Source: Fretibacterium sp. OH1220_COT-178
Lineage (GTDB): Bacteria; Synergistota; Synergistia; Synergistales; Aminobacteriaceae
Length of the DNA: 50,072 nucleotides
NCBI RefSeq assembly: GCF_003860125.1
Contig: NZ_RQYL01000023.1
Location: 1-50,072, forward strand
Direction of reading: 5' to 3'
This document shows positions 1 through 50,072 of the stretch, piece after piece; position 1 is the first letter of the stretch; each line of letters starts with the position of its first letter. Below the pieces are notes generated by a model. That model saw only the letters and a list, made by a program, of their open reading frames with translations. It did no database searches and was not told the origin of the DNA. The position numbers were made by a program, and so were the translations under genes.

Positions 1-144
1 CGGGGTATTGCTACACGGTATGCAAAAAATGCCGCATCCTTTGTTGCCGCGGTACAAATTCGCTGCATTGCTCTTTGGGCTAACATCTTGTGACGACAAT
101 ATCTAAGGGAAATTAGGAGGCGGATGGCGTCGGTACGCGTTTGG
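1..144. other. Upstream non-coding stretch
   Basis: No convincing gene is seen before the permease. AGGAGG at 115-120 sits 3 bases before an ATG at 124, which opens a frame of only 11 codons ending at 159. This could be a leader peptide or chance. No good -35/-10 pair was found. An operon or gene may lie to the left of the window. Confidence 0.3.
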
Positions 145-192
145 GGAGAGAAAATGTAAGGCGGCCGGGCGACGTCTCGCTCCTTCCTCTCC
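145..192 (+). promoter_or_regulatory. Nested leader hairpin before purine operon
   Basis: Three nested complementary pairs are visible: GGAGAG 145-150 with CTCTCC 187-192, AAGG 158-161 with CCTT 182-185, and GCGA 169-172 with TCGC 177-180. ATTTTA follows. Sitting about 70 bases upstream of the purine permease start, this could be an attenuator or a ligand-sensing leader. It does not match the conserved core of the xpt-type purine riboswitch, so the function is open. Confidence 0.4.
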
Positions 193-263
193 ATTTTACT
201 GCAATGAAATGGTATATTTGAACGTATCACGAGCGGCGGACAGCCGAGAGGGGTTGATAGGAA

Positions 264-1556
264 GTGGGCTTTGTCGATCGGTACTTCAAGCTTTCCGAGC
301 GGGGCAGCAACTTCAGGACGGAGCTGGTGGCGGGGGTGACCACCTTCATGACCATGTCCTACATCCTGATCGTCCACCCGACCTTCATGTCGGTGGGGGC
401 GGGGATGGACAAGACGGCCTGCGTCGTGGCGGTAGCCTTCGTCTGCGGGCTGGTGACGCTGGCCATGGGGCTCTACGCCAACCTGCCCTTCGCCCTGGCG
501 CCGGGCATGGGCGGCAACGCGTTCTTCGCTTTCACGCTGGTGAAGGGCGGCATCGTCCCCTGGCAGGTGGGGATGGGAATGGTCTTCATCTCCGGCGCGG
601 TGTTCATCCTCCTGACGGTGTTCGGGGTCCGGGAGGTCGTCGTCCGGCTCATGCCGCGGTCGATCAAGCTGGCGATCGGCGCGGCGGTCGGCATCTTCAT
701 CGCGCAGCTGGGCCTGAAGAGCGCGGGCATCCTGGTCATCGACAAGAGCCTGAGGTTCGGAAACCTGCACGACGCCAAGACGCTGCTCTCGATCATCGGG
801 CTCTTCGTCACGGCCGGCTTCATCATCTTCCGGGTCCGGGGCGCGCTGCTGTGGGGCATCGTCCTGACCTCCATCATCGGCATTCCCATGGGCATCACCA
901 AGGTGCCGTCGACCCTCCTGTCCACCCCCGCCTCCATCGAGCCCATCTTCCTGAAGCTCGACATCCTGGGTGCGCTCAAGTGGACCTATATCCCGTTCAT
1001 GTTCACGTTCTTCGTGGGCGACTTCTTCTCGACGCTCGGCACGGTCCTGGGCGTGGGGGGCAAGGCGGGGCTGCTGGACGAGAACGGCGACATGCCGGAC
1101 ATCGGCAAGCCGTTTCTGGTGGACGCCATCGGCACGCTCGTCGGCTCGCTGTTCGGCCTGACGACGGTCACGACGTTCGTGGAGTCCGCCTCGGGCGTCG
1201 AGGAGGGCGGCAGGACGGGGCTCACCGCTGTCGTCACGGCCGTGTGCTTCTTCCTCATGCTGCTGCTCGTTCCCCTGGCCTCCTGCGTTCCGGAGCAGGC
1301 CACCGCTCCCGTGCTGGTGATCATCGGCCTGATGATGATGCCGGCGGTGCAGAACATCGACTTCAACGACTTTACGGAGTCGTTCCCCGCGTTCATGACC
1401 ATCCTGATGGCGGCCTACCTGGGGCTGGCCAACGGGATCAGCTCGGGCATCCTGTGCTACACCGCGGCCAAGGTCCTGGCGGGGCGCGGGCGCGAGCTGC
1501 ACTGGGGCACCTACGTCCTGTGCGTCCCGATCATCGGGTACTTCCTGAACCTGTAG
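264..1556 (+). CDS. NCS2 (AzgA-type) purine permease
   Basis: Inner-membrane transporter expected to import adenine, hypoxanthine or guanine by proton symport. The 430-residue product opens with the family signature (FRTELVAGVTTFMTMSYI, residues 17-34), has many hydrophobic segments, and carries the LAPGMGGNAFFA motif near residue 78. The length is normal for the AzgA/PbuG/AdeP branch. The start is GTG at 264, with AGAGGGG about 10 bases upstream; an earlier overlapping frame from 209 is a shadow. It ends 16 bases before adenine deaminase, so the pair is probably one operon and adenine is the likely substrate. The exact purine cannot be read from sequence. Confidence 0.92.
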   Translation: MGFVDRYFKLSERGSNFRTELVAGVTTFMTMSYILIVHPTFMSVGAGMDKTACVVAVAFVCGLVTLAMGLYANLPFALAPGMGGNAFFAFTLVKGGIVPWQVGMGMVFISGAVFILLTVFGVREVVVRLMPRSIKLAIGAAVGIFIAQLGLKSAGILVIDKSLRFGNLHDAKTLLSIIGLFVTAGFIIFRVRGALLWGIVLTSIIGIPMGITKVPSTLLSTPASIEPIFLKLDILGALKWTYIPFMFTFFVGDFFSTLGTVLGVGGKAGLLDENGDMPDIGKPFLVDAIGTLVGSLFGLTTVTTFVESASGVEEGGRTGLTAVVTAVCFFLMLLLVPLASCVPEQATAPVLVIIGLMMMPAVQNIDFNDFTESFPAFMTILMAAYLGLANGISSGILCYTAAKVLAGRGRELHWGTYVLCVPIIGYFLNL

Positions 1557-1572
1557 CGGGGAGGACGAGACG

Positions 1573-3348
1573 ATGCAGCTGCATCCCCGGGACCGGGCGC
1601 GATTGGTGGACGCGGCGATGGGACGCGTGCCCTGCGACCTCGCCATCCGCAACGTGAGGCTGTTCAATGTTCTGACGTGGGAGACCTACGAGGCGGAGGT
1701 CGGGATCGTCGACGGGTTCGTGGCCTGTGTGTCCGCGGACCCCGACGGGACGGGCGGCCGCTTTCCCATCGAGGCGGCGGAGAGCTTCGACGGCGGGGGA
1801 GGGCTTTTGATCCCCGGCTTCATCGACAGCCATCTGCACATCGAGAGCAGCATGCTGACCCCGGCGCATATGGCCGAGGCCGTGCTGCCGCAGGGGACGA
1901 CGACGCTCATCACGGACCCCCACGAGGTGGCGAACGTCGGGGGCGTCGAGGCAGTGGAGTACATGCTGGAGGCCAGCGAGGGCCTGCCGATGCGGCAGTT
2001 CGTGCTGGTCCCGTCCTGCGTCCCGGCCGTCCCCGAGCTGGGGAACGCGGGCGCGAGCTTCGGCCGGGACGAGGTGGAGCGGCTGCTGGACCATCCCCGG
2101 GTCCTGGGGCTGGCCGAGCTGATGGACTACCCCGGCATCCTCGCCAACAGCGCGCGGATGCGCGCGATCATGGACGCCTGCGAGCGGCGCGGGGGGTTCA
2201 TGCAGGGGCACGCTCCGTTTCTCGCGGACCGGGATCTGAACGCCTACGCCGCGTCGGGCGTGCGCAGCGATCACGAGACGCGCACGGGGCGCGAGGCGCG
2301 CGACAAGCTGAGGCTCGGGATGCACGTCGACATGCGGGAGAGCTCCATGTCGCTGAACGCTGCGGCCATCGCCCCCGCGGTGAAGGACTTCCGCAACCTG
2401 TCGACCCTGTCGCTCTGCACGGACGACCTGGAGCCGGAGGACATCCTGACGACGGGGCACGTCAGCCGCGTCGTGGCGCGCGCCGTGGAGTGCGGACTGT
2501 CGCCGGAGCAGGCGATCACCTGTGCGACGCTGAACGCGGCGCGGGAGATCGGCATCACGAACCTCGGGGCCGTCGCTCCGGGTTTCGCCGCGGACCTTCA
2601 GATCGTGTCCGACCTGGCGCGCCCGCGCCCCTCGGCCGTCTTCGCGATGGGGCGTCTGGTGGCCAGGGACGGGCGGATGCTGGCCGCTGTCCCGAGGCGC
2701 AGCTTTCCGCAGGAGGAGCGCAACACGGTGCGGCTGGAGATCCCCTCCGAGGAGGCGCTTCGGATCCCGGCGGAGGGGACGTCGGCCCGAGTGCGGGTGG
2801 TGAAGTACGACTCCCTGAACGGCTCGACGACCTCCTTCTCCATGGAGGACCTGCCTGTGGAGGACGGGTACCTGAGCCTGGGCGGGGACCGGGACCTCAA
2901 GTTCGTCGCGGTCCTGAACCGCCACGGCGGGGGGACGCGGTTCGTCGGGGTCGTGCGCAATTTCGGAACGGCGCGGGGCGCCTACGGGGCCACGGTCTCG
3001 CACGACAGTCACAACCTGGTCGTGGTCTACGACCGGCCCTCCGACGCGCTGGCCGTGATCCGGGCCCTGAAAGAGTGCGGCGGGGGCAAGATCGCCGCGG
3101 TGGACGGGGCGGTGGTCGGCAGGCTGGAGCTCCCGATCTACGGCCTGATCTCCCGTCTGGATGCCGACGGGCTGGCCCGCGAGATATCGGGAATGAAAAA
3201 AATTCTGCGCAGCGCGCTGGGCCTGGAGGTCCCGAACCCCCTGATGCGCATCGTGTCCCTGGCCCTGCCCGTCATCCCCAAGGCCAAGTTCTCGGACATC
3301 GGACTGGTCGACGTGCTGGCACAGAAAATCGTACCGCTGATGGAGTGA
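1573..3348 (+). CDS. ade: Adenine deaminase
   Basis: Cytoplasmic metal-dependent amidohydrolase converting adenine to hypoxanthine and ammonia in purine salvage. The 591-residue protein has the amidohydrolase core with the metal-binding HLH in IDSHLHIESSM (about residues 87-97), the DPHEVANV motif near residue 116, a TDD metal/catalytic aspartate motif near residue 279, and the long C-terminal adenine-deaminase domain. Length matches the bacterial Ade family. Start ATG at 1573 is preceded by GGGGAGGA. It lies just downstream of the purine permease: import followed by deamination. A terminator-like hairpin follows about 80 bases after the stop. Confidence 0.95.
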   Translation: MQLHPRDRARLVDAAMGRVPCDLAIRNVRLFNVLTWETYEAEVGIVDGFVACVSADPDGTGGRFPIEAAESFDGGGGLLIPGFIDSHLHIESSMLTPAHMAEAVLPQGTTTLITDPHEVANVGGVEAVEYMLEASEGLPMRQFVLVPSCVPAVPELGNAGASFGRDEVERLLDHPRVLGLAELMDYPGILANSARMRAIMDACERRGGFMQGHAPFLADRDLNAYAASGVRSDHETRTGREARDKLRLGMHVDMRESSMSLNAAAIAPAVKDFRNLSTLSLCTDDLEPEDILTTGHVSRVVARAVECGLSPEQAITCATLNAAREIGITNLGAVAPGFAADLQIVSDLARPRPSAVFAMGRLVARDGRMLAAVPRRSFPQEERNTVRLEIPSEEALRIPAEGTSARVRVVKYDSLNGSTTSFSMEDLPVEDGYLSLGGDRDLKFVAVLNRHGGGTRFVGVVRNFGTARGAYGATVSHDSHNLVVVYDRPSDALAVIRALKECGGGKIAAVDGAVVGRLELPIYGLISRLDADGLAREISGMKKILRSALGLEVPNPLMRIVSLALPVIPKAKFSDIGLVDVLAQKIVPLME

Positions 3349-3429
3349 GGTGGGAGGGGTTTAGGTGCCCCAGAGAGGACCTCCATCGGTCTCCGGTCCC
3401 AACAGGAAAACGGCCTTCTTGTGTGCTGC

Positions 3430-3455
3430 AGCCCTCGGGGTTTGGCCCGAGGGCT
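3430..3455. terminator. Terminator-like hairpin after ade
   Basis: AGCCCTCGGG (3430-3439) pairs perfectly with CCCGAGGGCT (3446-3455) across a 6-base loop. The T tract is weak on both sides. It lies between convergent genes (ade on + and the truncated gene on -) and may serve both. Confidence 0.6.
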
Positions 3456-3469
3456 GTCTTATGGGATCA

Positions 3470-4534
3470 TCATTTCAACTTGGCCTTTGAACCGGGATCC
3501 AGAAGGGCCCCCACCTGTTCTTCGAGTGACTCTGGCTGTGACTCTGGCTGTAAAGCTGAGGGGGGCGCGACGTTGCGATACTTTTGCAAGCGGCTCTGAG
3601 GCTTGTCGGGCAGGGTTCGTTCAATCCTGCGCGCTTCCAGAAGTTTACGGACAACCTTGTTGAGCTGACCGGACACCTTTTGCTGGCCCAGGGCTGCCGC
3701 AAGTTCGGCTTTGGCCTTTGGACCGGAGTTCAGAAGGGCCAAAACCTGTTCTTCGAGCGACCCCGGTTCTGGTTTTGGGCCCAGAGGAGCCGCGGTGGTG
3801 TGGATGGGAAACTCCAGCCAGAGGCCGTTTCCCTCGTAGCGCAAAGTGGGCGGAGAACCTCCTGCCGCCTTGCAGGATGTGAAGATATGCTCTATGCCGC
3901 GTCCCCAGGCCTCAATCATTCCCGCCCGAAACAAGGTATTGGCGATGTCGGGATTGGGCGGTTGGGACGCATGCTTGCCGGTCAACGTCTCGACCGTCCA
4001 GTTCGGGGCGAGCTCGCCGTTGTTCCAAAAGAGGAGCCGGTCCTCATAAACGCTGATCTGTATTGGTATGCCACTGGCATAGTCCTTGTGGGCAATGGCA
4101 TTGAGCAAGGCTTCGCGCAGGGCGTCCTCGGGGATGGGATAGCGTTCCAGCCTCTGAAGCCCGTCATAGCTCACGATGGCTTTCAAATATTTGGTCAAGA
4201 GCAGGTCCATCGTCCTGTCGATCTGAGCAAAGAGGGAGCCTCGGATTTCGTCGTGGAAGAGAAGGTCGCTGTTGGTCCGGAAATAGGCGATTTTGACGAA
4301 AGCTCCCGTGATGAAGCGCTCCGGGTCCGGATGGAAAAGAAGAACGGCTGCGCGCTTTAAATGATTGCCTTGTCTCAGGTGCAACTTGTCGATAAGATTG
4401 GAGTCGCTCTCCTTCAGAACCTCGGCCGTCAGCCGTTTGCTCAGAGATGCCCGATCATCGGCCACGGCGTGGCCTATCAGGAATCCTCCGGCAGGAAGTC
4501 TAGTTTCTGAACAGGAGGATATGTAGACCGGCAC
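3470..4534 (-). pseudogene. N-terminally truncated AlbA_2/HATPase_c_4 protein
   Basis: Reads as the C-terminal two thirds of the Schlafen-AlbA_2 / RecG-like ATPase family (COG2865-type putative regulators). The ATPase-like block REALLNAIAHKDY with NNGELAP is present around residues 136-175, followed by the GRGIEHI region near residue 210. The N-terminal AlbA_2 DNA-binding domain of about 150 residues expected in intact members is missing. The first possible start (GTG at 4534) has no clear ribosome site and abuts the thiT promoter region. The C-terminus holds one full winged-helix-like segment beginning SLEEQVLALLNSGPKAK and a second, broken copy ending SLEEQVGALLDPGSKAKLK. Lower GC than its neighbours. 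Probably a decayed accessory gene; a shortened functional protein is less likely. Confidence 0.65.
3480..3766. repeat. Imperfect direct repeat and 12-bp tandem
   Basis: About 56 bases at 3480-3535 recur at 3711-3766 with roughly ten differences; both include CCTGTTCTTCGAG. They encode the duplicated SLEEQV segment of the truncated gene. Next to the first copy, TGACTCTGGCTG occurs twice in tandem (3527-3538 and 3539-3550), encoding a repeated Pro-Glu-Ser-Gln stretch on the minus strand. Confidence 0.75.
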
Positions 4535-4562
4535 ATCCTATCAAGGGGGCTGTGGTCCGTCC

Positions 4563-4591
4563 TTGACAAACGCTCCCTCGGCTGTCACCAT
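4563..4591 (+). promoter_or_regulatory. Probable promoter of the thiT transcript
   Basis: TTGACA at 4563-4568 is a perfect -35. With a 17-base spacer the -10 position reads CACCAT (4586-4591), which is weak but preceded by TG plus one base as in an extended -10. It lies just before the TPP aptamer. Confidence 0.45.
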
Positions 4592-4599
4592 AGGGTGCA

Positions 4600-4684
4600 C
4601 ATCGGGGGAGCTGTCGCTGAGAGGGGGCCGAAATCGGGCCTCGACCCTGGAACCTGAACCGGATAATGCCGGCGTAGGAAGATG
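4600..4684 (+). promoter_or_regulatory. TPP riboswitch (THI box)
   Basis: The hallmark TPP aptamer segments are in order: CGGGGGAGCT at 4603-4612, CTGAGA at 4617-4622, ACCCTGGAACCTG at 4644-4656 and GGATAATGCCGGCGTAGGAA at 4661-4680. The aptamer binds thiamine pyrophosphate. A hairpin with a T tract sits between it and the ribosome site of thiT, so control is probably by transcription termination when TPP is abundant. Confidence 0.95.
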
Positions 4685-4742
4685 TCCGTCTCGCCGCTTC
4701 AGCCCTTTCTCTCGGCTCGTGGTTTAACCGCTCCCTCCTCCG

Positions 4743-4769
4743 TGCAGGGGTGCTGCCTGCAGTATTTTT
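4743..4769 (+). terminator. Riboswitch-controlled terminator
   Basis: TGCAGG (4743-4748) pairs with CCTGCA (4756-4761) across a 7-base loop and is followed by TATTTTT (4763-4769). Its place between the TPP aptamer and the thiT ribosome site makes it the likely expression platform. Confidence 0.7.
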
Positions 4770-4785
4770 CGAGGAGGTTTTTTGT

Positions 4786-5307
4786 ATGTCCCGTTCGTCG
4801 CGTACCGTGATTTTGGTGGAGGGCGCCCTGTGCATCGCCCTCTCCGTGGTGCTGTCCTACATCCGCCTGTTTCGTCTGCCCCAGGGCGGTTCCGTGAACC
4901 TGGAACTGGTTCCGTTGATCCTGTTCGCCTGGCGGCGGGGCCTGTTCTGGGGCTGCGGCGCCGGGGTGCTCGCCGGGGTGCTGAACCTCCTGCTGGGCGG
5001 CTACGTGACGCATCCCGTCCAGGCGGTCCTGGACTACCCCGCGGCCTACGGAGCCATGGGGCTGGCTGCGCTGTTTCCCCGCCAGAAGCTCTCCGGGCTG
5101 CTCGTGGCGGCCCTGGCGCAGTTTGCGTGCCATTTGCTCTCCGGCGCCATCTTCTTCGCCAGCTATGCCCCGGAGGGGACCAACCCCTGGGTCTATTCCG
5201 CGGTCTACAACGGGTCGTTCCTGGCGCCCAAGGTGATCCTCTCGGCGGTCGTCACTTGGTTTCTGCTGCGGAAGCTGGAGCGGATCCATCCCGCCCGGGG
5301 TCAGTGA
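4786..5307 (+). CDS. thiT: ThiT-type thiamine transporter S component
   Basis: Membrane substrate-binding (S) component of an energy-coupling-factor importer for thiamine. The 173-residue product has about six hydrophobic segments. Features consistent with ThiT include GGSVNLELVPLILFAWRRG (about residues 33-51), GGYVTHPVQAVLDYP, and EGTNPWVYSAVYNGSF near the C-terminus. The TPP riboswitch directly upstream supports thiamine as substrate. ATG at 4786 is chosen over an in-frame ATG at 4750 because GAGGAGG (4771-4777) is 8 bases before it and the earlier start lies inside the terminator. Stand-alone gene; the ECF A/A'/T energising subunits are not in this window. Confidence 0.93.
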   Translation: MSRSSRTVILVEGALCIALSVVLSYIRLFRLPQGGSVNLELVPLILFAWRRGLFWGCGAGVLAGVLNLLLGGYVTHPVQAVLDYPAAYGAMGLAALFPRQKLSGLLVAALAQFACHLLSGAIFFASYAPEGTNPWVYSAVYNGSFLAPKVILSAVVTWFLLRKLERIHPARGQ

Positions 5308-5350
5308 GGAGAGGGGCTGCGCCCCGAATGGAAACGCTCCGTCCATCCCA

Positions 5351-5386
5351 AACGCCCGTCCTTCCAGCCTCTGGAGGATGGGCGTT
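5351..5386. terminator. Bidirectional terminator
   Basis: AACGCCC (5351-5357) pairs with GGGCGTT (5380-5386), and the inner arms TCCTTCCAG and CTGGAGGA pair further. It separates the convergent thiT and helicase-nuclease genes. Confidence 0.7.
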
Positions 5387-5389
5387 CGC

Positions 5390-8300
5390 TTATGTACGGT
5401 TACCGTGGGCCGCAGGGCAGCCCTTCGCCCAAGGGCACTCCCGGCAGTGCTCGGTCCGGGGCGGCCAGTCCCCCAGTGCGGCGCTCTGGGCCGCCGCCAG
5501 CACCCTCGCCCTCAGACCGTCCCATCCAAAGTTTCGGGGGAAGGCCTGCCGGTGCCCCATGCGACCGCCCTCCCGCAGGAACACCAGCCCCACGTCGACC
5601 TCCTCGAAGGGCTCGCCGCGGCGATCGGCCAGCTCCCGAACCACCAGCGCGTAGAAGGCCAGCTGCGCCCGGTAGAGCTCCGAGGGCGCATCCTCCGGCA
5701 GGGTGATCTTGTAGTCCAGCACGCGCCAGCGTCCGGGTCCGTCCGGGGAGCGCCACGCCACGTCCATGGCCCCGACCAGCGGCAGGCCGCCGACCCGGAC
5801 CCGAAAGGGCGCCTCGCGCCGTGCCCTGTCCATCCGGAGCGCACGCCGGATCTCCATTCCCGCCTCGGAGCCCTCGAACCGGCCCAGCCAGTCGGCCAGG
5901 GTCTCCCTGGCGGCCGGATCGCGCCACACGTCCCGAAGGCCGGCGGGCAGCCGCGCCGGAACGCGCGGGTCCGACAGCCAGTAGGACAGCGTGTCCCGCT
6001 CGCCGGGCCGCACCCGTTCCGAGGGCCAGCGTGCCAGAATCCAGTGGGCCAGGGTCCCCAGCTCCGCGCCTCCGCTCCCCGCGGGGGGCGGTGCGCCCGA
6101 CGGGTCCGGCACGCCCTCGTCGGGCACCTCCCAGCGGAGGTCCAGGCCCTGCCTATAGCGCCTTCGCCAGGCCAGCGGGCACCACTCGAACAGGGCGAAC
6201 GACGTCGCCGAGAAGGACGCCAGCGTCGTCCCGCTGCGGTCCGGTGCCGGGATCGCCGTGGGGACCGGCGCCGCGGCGGGGGGGGCGTCCCGCAGCCCGG
6301 GAGCGCTCGGCGCCGCCGCGTGCGCCCCATCCTCGCCCACGTACCGGACCTCGGGGTCGACCAGGTCCGGCCAGCCGCAGCCCTCCTCGTCGGCCAGCCA
6401 GGCGAGGGCCAGGGACGTCCAGCGGCCCCGGGGCAGGGTACGGTTTCCCTGAGCGTCCTCACCGACGACCCCGCAGAGCCACAGGGCGTCCTGGGCCCGG
6501 GTGGCCGCGACGTAGAAGAGCCGCATGTCCTCCTCCCGGTCCCCCTGCGAGGAGAGCAGCCGCTCCCACCGCATCGTACGGGGCTCCTCCCCGGCGTCGT
6601 CGTGGGGTTCCCCGGGGCCGGGCAGGAACTCGGGGAGCCCGGAGAAGGCCAGGCCCAGCTTGCGGGAGGGGACCAGGGAGGCGGGGCGCTCGCGCCTGGC
6701 GGTGTCGAATATGGCGACGACGGGGTACTCCAGTCCCTTGGAGGCATGGACGGTGGCGATCAGGACGGCGTCCGCATCCCGGTCCATCCAGCGCGGCTCC
6801 TCCAGCCGGGTCCCGCCTCGAAGGGAGCGCTCCATCCATCGGGCGCAACCGGTCAGGCTGAGGGCGAGCCCCCTCTGATAGGCGCGGGCCAGGGAGAGGG
6901 CGCGCCGGACGTTCCGGAGCGCGCGCAGCCGGTAGCGTGGGTCGTAGCCCGAAAGCCAGCGGCGGTCGCGCACCAGGTCCTCCAGAAGCGCTGCCGGGCC
7001 CTTGTGGCGTCCCAACAGCTCCAGCCGCGAGAGCCGGGAGGCCGCCTCGGGGAGCCGCTCGCGCAGCAAGTCGGCCAGCGCTGTCGGGCTTCCGCCCCGA
7101 GGGGGATCGGCACGAGCCTCGAGACACCGAAGCGCCTCCGCCTCCGGCACGCCGGAGAGCGGGGAGAGCAGCCAGCCCGCCAGGGCCGTCTCGTCGCCCG
7201 GGTCCGCGGCGGTGCGCATCAGGGCGATGACGTCGCCCACCTCGCCGCGGGCGAAATAGTCCGTGCTCCGGTCCGGGAGCACCGGGACGCCCTCCTCCGC
7301 AAAGATGTGCTCCAGGAGGTCGTGGTTGTTTCGGTTCCGCAGCAGCACGGCGAAGTCCCTCCACCGTACGGGCCTCAGCGCCCCCTGCGCCTTGTCCCAC
7401 ACCGTCTGCCCGGATCGGACGGCGCCGGCGATGTGGGCGGCGAGCGCTCGCGCCAGGCGTTCGCGGGCCGGGCGCTCGCCGCGCCCCCGGCGAACGGAGA
7501 GCAGGACCGAGAAGGGGGACAGGGTCCCCGCGTCGCGCTCCGGTGGAGCCTCGACCGGGGAGAGGGGGTCGAAGGCCAGCCCCTCCATCCCCTCCGCAGC
7601 GCCGAGCCCGGAGGCCCAGATATGGGCGAACAGGGCGTTGACGCGTTTCAGCAGGGCGGCCCGGGTCCGGAAGCTGACGTTCAGCTCGACCCGCACGTCG
7701 GCCTCCGCGATGGTGCGGGCGAAAAGCGCCGGGTCCGCGTGGCGGAAGCGGTAGATGGACTGCTTGGGATCCCCGACGGCGAAGAGCCCGGCCCCTTCGT
7801 GCTCGCGCAGGGTCTCCAGCATGGAGAACTGCAGGGGGTCCGTGTCCTGGAACTCGTCCACCAGGATGTGCCGGAACTCCCGGGAGACGCGTGCGTCCTC
7901 CACCGCTTCGCGGGCGTGGAGGATCATGTCGGAGAACGACAAGAGCCCCCGGCGCCGCTTCATCCCGTCCCAGAGCCCCCAGGCCGTGCCGCAGAACCGG
8001 AGGAGCGCGGCGCGCAGGCGCCGCTCCGGCTCCGCCAGCGGCTCGTCCGGTGCGAAGGCGGAGAGCCCGGTCCGGTCGCCGTCGCGGTCCTGCTCCTTCT
8101 GCCAGTCCCCGACCGTCATGCCCAGGATCTCCTTGACGGCCCCGAACAGGGGGCCGGAGGCGCCCTTGACGTTGTGCGCGACGTCGACGTAGAAGAGGCG
8201 CAGCGCCTCGTCGTCGGGCCCTTCCGGGGCCGCCATCCGCCGTGTCCAGCGGTCCGCACAGGCGGCGAGCAGGGCGGCGGCCCCCTCGCTCTTTCCCTCC

Positions 8301-9130
8301 TCGCGGGCCTTTTGCCCCCTCGCGGCGATCTCGTCCCCAAGGGCCCGGAACACCAGGCTCCAGACCTCCCAGGCCGCGGTCCAGTGCGGCCGCAGAAGCG
8401 CCGTCACGGCCGCCTGGGCAGCGCGCACCTGCGGGGCGTCGGGGCGTGGCGCATCGTCGGCCCAGTCCAGCATGAGCGTCCAGGTATGACCCAGGGAAGC
8501 GTGCAGTTCCGTCGCCTCCCGGGCCAGGGTGCGGAGCCCGTCGGCGCCCCAGCGGCCCAGTGCCGCGCCGAGCGTCGGGTCGGCGTCCAGGGCCTCGGCG
8601 GCCCGTCGAAGCCGATCGTCCCCGTAGATCTGGGCCAGGGCACGGAGCTCTGCGGCCTCCAGGGCGTCCTCGAGCTCGTTCCAGAACTCCTCCTCCTGGG
8701 GGCTGCTGACGAGAGAGGCGCGGGGGTCGACGTTCAGCGAGAGGCCGGACTCCCGGATCAGGCGGGCCGCAAAAGCGTGGATGGTCGAGATCCAGCCCTC
8801 CCCGAACCCGTCGAGCAGGGCCTGGACGCGCTCCGTCGAGACGGGGGCGCCGGGCGCCGAGAGGAGCTCACGGACGCGCCGCTCGATACGCTCGCGCATC
8901 TCGGCGGCCGCGGCCTCGGTGTAGGTCAGGGTCAGGATGTCGCGCGGCAGGCGGTCCGGGTCGGTAAGAAGCAGACGGGCGTAGCGGCTGGAGAGGACCC
9001 AGGTCTTGCCCGTACCGGCCCCGGCCCCGACCGTCACCCGGCCGCCCTCGGCCGTCACGGCCGCCCTCTGCCCGCCGGGCGTGCCCGGGGGCAGCAGAAG
9101 CCGGTCCCAGAAGTCCGTCGTCCTGCTCAT
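5390..9130 (-). CDS. AddA-like UvrD helicase with Fe-S PD-(D/E)XK nuclease
   Basis: Predicted ATP-dependent helicase-nuclease for double-strand-break repair and DNA degradation. The 1,246-residue protein has Walker A GAGAGTGKT (35-43), TYTEAAAAEMRER motif Ia, the UvrD Walker B VDEFQDTD (near 423), GDPKQSIYRFR, a late HASKGLE motif and VAATRAQ. The C-terminal nuclease carries GAMDVAW and LDYK (about 1120-1135). A cysteine in FEWCPLAW (near 983) plus C-x2-C-x5-C in HCRECPWAKGC (near 1234) match the four-cysteine Fe-S layout of AddB/Cas4 nucleases. Start ATG at 9130 follows GAGGAGGGAGGA. No addB, recC or recD lies beside it. It could be the AddA half of an AddAB encoded elsewhere, or an AdnA-like enzyme. 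Confidence 0.9.
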   Translation of the reverse strand: MSRTTDFWDRLLLPPGTPGGQRAAVTAEGGRVTVGAGAGTGKTWVLSSRYARLLLTDPDRLPRDILTLTYTEAAAAEMRERIERRVRELLSAPGAPVSTERVQALLDGFGEGWISTIHAFAARLIRESGLSLNVDPRASLVSSPQEEEFWNELEDALEAAELRALAQIYGDDRLRRAAEALDADPTLGAALGRWGADGLRTLAREATELHASLGHTWTLMLDWADDAPRPDAPQVRAAQAAVTALLRPHWTAAWEVWSLVFRALGDEIAARGQKAREEGKSEGAAALLAACADRWTRRMAAPEGPDDEALRLFYVDVAHNVKGASGPLFGAVKEILGMTVGDWQKEQDRDGDRTGLSAFAPDEPLAEPERRLRAALLRFCGTAWGLWDGMKRRRGLLSFSDMILHAREAVEDARVSREFRHILVDEFQDTDPLQFSMLETLREHEGAGLFAVGDPKQSIYRFRHADPALFARTIAEADVRVELNVSFRTRAALLKRVNALFAHIWASGLGAAEGMEGLAFDPLSPVEAPPERDAGTLSPFSVLLSVRRGRGERPARERLARALAAHIAGAVRSGQTVWDKAQGALRPVRWRDFAVLLRNRNNHDLLEHIFAEEGVPVLPDRSTDYFARGEVGDVIALMRTAADPGDETALAGWLLSPLSGVPEAEALRCLEARADPPRGGSPTALADLLRERLPEAASRLSRLELLGRHKGPAALLEDLVRDRRWLSGYDPRYRLRALRNVRRALSLARAYQRGLALSLTGCARWMERSLRGGTRLEEPRWMDRDADAVLIATVHASKGLEYPVVAIFDTARRERPASLVPSRKLGLAFSGLPEFLPGPGEPHDDAGEEPRTMRWERLLSSQGDREEDMRLFYVAATRAQDALWLCGVVGEDAQGNRTLPRGRWTSLALAWLADEEGCGWPDLVDPEVRYVGEDGAHAAAPSAPGLRDAPPAAAPVPTAIPAPDRSGTTLASFSATSFALFEWCPLAWRRRYRQGLDLRWEVPDEGVPDPSGAPPPAGSGGAELGTLAHWILARWPSERVRPGERDTLSYWLSDPRVPARLPAGLRDVWRDPAARETLADWLGRFEGSEAGMEIRRALRMDRARREAPFRVRVGGLPLVGAMDVAWRSPDGPGRWRVLDYKITLPEDAPSELYRAQLAFYALVVRELADRRGEPFEEVDVGLVFLREGGRMGHRQAFPRNFGWDGLRARVLAAAQSAALGDWPPRTEHCRECPWAKGCPAAHGNRT

Positions 9131-9222
9131 GCGGTTGGTCCTCCCTCCTCGTTGCCGAGGGTATCTTACCGCATGGGGGCGCAGGAGACAAAGGGGAGGG
9201 GAAAGGGGGGAGAAAAACGGAA

Positions 9223-9245
9223 GGGGCGGACCCGAGGTCCGCCCC
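9223..9245 (-). terminator. Terminator of the adhesin operon
   Basis: GGGGCGGACC (9223-9232) pairs with GGTCCGCCCC (9236-9245) across a 3-base loop. On the minus strand TTCCGTTTTTCT follows; on the plus strand AATTTTTG follows. It lies 28 bases after the adhesin stop. Confidence 0.75.
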
Positions 9246-9272
9246 CAATTTTTGTTTGAAACCGATCCGCCG

Positions 9273-10130
9273 TTACGGCTGGATGGCGTCGTCCATCTCC
9301 TGCGCGATCGTCACCGCGGCGTCCGGGACGGGGGGCGCGTAGAACTCCGGCGCGCTCTCCACCTCGGGAATCGCCTCCGGCGCGTCCTCGCCCGGCAGGG
9401 GCAGATCGCCGCCGCCCAGGTCCAAAACGTCGTCCGCCGTCAGGCCGCCCAGCTCCGGAGCCCCTTCGTCCGCCGCGTCGGACCCCATGTCCGCGACGCC
9501 ATTCAGGTCCAGCGCGTCCTCTGCGGGGGCGTTGCCCAGATCCGGCGCATCCTCGCCGGCCGTTTCCGCAGGGGCCACCTCGGCCGCGTCCACCGACGGC
9601 ACATCGTCCAAGTCCGGCCCGGGCTCGGACACGGCGTCGGCCGCGTCCGCCAGCGGTGCGTCGTCCAGGTCCGGAAGGTTGTCCGCCGGTACACCGGCCT
9701 CCGTCCCCGTGTCGACCGGGTCGATGGGATCCGGGGCGGGAAGGTCCGCCGTTCCAGCAGGCTCCCCGACCGCGGCTGACGTATCCGCCGCTCCGTCCGC
9801 GAGGTCCGGAAGGGCCGTTCCCTCCGCCGGCTCGCTCGTCCCGGAGTCCGCCGTGTCCGGAAGGTCCGGGATGTCGGTGTTCGTCGCGTCGGCGCCCACC
9901 GGAAGCAGCGCCGCGGCCTCGTCGATCGCCGCCTCGGCCTCCGCATCGGTCCCCTCCGGAAGGTTGTTGGCCTCCCCGAGCAGCGAGGCGCCAAGGGCCG
10001 CTGCCGCCGGGTCCAGGGTTGGGTCGATCGGGTTCCCGTCCGCGTCGAGGATCGGCTCCATCCCCTCCGCACCCTCCGGGAGCGCGGAGAAGAAGGCCGA
10101 ACGCCCCGTGATTCCCGACGGCGCAGTCCC
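9273..10130 (-). repeat. Acidic PDL-motif tail of the adhesin
   Basis: Codes for about 285 residues of Ala/Asp/Glu/Pro-rich sequence in which a short motif recurs at roughly 20-residue spacing: IPDLPD, LPDLAD, LPDLDDAP, GPDLDDVP, APDLGNAP, APELGG. The last 25 residues (from EFYAPPVP) are less repetitive and could carry the secretion signal. Not a recognised RTX block. Confidence 0.6.
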
Positions 10131-13100
10131 CGGCTTGATGTCCACCTGGAAGCTGCTGCTGACAGCGGCGGACGTGTCGCCGTTGGAGGTCTCCACGGTC
10201 TTGGCCGTGACGTTCACCGTTCCGCTCATGGGGGCGTTCCTGGTGAAGGCCAGCTCGGGAACCTTATTGTAGGCGATGCCCGAGACCGTGTAGGTGTCGG
10301 TGTGCACATCGTAGGATGCGGAGCCGTTGTTGAAGGTGACCCCCGCTCCCAGGCCCTTCAGGGCCACGGTCACGGTCTCGGAGCCGTCCGTGTCCCTCAC
10401 CGTCGCGTTCAGGTGGATGGGGATGCTCTCGCCCGCCTTGCCGAAGGTCTGGGTGGGGTTGATCGTCAGGCCGTCGGCCACCGCTTCGACCTTCACGTCG
10501 AACACGGCCTCGTTGGCCTTGACGGTGGTCTGCCCCTTCTCGCCGGAGTAGACCGTCAGCTTGACGGCCGCTGCGGTCTCGCTGATGTTCTGGGGCGCCT
10601 GGACGGCGATGTAGCCGGGCAGCTTGCCGTCCGGGGTCAGCGTGAGGGCCCAGGTGCCGCCGCCCACGTTCTTGGCCTCCTGAGCGGACCCCGCATCGGC
10701 CCCGACGAAGACCTTGTAGTCGTCCGGGACGTTGGTCAGCGTCGCCGAGACGACCTGCTCCGACCCGTCGGCATCCACCAGGCCCGTGCCGCCGACCTGG
10801 ATCTGTATCCTCGTGTCCTCCTGACCGGCAGCGTTGCCCACCGTAAGGTCGTAGCCGCTGTTGACGGCGTTGACGTGCACGGTCTGCTCGACCGTACTTG
10901 CCACGGTATTCGCCGCGCCGGTCTCCTGCGAGACGACGTGGGCCGTGACCTTGAAGTCGCCCGAGGCGTGCGCCGCCGGCCTGTAGGTGAGCGACACGGT
11001 GCCGCTGCCCTGGTCGCCGCCGACGTTGACGCCCTCCACGACGTAGTACCGGCCGTTGTCCACGCCCGGGACGCCGTTCACGTTCGTCTGGGCGATCGCC
11101 GTCCCCTGGTACTCCAGCGTACCCCCGGTTCCGTGGGCGGGCTCCTGGATCTGGACGTACATCTTGCCGCCGACGATCGTCGCGCTGGCGCCGTCGGCCT
11201 CGTTGGTCAGATCGATGGTGATGGGCACGCCTCCCGCGGCCCCCTCGTCCACGACCGGGGCGTCGAGCGTCATCGTCGCTTCGTCCGTCACGGGGGTGAC
11301 CCCCGCCGGCCTGATGTCCGTCACGTCGGCCGAAGCGTAGGTATCCGGCCTATTCGGATTGCTGGCCACGGTGTAGCCCCTGACGGACGCGTCGAACTGG
11401 ATGTCGAGGCCGTCGCCGGCCTTGTTGTCGTTCCAGTGTTCGGGCAGCTTCAGCTTGATGCTGTCCAGCAGGTGATCCATTCCGTTTTGCGTGGCGGGCA
11501 CGGTAGTGTCCCCCGGAGCGGATGCCGTCCAGACCGTTTCGCCGTCGATCGTGGTCTTGGTCATCCCCTCCACCTCGATCCGGGGGTCCAAGCCCTTGAG
11601 GGAGATGACGTAGCTCGCGGCGGGGTCGTTGCCGATGTTGGTGATTTCGACCTTCAGCAGCTCCTTCAGGGCGATCTCCAGGTCCTCCGTCGCCGTGGGG
11701 CTCAGTTTTTGGGCCGTCAGGGTCGGGGGCTCGTAGTTCACGTCCCCCTGGTTGAGGATGGCCGTCTCCAGCTTCCATTCCGCGTCGGACTCCGCGAGCT
11801 CGATGGCCTTTCCGTCCTTGCTGAAGGCCGTGGCCCGCATCGTGTAGCTTCGGAACGCGTTGTCGAAGCTGCCGCTGTTGTTGTCGAGCGTGAACTCCAA
11901 GGTCTTGGAGAAGGTTCCGCCCGTAAAGGCGCCCGTCCCCTCCGGGACCTCGACCACCCAGCGGTTGACCGGGAAGTCCCCGCTGAGGTCCCCCGCCTCC
12001 GGCGTGCCCTTCCCCACCAGGGTGCCGCCCTTGATGCTGACGCCGTAGGGCACGTTGTCCACGACGAAGTAGGCCAGCTGCTCGCTGCCGTCCGTGTCCG
12101 CCGTGTTCCCGGCATTCGGGTCCGGCTGCTGGTCCACCTTGATGTCGACCGAAAAGGTCGCCTGCCCCTTGTTGGGGCCCGCGTCGGCGACGTCGGTGAT
12201 CTTGAGCCCCGCCGTGCCATTGAGCGTCATCGTCCCGACTCCCTGACTGATGGCGGTCACGTCCGAATCGGTCGCGTCCGTCACGGGGGCCAGCTTCAGG
12301 GTGTAGCTGCCGTCGAACTGCTGGGTCTCCATGCCCAGGGTCCCGTCCGCCGGGGCGTCGCCCACCGTATATTTGACGCCGAAGCTGAAGTCGCCGTCCT
12401 TATTCGCCGGGCCCTTGGCGAAGACGTTCTCCAGGTCGGCCTTCTGGATCTTGTACCAGCCGTCGGCGTCCGCCGCGAGAGCGGCCCCGGCCGCGCCCAG
12501 CGTCAGGGTGATGTTCTGGCTGTCGACGTCCGCAGCCTTGATCCAGACGGCCTCGAGCGTCTCGTCCGCGTCGTCGTTCTGGGGCTGGATGGTGAAGTCG
12601 AGCTTCGCCGGAGCGTCCTCCTTCCCGGAGGCCTCGAGGTTCATCTTCGCCTCCGGGGTCGCGGCCACCTCGATTTGGACGTTTTTCTCGGCGGCGTTGG
12701 GGTTGGCGTTGCCGTCGTTCTCCACGGTGACGGCCGTCGCCTTCAGGTTGATCGTCCCGCTGTAGTTTTTCTTCACTACCACGGACGCGCTCTCGTCGTC
12801 GAGGGCTTCCTTGGTGACCAGCCACCTGCGCCCCTCTCCCGAGCCGCCCAGGAATTTGGCGCCGGCCATGTCGAACTGCTCCGCGAGGCCGGAGATGACC
12901 AGGGACACGGTCTCCGACCCGTCCGCATCCTTCGGGGCGATCGTCTGGAAGGCGTTCTTGAGGGCGATCTTGCCGTCGTTGGCCTCGGCGGTCCCCTCCG
13001 TCGTCGCCAGAGGCGCGGTGACGAGCGTCGCGGGGTCGGCCACGCCCTTGACCTCGACAAGAAGGTCGAGCGTCGTGGCGACAGGGTTTGTGCTGGTAAT

Positions 13101-16100
13101 TGTCTCGGTCTGGCCGGGGATGGGGTTGCCCGAACCGTCCAGCTTCGGGACCGTGACCGTGTCCACGCTCACCGCGCTGACCTGCAGGGTGAAATTCGTG
13201 TTGTCGTTGAGCGGCGGCTTGACCGAGAAATCCGCGTTCTTGTCGAAGCCGTCGATCTTGTACGAGCCGTCGGGCTGGGCCGTCAGGACGGCCCCCTTGT
13301 AGGTCAGCACGGCGCCCGCCGGGACGTTCCGGATCGTGATGTTGAAGGTCTCGTCCGGGTCCGGGCTGATGGGGTTGATCTTCCCCTTCAGGTCGATGTT
13401 CGAGTCCTCGAAGCCCTTCACCTGGGCGGACGCGAAGGTTACGTCGTCCGCCTTGGGAGCGACGATCAGGTTCTTCAGCCACGCCTCGCCGGACAGCTGA
13501 GTATTGGCCTGGCTGTTGTCCCCGGGGGCATCCGCGTCGAAGTCCTTCGTATAGGCCTGAACCTTGATCTGGAAGGCACCGGCCGCGTTCTTCGGCGCCT
13601 CGAACTTGACCGAGTCGAGCTTGTCCATCGGGATGTTCACGCCCGAGCCGCGGTAGGTCCCCGACCCGCCGTCCCACGTGAACTTGGCCCCGACCGCATC
13701 GACGAACTTGCCCGCCTTGGCGTCCCAGATCTGCGGGGTCAGCCGGGCGAAGGTCTGTTCGTCGGCGTCCTGGTTGGCCCAGCCCTGGCTGAAGACGAAT
13801 CCGTCCTGGTTGATGGTGAAGGGCGTGTCCTCCAGGGCCCGGGTCGTGTAGATCTTGCCGCCGCCCATCGTCAGATCGGAGGTGCCGTCCCCGTCGAGGT
13901 CCTGCGTCACCCAGCTGTCTCCGACCTTCTTCAGGGCCTCCGCTCTGGGCGTGACCTTGATCGTGACGTCCACGGCCTGGGTGCCGGTGGCCGGGCCGAA
14001 TCCGGGGGCCGTGTCCGTGGTCGTGACGGTGACCCGGACGACCTCGTCCTTGCTGGAGTGGTTCGGGGCCACTGCGGTGTAGTTTTTGTATTGGGCCATA
14101 TCGACCGTATGCCCCGCATTGACGGTCTGGCCGTTGTGGTCCTTGAGCACCCAGCCCGCGGGGATCGCGTCGATCGTGATGCCGGTGATCGTCTCGCTGC
14201 CGTCGTTGTCCGTCAGGGCGATGTTCGCCAGGAACTTCGCGCCGCTCGTCTCTGCGGTGCGCCCCGCGTCCTCGACCATTTGGGCCGATGCGTTGGGGGC
14301 AACGTCGCCCGCAATGGGCGCCACCTTCAGGTTCAGCGTGACCTCGGCCACCTTGGACTCGGCCCGGTCCTCCGCCTCCGTGACGCCCGCCAAGCCGTGA
14401 TGGGGATCCTGCGTGGTCCCCCCGGGGTTCAGGGTCGAGTCGCCGTCCCGGTCCTGCGCCACGAGCTTCAGCTTGATCCCGTCCAGGTTGCCGCTGACGT
14501 TTCCGGCCGCGCCGAGCTCGATGGCCGGAAGCGCCGTGCCGGTGCTGAGCGACGGGACGGGGATCTTGACCTGCTCCCCGGCTGCCGCAACGTAGTCCAC
14601 ACCGCCGATGCGGACCCGGACGCCGCCGCCCGCCGGAGCCTCGAGGACCAGCCAGCGGTCCTCGCTGCCGTCCAGATCGTCGAACTGGGCGGTCAGGCGA
14701 TCAGTAACGTTGATCAGTCCGTCCTCGTTCTGCTGGCCCAGGTCCGGGTTGGTGACCGTCAGGGACACGTCGTCCGTCACGGCCTTGACCTCGACGTGGG
14801 CGGTCGTCGTACTGGTCGCGCCGGGCACGCCTGGAAGCACGTTTCCGGCGTCGTCCACCTCGTACTCGGTCACCGAGACCTTGATGTCGATGTCCTCGTG
14901 CCGGTGCGCGGGTGGGGTGATCGTCAGGGCCTCGTACTGGGCCTTGGTCATGGCCACGACCCCGGGCGTCGCGCCGGCGCCGGCGACGTGATCGTTCGGG
15001 TCGTCGGTGAGGACGATCTTGAGGACGCCGCCTGCCGGGACCAGTTCGTCCGCGCCGTTGAAGATCTTCGCGCCCGCGGGGATGGCGGAGAGCGTGATGA
15101 CGCCCAGGCGCTCGGGGTTGTCGTGGTTGTCCGCGCCGCCCGTCAGGTCCGTCCTGTCCGTGATGGTCGGAGCCTTCAGCCCCAGCGCCACGGTATTGTC
15201 CTCCAGCACGTCCTTCGACGAGGCCGTGAGCCCCGGTGCGTCGGACACGGGGTTGACGGTGATGTCCAGCGTGCGCGTGTCGGTACCGACGCCGTGGATG
15301 TTTGCCGTGAACGTGACCTGCGGTACGGGGCCGCTGTAATTGGTCTTCGGCTCGAAGGTGTAGGCACCGTCGGACTGGATGGTCAGCGTGCCGATGACCT
15401 CGTTCGCCGCGTTGGTGACGTTGACGGGGGTCCCCACGGCATGCGTCCCCGCCATGCCGTCGATCGTGAAGTCCCGGACCGCCAGCGACTCGCCTTGGTC
15501 CGGGTCCTGAACGAATCCGGCGCCGTCGGTGAGGACGTTTCCGCTCGTTATGTTCGTGTCCTCGTTGGTATTTCTGACGATGTTGCCGCCCAGAGTACCG
15601 GTGTCGTTGATGCCCGTGATGACGATCTTGACCACCTGCGTGTCCGAGGCGTTGTGGGGGTCCGTGGCCTTCACGGTGTAGTCGAGCACCAGCGTCTGAT
15701 CTTTGGGCAGGAACTTGAAGGCCTCGACCTCCGCCGGAAGGTCCGCGTCGCCCGAGTTGAAGCTCCACCGGATCACGTTAGGCACGCTGCTTTGGGTGCC
15801 GTCCAGGCCGCCGGCGACGGTGAACATCTTCAGGAGCTCCGCCTCGGTGAGCCCGGCGGGCAGCGGGCCCGTGTAGGTGCTCTCGCCCGTGTTGACCGAT
15901 ACGCCCGTCTTGGCCACCGCCACGACGTCGTGGGTGTCCACGTCCTCCAGCGAAAGGGTGCCGTCCGCGGTCAAAGGGGCGTTGGTCTCCGTCAGGTTTG
16001 CCCGGTCGCTGTCCCCGGCGTCGACCGTGATGTCCGGCACGTCGTTCGTCCCGTTGATGGTGATGGTCAGCGTAGTGTGCTTCATTGCTCCGCTTGGGTC

Positions 16101-19100
16101 GACGACCGTGTAGGTAAATTTTTCCGTCAGGGTCTCCCCGACGGCCAGGGCCTGGACCTCGGGCTTGCCGTTGTCCAGCGTGTAGGTGTAGTTGCCGTAT
16201 CGGTCGATCTTTATGGTGCCGTGGTCCCCGGCGATGTTGCTTCCGATCGTGGCGGGGGCATCAAGGTCGGTGCCGGTGTCGCCCTTGGCCAGGCCGACGA
16301 CGGTGAGGTCGTCCCCGACCGGCGTGCTGTCGTTCCGCAGCACGTTGTCGGCGGCGACCGGTTTGCTGTCCTCGGTGACGGTGTTGGCGTCGGGGGTGAC
16401 GCCGAACTCGGTGTCGGCGCCGTTGATGGTGATGGTGACGGTGGTGGTGGCGGTGCCGCCCTTGCCGTCCGAGATCGTGTAGGTGAAGGTGTCGGTGAGG
16501 GTGTTGCCGCCGGCCAGGCTCTGCACGTCCGGATTGGTGTTGTCCAGCTTGTAGGTATAGGTTCCGTCGGGGTTGATGACGATGGTGCCGTAGTCGCCGG
16601 ACACCCCGCCGCCGACGTTGCCGCTGGCCGAGGGCTGGTTCCCCGCGACGACGCCGACAACGCTGAGGGGATTGCCCTCCGGGTCGCTGTCGTTGGGGAT
16701 CACGTTGCCGGCCACGACCGTGGTCGCGGCGCTACCGTCCTCGTAGCCGGGCTGGTCCGCGGCGTTCTTCGTCACCGTGTTGACGTCGGGCTGAGCCTCG
16801 GGCGCATCGTTGGTGCCGTTGATGGTGATGGTGACGGTGGTGGTGGCGGTGCCGCCCTTCCCGTCCGAGATCGTGTAGGTGAAGGTGTCGGTGAGGGTGT
16901 CGCCCTCACCCAGCTTCTGCACGTCCGGGTTGCTGTTGTCCGGCGTGTAGGTGTAGCTGCCGTCCGGGTTGATCTTAATGGTACCGTAGTCGCCCGGCAC
17001 GTTCGTCCCCACGTTGCCGGTGGCCGTGCCCGTGTCGCCCTTGGCCACGCCGACGACCGTCAGCGGGTCGTTCTCCGGGTCGCTGTCGGCCCGATCCCCC
17101 GGGCTCTGGGGCACGATGACGTTGCCCGTCACCGCGGGCCCGTCCTCCGTCGCCGTGTTGGTGTCGGGGACCGCCGTGGGCGGGGTGTTCGCCGTGGCGC
17201 CGATGGTGATGGTGACGGTGGTGGTGGCGGTGCCGCCCTTCCCGTCCGAGATGGTGTAGGTGAAGGTGTCGGTCAGGGTGTTCGTGCCGGTCAGCCCCTG
17301 CACGGCCGGGTTGGTGTTGTCCAGCGCGTAGGTGTAAGTGCCGTCGGGGTTGACGACGATGGTGCCGTAGGTGCCCGGCACCCCTGTGCCGACGCCGACG
17401 TCGCCCGTGGGCGGCGTCCCCGGGGTGCCTGCGGCGACGCCGACGACCGTCAGCGGGTCGCCCTCCGGGTCGGTGTCGTTGGGGATCACGTTGCCGGCCA
17501 CGACGGACGTGTTCGGGTTGCCGTCGTCGTGGCCCGACGCGTCGTCCGCGCCCCGCACCGCCAGGTTGACGTCGGGCCGCGCCACGGGCGCGTCGTTGGC
17601 GCCGTTGATGGTGATGGTGACGGTGGTGGTGTCGGTGCCGCCGTGTCCGTCCGAGATGGTGTAGGTGAAGGTGTCGGTGAGGGTTTCGCCGCCGCCCAGG
17701 CCCTGCACGTCCGGGTTGTTCGGGTCCGGTGTGTAGGTGTAGCTGCCGTCGGGATTGATGACGATGGTGCCGTACTCGCCCGGCACGTTCGACCCCACGT
17801 TGCCGGTGGCCGAGGGCTGGTTGCCCGGGACGACGCCCACCACCGTCAGGGTGTCGCCGTCCGGGTCGCTGTCGTTCGGGATGACGTTGCCCGTGGCCGC
17901 GGGCCCGTCCTCCGGCACCGTGTTGGTGTCGGGGTCCGCCGTGGGCGGGGTGTTCGCCGTGGCGCCGATGGTGATGGTGACGGTGGTGGTGGCGGTGCCG
18001 CCCTTCCCGTCCGAGACCGTGTAGGTGAAGGTGTCCGTCAGACGGTCCGTTCCGGTCAGGGCCTGCACGGCCGGGTTGGTGTTGTCCAGCGTGTAGGTGT
18101 AGGTTCCATCGGGGTTGATCTTGATGCTGCCGTAGGCGCCTCCCACACCGCCGCCCACGCCGCCGCTGGCCGAGGGCTGGGTGCCGGGGACGACGCCGAC
18201 CACCGTCAGCGTATCGCCGTCCGGGTCGTTGTCGTTGGGGATCACGTTGCCCGCCACGATCGTCGTTGCGTTGCTGCCGTCGTCATGTCCCGGCGCGTCG
18301 GGCCCGCCGCGCACGACCGTGTTGACGTCGGGCTGCGCCGTGGGGGGCGTGTTGAGGCCGGGCGGAGGCGGGGGCGGGGTCGGCCCGCCGGGGCCTCCGG
18401 GGGTACCGGGGTCGGGCTGTGGCCCGGGCTGAGGACCGGGCTGCGGTTCGGGTCCCGGCTGGGGACCGGGGGCGGGCTGCGGTCCCGGCTGAGGGCCGGG
18501 TTGGGGCCCAGGCTGAGGTCCCGGTTGAGGGCCGGGCTGCGGCCCGGGCGCAGGCGGCAGCGGCTTCACCGGGGGGACGTCGGTGAACTGGTCGCGGGGA
18601 TGGTTCGGCAGGTAGCTGTCCGGACGCCCGGCCTGGGGGTAGTCGATCTCCACCCCGTAGAGCGGGAACTTGACGCGGTCCAGGTCGAACTCGTACGCGA
18701 TGCGCGGGTTCTCGGTGTGCCGGTCCGAGAACCGGAAGATTTCGTTGACGTCGCGGCCCAGGTTCCCCTGGTCGAAGAAACGCATGTCCTGCAGGTAGTC
18801 CACGCGGGGCGCGCGGAACGACCCGAAACCGCCCATGTTGTGGGACGGGGAGGACTCCACGTCCTCCTCGGGCGTCGGCAGCGCGGTGCTCGCCGATGCG
18901 CGCGGGGCCCCCGCATCTATGTCCTCCTCGGGCTGGGGAGCCAGGTTCTCCGGCTGGATGGAGAACGACCGGTACGGCGGGATCCCGAAGACGTCGCCCT
19001 CGGGCCCCTCGAAATAGACGCTTCCGCCCCGGGTGACCAGGACGTCGCCCTTGTGAAGGACGTCCCCCTCCCTGATGGGGACCAGCGAGCCGTTCGGCCG

Positions 19101-19160
19101 GCGGACGAACGCCTCGCCCTCCACCCTCAGTACTTTCACTGCCAAAATCGTCTGTGCCAT
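9273..19160 (-). CDS. Giant VCBS/Ig-like repeat surface adhesin (type I secreted)
   Basis: A 3,295-residue extracellular repeat protein, likely a biofilm or host-cell adhesin. Residues 1-70 resemble the N-terminal retention module of LapA-type adhesins (AVKVLRVEGEAFVRRPNGSL, then REGDVLHKGD). Residues 203-268 are a Pro-Gln-Pro-Gly spacer. Residues 270 to about 1037 are six VCBS/cadherin-like units with NDxDPxGD, DGTYTYTLDN, FTYTISDGKGG and TVTITI motifs. Diverged Ig-like domains run to about 3010, and the last 285 residues are acidic with recurring PDL motifs. ATG at 19160 has AGGAGG 7 bases upstream; a frame running 50 codons further back lacks one. No RTX nonapeptides and no canonical LapG TAAG-type site were seen. 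It is the last gene of the TolC/ABC/HlyD cluster, which should export it. Confidence 0.9.
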   Translation of the reverse strand: MAQTILAVKVLRVEGEAFVRRPNGSLVPIREGDVLHKGDVLVTRGGSVYFEGPEGDVFGIPPYRSFSIQPENLAPQPEEDIDAGAPRASASTALPTPEEDVESSPSHNMGGFGSFRAPRVDYLQDMRFFDQGNLGRDVNEIFRFSDRHTENPRIAYEFDLDRVKFPLYGVEIDYPQAGRPDSYLPNHPRDQFTDVPPVKPLPPAPGPQPGPQPGPQPGPQPGPQPGPQPAPGPQPGPEPQPGPQPGPQPDPGTPGGPGGPTPPPPPPGLNTPPTAQPDVNTVVRGGPDAPGHDDGSNATTIVAGNVIPNDNDPDGDTLTVVGVVPGTQPSASGGVGGGVGGAYGSIKINPDGTYTYTLDNTNPAVQALTGTDRLTDTFTYTVSDGKGGTATTTVTITIGATANTPPTADPDTNTVPEDGPAATGNVIPNDSDPDGDTLTVVGVVPGNQPSATGNVGSNVPGEYGTIVINPDGSYTYTPDPNNPDVQGLGGGETLTDTFTYTISDGHGGTDTTTVTITINGANDAPVARPDVNLAVRGADDASGHDDGNPNTSVVAGNVIPNDTDPEGDPLTVVGVAAGTPGTPPTGDVGVGTGVPGTYGTIVVNPDGTYTYALDNTNPAVQGLTGTNTLTDTFTYTISDGKGGTATTTVTITIGATANTPPTAVPDTNTATEDGPAVTGNVIVPQSPGDRADSDPENDPLTVVGVAKGDTGTATGNVGTNVPGDYGTIKINPDGSYTYTPDNSNPDVQKLGEGDTLTDTFTYTISDGKGGTATTTVTITINGTNDAPEAQPDVNTVTKNAADQPGYEDGSAATTVVAGNVIPNDSDPEGNPLSVVGVVAGNQPSASGNVGGGVSGDYGTIVINPDGTYTYKLDNTNPDVQSLAGGNTLTDTFTYTISDGKGGTATTTVTITINGADTEFGVTPDANTVTEDSKPVAADNVLRNDSTPVGDDLTVVGLAKGDTGTDLDAPATIGSNIAGDHGTIKIDRYGNYTYTLDNGKPEVQALAVGETLTEKFTYTVVDPSGAMKHTTLTITINGTNDVPDITVDAGDSDRANLTETNAPLTADGTLSLEDVDTHDVVAVAKTGVSVNTGESTYTGPLPAGLTEAELLKMFTVAGGLDGTQSSVPNVIRWSFNSGDADLPAEVEAFKFLPKDQTLVLDYTVKATDPHNASDTQVVKIVITGINDTGTLGGNIVRNTNEDTNITSGNVLTDGAGFVQDPDQGESLAVRDFTIDGMAGTHAVGTPVNVTNAANEVIGTLTIQSDGAYTFEPKTNYSGPVPQVTFTANIHGVGTDTRTLDITVNPVSDAPGLTASSKDVLEDNTVALGLKAPTITDRTDLTGGADNHDNPERLGVITLSAIPAGAKIFNGADELVPAGGVLKIVLTDDPNDHVAGAGATPGVVAMTKAQYEALTITPPAHRHEDIDIKVSVTEYEVDDAGNVLPGVPGATSTTTAHVEVKAVTDDVSLTVTNPDLGQQNEDGLINVTDRLTAQFDDLDGSEDRWLVLEAPAGGGVRVRIGGVDYVAAAGEQVKIPVPSLSTGTALPAIELGAAGNVSGNLDGIKLKLVAQDRDGDSTLNPGGTTQDPHHGLAGVTEAEDRAESKVAEVTLNLKVAPIAGDVAPNASAQMVEDAGRTAETSGAKFLANIALTDNDGSETITGITIDAIPAGWVLKDHNGQTVNAGHTVDMAQYKNYTAVAPNHSSKDEVVRVTVTTTDTAPGFGPATGTQAVDVTIKVTPRAEALKKVGDSWVTQDLDGDGTSDLTMGGGKIYTTRALEDTPFTINQDGFVFSQGWANQDADEQTFARLTPQIWDAKAGKFVDAVGAKFTWDGGSGTYRGSGVNIPMDKLDSVKFEAPKNAAGAFQIKVQAYTKDFDADAPGDNSQANTQLSGEAWLKNLIVAPKADDVTFASAQVKGFEDSNIDLKGKINPISPDPDETFNITIRNVPAGAVLTYKGAVLTAQPDGSYKIDGFDKNADFSVKPPLNDNTNFTLQVSAVSVDTVTVPKLDGSGNPIPGQTETITSTNPVATTLDLLVEVKGVADPATLVTAPLATTEGTAEANDGKIALKNAFQTIAPKDADGSETVSLVISGLAEQFDMAGAKFLGGSGEGRRWLVTKEALDDESASVVVKKNYSGTINLKATAVTVENDGNANPNAAEKNVQIEVAATPEAKMNLEASGKEDAPAKLDFTIQPQNDDADETLEAVWIKAADVDSQNITLTLGAAGAALAADADGWYKIQKADLENVFAKGPANKDGDFSFGVKYTVGDAPADGTLGMETQQFDGSYTLKLAPVTDATDSDVTAISQGVGTMTLNGTAGLKITDVADAGPNKGQATFSVDIKVDQQPDPNAGNTADTDGSEQLAYFVVDNVPYGVSIKGGTLVGKGTPEAGDLSGDFPVNRWVVEVPEGTGAFTGGTFSKTLEFTLDNNSGSFDNAFRSYTMRATAFSKDGKAIELAESDAEWKLETAILNQGDVNYEPPTLTAQKLSPTATEDLEIALKELLKVEITNIGNDPAASYVISLKGLDPRIEVEGMTKTTIDGETVWTASAPGDTTVPATQNGMDHLLDSIKLKLPEHWNDNKAGDGLDIQFDASVRGYTVASNPNRPDTYASADVTDIRPAGVTPVTDEATMTLDAPVVDEGAAGGVPITIDLTNEADGASATIVGGKMYVQIQEPAHGTGGTLEYQGTAIAQTNVNGVPGVDNGRYYVVEGVNVGGDQGSGTVSLTYRPAAHASGDFKVTAHVVSQETGAANTVASTVEQTVHVNAVNSGYDLTVGNAAGQEDTRIQIQVGGTGLVDADGSEQVVSATLTNVPDDYKVFVGADAGSAQEAKNVGGGTWALTLTPDGKLPGYIAVQAPQNISETAAAVKLTVYSGEKGQTTVKANEAVFDVKVEAVADGLTINPTQTFGKAGESIPIHLNATVRDTDGSETVTVALKGLGAGVTFNNGSASYDVHTDTYTVSGIAYNKVPELAFTRNAPMSGTVNVTAKTVETSNGDTSAAVSSSFQVDIKPGTAPSGITGRSAFFSALPEGAEGMEPILDADGNPIDPTLDPAAAALGASLLGEANNLPEGTDAEAEAAIDEAAALLPVGADATNTDIPDLPDTADSGTSEPAEGTALPDLADGAADTSAAVGEPAGTADLPAPDPIDPVDTGTEAGVPADNLPDLDDAPLADAADAVSEPGPDLDDVPSVDAAEVAPAETAGEDAPDLGNAPAEDALDLNGVADMGSDAADEGAPELGGLTADDVLDLGGGDLPLPGEDAPEAIPEVESAPEFYAPPVPDAAVTIAQEMDDAIQP
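16050..18353 (-). repeat. Six tandem VCBS units in alternating A/B types
   Basis: Unit ends are marked by a conserved TVTITI coding segment at about 17968, 17605, 17207, 16817, 16424 and 16056. Units 1, 3 and 5 are about 130 residues with an extra GHDDG-type insert after PDVN. Units 2, 4 and 6 are about 121 residues with an EDG-type start. The pattern implies duplication of a two-domain module of about 250-260 residues. Confidence 0.8.
18360..18555 (-). repeat. Low-complexity Pro-Gln-Pro-Gly spacer
   Basis: Tandem short repeats encode GPQP units followed by a run of prolines. They form an extended linker of about 65 residues between the N-terminal module and the first VCBS unit. Copy number may vary between strains. 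Confidence 0.8.
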
Positions 19161-19365
19161 AGAATGACCTCCTGAAATTTTTGAAAACGGGGCGGCAGCC
19201 CCATCGTTTCCCCTTGCGCTTATGGCTTGTGCGGCCTGCGCCCCCGGCTCGTTGCGGGGGTCCCCCGGCCTGTTCGGCTCGGCGGTGCATCCACGATCTA
19301 TATCAAACAAGCCCCTCCAGGATATCGGTCCCGGAGAGGCGGTTCTTTATCGAACAAACCGTCCC
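19161..19365 (-). promoter_or_regulatory. Adaptor-adhesin intergenic region
   Basis: This 205-base gap is the only sizeable one in the secretion operon. It holds the adhesin ribosome site (AGGAGG, 19168-19173), a hairpin CCCCCG 19241-19246 / CGGGGG 19255-19260, and a 14-base near-repeat in direct orientation (TCTATATCAAACAA 19297-19310; TCTTTATCGAACAA 19344-19357). On the minus strand TATAGA within the first copy could be a -10, but no good -35 is seen. A separate adhesin promoter or operator is possible. Confidence 0.4.
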
Positions 19366-20787
19366 TTACCTCTCCCTGAGGGCGCTGGATTTGGCGCGAA
19401 GAAGCGGCCGGAGCAGATAGCTCAGGATCGTCCTCCTGCCCGTCTTGATGTCCACCTGGGCGACCATGCCCGGGAGGATGGGAAGGTCCTTGCCGAAGTC
19501 GCTCTTGCCGATCCGCACGCGGCCCCGGTAGTAGGTGTTTCCCCTCTCGTCCGTGATGGTGTCCGGAGTGATCGAGTCGATCGTTCCGTCGATGCCCCCG
19601 TAGACGGCGTACTCGTAGGCCGTGAACTTCACCACCGCCTCCTGGCCGGGCCGGATGAACGCCCGGTCCTTGGGGGAGAGCTGGGCCTCGACGAACAGGG
19701 TCTGCTCGTCCGGGACGATCTCCGCGACCAATCCGCCGGGCATGATGACGGCCCCCGTCGAGTTGACGGACAGACGCTTCACCGTGCCCGCTATGGGGGA
19801 CCGGACCTCGGAGTGGACGATGCGGTCCGAAAGGGCCCTGTTGCCCTCGGCCAGCCCCTCCATCTCGCCCAGCGTTTCGCTGAGCTGGTTCCTCCACTGC
19901 GCCTGAGAACGAAATTCCAGCTCCTTGAGCTGCCCCTCCCCCTCCTGGATGGAGGCCTTGATGCGGGAGATCTGGGCGCTTGCCTGGCTCCGGTCCGCCC
20001 GGGCCTGGGCCGCGGCCTTCTCGAGGCGCATGACCTCCAGCTTGGGGACGGCGCCGCTCGCGAGAAGGGGCCGCGTTATGTCCAGTTCCTGCGCCGCCAG
20101 GCTGTAGGAGTGGTTGGCGTGGGAGTACCGTGCGCTGGCGTCCGCCAGCTCCTGCTGGCGCTGGCGGTTCTGGTCCCGGATGACGCTCATCCGGGAGGCG
20201 ATCTCCTGACGGCTCGTCTCGTAGAGCTTGCGCTCGCTCGCCACGATATCGGGGATCGCCTGGATCAGGTCCTCGGAGACCGCAAACGGGGTCCCCGAGC
20301 TCAGGGCCTCCAGCCGGGCGGCCCTGACCCGAAGGGTCAGCAGCTTGACCTGCTGCTGGCCGAGCATCGAACCGACCCGCACGGGGTCCAGGCGCAGCAG
20401 AACCGTGCCCTTCTCCACCCGCTCGGCCTCCTTCACCAGAATGGCCTCGACCACCCCGCCGTCCACGGACTGCACGGGCTGGGTCCCCGAAGGGGCCACG
20501 GCCTTCCCGGTGCCGCTCACGACCTCGTCGATGGGGGCCACCCCGGCCCAGACCAGGAGGGCGATCAGGGTCGCCGCTATGGCGTAGATCAGCCCGCGGC
20601 CCTTCGCGGGGTTCTGTTCCTCGAAGGCCCACGCGCTGTCGACCGTCCAGTTGTCGGGGGTCCCGGAGGAGCCGGGGGCGGAAAGACGGGCGGCGAGGTT
20701 CCCCGTGGCCTTCCTGCCGCAGCGCTCCATGCCCTCAACCAGATCTCCGATACGCTCGAATCCCTTCTTGTCCACGGGTTGGAACAC
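19366..20787 (-). CDS. HlyD/LapC-family type I secretion periplasmic adaptor
   Basis: Membrane fusion protein linking the inner-membrane ABC exporter to TolC. 473 residues: a cytoplasmic N-terminus, one membrane segment near residues 66-82 (LIYAIAATLIALLVWAGVAP), a barrel-sandwich half around residues 90-130, long alpha-helical hairpins of about 140-320, and the closing half beginning VRSPIAGTVKRL near 327. The C-terminal beta domain ends GMVAQVDIKTGRRTILSYLLRPL, a typical HlyD ending. Starts with GTG at 20787, immediately after the exporter stop, with a purine-rich site inside the exporter's 3' end, so translation is probably coupled. Substrate is inferred to be the adjacent adhesin. Confidence 0.94.
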   Translation of the reverse strand: MFQPVDKKGFERIGDLVEGMERCGRKATGNLAARLSAPGSSGTPDNWTVDSAWAFEEQNPAKGRGLIYAIAATLIALLVWAGVAPIDEVVSGTGKAVAPSGTQPVQSVDGGVVEAILVKEAERVEKGTVLLRLDPVRVGSMLGQQQVKLLTLRVRAARLEALSSGTPFAVSEDLIQAIPDIVASERKLYETSRQEIASRMSVIRDQNRQRQQELADASARYSHANHSYSLAAQELDITRPLLASGAVPKLEVMRLEKAAAQARADRSQASAQISRIKASIQEGEGQLKELEFRSQAQWRNQLSETLGEMEGLAEGNRALSDRIVHSEVRSPIAGTVKRLSVNSTGAVIMPGGLVAEIVPDEQTLFVEAQLSPKDRAFIRPGQEAVVKFTAYEYAVYGGIDGTIDSITPDTITDERGNTYYRGRVRIGKSDFGKDLPILPGMVAQVDIKTGRRTILSYLLRPLLRAKSSALRER

Positions 20788-20788
20788 G

Positions 20789-22972
20789 TCAGGCCCCCCT
20801 TTCGAGCTTGGGTCTGGACCTGTAAAGTGCGTTCAGGACCTCTCCCTTGGGTCCGTCGGCGACCACCCTTCCCTCGTCGAGGACGATGATCCGGTCCACC
20901 AGCTCCAGCAGGGCCGTGCGGTGGGTGACGAGGAGCAGGGTCCGATCGGCCACGAACGAGGCCAGGTGGGCCCGCACGTGGTCCTCGGTCGCGTTGTCCA
21001 TCGAGGCCGTCGGCTCGTCCAGAAGCAGGATGGGCGCACGCTTCAGCAGTGCCCTGGCGACGGCGATCGTCTGGCGCTGGCCGGAGGAAAGGCATTCCCC
21101 GCGCTCCCCGACCTGCATGTCGAAGCCGCGCGGGTGCAGGTTGGCGAAGCGGTCGACCCCGGCGGCCTCCGCGGCCCTGAGGATCTCGTCGTCGCCGCGC
21201 GGGGGGTTGCCGAACATCAGGTTCTCCTTGAGGGTTCCGAAGAAGAGCGTCACATCCTGGGGCACGGACGCCACGTTGCGCCGGATCTCCGCGGGATCGA
21301 TGGAGCGGATGTCCGCCCCGTCCAGGAGCACGGTGCCCTCCTGAGGCTGGTAGAGCCCCAGGATCAGCTTGCTGACGGTGCTCTTTCCCGATCCGACCCG
21401 GCCGACCAGCGCCACCCGCTCCCCCCGGGCGATCCTGAAGGAGACCCCGGAGAGTGCGGCCCGCTCCTGCCCCGGATAGGTGAAGGTCACCCCCCGAAGC
21501 TCCACGTCGCCCTCCAGATGGGGGCGGGTGAGAAAGGCGGACTCCGACGGGCGCTCCGTCTCCTTCCGCATGATGCCGTCCAGGGCGGCCAGGGAGCGGG
21601 AGGCCGAGTGATACTGCATCATCAGGCCCGCGGCCTTGCCGACGGGCGCGATGCAGCGGGACGAGAGCATGGAGACCGCGATGAGGGCGCCCATGCTCAG
21701 ATTGTTGCTCACCACAAGATAGACTCCCACCACCATGGTGATCACGGATACCGACTGCTGCACCCACTGGATTCCGCTGATGACGGAACCGGAGAGCAGC
21801 CGGAGGCGGGTGTTGGTCAGCTCCAGGAACGAGACCGCGCGCTCCCAGCGCATCTGCACGTGCGATTCGGCCCCCTGGGACTTCACGGTCTCCATCCCCA
21901 CCAGGCTCTCGATGAGCGTGGCGTTCTTCAGGGCGCTGGCGCGGTTCGTCGTCTCCGCGAGGTCGCGCATGGTCCCCTGGATCAGGGCCGCGTGGAGCAG
22001 GATCAGAAGCGAGCCGACCGCCAGAGGAATCGCGAGCGGCCAGGCGATGATCGCGATGACCACAAGGAAGAAGATCGAGAAGGGCAGGTCGACGTAGGCG
22101 AACAGGGTCGCCGAGGAGATGAAGTTGCGCACCGACTCGAAGCCCTGGATGACGTTGGCGAAGGACCCCACCGACGGGGGGCGGTCCGCCGCCCTCAGCG
22201 CCAGGATCTGCTCCATCAGCAGGGCCGAGAGCTTGGCGTTCGTCCTCGCCGCCGCGTTGTCGACCAGCCGGCTCCGCGTCGCGTTCAGCAGAAAATCCGC
22301 GGCGACCATGATGAGCACCCCGATGGCGGTGACCCACAGGGAGTTCATCGCCCGATTTGGGATGATCCGGTTGTAGACGTTCATCGTGAAAAGCGGCATC
22401 GCCAGGGCGAAGATGTTTCCGACCGCCGAGGCGGTGATGACGTCCCGATAGAGGGCGCGGTTCTCGGATATGGAGCTCCAGAACCAATTGGCGCTCCGGT
22501 CCCTCTTGTACGAGGGGGCGCGCTCGTCGAACCGGAACACCGGCTTGACGTAGAAGGCGTACCCGGAGTACCGCGCCTCCAGCTCCTCCAGCGAAAGCGC
22601 CGCCTCGCCCTCCCCCAGCTCGGGAAAGAGCACCCGGGCCGTTCCGGCCCTGGAGTCGAGGGAGAGCAGCACGCAGGCGCTGTTCTCGGAGAGGATCAGA
22701 ATCATGGGCGCCAGCGCCGCGTTCAGCTTCCCCAGGGGGGCGCGGACGGCGCGGGCGACCATCCCGGCCCGAGCTGCGGCACGGTCCAGGCACGAGGGCA
22801 CAAGCACATCGTTCTCCAGCGGGAGCCCCGCGAGCAGCCTGTCGGCCGAGACCGACAGGCCGTGCATCGAGGCCACCCGAAGCAGACAGAAGGCCAGAGG
22901 ACCGCCCCTTTCCGCATCCCGATCGGACTCGAATCGGACGTCCTGTCCCTGCGGCGTCTCGGGGGAGGGCAT
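20789..22972 (-). CDS. Type I secretion ABC permease/ATPase (LapB/HlyB-like)
   Basis: Inner-membrane exporter powering adhesin secretion. The 727-residue protein has an N-terminal C39-peptidase-like domain (about 25-140), six transmembrane helices (about 170-450) and an ABC ATPase with Walker A GRVGSGKST, Q-loop VPQDVTLF, signature LSSGQRQ, Walker B ILLLDEPTAS and switch THR. The C39-like domain lacks the usual catalytic Cys-His context, as in the HlyB/LapB class that exports proteins without cleaving a leader. ATG at 22972 lies 2 bases after the TolC stop. The second gene of the operon. Confidence 0.94.
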   Translation of the reverse strand: MPSPETPQGQDVRFESDRDAERGGPLAFCLLRVASMHGLSVSADRLLAGLPLENDVLVPSCLDRAAARAGMVARAVRAPLGKLNAALAPMILILSENSACVLLSLDSRAGTARVLFPELGEGEAALSLEELEARYSGYAFYVKPVFRFDERAPSYKRDRSANWFWSSISENRALYRDVITASAVGNIFALAMPLFTMNVYNRIIPNRAMNSLWVTAIGVLIMVAADFLLNATRSRLVDNAAARTNAKLSALLMEQILALRAADRPPSVGSFANVIQGFESVRNFISSATLFAYVDLPFSIFFLVVIAIIAWPLAIPLAVGSLLILLHAALIQGTMRDLAETTNRASALKNATLIESLVGMETVKSQGAESHVQMRWERAVSFLELTNTRLRLLSGSVISGIQWVQQSVSVITMVVGVYLVVSNNLSMGALIAVSMLSSRCIAPVGKAAGLMMQYHSASRSLAALDGIMRKETERPSESAFLTRPHLEGDVELRGVTFTYPGQERAALSGVSFRIARGERVALVGRVGSGKSTVSKLILGLYQPQEGTVLLDGADIRSIDPAEIRRNVASVPQDVTLFFGTLKENLMFGNPPRGDDEILRAAEAAGVDRFANLHPRGFDMQVGERGECLSSGQRQTIAVARALLKRAPILLLDEPTASMDNATEDHVRAHLASFVADRTLLLVTHRTALLELVDRIIVLDEGRVVADGPKGEVLNALYRSRPKLERGA

Positions 22973-22974
22973 CG

Positions 22975-24351
22975 CTATTTTTTAGGCGCCTTGTCGGGTT
23001 TTCCCCCGGCCTTTGCCTCGGCGACCTTGAGTCCCAGCTCCTCCGGGGTCGGTACGCCCTCGCGCACGATGTTGTAGGCCGAGATCAGCGCCCCCACCTC
23101 GTGAAGGTAGCTGGCCTTGGCCCCCTCGTAGCCGAAGAGCGCATTGACGTAGGCCCTCTTGGCCTGGAAGGCCTCGTTCTGGGCGTCCAGAAGGTCGAGC
23201 AGGCTGCGCCGGCCCACCGCGAACTGCTGCCGGTAGGCGGCCTCCATGGCCTCGGCGGACTTCTGGTGCTGCTCCAGATGTTCCAGCTGCTTGTAGATGG
23301 TGTCGATGTCGTTGTAGGCGACCAGAAGGGCCTGGGCGACCTCCCGCTCCGTCTCCTTCAGGATCTCCTCGGACTGCTTGTAGAGCTCCACGAAGCGGCG
23401 GATCGTGGCCTCGTCGGTGCCCCCGTTGTAGAGGTTGTAACGGATGACGAGCTCGATCATGGCCTTGTCCTTGCGGCCCTTGGTCCCGTCGGTGTCGTTC
23501 TCGAGGTTCAAGCCGCCGCGGAGGTCGATGCGGGGGCGGAGCTTGGCCTTCTGCTCCTCCAGGGCGAACAGGGTGGAGCGCACGCTCTGGGAGACGCTGT
23601 TCCAGCGCGGGCTCGTCTTCATCCCGAGATTCAGCGCGGTCTCCGGCGTCTCGGGCCGCTTGAGCTCCAGGGCCCCCCGCTCCAGATCCTCGCCCGGCAT
23701 CTCCCCCACGGTGCGGAGGTACTGGGTGGACGCATCGTGAAGGTTGCCCTCCTCGGTGAGCAGGTTGACGCGGGCCAGGGCCAGGCGCCCCTTGACGACC
23801 TCCATGTTGGCGGAGCTCTCGAGTCCGGCGCGGGAACGGGCCTGAACCAGCTTCATGATCTCCTCGTGCCGCTCGAGATTCTGCTGGGCCAGCCGGATCA
23901 TCTCCCGGTAGCGGTTGACGTCGTCATGGCTGCGGAAGGCCAGCAGGGCGATCTTCTCCATCGAGGCCCGAAGGTCGTAGTACTTGGCGTTCTTGGCGGC
24001 CCCGAATTTCTTCACCTGGCTCCGCGTCAGGCCGCCGTCGTAGAGCATCTGGCTGAGCGTGAGGTAGGCGCCCTGGCGGAAGTAGTCGTGGTCGTCCCGG
24101 CCGTCGTAGCCCGAGCCGCCGAGGCGTTCCCAGCCCGCGGAGGCGGAGAGGTCCACCCGGGGACGATAGCCGCCCCGTGCGGCCTCCTGCTCCTCGTCCG
24201 AGGCGCGGAAGGCGTGCCAGGCGGCCTGCACGTCGGGATGGGTAAGGACCGCCTGGTTGACGCTGTCCCTCATGCTCTTGGCCAGAGCGGGCGAAGCCAG
24301 AACCATGGATGCGAAAAGCATGGCGCAGGTACTCTTAAACGTAGCTTTCAA
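22975..24351 (-). CDS. TolC-family outer membrane channel (LapE-like)
   Basis: Outer-membrane and periplasmic channel of the type I secretion machine. The start is assigned to TTG at 24351 because GGAGGG lies just upstream and the resulting 458-residue product begins with a good signal peptide (MLFASMVLASPALA). An in-frame extension to 24504 would bury that signal. The mature part shows the TolC pattern: paired repeats beginning SVNQAVLTHPDVQAAW and long coiled-coil helices with YNDIDTIYKQLEHLEQHQ and GRRSLLDLLDAQNE. First gene of the operon. The stop overlaps the ribosome site of the ABC gene. Confidence 0.93.
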   Translation of the reverse strand: MKATFKSTCAMLFASMVLASPALAKSMRDSVNQAVLTHPDVQAAWHAFRASDEEQEAARGGYRPRVDLSASAGWERLGGSGYDGRDDHDYFRQGAYLTLSQMLYDGGLTRSQVKKFGAAKNAKYYDLRASMEKIALLAFRSHDDVNRYREMIRLAQQNLERHEEIMKLVQARSRAGLESSANMEVVKGRLALARVNLLTEEGNLHDASTQYLRTVGEMPGEDLERGALELKRPETPETALNLGMKTSPRWNSVSQSVRSTLFALEEQKAKLRPRIDLRGGLNLENDTDGTKGRKDKAMIELVIRYNLYNGGTDEATIRRFVELYKQSEEILKETEREVAQALLVAYNDIDTIYKQLEHLEQHQKSAEAMEAAYRQQFAVGRRSLLDLLDAQNEAFQAKRAYVNALFGYEGAKASYLHEVGALISAYNIVREGVPTPEELGLKVAEAKAGGKPDKAPKK

Positions 24352-24922
24352 GGTGTTCCCTCCTGATGGTAGTCCCTGTCGGGGGTCCTGCCGTAGTGCG
24401 AGTACCTCTTCGTAACCCGGATACGGCCCGAAAACAAAAGGCATGCAGCAGCCTCGTAATCCGCATATGTCTTGCCTGGGCCTCCGCGACGGGCAAACAG
24501 CCATGGGCCCCGCAGGGGCCGGCCCGTTCGTCGGCCTTTCACGTGGAACCGCTCTGCAACTGAAAACCGGCTACGCCCCTCCTTTTCATTGGGAATTGTT
24601 TTGAAATCTTAGCGTGTTAGTATAGATTAAGTGGCCTGGACAAAAATCCGTAAATACCACGATAGGGGAGGCGAAGGCAACGCTTTTTCGCCTCCTCGGC
24701 CTTTGACCGGTTCCCTGGGCATTGGCGGCAAGGACCGAGTCCATGCTTCTTCTCTTCTTAATTATCAGTCTTTTTTCGTTTTGTCAATAGGTCCTGAGGC
24801 TTTTCTCGGCTGGGGCTCCGGTTGCGGTCCCCGAAACGTTCCCTTCGTGTCCGGCGGAGGAGCGTGCTATCATGGCAACAGGAAAATAGGGGGCTCCGGC
24901 GGCCCCGGAAGGGAGTATCGAC
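24352..24922. other. Divergent promoter region, no gene
   Basis: This 571-base gap lies between the divergent secretion operon and the deacylase. An AT-rich island at 24590-24650 contains overlapping -10-like elements: TATACT on the minus strand and TATAGA on the plus strand, both within 24619-24626. Their -35 matches are poor. Hairpins occur at 24506-24520 (GGCCCC/GGGGCC) and 24668-24694 (GAGGCGAA/TTCGCCTC). An open frame at 24631-24936 has no ribosome site or protein-like composition and is not called. No c-di-GMP aptamer core was found. Confidence 0.5.
24865..24873 (+). promoter_or_regulatory. Possible extended -10 promoter of the deacylase gene
   Basis: TGCTATCAT reads as an extended -10 (TG, one base, then five of six matches to TATAAT). 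The matching -35 is weak. It would start a transcript about 45 bases before the TTG start. Confidence 0.35.
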
Positions 24923-25420
24923 TTGGTCATGGATGAGAGAGAGCGCGTTCTGGCAAAGCTCGACGAGCTGGGGGTCTCCTACGAACTGGACGTCCACGAG
25001 CCGGTTTACACCATAGACGCCATGGTGGCCCTGGGCCTCGACAAGAAGGGTGAGGTCGTCAAGAACCTTTTTTTGAGGGATGCGAAGGGAAAGCGGCATT
25101 TCCTGGTCGTGTTGCCCGGCGACAGGCAGGGGGACCTGAAGGCGATCCGGGCCCGGCTGGGGAGCACGGCGCTCAGTTTCGGCTCGGAGGAGCGCCTGAT
25201 GCGGTGCCTGAAGCTGAGCAAGGGGGCCGTGTCGCCTTTGGGGGTCCTCAACGACGCGGATCGTGCCGTGGAGGTGGTGTTCGACCGGGCGCTGGCGGGC
25301 GCGCCGCGCCTGGGCGTCCATCCCAACGACAACACCGCCACGGTCTGGATCTCCTACGAGGGGCTCCGAAAGATCGTGGAGCACTGCGGCAATGCGATTC
25401 ACGTCATCGATATGGAGTGA
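24923..25420 (+). CDS. YbaK/ProX-type aminoacyl-tRNA deacylase
   Basis: Trans-editing enzyme that hydrolyses mischarged tRNA, most likely Ala- or Cys-tRNA(Pro). The 165-residue product is a single YbaK domain of normal length. It has the family's central LFLRDAKGKRHFLVVLPGD segment (about 49-67) with the catalytic lysine region, RLGSTALSFGSEERL, GAVSPLGVLND, and the C-terminal GVHPNDNTATVWISYEGL. GGGAG at 24911-24915 suits the TTG at 24923; the ATG two codons later is the alternative. It is monocistronic and faces away from the secretion operon. The exact amino acid specificity is inferred from the ProX (PrdX) resemblance. Confidence 0.9.
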   Translation: MVMDERERVLAKLDELGVSYELDVHEPVYTIDAMVALGLDKKGEVVKNLFLRDAKGKRHFLVVLPGDRQGDLKAIRARLGSTALSFGSEERLMRCLKLSKGAVSPLGVLNDADRAVEVVFDRALAGAPRLGVHPNDNTATVWISYEGLRKIVEHCGNAIHVIDME

Positions 25421-25450
25421 ATCAGATTCTCTTCACTCGGATGTCGGGGA

Positions 25451-25471
25451 AAAAATCAAGACTTGATTTTT
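25451..25471. terminator. AT-rich symmetric hairpin after the deacylase gene
   Basis: AAAAATCAA (25451-25459) pairs with TTGATTTTT (25463-25471) across GAC. The A tract and T tract would let it end transcription in either direction. It could instead be a protein-binding palindrome beside the DnaA boxes. Confidence 0.5.
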
Positions 25472-25485
25472 GGAGCCTCTTGGGT

Positions 25486-25581
25486 TCTTCCACACGGTCC
25501 ACTTATCCACAATATCGCTTGAAATGGGGCGTTCATAGGGAATTTGGGAAATTTGTCCACGGTTTTATCCACTTATCCACA
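25486..25581 (+). promoter_or_regulatory. DnaA-box cluster (candidate oriC or DnaA-bound control region)
   Basis: Two perfect consensus boxes TTATCCACA lie at 25503-25511 and 25573-25581, with near matches TTATCCACT (25565-25573) and TTGTCCACG (25553-25561). A weaker TCTTCCACA sits at 25486. All are in the same orientation. A T-rich run (AGATTTTTTTAAGG, 25585-25598) adjoins. No dnaA, dnaN, gidA or parAB is seen nearby, so whether this is the chromosome origin or a regulatory cluster is open. The surrounding gap (25421-25749) holds no gene. Confidence 0.65.
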
Positions 25582-25640
25582 GGGAGATTTTTTTAAGGTC
25601 ATTCGAGTGGGCAAAGTGGAGGAAAACAACGCACGCACTG

Positions 25641-25646
25641 TATAAT
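25641..25646 (+). promoter_or_regulatory. -10 element of the TamB-like gene
   Basis: A perfect TATAAT lies about 104 bases before the GTG start of the envelope gene and 60 bases after the last DnaA box. No recognisable -35 is present at the proper spacing, so an activator, possibly DnaA, may be involved. Confidence 0.4.
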
Positions 25647-25749
25647 GGTCGGCATCCGACGGCGGGTGCCCTTTTGCGTCCCGGCCCGTTCCGGGGCGTT
25701 TTTATTTCGGGTGGGGGATAGACAGTCCGGAACGAAACGAGGTTGCAGC

Positions 25750-28700
25750 GTGGTTAAAAAAATTCTGTATCGTACGACGCAGTTCCTTCTCGTGCTGACC
25801 GCGGCGGCGGCCGGGCTCGTCTGGCTGCCGACCGGCTCGTGGCTGGTCCTGCCCCTGGCCCGTCACCTCGGGGGATCGGGCGTGCCCTCCCTGAGGCTGG
25901 AGGACGTTCAGGGGTCCCTGTACGGGGGGTACTCCCTGACGGGCGTGGAGGTCGTCTCGGGGGACGCCGTGCTGCTTTCCCTGCACCGGCTTGCCGTGCG
26001 GCCCGATTGGCCGTCGGTCCTGAACGGAGTCCCCTGGCTGGAGTTCCTGGAGGCGGAGGGCCTGAGCGGCGACCTGCAAAGCCTTCAGTCCCTGGCCGAA
26101 CGCTTCGGGGGGGGGGAGTCCTCGTCCGAACCCCTCCGGCTCCTGCCGATGCGCGTCTCGGTTCGGGATGCGACGGTCGCCTCCCCGCAGGGGCCCCTGC
26201 ACCTGGCGTCGCTCGAGCTCTCTGAGCAGGGACACCTGGCTCTGCGCTCGACCCTGGCGGGACTGCCCCTCGACGTCGACGCGCTCGTCGGCTTCTCACC
26301 CCTCTCCGTGGTCTCGGGCGATCTGCGGCTCGGGGAGGGAAAGGGCTCGTTCAAGGGGCGGCTGGCGGCGCCCTTCGACTTTCGCGGGGATCTGGCGGCC
26401 CTGCCGCTGAAATCCGTTCTGCCCTTCGTCCCCGGCGCTCCCCTCCGGGGATCGGGCCGCGTCGACGGCCGTTTCACCCTCACGGGACCGGCGGAGGCGC
26501 CCGAGCTGAGGGGCGTGATTGCGTTGACGCGCGGCGTCGTGATGGACGTGCCCGTGGACCTGCGGGTGCCCTGGAGCTGGTCCGGGGGCGTCTTTGCCGT
26601 TCAGGACGCGAAGCTCCGGAGCCTGTCCGCCGAGATGGCGCTGGCCCTCTCCGCGGACCTGAGCGGGGAGGCGTGGCGCCTGTCCGCGCGGGGCTCCGCG
26701 AAGGACGTCTCCGTCGGGAACATCGGACGCATCCTTGCGCCGCAGGCTCGACTGGCTGGGGAGCGGGGGCGGCTGCGGTTCGACCTCACCGCCGATGCCG
26801 CGGGCACCGTGGCCGGCGAGCTCTCCGTCAGCCTGCCCGAGGTGGCTGCGGCGGGGAAACGGGTGGTCCGGAACCTGAATGCGGACATTCGCCTGGTCCC
26901 CGGGGAGGCGCCCCAGATCGTCTGCGACGGCGAGGTCTTCGGCGGGCGGGTTCTGGGCAAGGGGGAGGTCGTCCGTAAGGACGGAGCCCTGCGTCCGGAG
27001 ATGGTCTTCACGGCTACCGATGTCGACACCGCCCTGATGGCCGCGGCCCTTCCCGCACTGTCGGCCGCCGCCCCCTCCGGAAAGCTGGCCCTGACCGTAC
27101 GGGTCGACGGGGCGCTGGAGGCCTCGAGCACCCTGAGCTCCTCCAAATTGACGGTCGGAGGGGTGACGGTCCAGGACCTGAGGGCCTCGGCACGCTACAT
27201 CGGGGGACAGGCGATCCTGGAGCGGCTGGACGGACGCATCGGAAAGGCCCCGCTGTTCCTCTCGGGGGCTGCGGACGTCCGGCGCTCGACGCTGGCCTTC
27301 GAGGGGAGCGTCCAGGGGCTCGACCCCAGATCCGTGCCGCAGATCGCGACTCGGATCAAGGGGACCTGCGACGTCAGGGCCTTTGTCGGCGGCACGTTTT
27401 CGGACCCGCGCGTGACGGTTCGCGTGAGCGGAAAGGACAACCGGGTGGCGGGGGTCCCCCTGCGCAACCTGGGGCTCTCGGTCACCTACTCCGACGATCG
27501 GATCACCCTGCCCGAGACCGTGCTGCCCCTGCCCGGCGGGACGCTGACCCTTCGGGGGACCGTAGCCCTGCCTGGGGGATCCGAGCCGCGCCTGGACCTG
27601 TCCGGGAAGCTGACGAGCCTGAGCCTCGCCCCCCTGGCCAAGGCCCTCGGGCTGCGACAGCCCCTGAAGGGCGAGGTGCGGGGCTCCTTCAAGGTCTCGG
27701 GGCCTCTCGGGACGGCAGCCGTGTCCGCCTCCCTCCACGGGTCCGGCATCCGGGCCGCCGGCGTCTCCATCCCGAAGTTCGAACTGGATGCACGGGGGAC
27801 CGCCAGGGAGGTTCGGGTCGACCGGCTGTCGGCCACGGTCGGCGAGGGGACCGTCGAGGGGCGGGGGGTCGTCTCCCTTTCGGCCGGGAACCCCATGCAC
27901 AGCAAGACCGACGTCAAGCTGGCCGTGAAGGGGCTGGAGGTCCGTCCGATCCTGAGTCCGTTCGTCCCCGACGTCCCCGTGGGCGGGATCCTCAACGGCT
28001 CCCTGACGCTTCAGGGGTCGCCCGCAAAGCCCTCGGTCACCCTGAGGGTCGATTCGCCGCTGACGATCCGGGAGACGATCGTCGACCGGATGGCCCTGTC
28101 CGTGCAGGGGAGGGGCAAGGACCGATTTGCGCTGCACGCCAGCGGCCAGCTGGGCGACTTTCGCCTTGCGGCCAAGGGGGACGTCCGGCGCGAGGGGAAC
28201 GGCTGGCGCTATGCCATGACGACGGAGCCGCTGGATCTGGACCGGATGCTCTCGGCAAAATCCCCCTCGATGAGGGGCAAGCTCGCCGGCCAGGTGACGG
28301 TGAAGCTGACGGGGTCCACGCACTCGGGCAAGAAGGGGGACCTGCGCCCCGTGGCGATGCACCTGTCCATCCCCAAGCTGTCGGCTTCTGGCCTCACCGT
28401 GACGGACATCTTCCTGCCGCTCCAGGTCGCCGGGGGGAGGGCCCAGCTCACCGGGGGCAGGGCGATGCTCTACAAGGGGGCCGTCCGGGCCAACGCGGAG
28501 GTGTTTCTGGCGGATTCGAAATGGCAGGGGACCGTCAGCGTGCGGGGGCTGGACATGGGGGAGATGGCCCGGCCCTTCCTGCCCCAGGGGGAGCTCGTCG
28601 GCAGCGCGGACGCCAACGTGAGGCTGAAGGGGAACTTCGGGACCCTGATGATGGTGTTCGCCAACGGCGACTTCTCGACGGGCAAGGGGTACCTGCACAA

Positions 28701-29304
28701 GATGAAGGTCATCGACGCCGTGTCCCCCATCAAGCGCATCACCTTCGAGACGATCCGGGGGACGTTCTTCTGGGACGGATCCGACCTGCGTCTGAACCCC
28801 GGCACCCAGGCCACGGCCGGCCCGCGGGACCCGCTCTATCGCTATTTTTCGGTCAGCGGGCCTCTGGGGATCCCCGGCGAAGGGCTGAAGCTGATCTGCA
28901 AGGGGCGCTTCGACGTCCAGATGCTGGACAAGGTCCTGGGGGCGCTGAAGGGCGTGTTTCAGTACTTCACCGGCGGGCTCTCCGGCGGCGGCAGCGGCCT
29001 GATCAAGGGGGCCGTGGGCAAATTGCTGGGCATCGAGAAGCGGGACTTTCAGGATGTCTCCTTCGTGCTGGCGGGCAGCTGGTCGGCGCCTCAGCTGCTG
29101 AACCTCAGGATAGACAAGCCCATCCAGAACTATCTTCCCCTGGACAAGCTGAACAAGACCGAGGAACAGAAAGCGGAGGACAAGAAGTTCCGTCTGAACC
29201 TGAAGATACCGACCGGCCCCGGCGCAAAGGACAGGGAAAACCGGACCGAGGACCAGCTCAAGGAACAGATGCTGGACAACCTGTTCAACATCGGGGTGGA
29301 TTAG
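25750..29304 (+). CDS. AsmA/TamB-like inner-membrane-anchored bridge protein
   Basis: Predicted periplasm-spanning protein of the AsmA/TamB/YhdP group, thought to move phospholipids between membranes or aid outer-membrane assembly. The start is assigned to GTG at 25750 (GAGG 7 bases upstream), giving 1,184 residues; a 35-codon in-frame extension lacks a ribosome site. A membrane anchor follows at about residues 6-28 (YRTTQFLLVLTAAAAGLVWL). The rest is a long run of beta-rich repeats (LSGKLTSLSLAP, VRGSFKVSGPL types) consistent with a hydrophobic groove. The AsmA-like C-terminal region begins near residue 990 (KVIDAVSPIKRITFETIRG). Stand-alone gene. Which AsmA-clan member it matches best is uncertain. 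Confidence 0.8.
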   Translation: MVKKILYRTTQFLLVLTAAAAGLVWLPTGSWLVLPLARHLGGSGVPSLRLEDVQGSLYGGYSLTGVEVVSGDAVLLSLHRLAVRPDWPSVLNGVPWLEFLEAEGLSGDLQSLQSLAERFGGGESSSEPLRLLPMRVSVRDATVASPQGPLHLASLELSEQGHLALRSTLAGLPLDVDALVGFSPLSVVSGDLRLGEGKGSFKGRLAAPFDFRGDLAALPLKSVLPFVPGAPLRGSGRVDGRFTLTGPAEAPELRGVIALTRGVVMDVPVDLRVPWSWSGGVFAVQDAKLRSLSAEMALALSADLSGEAWRLSARGSAKDVSVGNIGRILAPQARLAGERGRLRFDLTADAAGTVAGELSVSLPEVAAAGKRVVRNLNADIRLVPGEAPQIVCDGEVFGGRVLGKGEVVRKDGALRPEMVFTATDVDTALMAAALPALSAAAPSGKLALTVRVDGALEASSTLSSSKLTVGGVTVQDLRASARYIGGQAILERLDGRIGKAPLFLSGAADVRRSTLAFEGSVQGLDPRSVPQIATRIKGTCDVRAFVGGTFSDPRVTVRVSGKDNRVAGVPLRNLGLSVTYSDDRITLPETVLPLPGGTLTLRGTVALPGGSEPRLDLSGKLTSLSLAPLAKALGLRQPLKGEVRGSFKVSGPLGTAAVSASLHGSGIRAAGVSIPKFELDARGTAREVRVDRLSATVGEGTVEGRGVVSLSAGNPMHSKTDVKLAVKGLEVRPILSPFVPDVPVGGILNGSLTLQGSPAKPSVTLRVDSPLTIRETIVDRMALSVQGRGKDRFALHASGQLGDFRLAAKGDVRREGNGWRYAMTTEPLDLDRMLSAKSPSMRGKLAGQVTVKLTGSTHSGKKGDLRPVAMHLSIPKLSASGLTVTDIFLPLQVAGGRAQLTGGRAMLYKGAVRANAEVFLADSKWQGTVSVRGLDMGEMARPFLPQGELVGSADANVRLKGNFGTLMMVFANGDFSTGKGYLHKMKVIDAVSPIKRITFETIRGTFFWDGSDLRLNPGTQATAGPRDPLYRYFSVSGPLGIPGEGLKLICKGRFDVQMLDKVLGALKGVFQYFTGGLSGGGSGLIKGAVGKLLGIEKRDFQDVSFVLAGSWSAPQLLNLRIDKPIQNYLPLDKLNKTEEQKAEDKKFRLNLKIPTGPGAKDRENRTEDQLKEQMLDNLFNIGVD

Positions 29305-29337
29305 TCCCACAAGAAATTGAGACTGTTGGTGCGTATG

Positions 29338-29365
29338 TTGACACGACGGAGGAAACCTCTATAAT
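29338..29365 (+). promoter_or_regulatory. Perfect consensus sigma70 promoter
   Basis: TTGACA (29338-29343), a 16-base spacer and TATAAT (29360-29365) give full consensus in both elements. Transcription should begin near 29372, at the foot of a small hairpin (TGCCC 29371-29375 / GGGCA 29381-29385), and run toward the NYN gene. Confidence 0.85.
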
Positions 29366-29407
29366 GAATATGCCCTGAAGGGGCACACAAGTAAGTTGTA
29401 TTCCGGT

Positions 29408-29436
29408 GCGGGAGAGGGCTTCAAGCCCTCTCCCGC
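29408..29436 (+). other. Long perfect hairpin in the NYN leader
   Basis: GCGGGAGAGGGCTT (29408-29421) pairs completely with AAGCCCTCTCCCGC (29423-29436). AAAAATTT follows rather than a U tract, so it is not a textbook terminator. It could be a partial terminator, a stability element or the body of a short RNA made from the consensus promoter. Confidence 0.65.
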
Positions 29437-29463
29437 AAAAATTTGGGGACAGAGGTGGGGGGC

Positions 29464-30201
29464 GTGTCGCAGGAAATGGTGGGCATTTTTGTAGATTGGC
29501 AAAATCTTTATAACGACATCAGAACGGCTCTGAAAAAATGCGCTCCCCCTCCAATATTCAATCCCAACGATACTGTGCAATTGAGCTATCTTTTTCATTC
29601 CTTCCTTCTTCCTGAGGAAAAGTTGTTCCGCATCTATCTTTATACGGCATTGCCGATGGCTTCGGAGGAGGTGGAACGCTATGTGAACACCACTCCGCGC
29701 TTCAGCAGCCAGCGGGAGATGTTCAGGAAATATTGGGAGAGCCCTGCCGTGGATGGCCGGTCCCCCAAGGAGCGACAGGATCTTACGCATCGTGAAGCCG
29801 GAAAATTTCAGGAGCGTCTCATGCGTAGCAACTGTTACGCCTTGCGGTTGGGGCAACAGCGATGCCAGAATCTTGAGGCAAACGGACGTCCCAACCTCGT
29901 GCAAAAGCAGGTGGATATGCTGATTGGCATAGATATTTCGCACGCCTCGTTTTACAGACAGGTCGACAAGGTGATGATCTTCTCCAAGGATACGGATATC
30001 GCTCCAGCCCTGAAGGTTGCAAGGATACATGGCCTTCAAACGATCGTCGCGACGATAGATTCCGTCGATTATCCCGATATCCGCTTGCAAAAACACGCTG
30101 ATTATCGGAGATCGCTCGACCTGTCGCAGATTGCGGCGGAGGGATCGGAACATGGATGGGACTCCACGAAAATCGACAGGAAAGGGAACGATTTTCGATA
30201 A
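29464..30201 (+). CDS. NYN-domain (PIN-like) nuclease, LabA/DUF88 type
   Basis: Predicted metal-dependent RNase. The 245-residue product has the NYN acidic pattern: FVDWQNL near residue 9, KQVDMLIGIDIS near 157, and FSKDTDIAPALKVA near 180. A GTG at 29464 is preferred (GAGGTGGGG upstream); an upstream TTG at 29443 and the ATG at 29476 are alternatives. Markedly lower GC than its neighbours, which with its isolated position between housekeeping blocks suggests horizontal acquisition. The consensus promoter and hairpin upstream probably drive it. NYN proteins occur in RNA turnover, toxin-like and defence contexts; nothing here decides between them. Confidence 0.8.
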   Translation: MSQEMVGIFVDWQNLYNDIRTALKKCAPPPIFNPNDTVQLSYLFHSFLLPEEKLFRIYLYTALPMASEEVERYVNTTPRFSSQREMFRKYWESPAVDGRSPKERQDLTHREAGKFQERLMRSNCYALRLGQQRCQNLEANGRPNLVQKQVDMLIGIDISHASFYRQVDKVMIFSKDTDIAPALKVARIHGLQTIVATIDSVDYPDIRLQKHADYRRSLDLSQIAAEGSEHGWDSTKIDRKGNDFR

Positions 30202-30361
30202 GCCGACCTCCTGTCGGCCTGACTGCCGCTTTCCGCAGCTCGCCCTCAAATATTGGGAGGTGTGGACACCGTTCTCGAGGGCGGTGGTTTTCTCGCTACT
30301 CCCGATGACGCCTCCTCAATCTTCCTTCGTCATTTGACCCTGCCTTTTCTCCAACTCGGAT
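30202..30361. terminator. Convergent intergenic region with terminator-like hairpins
   Basis: GCCGAC (30202-30207) pairs with GTCGGC (30213-30218) directly after the NYN stop. A second pair, CACCG 30267-30271 / CGGTG 30282-30286, is followed by GTTTTCT and is the better plus-strand terminator. The gap separates the NYN gene from the lipid A operon. Confidence 0.5.
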
Positions 30362-32632
30362 TCAGAGCCCGTCCCGCAGCCTCGTGTAGAGCCTTTCCCG
30401 CGCGTCCCAGCCCAGGGCCGAGGCGGCGTGGTCCGCCATGTCCGCCAGGGCGCCGGGGGCCCCCATGCGTGCCCGGCCCGCCGAGCTCATCCTCTCGTAG
30501 AGCCCGGGGTCGGCGAGCACCCGCAGCGCGCATTCCGCCAGGGCCTCGGGCGTCGCCTCCACGAGGATCTCCGCGTCCCCCAGCAGCTTCTTCTGGACCC
30601 TTTTGCCCTTCTCGTCGATCGAGACCACGGGGATCCCGAGCCCCGCGCAGAGCTGGTTGGCCGTCCCCCCGAGTCCGATCAGCAGGTCCGCGCCCCGCGC
30701 CGCCGTCGAGACGGGCTCCGTCGTGAGGTCGAGGCGAAGCGTCCCCCGCCTCAGGGCACGGGGCTTCTCCTCCGGCCCCTCGGGCGTCCAGCCCGCGCAG
30801 GAGGCGATCAGCCGGCTCGCCGACAGGGTCGGGGCCAGGACCATGCGAAAGCGGCAGGGCCGGGCCCCGTTCAGGCGTCCGGCGGCGTCCAGCAGGAGCC
30901 GGACGTCCTCGTAGGCCCGAAGACGGCTGCCCGGGAGCAGCAGGACCAGCGGCACGTCGCCCGGCCCCGGGGGCCCGGGCGGGGGGGCGGGCGGCGCGTC
31001 GCCCAGGAGGTCCATGATGGGGCTGCCGGCGTAGACCGCATCGGCCCCGGAGCGTTGCAGCTGTTCGGCGCTCTCGGGGTCCCGCGTCCAGGTCCGGAGC
31101 ACGAAGCGGCGGATCAGGGCGCGCTCCAGGCGCCAGTGCCCGCTCAGGTGGACGGTCTTGGCGGTCGCGACGAAGAGGGGCCGGACGCCGCAGCCCCAGA
31201 GCGTGTGGAGGAGCAGATAGACGTCCCCCACGCACAGCGGTGTGCGCACGGAGTCGCGCAGCGCCGCCCAGGCCCGGAGCTGATCGCGCACGTGGCGCAG
31301 CAGGCCGGCGCGCATGTCGCCCCACAGGTCGCGGAGCCGATATTTCACCACCCCCCCCGACGGCGTGACCGACGGGGCGGAACGGACCGGAAAGCCGGAG
31401 GCGCGATAGGCGTCGCCGCGCCCCACCAGGGGAAAGGCCAGAACCTCGGAGGCGGGAAAACGGGTGCGGAGCCGCTCCGCCAGGAGCACGCCGATCGCGT
31501 CCTCCCCGTAGCCGTTCGAGGCCACGACCAGGCGCGGCCTCAGCGCCTCGGTCAGGAGGGCGAAGAAACGCTCGGGCTCGTCCAGGACCGAAGCCACCCG
31601 GGGAACCCGGAGCGGCAGCGGGGGGCGCCAGGACGCGGGGAGGTTGTAGAGGTCCTTCTCGGTACAGGCCAGGAAGGAGGCCCCGGCCCCGGTCCCCTCG
31701 GCGAGAAGCGCCTCCAGGTCGTGCGGCCGGTAGCGGTGATGGTCCTTGAAGCGGTGCTCCCCGACGATCCGGAGCCCCTCGTCCCTCAGGGACCGGGCGA
31801 AGCTCTCCGGATTGCCGATCGCCGAGAAGGCCAGGACGGGGCTCCCGGGCGCGGGCGGATCGCAGGGGCGCAGAGCGCCGTCCCATTCGCCCCAGCCGTC
31901 GATCCGCAGGCGGGAGGTGAAGATGCGCTCCGCGGGGACGTGGCGCTCCACCGCCGTGCGGAGCGCGCTCAGGGCTTCGGGGCCGGCCTGGTCGACCTTC
32001 GTCAGGACGACGACGTGGGCCCGCGCCAGGGCGGAGGGGGGTTCCCGAAGGATGCCCGAGGGGATCAGGGTTCCGTTTCCGAAAGGGCAGGCCGCGTCGA
32101 TGAGGACCACGTCGACGTCGCGGCCCAGCCGACGGTGCTGGAAGGCGTCGTCGGCGATCGTCAGCTCGACGCCGCGCCGGCGCAGCTCGCGGACTCCCTC
32201 GATGCGGCGCCGCGCGATGGCGACGGGCACGTCGGCCAGCCGCTCGGAGAGGAGCAGGGGCTCGTCGCCCGCCGCGGCCCGGTCCCCGTCCCCGCCCTCG
32301 ACGACCAGGACCGACCCGGACCGGGAGCGGCCCCCGCCGTACCCGCGGCTGACGATTCCGACCCGGACGCCGCGGTCCCGCATGGTGCGGGCCAGCATCT
32401 CGACGAAGGGGGTCTTGTTCGTCCCTCCGTAGGTCAGGTTTCCCACGCTGATCAGGGGCAGGGGCGGCTCGTCCGAGCGTTTCAGCCCGTGGCGGTGGAG
32501 AAAGCCCCAGGAGCCGACGATCAGCCGGTTCAGCCAGGACGCGGGCGTCAGGAGCGCCCAGAGGGGCGAGAAGCGCTCTCCCCGGACGTGGGCCATGTAG
32601 TTTCGGACGATCGCTCCGCCCAGGCGCGTCAT
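30362..32632 (-). CDS. lpxK: Tetraacyldisaccharide 4'-kinase fused to an LpxB-like domain
   Basis: The 756-residue protein combines two parts. Residues 1 to about 365 are LpxK, which phosphorylates the lipid A disaccharide at the 4' position: LISVGNLTYGGTNKTP is the Walker A-like signature, with SRGYGG, GDEPLLLSER and TIADDAFQHRRL following. Residues of about 366-756 begin VVASNGYGEDAIGVLLAERL and match the lipid-A-disaccharide-synthase-related GT-B family (TIGR03492-like), ending with LLIGLGGTANQLCAGLG. LpxK alone is usually about 320-350 residues, so this is a genuine fusion with no stop or frame change between. Its ATG overlaps the msbA stop as ATGA (32629-32632). It is the last gene of the operon. 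Confidence 0.9.
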   Translation of the reverse strand: MTRLGGAIVRNYMAHVRGERFSPLWALLTPASWLNRLIVGSWGFLHRHGLKRSDEPPLPLISVGNLTYGGTNKTPFVEMLARTMRDRGVRVGIVSRGYGGGRSRSGSVLVVEGGDGDRAAAGDEPLLLSERLADVPVAIARRRIEGVRELRRRGVELTIADDAFQHRRLGRDVDVVLIDAACPFGNGTLIPSGILREPPSALARAHVVVLTKVDQAGPEALSALRTAVERHVPAERIFTSRLRIDGWGEWDGALRPCDPPAPGSPVLAFSAIGNPESFARSLRDEGLRIVGEHRFKDHHRYRPHDLEALLAEGTGAGASFLACTEKDLYNLPASWRPPLPLRVPRVASVLDEPERFFALLTEALRPRLVVASNGYGEDAIGVLLAERLRTRFPASEVLAFPLVGRGDAYRASGFPVRSAPSVTPSGGVVKYRLRDLWGDMRAGLLRHVRDQLRAWAALRDSVRTPLCVGDVYLLLHTLWGCGVRPLFVATAKTVHLSGHWRLERALIRRFVLRTWTRDPESAEQLQRSGADAVYAGSPIMDLLGDAPPAPPPGPPGPGDVPLVLLLPGSRLRAYEDVRLLLDAAGRLNGARPCRFRMVLAPTLSASRLIASCAGWTPEGPEEKPRALRRGTLRLDLTTEPVSTAARGADLLIGLGGTANQLCAGLGIPVVSIDEKGKRVQKKLLGDAEILVEATPEALAECALRVLADPGLYERMSSAGRARMGAPGALADMADHAASALGWDARERLYTRLRDGL

Positions 32633-34425
32633 GTCCGCTCCCCGGCGGTGTCCTCGAACTGCAGGCGATGGAGCCGGGCGTAGAGCCCGCCCTCCCGGAC
32701 CAGGGCGTCGTGCGTGCCCTCCTGGACGATCCGGCCGTCCTCCAGCACCAGGATGCGGTCGGCCGAGCGTACGGTGGAGAGCCGATGCGCGATGACGAAG
32801 GCGGTCCGGCCCGCCATAGCGCGGTTCATCGCCTCCTGGACCTGCCGTTCCACGGCCAGGTCCAGGGACGAGGTCGCCTCGTCCAGGATCAGGATGCGGG
32901 GGTCGCGGACGACGGCCCGCGCGATGGCGATGCGCTGCCTCTGCCCTCCGGACAGGGTGACGCCGCGCTCGCCGACCTCCGTGGCGTAGCCCTCGGGCAG
33001 GCCCTCGATGAAGCCGTCGATGTCGGCCACGTGCGCCGCCCTCCGGATCGCCGACATGAGTTCCGGGTCGGACAGGGGGTCGTGGCCCGGCGCCGGAAGC
33101 CCGTAGGCGATGTTGAAGGCGATGGAGCCCTTCATCAGGACGGACTCCTGCGGGACGATGCCGATCTGCCGGCGGAGCCGGGGCAGAAGCAGGGTGGCCG
33201 CATCGTGCCCGTCGATGAGGACGCGGCCCGACGTGGGGTCGTAGAAGCGCGGGATGAGGTCCACCAGGGTCGACTTGCCCGAGCCGGTGGGGCCGACGAC
33301 GGCGATCCGCTCGCCCGGTCGGACGGAGAGGCTGATCCCCTTCAGGATCTCCCGCCCCTCGGTATAGGAGAACCGGACGTCCTCGAAGGTGACCTCGCCG
33401 CGGAGCCGTCCGGGGTCGGTCCGGGAGCGGTCCGTCGGCTCCGTGGGGGTGTCCAGCATGGCGAAGATGCGCTCCGCCGCGGCCAGGCCGGTCTGGAGCG
33501 CTCCCATGCGGCTCATGACGGTACGGATGGGCTGGACCATGAAGGCGATGTAGCCGATGAAGGCGATCAGCTCGCCGGGCGACAGGGCCCCGCCGATCAC
33601 GCTCCGGCCCCCGAACCAGAAGACGACGGCGAGCGCGCAGATCAAAAAGATCTCGATCACGCCGGAGAGAAACGCCTGGATGCGCACCGCGCGGAGCAGC
33701 GCGTCGAAGTTCTCGACGTTGCCTCGCCGGAAGCGCTCCAGCTCCTGCTCCTCCGTCGCGAAGGCGCGCACGACGCGGATCGCCGAGAACGCCTCGGTGG
33801 CGATGGCGGTCAGGTCCGCCAGACGCTCCTGGACGCGGTGCCCGGCCCTGCGGAGCCGTCGGGCCGCAAAGGCCAGAAGCCAGGCCACAACGGGCAGCAC
33901 GACGACGATCAGCAGGGTGAGACGCCAGTTGAGGTAGAGGATGAAGGAGAACATCCCGACGAAGGTCACGGCGTTGAAGACCAGGTCCACGAAGGTGTTG
34001 GTGACGAGGTTCTGAAGCGTCGCCACGTCGCCCGTGATGCGGCTCATCAGCTCGCCCACCCGGGCCGCGTGCAGCGTGCGCAGCGACATGCGCTGCATGT
34101 GGTCGTAGAGCACGATGCGGATGTCCATCACGACCCGCTGTCCGACGTCGTTCATCAGGTACTGCTGCCCGTAGAGCGTCATGGCCTTGAGGACGAAGAT
34201 CAGGACGACCGAGACGCAGATCAGGTTCAGGGCGAACAGGTTCTTGGAGATCAGGACGTCGTCGACCACGCTCTTGAAGAGCCAGGGGGGCAGGATGTTC
34301 AGCCCCGAGGATGCGAGCATGAAGAACACCGCCCCCGCGAGACGATAACGGTAGGGCGCGGTATGGGCGGCCAGCCGACGCACGGCGCCGGGGCGGGAGG
34401 GGGTCGTCTTTTCCTGCGTCGGCAT
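32629..34425 (-). CDS. msbA: Lipid A export ABC transporter (MsbA-like)
   Basis: Homodimeric half-transporter expected to flip lipid A-core across the inner membrane. The 598-residue product has six transmembrane helices in about residues 20-310 and one ATPase domain. That domain has Walker A GPTGSGKST, Q-loop IVPQESVLMKGS, signature LSGGQRQRIAIARA, Walker B ILILDEATSSLD and the H-loop AHRLSTV. Start ATG at 34425 with AGGAGG 6 bases upstream. The identity as MsbA rather than a generic ABC exporter rests on its place between lipid A genes. Confidence 0.88.
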   Translation of the reverse strand: MPTQEKTTPSRPGAVRRLAAHTAPYRYRLAGAVFFMLASSGLNILPPWLFKSVVDDVLISKNLFALNLICVSVVLIFVLKAMTLYGQQYLMNDVGQRVVMDIRIVLYDHMQRMSLRTLHAARVGELMSRITGDVATLQNLVTNTFVDLVFNAVTFVGMFSFILYLNWRLTLLIVVVLPVVAWLLAFAARRLRRAGHRVQERLADLTAIATEAFSAIRVVRAFATEEQELERFRRGNVENFDALLRAVRIQAFLSGVIEIFLICALAVVFWFGGRSVIGGALSPGELIAFIGYIAFMVQPIRTVMSRMGALQTGLAAAERIFAMLDTPTEPTDRSRTDPGRLRGEVTFEDVRFSYTEGREILKGISLSVRPGERIAVVGPTGSGKSTLVDLIPRFYDPTSGRVLIDGHDAATLLLPRLRRQIGIVPQESVLMKGSIAFNIAYGLPAPGHDPLSDPELMSAIRRAAHVADIDGFIEGLPEGYATEVGERGVTLSGGQRQRIAIARAVVRDPRILILDEATSSLDLAVERQVQEAMNRAMAGRTAFVIAHRLSTVRSADRILVLEDGRIVQEGTHDALVREGGLYARLHRLQFEDTAGERT

Positions 34426-34530
34426 GAGATACCTCCTAAAAATGGGCTTGACCTCGGGGGCCTGCCGCCCTGCCGGGTCGGGGTCCGCCAGGCTCCCCTT
34501 CCGGGGAAGGGCGGATGCGTCCCGGGGCCG
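34426..34530 (-). other. Intra-operon gap with hairpin
   Basis: At 105 bases this is the only sizeable gap in an otherwise overlapping operon. It contains CCCTTC (34496-34501) pairing with GAAGGG (34506-34511) around a CGGG tetraloop. It might tune expression of msbA and lpxK relative to the upstream genes. Confidence 0.35.
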
Positions 34531-35637
34531 CTACGTTCTCTTGGGGGACTCCAGGGCGTCGCACAGCCGTGCGGCGGCCCCCGGCCCGCCCGACAGGGCC
34601 AGGAGCGCTCTCCGCGTCCGCACGCGCGCCTCCGGGTCCCTCAGCGCGGCGGCGATTCCAAGGGCGATCTCCCGCGGGGCGATGTCCCCGTAAAGCTCGT
34701 CCATTATGGGGCTCCCGGCCATGCGGTTCGGAAGGGAGATGGCGCCCTTGTAGCGTTTCAGGACGCGCTCCAGGGCCATGTTGCGGAGCCTTTTCCCGAC
34801 GAGGGGCATCGAGGCGACGATCCCCCGCAGCCCGGCGACGGGAATGTGTTCCAGAAAGGCGCGCGGCGCGGCCACCAGCCCGGGCAGCCCGCAGTGCAGC
34901 ATCTCCAGCGTGTTCGTCCCCGGCTGGGTCAGGGCGTAGTCGGCGGCCCGCATGGCGACCCCCGCCCCGGCCCGGACGGGCTCCAGACCCGCCTCGCGCC
35001 AGGGCGCAAGCTCGGGGTCCGGCATGAACGGCGGAAAGAGCGTCCGGACCCGCAGCCCGGGGAACTCCGGCCGCAGCTCCGCGACGATCGACTGGAGCCA
35101 GCTCAGGGCCGCGTTCCGAATGCCCGGACGGCTTCCCGGGAACAGGAGGAGCCGCGGCGAGTCGGGCTCCTCCGGCCAGTCCCAGCACGCGGCCGAGGGG
35201 TCGCGGGCGTCCAGCTCCAGGGCGTCCCGGACGAGGTCCCCGATGGCGGTCGCGCCGCGGATGGCCCGCGCCGTCGCCGGGAAGGCCGTGAAGGTCTCGG
35301 CCCGCTCCGCGCCCTTCTTGGGGCCGTAGGTGTAGCAGAGGAGGGGCGCCCCCGCGGCGCGCGCGAGCCGCGCCCCGAAGATCAGGTCGCCCCCGAGCTG
35401 CAAAACGCGGTCGGTCCGTTCGTTTCCGAGCTCGCGCCAGGTCCGGAGGGGACCGTGGGGGCCCTTCAGCACGTCGGGCGCAAGCCGCAGGGCGGCGGCA
35501 CGCTCGTGTCCCGAGGCGAAGGGGCAGGACAGCAGCCGGAGGGAGACGGAGTGACCCCGGCGGCGAAGCTCCGCCGACACGGGACGCGCCCAGCCCCAGA
35601 GCTCGCCGGGGCCGTTGGTCAGTATCGAAACCCTCAC
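34531..35637 (-). CDS. LpxB-like GT-B glycosyltransferase-related protein
   Basis: A second, diverged LpxB-fold protein of 368 residues. It begins VSILTNGPGELWGWARPV, contains LLFPGSRPGIRNAALSWL near residue 180, and has the late LTQPGTNTLEMLHCGLPGLVAAP acceptor/donor-site motif near residue 255. Start is GTG at 35637, overlapping the lpxB stop by 4 bases (GTGA), so the two are translationally coupled. Its role is not known: it may glycosylate a lipid A precursor or core, or act with the LpxB-like domain fused to LpxK. It is not the canonical LpxB, which is the gene just upstream. Confidence 0.75.
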   Translation of the reverse strand: MRVSILTNGPGELWGWARPVSAELRRRGHSVSLRLLSCPFASGHERAAALRLAPDVLKGPHGPLRTWRELGNERTDRVLQLGGDLIFGARLARAAGAPLLCYTYGPKKGAERAETFTAFPATARAIRGATAIGDLVRDALELDARDPSAACWDWPEEPDSPRLLLFPGSRPGIRNAALSWLQSIVAELRPEFPGLRVRTLFPPFMPDPELAPWREAGLEPVRAGAGVAMRAADYALTQPGTNTLEMLHCGLPGLVAAPRAFLEHIPVAGLRGIVASMPLVGKRLRNMALERVLKRYKGAISLPNRMAGSPIMDELYGDIAPREIALGIAAALRDPEARVRTRRALLALSGGPGAAARLCDALESPKRT

Positions 35638-36779
35638 GGCCCGTCCCCTCCCCCCTCCAGGATGCACCGTGCCCAGAACGCGGCCGCATCCCCGGTCCCC
35701 ATGGCCCTGCGGGCCGCCTCCATCCGCCGGTCCGCCTCGGCTCTCACGCCGGGGTCGTCCGTATAGCGGTAGAGCTCCCGGACGATCCGGTCGGGCCGCG
35801 CGTCGCCCCGCAGCAGCTCCGGGTAGATCGGGCCGTCGGTCAGGTAGTTCGGGATCGAGATGTAGGGAATCCGTACGAGCGCGCGCGCCAAGGCCCAGGA
35901 CAGCGCGTTTCCGTTGTAGATCACCACCATGTACCGGCGCAGGAGCATCGCCTCCACCGATACCGTCCCGCTGACCCCGGCCACGGCCTCCGCGGCGTCC
36001 ATGAGCTCCCTTCCCTCGCCCTCCCAGGTCTCGAAGCCCGAGAGCCGCTCCCTCAGCTCCGCGGCGAGCGGGGGCGACAGTCCCGGGGCGATGGAGAAGA
36101 CGGGGAGCCGGCCGTCCGCCCGAAGGAGCCGCGCCGTCTCCACGAGGGTCTCCAGGTGGTAGCGGATGTCGTACCGGCGGCTCCCCGGCATGAGGGCCAC
36201 GGCCCGGGCCCCCTCGATGCGGCGGCGGAGCCCGTCGGGGGCACGGGTGTCCCGGAGCTCCGCGAGCAGGGGGTGGACCTTCCAGCGCGAGTTCACGCCC
36301 CGCTCCGCCAGGTAGCGGTGCTCGAAGCCGAAGAGGGGCAGGCACAGGTCGAAGTCCCGGCGCAGGGCGCGGACGCGCCCGCTTCGCCAGGCCCAGACGG
36401 TCGGGGGGACCAGACAGACGGCCCTGCCCGTGTAGCCCGAGCGACGCAGCTTCGAGACGAGCCCCAGGTGGAAGTCGGGGCTGTCGATCACCACGACGGT
36501 CTCCGGCCTCCGCTCCAGAATGGCGCGGACCATGCCGCGCCTCAGCCGGAGGATGCGGGGGATCGCGGGGAGCACCTCCGTGATGCCCATGAGCTTGAGC
36601 TCCTCGTAGCTCCAGTGGGGCAGCCCCGGATCGGCCGCCCCGCGGGCGGCCTCGGCGCGCGGCCCCATCATGCCCCATATCCTTCCCCTCAGCGCCGGGT
36701 CGTGCGCCAGGAGCGCCCGGATGAGCCCGGCGGCGTAGAGGTCCCCGCTGATCTCCCCGCAGCTCACGAAGAGGGACAC
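35634..36779 (-). CDS. lpxB: Lipid-A-disaccharide synthase
   Basis: Joins UDP-2,3-diacylglucosamine to lipid X to form the lipid A disaccharide at the inner membrane. The 381-residue product starts VSLFVSCGEISGDLYAAGLIRAL, the LpxB N-terminal signature. It carries VVVIDSPDFHLGLVSKLRRSG, VPPTVWAW, LMPGSRRYDI and the SGTVSVEAMLLRRYMVVIYN region. Length is normal. GTG at 36779 overlaps the 3' end of lpxI by 16 bases. It is directly downstream of the enzyme that makes lipid X, one of its two substrates. Confidence 0.93.
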   Translation of the reverse strand: MSLFVSCGEISGDLYAAGLIRALLAHDPALRGRIWGMMGPRAEAARGAADPGLPHWSYEELKLMGITEVLPAIPRILRLRRGMVRAILERRPETVVVIDSPDFHLGLVSKLRRSGYTGRAVCLVPPTVWAWRSGRVRALRRDFDLCLPLFGFEHRYLAERGVNSRWKVHPLLAELRDTRAPDGLRRRIEGARAVALMPGSRRYDIRYHLETLVETARLLRADGRLPVFSIAPGLSPPLAAELRERLSGFETWEGEGRELMDAAEAVAGVSGTVSVEAMLLRRYMVVIYNGNALSWALARALVRIPYISIPNYLTDGPIYPELLRGDARPDRIVRELYRYTDDPGVRAEADRRMEAARRAMGTGDAAAFWARCILEGGGDGP

Positions 36780-37591
36780 GCTTGGATCCCCCACACGGCT
36801 ATGCCGCAGGCGTCCGCCTGGGCGAGCGTCCGCTCGGGCTCGAGGACCAGGGTCCGCCCCGCCTCGACGGCCAGGCAGGTCAGGCCGGCGCGCCTCATGG
36901 ACTCGATGGTCCCGGGCCCGACGGTCGGAAGGTCGTAGCGCGCGTCCTGGTCGGTCCGCATCATCTTGACCAGGACGCCCCGGCCCGAGAGTGCCCCGCA
37001 CCGCTCGATCATCGCGTCGGTCCCCTCCATCGCCTCGATCGCCACGACCGCGAGGTCCGCCACCACGATCGCCTGACCGAAGGAGCAGGGCAGGGTGACG
37101 CGCAGGATGTCGGCGCCGTACCGGACGTCCTGGCGCTCGGCCTCGGTCGGGGCCCGCGTCCCCAGCCGCCCCTCCGGCGCGAGGAACTCCGGGAGGATCT
37201 GCCAGTAGGGGAGCACGTCGATCCCCTCGCGTTCGAACGCCGCGACGATCGTCCCCAGGAGCGCGTGGTCGTCCCGGCGCCTCTCGGAGAGCACGGAGCG
37301 GGTCAGCGGGTCGAACAGCGCGGGCAGGAGATAGATCGTGCGCTTGGGAATGTTCCCGGCCATGATCAGGCTCTTTGCGCCGTGGCGCTTCGCCTCGCGG
37401 ACGACGCGTCCCAGGGAGGGGAAGCGGAGGCGGACCACCGCCTCGGACAGGGGGCCGAAGGTCTCGGGGTCGTCCCTGAGGGTGATGACGACGACGGAGG
37501 AGCCCCGGTCGCGAAGGCGCCTCGCGATCTCCAGGGGCAGCCCGCCCTCCCCGGCGATCAGGGCGATTTTCTCGGGGGGAGCGGCCGTCAT
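36764..37591 (-). CDS. lpxI: UDP-2,3-diacylglucosamine pyrophosphatase
   Basis: DUF1009-family enzyme that releases UMP from UDP-2,3-diacylglucosamine to give lipid X, replacing LpxH in many non-enteric diderms. The 275-residue product has IALIAGEGGLPLEIARRLRDRG at the N-terminus, KSLIMAGNIPKR near residue 73, and the C-terminal MRTDQDARYDLPTVGPGTIESM motif around 217-238. ATG at 37591 shares one base with the stop of the LptF/G gene (TGATG), so coupling is likely. A much longer frame running upstream to 40312 is a shadow of the neighbouring genes. Confidence 0.93.
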   Translation of the reverse strand: MTAAPPEKIALIAGEGGLPLEIARRLRDRGSSVVVITLRDDPETFGPLSEAVVRLRFPSLGRVVREAKRHGAKSLIMAGNIPKRTIYLLPALFDPLTRSVLSERRRDDHALLGTIVAAFEREGIDVLPYWQILPEFLAPEGRLGTRAPTEAERQDVRYGADILRVTLPCSFGQAIVVADLAVVAIEAMEGTDAMIERCGALSGRGVLVKMMRTDQDARYDLPTVGPGTIESMRRAGLTCLAVEAGRTLVLEPERTLAQADACGIAVWGIQACPSS

Positions 37592-38712
37592 CAGTCCACC
37601 CGGCGCGCGAAGAACACCGCGACGGCCATGAATGCCAGGTTGGGCGTCCATGCGGCCACGGAGGGCCAGATCGCGCCGGCCTCGCCCAGGGCGCGGCACA
37701 TGGACATCACGACGTAGTAGGCGAAGACGATGACGACGCTGATGCCGAAGCCCGTCCCCGAGCCCGATCGGCCCCGGCGCGACGCGCCGAACCCCGCTCC
37801 CAGCACGGCCATGATGACGCAGGCCCAGGGGACCGCCAGCTTCAGGTGAAACATCACCCACAGCCTCGAGAGGTCCGTCCCGATCATGCTGGCCTGACGG
37901 ATGTAGGCCCACAGCTCGCGGGCGCTCATGTCGACCGGGCGCCGCGTGCTGCGCTGGATCTGGTCGGGCGAGAGGTTCAGGGCCAGCTTCTGCCGCTCGA
38001 AGCGGAAGAGCAGATTGATCTCGCCCTGCTTGTTGACGTCGTAGACCCGGCCGTCCTCGATCCACCACTGCCCGTCCCTCCAGATTCCCTCCTGCGCGAT
38101 GGAGGTGCGCGCCAGACGGCCCCCCTCGAACTCGTGGACCATGACGCCCTTCATGATTCCCCGCCTGGCGTCCATCTGGTCGACGTAGAGGACCCGGCGG
38201 AGCTCCCCGCCGCTCTCGTCGCGCAGAAAGACCTTCTCCTGCAGTGCGGAGGCCTGGTTCTTCATCACCTCGTACTTGAGCAGACGGTCCGCGGCGATGG
38301 AGGTGATGGGCACCACCGTCTCGTTGAATGCCAGCGTGCCGACGGAGACGAGCAGCGCGGCGGCGACGATGGGGCGCAGCACGCGGGAAAAGGGGATGCC
38401 CAGGGACCGCAGGGCGATCAGCTCGCTGCCGGCGGCCAGGGTCGTCATCCCGAGGAGCGTGGCCAGCAGGGAGGACATGGGAAAGGTCATGGCGACGACC
38501 TCCGGCAGCCTGTAGAGGAAGAGGCGCACCACGACCCCCAGGGACACGCCCTGCTCGATGATCAGGCGCGCGGCCTGAAACAGCAGGTCGCCCGCCACGA
38601 AGATCAGGGTGAAGATCAGCACTCCGAATATGAAGGGGCCGCCGGTCGCCCTCAGGATGAGGCGGTCCAGAATGTGCAGGCCCGGCAGGGAGATCGTCTG
38701 AGCGTTCTTCAT
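37591..38712 (-). CDS. LptF/LptG-family LPS export permease
   Basis: Inner-membrane permease of the LptB2FG complex that extracts LPS toward the outer membrane. The 373-residue product has the YjgP/YjgQ layout: three N-terminal transmembrane helices, a periplasmic beta-jellyroll domain (about 130-260) and three C-terminal helices. It contains FPMSSLLATLLGMTTLAAGSEL near residue 77 and a GFGASRRGRSGSGTGFG loop near residue 310. Only one member is present in this window; LptB and a second permease must be elsewhere, or this protein works as a homodimer. Starts 9 bases after the upstream gene's stop. Confidence 0.9.
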   Translation of the reverse strand: MKNAQTISLPGLHILDRLILRATGGPFIFGVLIFTLIFVAGDLLFQAARLIIEQGVSLGVVVRLFLYRLPEVVAMTFPMSSLLATLLGMTTLAAGSELIALRSLGIPFSRVLRPIVAAALLVSVGTLAFNETVVPITSIAADRLLKYEVMKNQASALQEKVFLRDESGGELRRVLYVDQMDARRGIMKGVMVHEFEGGRLARTSIAQEGIWRDGQWWIEDGRVYDVNKQGEINLLFRFERQKLALNLSPDQIQRSTRRPVDMSARELWAYIRQASMIGTDLSRLWVMFHLKLAVPWACVIMAVLGAGFGASRRGRSGSGTGFGISVVIVFAYYVVMSMCRALGEAGAIWPSVAAWTPNLAFMAVAVFFARRVD

Positions 38713-38721
38713 GAGCGTTCT

Positions 38722-39840
38722 TCAGGCGTTGAGCGTGTACTTGGATTGAAGGGCCTCGTCGAACCGGTCCAGCAGGCCCTTCGCGTCGGGAACGTCCATT
38801 TCGCCGTCGATGGAGGCCGCCCAGCGGAGGAGCGTGGCGGAGGAGAGCGCGGGGTGGACGGTTCCGAGCGTCGACATGAGGCCGTCCAGTTTGGCGATGA
38901 CGGCCTCCGCCGCGTCGTCCGCCCCCTCGGGAAGGAGCAGGAAGATGTCGCGCGGCCCCGAGAGAAAGGCGATGTCCGAGGCGCGCAGGCTGCCGCTCAC
39001 CGCGCGGCAGTAGGCTTTGAAGGCCGTTTCCGCCTGGGCCTCCCCCTGGGGGGTGCTCGGGAACGCGACGCGCACGAGGGCGGCGGAAAGGCGGTCCTTG
39101 TAGCGTCCGACGCGGTAAAGCTCCTCCTCCAGGCGCCGCATGGCGTAGTCGTAGGAGCAGAGGCCCGTCTCCGGATCGACGAAGGCGTCCGCCGGGGGCT
39201 GCGGAAGGTCGCCGAGCGTCCTCGGCTCGAGCTGGAAGTAGAACCGGTCGTCCTTCATGGGCTGCTGGAGGACGTTCCACGTCCTGTCCGCGAGCCTCAC
39301 GGTGTCCTCTCCCGGGGAGAGGAAGCGCGTGATTCCGACGGTCGGGACGGCCTCTCGAGGCACGCCGGCGAGGTGGAGGAGGGCGTCGCTGATGGAGAGG
39401 ATGTTCCCGTCCCGGTCGGTGATCGCGAAGGGAACCGGCAGGTCGGTGTCCCGCACGGTCTCCTCCGGTTCCTCGACGGGGGGCTCGGGGTCGCCGAGGT
39501 GCCGGTAGTAGAGGGCCAACAGGACGACCGCACCGCAGACGGCCATGGTGACGCCGAGCCACTGGAGCATCCGGGCCCCGAGGCTGAGGGCGAGGGGACA
39601 GAGCAGAATGCCCTGGGCCATCAGCTGGACCGGCACGAACCCCGTCCTGCGCCCCTGAAGGATGAACAGGGCGTACAGGACGGTCAGGACGACGAACAAC
39701 AGGCCCGCGAGCCCCCAAAGGGAGGTGTCCACCGGCTCCGCCGCCGAGGGGGACCCGAGGGACCGGGCGGCGAGGACCGTCGGGATCGCCACGAAGGGGG
39801 GCAGAAAAACCCACTGCAGAAGGCTGCCGCTGGACGTCAT
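38722..39840 (-). CDS. Membrane protein with PAS and degenerate GGDEF-like domain
   Basis: A 372-residue protein with four predicted transmembrane helices in residues 5-130 and a PAS-like segment around 140-205 (PFAITDRDGNILSISDALLHLAG). The C-terminal domain begins DPETGLCSYDYAMRRLEEELYRVGRYKD, the usual diguanylate-cyclase entry pattern. Where GGDEF should stand, the sequence reads SGPRDIFLLLPEG, so cyclase activity is unlikely. It could bind c-di-GMP or act as a sensor scaffold. It lies inside the lipid A operon, 3 bases after the DUF4139 gene, which hints at a role in envelope sensing. No known name. Confidence 0.7.
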   Translation of the reverse strand: MTSSGSLLQWVFLPPFVAIPTVLAARSLGSPSAAEPVDTSLWGLAGLLFVVLTVLYALFILQGRRTGFVPVQLMAQGILLCPLALSLGARMLQWLGVTMAVCGAVVLLALYYRHLGDPEPPVEEPEETVRDTDLPVPFAITDRDGNILSISDALLHLAGVPREAVPTVGITRFLSPGEDTVRLADRTWNVLQQPMKDDRFYFQLEPRTLGDLPQPPADAFVDPETGLCSYDYAMRRLEEELYRVGRYKDRLSAALVRVAFPSTPQGEAQAETAFKAYCRAVSGSLRASDIAFLSGPRDIFLLLPEGADDAAEAVIAKLDGLMSTLGTVHPALSSATLLRWAASIDGEMDVPDAKGLLDRFDEALQSKYTLNA

Positions 39841-39843
39841 GGG

Positions 39844-41370
39844 CTATCGGTACTCCAGGTTCTGGCCGGAGGGATAGGTGAGGGAGTACTCCACGAGGAT
39901 CCTTCGGGTCTCGCCGGGCTTTAGGGACAGCTTCCACGTCAGGCGGTTCTCGGCGTCGCGCTCCGTCGGCTCGGGGTCCATTTTCTTGACCTCCAGCTTG
40001 ATCCTCTCGTCCACGGGAATCGGAAGACGGTCGCGCACCGAGACCTCCCGCTCGGCATCCAGGCCGCTCGTGATCTCCAGCACGTAGCCTCCCTTGAAGA
40101 TGCCCGAACCGCCCAGCCAGGAGCTGCCCGTGCTCTCGACGAGCGGGACCTTCTTTGCGGTGAGCCGCGGAACGGATCCGAAGGGAAGCTGGGTCTGCCC
40201 CAGCCCGTATTCCGGGATCCGGGTCCGCCCGGACGGGCGGCCGTCCACCATCAGCTCCGCCGCCCCGGGCATCAGGGGGGCCGGGATGGAGTCCATGCTG
40301 GCGACGATCCATGCCTCGGACCGCTGTTCGGGGATCAGGACCAGGACGGGCGTGCTGGCGAGCGAGAGCTCGCCGAGCGCGACGTCCGCAGGGGAGCCGT
40401 CCCCCTCGAGCGTCCCCCGGCCGCGAACGGTCACATTCGAAAGGGTCGACTCGATCTCCGGGAGGTCGGCGGCGTCCTCCATCTCCTTGGCCGCCATCAT
40501 GGGCGCGTTGACCGCCCTCTGCGAGTCTTTGAGGACGAAGTTCCGGTGCCGGTCGTCCTCCTTCCGCTCCAGGGCCACACGGAGCGGGTTCAGGGCGGGG
40601 GGAGATACGGAGTCCGCGGGACGCCGGGAGTGGAAGAGCACGTCGCCGGAGTAGTCGAGACCCGTCCCCTGTGCGGCGGAGGCGATCATCCGGACGTCGA
40701 TGGCGCCGGTCGTGCTGTTCAGGTCCATGACGTAGTGCAGGCCCCAGCGGGCGGCTCCCGTGTGCGCCTCGAAGAGCAGCGGCTCGCGCAGGGTCGTTCG
40801 CCCGGAGACCCGGACGAACCGGTCGGCGTCCGCGGGGCTCCGCTCCTCGAGTTCCCGCTCCAGGCGTTCCAGCTCCTCATGGGCGGTTCGCAAGGACTCG
40901 GCCAGCTCCGCCAGCTCGTTCTCGACCCGAAGCCGCAGGTTTTGGGCGTTCTCGATATAGGAGAGCAGGTCCTTGGCCTCGGCCTCCTTGGGGTGGATGG
41001 CGTTGAGCATGGTCCGGGTCTGCTCCAGGGACGTTTTTTGGGCGTTCAGGGCGTCGATGGACCGTCCCTGGGCATCGATCCGCTCCCTGAGGGAAACGAG
41101 GGAGGGCGGAACCCAGCCCTTGCGCGCCTGGCCGAGGACCTTGAGGTCCGTCACGCCCCTGGGGTTCAGAAGGCGGACGCTCTCCGGGATGAAGGCGCCC
41201 GGAAGCTCGAACTGAAATTCATCCTCTGTGGGAAGGTGTCTGAAGACGAACCTCGCACCCCTGGGGTAGACGTCGACGGACCGGACGGGCGGGGTGTCCG
41301 CCGCGGAGGGGAGGGCAAAAAAGACGAGGGCCCCCGAGAACAAAATCGTCTTGGCGAGCATGGACAACAT
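39844..41370 (-). CDS. Secreted DUF4139-domain protein
   Basis: Exported protein of unknown function, related to the DUF4139/MuiA-like group. ATG at 41370 has AAGGAGG 7 bases upstream and gives 508 residues with a signal peptide (MLSMLAKTILFSGALVFFALPSAA). A coiled coil spans about 90-170 (ELAELAESLRTAHEELERLERELEE). The beta-rich DUF4139 domain fills the rest, with GGSGIFKGGYVLEITSGL and a C-terminal KPGETRRILVEYSLTYP. It is the first gene of the lipid A operon, so an envelope role is likely. An in-frame extension to 41529 overlaps the divergent promoter region and is not used. Confidence 0.82.
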   Translation of the reverse strand: MLSMLAKTILFSGALVFFALPSAADTPPVRSVDVYPRGARFVFRHLPTEDEFQFELPGAFIPESVRLLNPRGVTDLKVLGQARKGWVPPSLVSLRERIDAQGRSIDALNAQKTSLEQTRTMLNAIHPKEAEAKDLLSYIENAQNLRLRVENELAELAESLRTAHEELERLERELEERSPADADRFVRVSGRTTLREPLLFEAHTGAARWGLHYVMDLNSTTGAIDVRMIASAAQGTGLDYSGDVLFHSRRPADSVSPPALNPLRVALERKEDDRHRNFVLKDSQRAVNAPMMAAKEMEDAADLPEIESTLSNVTVRGRGTLEGDGSPADVALGELSLASTPVLVLIPEQRSEAWIVASMDSIPAPLMPGAAELMVDGRPSGRTRIPEYGLGQTQLPFGSVPRLTAKKVPLVESTGSSWLGGSGIFKGGYVLEITSGLDAEREVSVRDRLPIPVDERIKLEVKKMDPEPTERDAENRLTWKLSLKPGETRRILVEYSLTYPSGQNLEYR

Positions 41371-41545
41371 GAATGAACCTCCTTGTCGCTTGTCGTCGTT
41401 TTCGTTGCGGCGAGCAAAACAAAAACCGACATGCCTCCGTCTCCGAAAGCACGCCCGGAACACAAAAAGCACGGGAGAGCGGGCGGTTGCTGTGCACTGC
41501 GCCCTCTGCATGCAAGCGTATTTTAACACGCCGACCCGGAAGTCC

Positions 41546-41574
41546 TTGCCTGTCGGGACGAAGTATGCTATAGT
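41546..41574 (+). promoter_or_regulatory. Promoter of the infC operon
   Basis: TTGCCT (41546-41551), a 17-base spacer and TATAGT (41569-41574) form a good sigma70 promoter. The transcript should start near 41581, leaving a leader of about 287 bases. Confidence 0.7.
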
Positions 41575-41580
41575 TCCGCG

Positions 41581-41867
41581 GTATGTTTCGTGCTAAGCAG
41601 AGGCTGCCCTCTCGCCCGATGCGGCGCCCCTTTGGGGCTGTTGCCGGGCTCGCGAAAGATAAAATGTGCGGTCGTCCTTCAAGGGCTTGTTTTTGCGGAC
41701 GGCTTGAAGCGCAAGTTATCGGGGGCGGTCTTGGGGCCGCCCCCTTCGCCTGTTTCGGGGCCCCCGATTCGTGTCGCAAAGGGCGAAAGACGGTTTTCGA
41801 GCGGTGCGGAACCGCCGAAGGCATGTGGGGGCTCGGCCCCCGAATCAAAAGATGGAGGTGAGGCGTT
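41581..41867 (+). promoter_or_regulatory. Structured infC-rpmI-rplT leader
   Basis: The leader has strong hairpins at 41721-41744 (GGGGGCGG/CCGCCCCC) and 41827-41841 (GGGGGC/GCCCCC, loop TCG), plus weaker pairings before them. Leaders of this operon are commonly controlled by L20 binding or by attenuation, so the length and structure fit autoregulation. No clear U-tract terminator is seen. The ribosome site GGAGG lies at 41854-41858. Confidence 0.5.
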
Positions 41868-42506
41868 ATATTCCCCAGGACTGACGAGGATGCGCCGAGG
41901 GTCAACGAGGAGATCTCCGCGCCGCAGGTGTTGTTGGTGGACGAGAACGGGGTGAAGGTTGGCCAGATCGCTACGGCGGAGGCCCTTTCGATGGCGGAGG
42001 AGAGGCATCTGGACCTCGTCGAGGTCGCGCCCCTGGCCAAGCCGCCCGTCTGCCGGATCATGGATTACGGCAAGTACCGCTACCAGCTCCAGAAGAAGGA
42101 GAAGGACGCCCGCAAGAAGCAGAAGGTCCAGACCCTCAAGGAGATCAAGATGCGCCCCAAGATCGACGAGCACGACTTCAACTTCAAGGTCAAGGCGATC
42201 AAGGGCTTCCTCGAGGAAGGACATCGCGTGAAGGTCTCCGTCTTCTTCCGGGGCCGCGAAATGGCCTTCCTGTCCCGAGGCGAAGAGGTTCTGAACCGGG
42301 TGATGGCCGAATGCGGCGCCCTGGGCAAGAGCGAGGGCAGTCCGCGGATGGAGGGGCGCTACATGCGCATCATGGTCACCCCCGTGTCCCAGGCCGCGAA
42401 GCCGGCCGCGCCCAAGGAGGGGTCGGCCCCCAAGAAGGAGGCGGGCTCGCCCGCCCCGAAGCCGGCCGGGAAGGAAGATCCGGGGAAGGCCGCGCCGGAG
42501 GCGTAG
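41868..42506 (+). CDS. infC: Translation initiation factor IF-3 (ATA start)
   Basis: Binds the 30S subunit and checks initiator tRNA-start codon pairing. The conserved beginning PRVNEEISAPQVLLVDENG lies upstream of the first ATG/GTG/TTG in frame (GTG 41928). The frame is closed by TGA only three codons before ATA 41868, leaving ATA (9 bases after GGAGG) as the natural start, giving 212 residues. Rare starts at infC are a known route for IF3 to repress its own translation. The N-domain, linker (KYRYQLQKKEKDARKKQK) and C-domain are complete. A Lys/Ala/Pro-rich tail of about 35 residues follows. Confidence 0.92.
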   Translation: MFPRTDEDAPRVNEEISAPQVLLVDENGVKVGQIATAEALSMAEERHLDLVEVAPLAKPPVCRIMDYGKYRYQLQKKEKDARKKQKVQTLKEIKMRPKIDEHDFNFKVKAIKGFLEEGHRVKVSVFFRGREMAFLSRGEEVLNRVMAECGALGKSEGSPRMEGRYMRIMVTPVSQAAKPAAPKEGSAPKKEAGSPAPKPAGKEDPGKAAPEA

Positions 42507-42618
42507 CCGCGTTTTCGCTCGATTTTTTCGGGGTTCCGCGTCCCTTCGGGGCGGGATCACCATCGATATTTTTCGGGAAGTCGTTGCCTCCCGTTCACGA
42601 AAGAAGGAGAATTGTCCC

Positions 42619-42816
42619 ATGCCCAAGTTGAAGTCGCACTCCGGTGCAAAGAAGAGGTTCAGCCGTACGGCATCCGGCAAGCTGTCCTACCGCAAGGTCG
42701 GCCGCTCTCACATCATGGTGCACAAGAGTCCCAAGCGGCTGCGCTCCCTGCGCAAGACGGGGTACGTCAGCGACACTCTGATGGACCAGATGAACAGGAT
42801 GCTCCCCTACGCCTAG
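42619..42816 (+). CDS. rpmI: 50S ribosomal protein L35
   Basis: Small basic ribosomal protein of 65 residues with the family opening MPKLKSHSGAKKRFSRTASGK and the KSPKRLRSLRKTGYV segment. ATG is preceded by AAGGAG. The 112 bases after infC contain short GC-rich pairings (around 42535-42575) that could serve L20-mediated control, but no terminator with a U tract. Confidence 0.97.
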   Translation: MPKLKSHSGAKKRFSRTASGKLSYRKVGRSHIMVHKSPKRLRSLRKTGYVSDTLMDQMNRMLPYA

Positions 42817-42855
42817 TGTGGCGGGGGCCGAGATTCGGGAGAGGATGAGTGAGAA

Positions 42856-43209
42856 ATGCGCGTCAAGGGTGCATCGACAAGCAATAAAAAGAGAAAGAAA
42901 CTGTTTTCCATCACCAAGGGCTATTGGGGCCAGCACAAGAACGTCTTCCGCCGGGCCAAGGAGGCCTACCTCGCGGCGCTCTCCCGCGCCTACGGGGACC
43001 GCAAGCGCAAGAAGCGCGACTACCGCCGCCTGTGGATCACCCGCATCAGCGCGGCCGTCCGCTCCGAGGGGATGAGCTACAGCGTGTTCATGAACGGGCT
43101 GAAGAAGGCCGGGATCGTCATGAACCGCAAGATGCTCTCCGAGCTGGCCATCCACGACATGGAGGCGTTCCGCAGCCTTTTGAACCAGGCCCGGGCGGCC
43201 CTGAACTAG
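42856..43209 (+). CDS. rplT: 50S ribosomal protein L20
   Basis: Early 23S rRNA-binding assembly protein, 117 residues. The family features are present: a basic N-terminal tail (KKRKKLFSITKGYWGQHKNVFRRAKEA), RKRDYRRLWITRISAAVR-type core, and GLKKAGIVMNRKMLSELAI. In many bacteria L20 also represses its own operon by binding the leader. ATG at 42856, 39 bases after rpmI. Followed by a strong terminator. Confidence 0.97.
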   Translation: MRVKGASTSNKKRKKLFSITKGYWGQHKNVFRRAKEAYLAALSRAYGDRKRKKRDYRRLWITRISAAVRSEGMSYSVFMNGLKKAGIVMNRKMLSELAIHDMEAFRSLLNQARAALN

Positions 43210-43294
43210 CGCCCCGGGACCGTACGCCTCGGACCTGCCGCGATGGTCGGGACGTACAGCTCTGTTTGCGTGAAGAGAACGACCGTATGGGGGT

Positions 43295-43330
43295 TCCTGT
43301 CGCCGATCGCGGCAGGAGCCTCGTTTTTTC
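43295..43330 (+). terminator. Terminator of infC-rpmI-rplT
   Basis: TCCTGTCGC (43295-43303) pairs with GCGGCAGGA (43309-43317), one G-T wobble, loop CGATC. A T tract at 43324-43329 follows. It ends the ribosomal operon or attenuates read-through into pheST. Confidence 0.8.
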
Positions 43331-43443
43331 TTTGAAAGTTCGGGGGACTGCGGAGTCCCCGCGGCGGGCGCCGGTTGCCGGCGCCGGAGGACGGAGACGA
43401 GCCGCGCGGAAGAAAAGCGGAAAGACGGGAAGGGGGCAGACGG
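43331..43443 (+). other. pheS leader with two perfect hairpins
   Basis: GGGGACT (43343-43349) pairs with AGTCCCC (43354-43360). GGCGCCGG (43367-43374) pairs with CCGGCGCC (43378-43385). No promoter with clear -35/-10 is seen, and no T-box motif, so how pheST is started is unclear. Confidence 0.5.
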
Positions 43444-44484
43444 TTGAACGCGTTGATTGAGGAAATGGAGAAGGTTCGGGCCTCCTTTGGCGAGGCCTTG
43501 TCGTCGGTTGCCTCGACGGAGGCGCTGGACGAGCTGCGGGTGCGGAACCTGGGGAAGAAGGGCGGCCTTACGGTGCTGCTGAAGTCCCTGGGCAAGCTGA
43601 GCCCCGAGGAGCGCCCGGCGGCCGGAGAACGGCTGAACCTGCTTCGCGACGAGATGGAGCGGTCCATAGAGGCGAAGAAACGGGAACTGCGCGCGCGGGA
43701 GAACGAGGCGCGCGAGGCGGGCGAGCGCATCGATGTGACGCTGCCCGCTCGGGGCCGGACGGGCGGGGCCTTTCATCCGGTCTCTCAGACGATGCACGAG
43801 ATCGTGGAGATCATGCAGGGGATGGGGTACTCCGTCGCCCTGGGGCCGGAGAAGGAGGAGGAGCTCTACAACTTCGAGAGCCTGAACATGCCCTCCTGGC
43901 ATCCGGCCCGGGACATGCAGGACACCTTCTACTTTCCGGACGGGAGCCTGCTGCGCACGCACACCTCTCCCGTGCAGGTCCGGGCGATGCTGCAGTACGG
44001 CGCCCCCTTGAGGATCGTCTGCCCCGGCAAGGTCTATCGGCGGGACAACGACCCCACGCACTCCCCCATGTTCAACCAGATCGAGGGGCTGCTGATCGAC
44101 AAGGACGTGTCCTTCCCGGTCCTCAAGGGTACCCTGCGCGAGCTGATGAACGCCTTCTTCGGCCGGAGCCTGAAGAACCGCTTCCGCGCCAGCTACTTCC
44201 CCTTCACGGAGCCCTCCATGGAGCTGGACATCGAGTGCGTGGAGTGCGGCGGGGCGAACGCGCGCTGCCGCGTCTGCAAGGGGACCGGCTGGCTCGAGGT
44301 CTGCGGGATGGGGATGGTGCACCCGTCGGTCGTCCGGGCCGGGGGCATCGATCCGGAGAGGTACAACGGCTTCGCCTTCGGCATGGGGCTCGACCGCATG
44401 GCGATGCTGAAGTACGGCATCAACGACCTGCGCCTGCTGTTCGACGGGAACGTCTCCTACTTTCTTTCGGGGAGGGACGCTTAA
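43444..44484 (+). CDS. pheS: Phenylalanine-tRNA ligase alpha subunit
   Basis: Catalytic subunit of the alpha2-beta2 PheRS. The 346-residue protein has an N-terminal coiled coil (about 1-90) and the class II core. This includes FHPVSQTMHEIVEIMQGMGY, NMPSWHPARDMQDTFYF, motif 2 (LLRTHTSPVQVRAM) and motif 3 (GFAFGMGLDRMAMLKYGI). A CxxC pair of cysteines (CVECGG, CRVCKGTGW) forms the zinc-like ribbon common in bacterial PheS. The start is assigned to TTG at 43444, with GGAAGGGGG just upstream; an ATG-containing extension to 43375 would run through the leader hairpins. Directly abuts pheT. Confidence 0.95.
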   Translation: MNALIEEMEKVRASFGEALSSVASTEALDELRVRNLGKKGGLTVLLKSLGKLSPEERPAAGERLNLLRDEMERSIEAKKRELRARENEAREAGERIDVTLPARGRTGGAFHPVSQTMHEIVEIMQGMGYSVALGPEKEEELYNFESLNMPSWHPARDMQDTFYFPDGSLLRTHTSPVQVRAMLQYGAPLRIVCPGKVYRRDNDPTHSPMFNQIEGLLIDKDVSFPVLKGTLRELMNAFFGRSLKNRFRASYFPFTEPSMELDIECVECGGANARCRVCKGTGWLEVCGMGMVHPSVVRAGGIDPERYNGFAFGMGLDRMAMLKYGINDLRLLFDGNVSYFLSGRDA

Positions 44485-46911
44485 ATGCTGGTATCCTGGA
44501 ACCTCTTGAAGGAGTTCATCACCCTGTCGGCCTCGCCCGAGGAGGCCGCGGAGCGGCTGACGATGGCGGGCGCCGAGGTGGAGCGTATCGAACACACGGC
44601 CCGGGCCCTCGAGGGGGTCGTTGCGGCCCGCATCCTCTCGCTCTCGCCCCACCCGGAGCGGGAGACGCTGCTCGTCGCGAAGCTGGACACGGGCCGCGGC
44701 GAGGCGGTCTGCGTGACCAACGCCGACAACATGAAGGCCGGCGACCGGGTCCTCTACGCGCCGCCCGGCTCCACCCTGCCCGACGGGACCCGGCTGGCCG
44801 TCCGGGATTTCCACGGGTTCGCGAGCGCGGGCATGATGCTCTCCGCCCTCGAGCTGGGGCTTCCCGAGGTCGGCACGGCCGACGGCATCCTGATCCTCCC
44901 CGCCGACGCCCCCGTGGGGACGGAGGCCCGGACGCTCTACGGCATCTCGGACACGGTCCTGGACCTCTCCATTACCCCGAACCGGGGCGACCTCCTCAGC
45001 ATCCTGGGCGTCGCCCGGGAGCTCCGGGGCCTCTTCCCGGACTCCGAGCTGCATGCGCCCCGGTGGCCGGAGGCTCCTGGGAGCGCCGCGGACTGGCCGG
45101 AGACGTTCGGAACGATCTCGCTTCCCGACCCCGGCTGCCTTTGCTACCACCTCGGCCTGGCGACGGACGTCGCGATGGGCCCGTCGCCCCTGGCGGTCCG
45201 GGTGGCCCTGGCCCACATGGGCATGAGGCCCTTGTCGAACGTCGTGGACGCGACCAACTACGTGATGCTGATGCTGGGTCAGCCCCTGCACGCGTTCGAC
45301 CTGAACACCCTGCCCGCGCGGGAGATCACCGTGAGGGCGGCGAAGGACGGCGAGCGCATGACGACCCTGGACGGGCGGGAGCGCATCCTCTCGGACCGGG
45401 ACATGCTGATCACGAGCGGCGGCGAGCCCATCGCCCTCGCGGGGGTCATGGGCGGGGACCGGACGGAGATCCGCGACGGCACCCGGACCGTGGTTCTGGA
45501 GAGCGCCGCATTCTCCCCGCTGCGCGTGGGACACACGGCCCGGCGTCTGGGCATCGCGTCGGAGGCCGCTTTCCGGTTCGCCCGCACCGTGGACCCCACC
45601 CTCAGCGCGCGCGCCCTGGCGCTCGCCCTCGAACTGATCCGCGACTGGAGCGGCGCCGGGGTCGGTTACGGCGTGCTCTCCGCATCCAACGCGCTCCCGG
45701 TCCCCGAGCCCGTGACCCTGACGCGCCGCAAGCTCGGGACGTACCTCGCCTGGGACGACATGGACGCCTCGGAAAAAATCCTGGAGGGCTTCGGGATCCG
45801 TCGCGAGGGGGGCACGGGGGACGCGCGCACCTTCCTGCCGCCGACGTGGCGGCCGGACATCGCCATCGAGGAGGATCTGATCGAGGAGATCGGTCGTTTT
45901 CGCGGCTACGACGATGCCCCCTCCCGCCTGCCGGGCGAACAGCCTCGGGGCGGGGACCAGGGGCTTCCGACCCGCCTGGCCGCGTTCGTGCGGCAGGCCC
46001 TGGTGGCTCGGGGTTACGTGGAGGCGGTCACCTACAGCTTCCTCCCGGAGGACTTCCCCAGGCGTCTGCTCCTGCCCGAGGACGATCCCCGCTCCGCACC
46101 CCTGACCCTGGCCAACCCCATCAGCCAGGAGCAGATCGCCATGCGCACCACGATGGTCCCCGGCCTTCTGGGCGGCCTGAAGGCGAGCGCCGCCTCGGGG
46201 TGGCGCGGGGCCGTCCGGCTCTTCGAGCAGGGGCGCATCTTCCTGCGGACCGGGTCCGGGCACGTGGAGCACGACGTCGTCGCGGGGCTCGTCTTCGACG
46301 GGACGGACCCCAGGACCCCATGGAAGGGCCAGGGGGAGGACTTCTACAGCGTCAAGGGGGACGTCGCCGCCCTGCTGGAGGGGCGCGGGCTCGTCCCGCA
46401 GTTCGTCGCCGGGCATCAGCCCTTCGGGCACGCGGGCCAGACCGCGGAGGTCCGGGCCCTCGCCCCGGATGGGAGCCCCCGGACGGTGGGGTGGCTTGCG
46501 CGGCTCAAGCCGGTTCTGGAGCAGGACCTGGGCCTTGGGGGCGGGGCGGTGTTCCTCTTCGAGCTGCGCCTCGCGGCCCTGGAGGAGCGCTTCCGTCCCG
46601 AGCTGCGCCCGGCGAGCGCATTCCCGGCCTCGCTGCGCGACGTCTCGATGCTCGTTCCGTCGGATCGGACCCAGGACGAGGTGGCGTCCGACATCCGGAC
46701 GGCGGCGCACGACGCTGCGGGATGGGACATCCTGAGGGAGCTGCGCCTCTTCGACGTCTACGAGGGCAAGGGCATTCCCGAGGGGTTCCGCAGCCTGGCG
46801 TTCTCCCTGACCTACCGGGCGCCGGACCGGACCCTCAACGACGAGGAGGTCGAGCGGGTCCACGGCGCGGTGCGAGACACGCTGGTCCAAAAAGGGTACA
46901 ATATGCGGTAG
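44485..46911 (+). CDS. pheT: Phenylalanine-tRNA ligase beta subunit
   Basis: 808 residues. Domain order is normal: an N-terminal core, an EMAP-like tRNA-binding domain (about 40-150, ARILSLSPHPERETLLVAKLD), the B3/B4 editing domain (about 210-390, with NVVDATNYVMLMLGQPLHAFD), B5 (about 400-470), the catalytic-like core, and a C-terminal FDX-ACB anticodon domain (about 715-808). The start codon follows the pheS stop with no gap. The downstream small genes are spaced closely enough to share the transcript. Confidence 0.96.
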   Translation: MLVSWNLLKEFITLSASPEEAAERLTMAGAEVERIEHTARALEGVVAARILSLSPHPERETLLVAKLDTGRGEAVCVTNADNMKAGDRVLYAPPGSTLPDGTRLAVRDFHGFASAGMMLSALELGLPEVGTADGILILPADAPVGTEARTLYGISDTVLDLSITPNRGDLLSILGVARELRGLFPDSELHAPRWPEAPGSAADWPETFGTISLPDPGCLCYHLGLATDVAMGPSPLAVRVALAHMGMRPLSNVVDATNYVMLMLGQPLHAFDLNTLPAREITVRAAKDGERMTTLDGRERILSDRDMLITSGGEPIALAGVMGGDRTEIRDGTRTVVLESAAFSPLRVGHTARRLGIASEAAFRFARTVDPTLSARALALALELIRDWSGAGVGYGVLSASNALPVPEPVTLTRRKLGTYLAWDDMDASEKILEGFGIRREGGTGDARTFLPPTWRPDIAIEEDLIEEIGRFRGYDDAPSRLPGEQPRGGDQGLPTRLAAFVRQALVARGYVEAVTYSFLPEDFPRRLLLPEDDPRSAPLTLANPISQEQIAMRTTMVPGLLGGLKASAASGWRGAVRLFEQGRIFLRTGSGHVEHDVVAGLVFDGTDPRTPWKGQGEDFYSVKGDVAALLEGRGLVPQFVAGHQPFGHAGQTAEVRALAPDGSPRTVGWLARLKPVLEQDLGLGGGAVFLFELRLAALEERFRPELRPASAFPASLRDVSMLVPSDRTQDEVASDIRTAAHDAAGWDILRELRLFDVYEGKGIPEGFRSLAFSLTYRAPDRTLNDEEVERVHGAVRDTLVQKGYNMR

Positions 46912-46963
46912 AGATGGAGGCGGCTCGGCGGGGGATCCCCGTCGGGTGGAAGGAGGGATGGGC

Positions 46964-47251
46964 TTGGCGGAGCTGACGGGCATCGAGAGCCTGATCGATC
47001 GGCTCGGAGAGAAGATCGATGTGTTGATTCAGGAGCGGGACGATCTGAGGAGGGAGATCGATCGCCTCAGCGCGTACGCCGCCCAGCGGGACGAGGAATG
47101 CGTGAGGGCCAGGCAGGAGATGCACCGGGCCCTCGAGGCCGCGAGCGAGGAGGCGCTGCGCGCGGAGCGCGGCGGGGCGGAGATCGAGGCGAAGCTGCGG
47201 AGCCTGAACGACCGCCTGATCGACCTCGTGAGGGAAAGACGGCGGGGTTGA
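46964..47251 (+). CDS. Small coiled-coil protein (ZapB-like?)
   Basis: A 95-residue, highly charged coiled-coil protein (heptad-rich from LIDRLGEKIDVLIQERDDLRREIDRL to the C-terminus), with no signal or membrane segment. TTG at 46964 is preferred because AGGAGGG (46951-46957) is 6 bases upstream; GTG at 46946 and ATG at 46958 overlap that site. It sits between pheT and zapA and its stop is 4 bases before zapA, so a ZapA-partner role in division is plausible. Family not recognised with certainty. Confidence 0.65.
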   Translation: MAELTGIESLIDRLGEKIDVLIQERDDLRREIDRLSAYAAQRDEECVRARQEMHRALEAASEEALRAERGGAEIEAKLRSLNDRLIDLVRERRRG

Positions 47252-47255
47252 GCCG

Positions 47256-47501
47256 GTGAATGCTCCCAGAGAGGTCTTCGTCACGGTCGGAAAGAAGAGC
47301 TACAGCATCAGGACGCCCCTGAACGACGCCACCCTGGACCGGCTCAAGGCGCTGATTGCGTCGGCCAACGGCTCCATGGTCAAGGGGCTCGATCAGGAGG
47401 AGCTTCTGATGCTCACGTGCCTGCAGCTCGCCTACTCCCTGGACAAGGCCGCCGAGGCCGTCGAGGGGCTGCTGAGGGGGCTGGAGCGGGCGGCGGACTG
47501 A
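47256..47501 (+). CDS. zapA: Cell division protein ZapA
   Basis: FtsZ-ring stabiliser, 81 residues. It has the ZapA N-terminal beta-strand pattern (EVFVTVGKKSYSIRTPLND) and the C-terminal helix expected for tetramer formation (LMLTCLQLAYSLDKAAEAVEGLL). Start GTG at 47256. The pheT-zapA neighbourhood is also seen in Firmicutes. Followed by a strong terminator. Confidence 0.87.
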   Translation: MNAPREVFVTVGKKSYSIRTPLNDATLDRLKALIASANGSMVKGLDQEELLMLTCLQLAYSLDKAAEAVEGLLRGLERAAD

Positions 47502-47519
47502 CTTTTTTGATCCGCAACG

Positions 47520-47553
47520 AAAGGGGAGCGGGGGGATCACCCCGTTCCCCTTT
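47520..47553. terminator. Bidirectional terminator after zapA
   Basis: A 14-base arm (47520-47533, beginning AAAGGGGAG) pairs with 47540-47553 (ending TTCCCCTTT) with one G-T wobble and a 6-base loop. It separates the convergent zapA and reductase genes. Confidence 0.8.
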
Positions 47554-47568
47554 GCGTATGGCCGGGGA

Positions 47569-48450
47569 CTACGGTTTCAGCGACACGCCGTTCAGCAGCT
47601 CGTAGTACCTGCCGAGGGCCCCGTGGTCCAGAGCGCCGCAGCCCCGGGCCATGAGGTTCTGCATCATCTCCATCACCTGGGCCGCCAGGGGCATGGCGAC
47701 GTGCAGGTCCCGGCCGGTCTGGAGCACGTTGTTCAGATCCTTGGCGTGCAGCTCGACGCGGAACCCCGGCTCGTAGCGCTCCTCCAGCATGCGGGGCGCC
47801 TTGTCCTCCAGGCACTGGCTGCCGGCCAGACCGCCCCGGATGGCCCGGAAAACGCGCTCCGGGTCGGCCCCCGCCCGCCTGGCGAACGCCAGCCCCTCCG
47901 CTACCGCGGCGATGTTCGCCGCCACGATCGTCTGGTTCACGAGCTTCGTCACCTGGCCGGCGCCGCACACCCCGACGTGGAGGCTCCTGCCCATCAGGTC
48001 CAGGACGTCCCGTACCCGTTCGTATACGGCCTCGCGGCCGCCGACCATGATGGCCAGGGTCCCCTTCTCCGCCTTCTCCTGTCCGCCGCTCACGGGGGCG
48101 TCCAGCATGTCCGCCCCGCGCTCCTCGACGAGGGCGCAGAGCTCCCGGGAGACGGTCGGAGCGATGGAGCTCATGTCCACGACCACCTTGCCGGGGGAGA
48201 GCCCCTCCAGGACCCCGTCGGGCCCGCAGAGGACCGATCGGACGTCCGGGGAGTCCGGCAGCATCGTGACGACGACGCCGCAGCGCTCCGCGACCTCGCG
48301 GGGGGATCCGGCCGCATGGGCCCCGGCGGAGACGAGCGCCTCGACCGCGGGGCGGGACCGATTGAAGACCGTCAGTGCACGGCCGCCCTTCAACAGATTT
48401 TCCGCCATGGGTTTGCCCATGACGCCCAGCCCGATGAATCCGATCCTCAT
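47569..48450 (-). CDS. NAD(P)-dependent 2-hydroxy-3-oxopropionate reductase / HIBADH family
   Basis: Beta-hydroxyacid dehydrogenase of 293 residues, probably tartronate semialdehyde reductase (GarR/GlxR type). It has a Rossmann start (IGFIGLGVMGKPMAENL), the substrate-binding DAPVSGGQEKAEKGTLAIMVGG (about 117-138), and the catalytic lysine in GAGQVTKLVNQ (near 168). The C-terminal KDLNNVLQTGRDLHVAMPL is typical of the GarR branch. Substrate is inferred: the family also includes 3-hydroxyisobutyrate and succinic semialdehyde reductases. Followed by a terminator shared with zapA. Confidence 0.88.
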   Translation of the reverse strand: MRIGFIGLGVMGKPMAENLLKGGRALTVFNRSRPAVEALVSAGAHAAGSPREVAERCGVVVTMLPDSPDVRSVLCGPDGVLEGLSPGKVVVDMSSIAPTVSRELCALVEERGADMLDAPVSGGQEKAEKGTLAIMVGGREAVYERVRDVLDLMGRSLHVGVCGAGQVTKLVNQTIVAANIAAVAEGLAFARRAGADPERVFRAIRGGLAGSQCLEDKAPRMLEERYEPGFRVELHAKDLNNVLQTGRDLHVAMPLAAQVMEMMQNLMARGCGALDHGALGRYYELLNGVSLKP

Positions 48451-48466
48451 GTCGCCCTCCCCGTTT

Positions 48467-48937
48467 CTATGGTTTTGCGGTTCCGGTCTCGATCGGGTTT
48501 TCGGGGTTCCGGGACCAGTCGGTCATGCTGCCGGTGTAGTTCTTCACGCGGCTGGGGTCGAAGCCGAACGAGCCCACGAGGCGGTCGATGAAGCGGGCGC
48601 TCTGCCTCCCCGTGTTGCAGTAGACGATGATCTCCGCGTCCCGCGTCAGGCCCGCCCTCGCCAGGGCCTCGGATGCGTCGGGCCTGTCGAGGTCCGCCAG
48701 AGGGAAGTTGATCGCGCCCGGAATGTGCCCGCCGGGTATGCCTGCCCTTGGCGACAGGCCGCCGTAGACCTCGGGCGACCGCACGTCCGCCAGGACCACC
48801 CCGGTCCGACCGGCGTGCGCCTTGACGTAGTCCTGGTCCACCGCCTCGACGCCCGCGGCGGACGCCCCCGGAACCCCCAGCAGGATGCCGGCCGCCAGCG
48901 TCCCAAGGCAGGCGAATAGCGTTTTCATTGTCTCCAT
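48467..48937 (-). CDS. Exported rhodanese-like sulfurtransferase
   Basis: A 156-residue single rhodanese domain behind a signal peptide (TLFACLGTLAAGILLGVPGASA). The active-site loop is CNTGRQS (cysteine near residue 107), and the domain opens VVLADVRSPEVYGG with the GHIPGAINFPLADL motif. Probably handles sulfane sulfur in the periplasm. ATG at 48937 is close to AGGAG (3-base gap), so the second ATG three codons later could be used. It lies 16 bases before the reductase gene; co-transcription is likely but no functional link is evident. Confidence 0.87.
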   Translation of the reverse strand: METMKTLFACLGTLAAGILLGVPGASAAGVEAVDQDYVKAHAGRTGVVLADVRSPEVYGGLSPRAGIPGGHIPGAINFPLADLDRPDASEALARAGLTRDAEIIVYCNTGRQSARFIDRLVGSFGFDPSRVKNYTGSMTDWSRNPENPIETGTAKP

Positions 48938-49117
48938 CGACTCCTCTCGGTTGATTCTGAAAAGTTGTGGCGCTCCTCATCCGCAGGGGATGATGTTAAA
49001 TATATCATCCGGGGCGGTCTGGAGCCAAATGGCCGAGGACACCTGCCAGGACTCCTTGCTTCGCGTTCCATCACGTTATCCGGTTCTGCAATGAAATGGC
49101 TGGTTATTTTCCAGAGG
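48938..49117. other. Intergenic, hairpin and AT-rich core
   Basis: GGATGAT (48988-48994) pairs with ATCATCC (49004-49010) around an AT-rich loop. On the minus strand TATATT in this loop could be the rhodanese -10, but no -35 was found. It could also end the dehydrogenase transcript. Confidence 0.35.
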
Positions 49118-49882
49118 TTATTTCACCAAATAACCGCCGTCGACGGGAATAATTGCACCGCCGAGGTAATCGCTTGCTGCCGAGGCCAAGAAGATTGTGG
49201 CTCCCTTCATGTCCTTCTCTGTGCCCCAACGATGGGCAGGAATACGCGCTAAAATCTGCATATTCCTCGTCTCATCAGCCATAAGAATGGAATTCATCTC
49301 CGTAGCCATATAGCCAGGGGCTATGGCATTGACGTTAATGCCGCGGCCGATCCAATCGTTGGACAATGCCTTGGTGAGTTGCGCCACCCCCCCTTTGGAT
49401 GCCGCATAAGCCGGGATGGTCTGACCTCCGAAGAAACTGATCATGGAGGCTATGTTGATGATCTTCCCATACCCCTTAGGCAACATGATTCGTCCGGCGA
49501 GCTGACATTGGATAAAAACTGCGTTCAGATTGACGCTCATGACGGCATCCCATTCCTCGATCGGGAACTCCTCGGCAGAATGACGGCTCTGAACCCCCGC
49601 GGCGGTGATCAGGATATCCAAATCGTCTCCCAGTTCTTTCAGCGCTGCCTCAAAGGAGCTGAATATCTCCTCGCGTATGCTCAGATCGGCCTTGACTGCG
49701 GAGCACCTCCAGCCCTTCTTCAGAAAAATATCTCGTGTCCGAAAGACTCCGTCCGAGGAGCCGATAAGGACGACTGTGCAGCCGGCCTCCAGTAATGCCT
49801 CGGCCATACCCTTGCCGAGACCGCGTGTCCCTCCGGTAACGATGGCCTTTTTCCCCGTAATATCAAAAAGTGGATGTATCAT
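49118..49882 (-). CDS. SDR oxidoreductase, KduD-like
   Basis: A 254-residue short-chain dehydrogenase. It has a Rossmann motif TGGTRGLG (about 16-23), ITAAG in place of the usual NNAG, catalytic serine in INIASM, and YAASK with the catalytic Tyr/Lys. The C-terminal PGYMATEMNS...RIPAHRWG and SASDYLGGAIIPVDGG segments resemble 2-dehydro-3-deoxygluconate 5-dehydrogenase (KduD). ATG at 49882 follows AAGGGGG; an in-frame extension to 49948 is not needed. GC is lower than in the core genes. Related gluconate 5-dehydrogenases remain possible. It may head or follow a sugar-acid cluster beyond the window. Confidence 0.85.
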   Translation of the reverse strand: MIHPLFDITGKKAIVTGGTRGLGKGMAEALLEAGCTVVLIGSSDGVFRTRDIFLKKGWRCSAVKADLSIREEIFSSFEAALKELGDDLDILITAAGVQSRHSAEEFPIEEWDAVMSVNLNAVFIQCQLAGRIMLPKGYGKIINIASMISFFGGQTIPAYAASKGGVAQLTKALSNDWIGRGINVNAIAPGYMATEMNSILMADETRNMQILARIPAHRWGTEKDMKGATIFLASAASDYLGGAIIPVDGGYLVK

Positions 49883-50004
49883 CTTTGTCCCCCTTCTGCA
49901 TTTTGAGGTCATCCCGAGGACAGGCGAACCTCCCCTGGTTTGGTGCAAAGTTTCGGTTTTCCGATAAGAAAATGGGTTCCTCGTTATTCTGTGTGGGTAA
50001 GGAA

Positions 50005-50070
50005 CTATTCAGTCAAATTCAAATGTCCTGCGACGAGGTAAATCATATCGATGAAGGTCTGTTTGTTTCG
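50005..50070 (-). CDS. Possible 3' end of a further minus-strand gene
   Basis: An open frame enters from the right edge and ends at TAG (50005-50007), giving a C-terminus that ends FIDMIYLVAGHLNLTE. Its GC3 is better than a competing frame ending at 50009, so it is preferred. Too short to name. Confidence 0.3.
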   Translation of the reverse strand, partial: RNKQTFIDMIYLVAGHLNLTE

Positions 50071-50072
50071 AT

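Follow-up and report, generated by a model that had tools for sequence, protein, structure and literature searches.

Known DnaA-box loci and the array in comparison

The control of DnaA by chromosomal sites outside oriC has been worked out mainly in Escherichia coli and Bacillus subtilis. The E. coli DARS sites lie farther from oriC, and the DnaA-box clusters (DBCs) of B. subtilis were reported by Okumura et al. in 2012, a study cited in PMC5295017 and PMC13220808. At E. coli datA, function depends on the spacing between the boxes and an IHF site (PMC4585315, PMC10950094), and the DnaA boxes of the E. coli chromosome gather near oriC, a pattern that favours titration (PMC12371093). In B. subtilis, deletion of all six DnaA-box clusters leads to early initiation (PMC5295017, PMC13220808). 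The origin of B. subtilis is itself bipartite and bears a DnaA-trio (PMC13220808).

We analyzed a 50,072-nt stretch of DNA from Fretibacterium sp. OH1220_COT-178 (the window, contig C23), which contains five DnaA-box-like 9-mers, each in + orientation, in a span of 96 bp (25486–25581). We consider this array to be, somewhat more probably than otherwise, a cis-acting, non-coding DnaA-binding control locus outside oriC, similar to datA and DARS or to the DBCs, but with a geometry of its own.

Both datA and the array are non-coding, single-copy, origin-proximal clusters of several DnaA boxes; datA was first described with five boxes, and spacing matters to it (PMC4585315, PMC10950094), while for the array we infer functional spacing from the conservation of its spacing. 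datA needs an IHF site between its boxes; in the 41-bp spacer of the array no conserved protein-site sequence is visible, and no sequence homology between the array and datA was found. DARS1 and DARS2 of E. coli are, like the array, non-coding DnaA-box elements with conserved distances between the boxes and a core of three boxes (PMC4585315). IHF and Fis take part at DARS2, however, and the likeness of the array to DARS lies, as far as shown, in the general plan and not in a matched box arrangement. The B. subtilis clusters resemble the array in being DnaA-box clusters outside oriC, but they are six in number and redundant, whereas the array is a single one with a strictly kept geometry. With a bipartite oriC (dnaA-flanking boxes, a DUE and a DnaA-trio; PMC13220808), the array has in common that its DnaA boxes lie in intergenic DNA, but it lacks both a DnaA-trio-like tract and a skew switch.

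Geometry, context and conservation of the array

The array and its surroundings contain the following features:

24923..25420, + strand, upstream gene, YbaK-type aminoacyl-tRNA editing domain protein (PF04073)
25451..25471, no strand assigned, palindrome AAAAATCAAG-A-CTTGATTTTT with 10-bp arms
25486..25494, + strand, box A, TCTTCCACA, 2 mismatches
25503..25511, + strand, box B, TTATCCACA, 0 mismatches
25512..25552, + strand, B-C spacer, 41 bp, kept in length and free in sequence
25553..25561, + strand, box C, TTGTCCACG, 2 mismatches
25565..25573, + strand, box D, TTATCCACT, 1 mismatch, 12 bp past box C
25573..25581, + strand, box E, TTATCCACA, 0 mismatches, 8 bp past box D
25588..25594, + strand, T run 3′ of box E, not conserved in relatives
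25641..25646, + strand, TATAAT, possible −10 element about 60 bp past box E
25753..29304, + strand, downstream gene, AsmA/TamB-like protein (PF05170, PF04357)

The geometry is summarized as A-17/19-B-50-C-12-D-8-E in one orientation, with a pitch from box A to box B of 17 or 19 bp in relatives; a TCCAC precedes box B at an 8-bp pitch (TCCACTTATCCACA). The first-pass annotation had called such a cluster of perfect and near-matching boxes unlikely by chance, and we confirmed both the cluster, with two perfect boxes and three near matches, and its improbability. First-order Markov simulations produced three same-strand sites with at most one mismatch within 96 bp in none of 300 runs for the window and none of 20,000 for the intergenic region, and a looser triple pattern had the array as its single match in a whole-genome scan (control matches, 0). 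The window contains six sites with at most one mismatch, three of them in the array. The genome (2.86 Mb in 105 contigs, with the array on C23 and dnaA on C25) contains eight perfect boxes: two in the array, an inverted pair before dnaA on C25 and four isolated ones. A chance cluster is rejected on the basis of the box counts, the simulations, the whole-genome triple scan and the conservation described below.

The reported stretch has a GC content of 42.5%, compared to 67.7% in the window. Of the AT elements in the same annotation, the T run was found; the palindrome that we find lies just outside the interval assigned to the element. Nor is the array located between divergent transcription units, as had been described, because the genes on its two sides both read in the + direction and the nearest − strand gene is a TolC-type gene at 22975–24504. 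The − strand region from 9273 to 24504 encodes a repetitive, probably secreted, adhesin-like protein of 3345 aa together with type I secretion genes (HlyD, an ABC transporter and an outer-membrane efflux protein). On the other side of the array, the TATAAT is followed directly by two terminator-like hairpins (25651–25699) 5′ of the AsmA/TamB gene, and the 25641–25699 region may act as an attenuator or encode a short leader RNA; an Rfam scan of 25300–25800, which covers this region, gave no match near a gathering score.

We found that the C-D-E core (pitches of 12 and 8 bp; YYCACNNNNNNNTCCACWTRTCCACA) has a single match in each of 37 genomes among the 183 of the order, compared to 0 matches for a reversed-pattern control. 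The search for the core pattern did not demand box B, and yet box B, with at most one mismatch, was present in 25 aligned copies of family f1 (Synergistaceae-type). The B-C pitch is 50 bp in 19 of these copies, 49 bp in three, 51 bp in two and 42 bp in one, so that all but one of the 25 have box B at 50 ± 1 bp before box C. Across the 19 copies with a 50-bp pitch, the mean frequency of the top letter is 0.94 in the boxes, 0.48 in the spacer and 0.46–0.49 in the flanks. A search of 84,980 species genomes for the long form, with box B included, returned 12 genomes, every one of them from Synergistota.

In families without a match to the strict pattern, the DNA behind the staphylococcal-nuclease-like (SNase) gene carries an array, clear or degenerate, in f3, f6, f8 and f10, which brings the array to 8 of 10 families once looser forms are counted. 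Reading the same locus in f4 and f9 revealed no array behind the SNase gene, and the array is therefore dispensable in the order, a point against a control locus. Near the palindrome, a GACTTG(A/C)TTTTT block is common to part of the family, and in G112 this shared block (GACTTGATTTTTT) accompanies the array in a different gene context. The conservation of the boxes in relatives, on which the annotation had made its proposal depend, lends strong support to its core idea of a putative functional DnaA-box cluster.

The usual gene order in relatives is the SNase-like gene, the array and the AsmA/TamB-like gene, with the SNase-like gene holding the place of the YbaK-type gene in most of them. The gene directly 3′ of the array encodes AsmA/TamB in 27 of 37 arrays, an aldehyde dehydrogenase in four (two confirmed by Pfam) and LarC, on the opposite strand, in two. 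Elsewhere, the array is followed by a Sel1 protein gene (G007), by LptA-LptB with TopA on its other side (G112), by a small ORF and then an AAA ATPase gene (G014), or by DegT on the opposite strand with no + strand gene after the array (G011). A tRNA adjoining the G014 array, hinted at by a strong promoter-like sequence, was not found. Because the array stays while its downstream gene varies, it behaves as an independent unit rather than as a component of a single promoter.

Relatives that are poor in DnaA were also compared. In G036's genus (43 genomes, same family), 40 of 43 genomes, and 27 of the 30 of good quality, have no match to DnaA domain IV, and three of the most complete have no match to the DnaA AAA+ domain; a loss of dnaA in most of this genus, with genomes of 1.5–2.8 Mb, is possible. 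The core pattern occurs in 0 of the 43 genomes, and the orthologous AsmA/TamB upstream regions that were checked have no boxes directly upstream. The absence of the array from a DnaA-poor genus fits a DnaA-related role, but the case for a link between the losses of array and DnaA, though consistent, is weak: its main example is one clade and amounts in essence to a single evolutionary event, and G105, of the same genus, has DnaA and no array. Five array-bearing drafts (77–94% complete) have no DnaA_C match, probably due to incompleteness. In family f7, three genomes of 1.2–1.3 Mb (G042, G051 and G061) have neither a DnaA_C match nor the array, and their larger congeners G059 and G062 have both.

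Position of the origin and alternative roles

The dnaA gene is located at about 36.2 kb on C25, where GC skew is mostly negative before dnaA and positive after it and the cumulative minimum falls in the 35–40 kb bin. Perfect boxes lie 5′ of dnaA at 35936 (+) and 35963 (−). The gap between dnaA and dnaN, whose identity was confirmed by Pfam, contains boxes at 37544 and 37663 and two weaker ones, followed by ACTACTGCAACTACT, which resembles a DnaA-trio. Judged by these features, C25:37544–37712 is the likely oriC of the window's genome. The complete relative G005 has the same dnaA-dnaN plan in a clearer form, with TTATCCACAGACCTTATTACTATTATTATTACT before dnaN, and in both genomes the layout matches the bipartite origin of B. 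subtilis (PMC13220808). The skew minimum of G005 is at dnaA, with the array 72 kb off, in an arm where skew is mostly negative; in the complete relative G033 the bin with dnaA also holds the minimum, with the array 99 kb into the positive arm. Skew is flat for about 100 kb around dnaA in G057 and noisy in the GC-heterogeneous G006, and these two genomes therefore do not place the origin sharply.

Wherever the array and dnaA share one contig (nine genomes), they are separated by 11–170 kb (11 kb in G045 and G054, 42 kb in G067, 72 kb in G005, about 83 kb in G049 and G057, 91 kb in G023, 99 kb in G033 and 170 kb in G006). Synteny of one ancestral locus may partly explain this proximity to the origin.

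A second recurring cluster, TTnnnCACATTATCCACAnnnnTTATCCACA, lies away from dnaA in several Synergistaceae genomes (L050, L051 and L052, in G035, G012 and G026, respectively), and clusters of the same type are found at L053, L055 and L056. Its tandem 9-bp boxes resemble those beside the DnaA-trio tract in G005.

The first-pass annotation had offered an oriC apart from dnaA as one explanation, to be recognized by a skew minimum at the array. In its favour, the array is the densest DnaA-box cluster of the genome and adjoins AT-rich DNA. However, to either side of the array skew on C23 stays near zero or above it, with no switch, the array has neither a skew minimum nor a trio-like repeat after box E, and it is the dnaA locus on C25, with its flanking boxes and trio-like sequence, that coincides with the switch, in agreement with G005 and G033. 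We therefore reject the array as oriC and give that explanation almost no weight. A cluster of DnaA boxes beside AT-rich DNA is insufficient for calling an origin. The same proximity to the origin, DnaA boxes and AT-rich DNA could belong to an origin that still binds DnaA, either the relic of an ancestral one or a secondary or conditional one. This is very improbable: in a relic, the 50-bp pitch would not have stayed fixed while the spacer sequence is not conserved, the aligned relatives have no DnaA-trio-like tract after box E, and G005 and G033 have no skew switch at the array. An origin-near chromosome-organizing element that uses DnaA as an anchor, in segregation or the handling of sister origins and not in initiation control, would suit the single copy, origin-proximal position and directional geometry of the array, and we consider it improbable, if slightly less so.

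The main rival to a control locus is the other explanation in the annotation, a DnaA-controlled promoter at which bound DnaA represses or activates AsmA/TamB (envelope lipid transport), with expression tracking the replication cycle. DnaA is a transcription factor in other bacteria (PMC4447404), the TATAAT at 25641 and the hairpins that follow suggest a regulated leader, and AsmA/TamB follows the array in most genomes; the 27 of 37 arrays that directly precede it count against a control locus to the extent that a promoter role explains them equally well. This part of the proposal loses weight because the array is retained where another gene lies downstream or where that gene is on the opposite strand. 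In 10 of the 37 arrays there are at least six other arrangements, among them an aldehyde dehydrogenase or opposite-strand LarC between the array and tamB in f5 and f7, the lptA-lptB, Sel1 and small-ORF neighbours, and the case with no + strand gene downstream. Moreover, a sigma-70 promoter scan near the array returned no full match at threshold. On balance, a promoter role seems rather unlikely, while being the strongest of the alternatives.

A candidate DnaA control locus in Synergistota

For the DnaA control locus that we favour, DnaA would bind both halves of the array, A-B and C-D-E, and the spacer, fixed in length and free in sequence, would keep the two halves in register, probably with looping or bending. 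The resulting complex would act on the cell's DnaA pool by sequestration, ATP hydrolysis or nucleotide exchange, and the duplication of the array soon after initiation would lower or reset the capacity for initiation. An ordered complex is likelier than simple titration, because a pure sink needs no fixed pitch. The geometry of the array, its single copy, its place relative to dnaA and its conservation are read directly from the DNA, from which sequestration, hydrolysis of DnaA-ATP as at datA and release of ADP as at the DARS sites would be indistinguishable.

Among the papers of the library searched, none describes an origin or a comparable element for Synergistota. The kind of element is already known; its present arrangement and lineage are, as far as checked, apparently undescribed. 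Tentatively, and with more doubt than for a control locus in general, the array may be an undescribed Synergistota-specific element in which two box groups at a fixed 50-bp pitch form a defined complex able to inactivate or reactivate DnaA, and thus a counterpart of datA and DARS that arose independently. If true, a phylum without known initiation control would have its own datA/DARS counterpart, lost in a genus that is mostly without DnaA. The conserved spacing is a structural prediction that is open to direct test. That a single-copy array keeps its geometry throughout much of an order in a further phylum suggests that DnaA is controlled in this way more widely.
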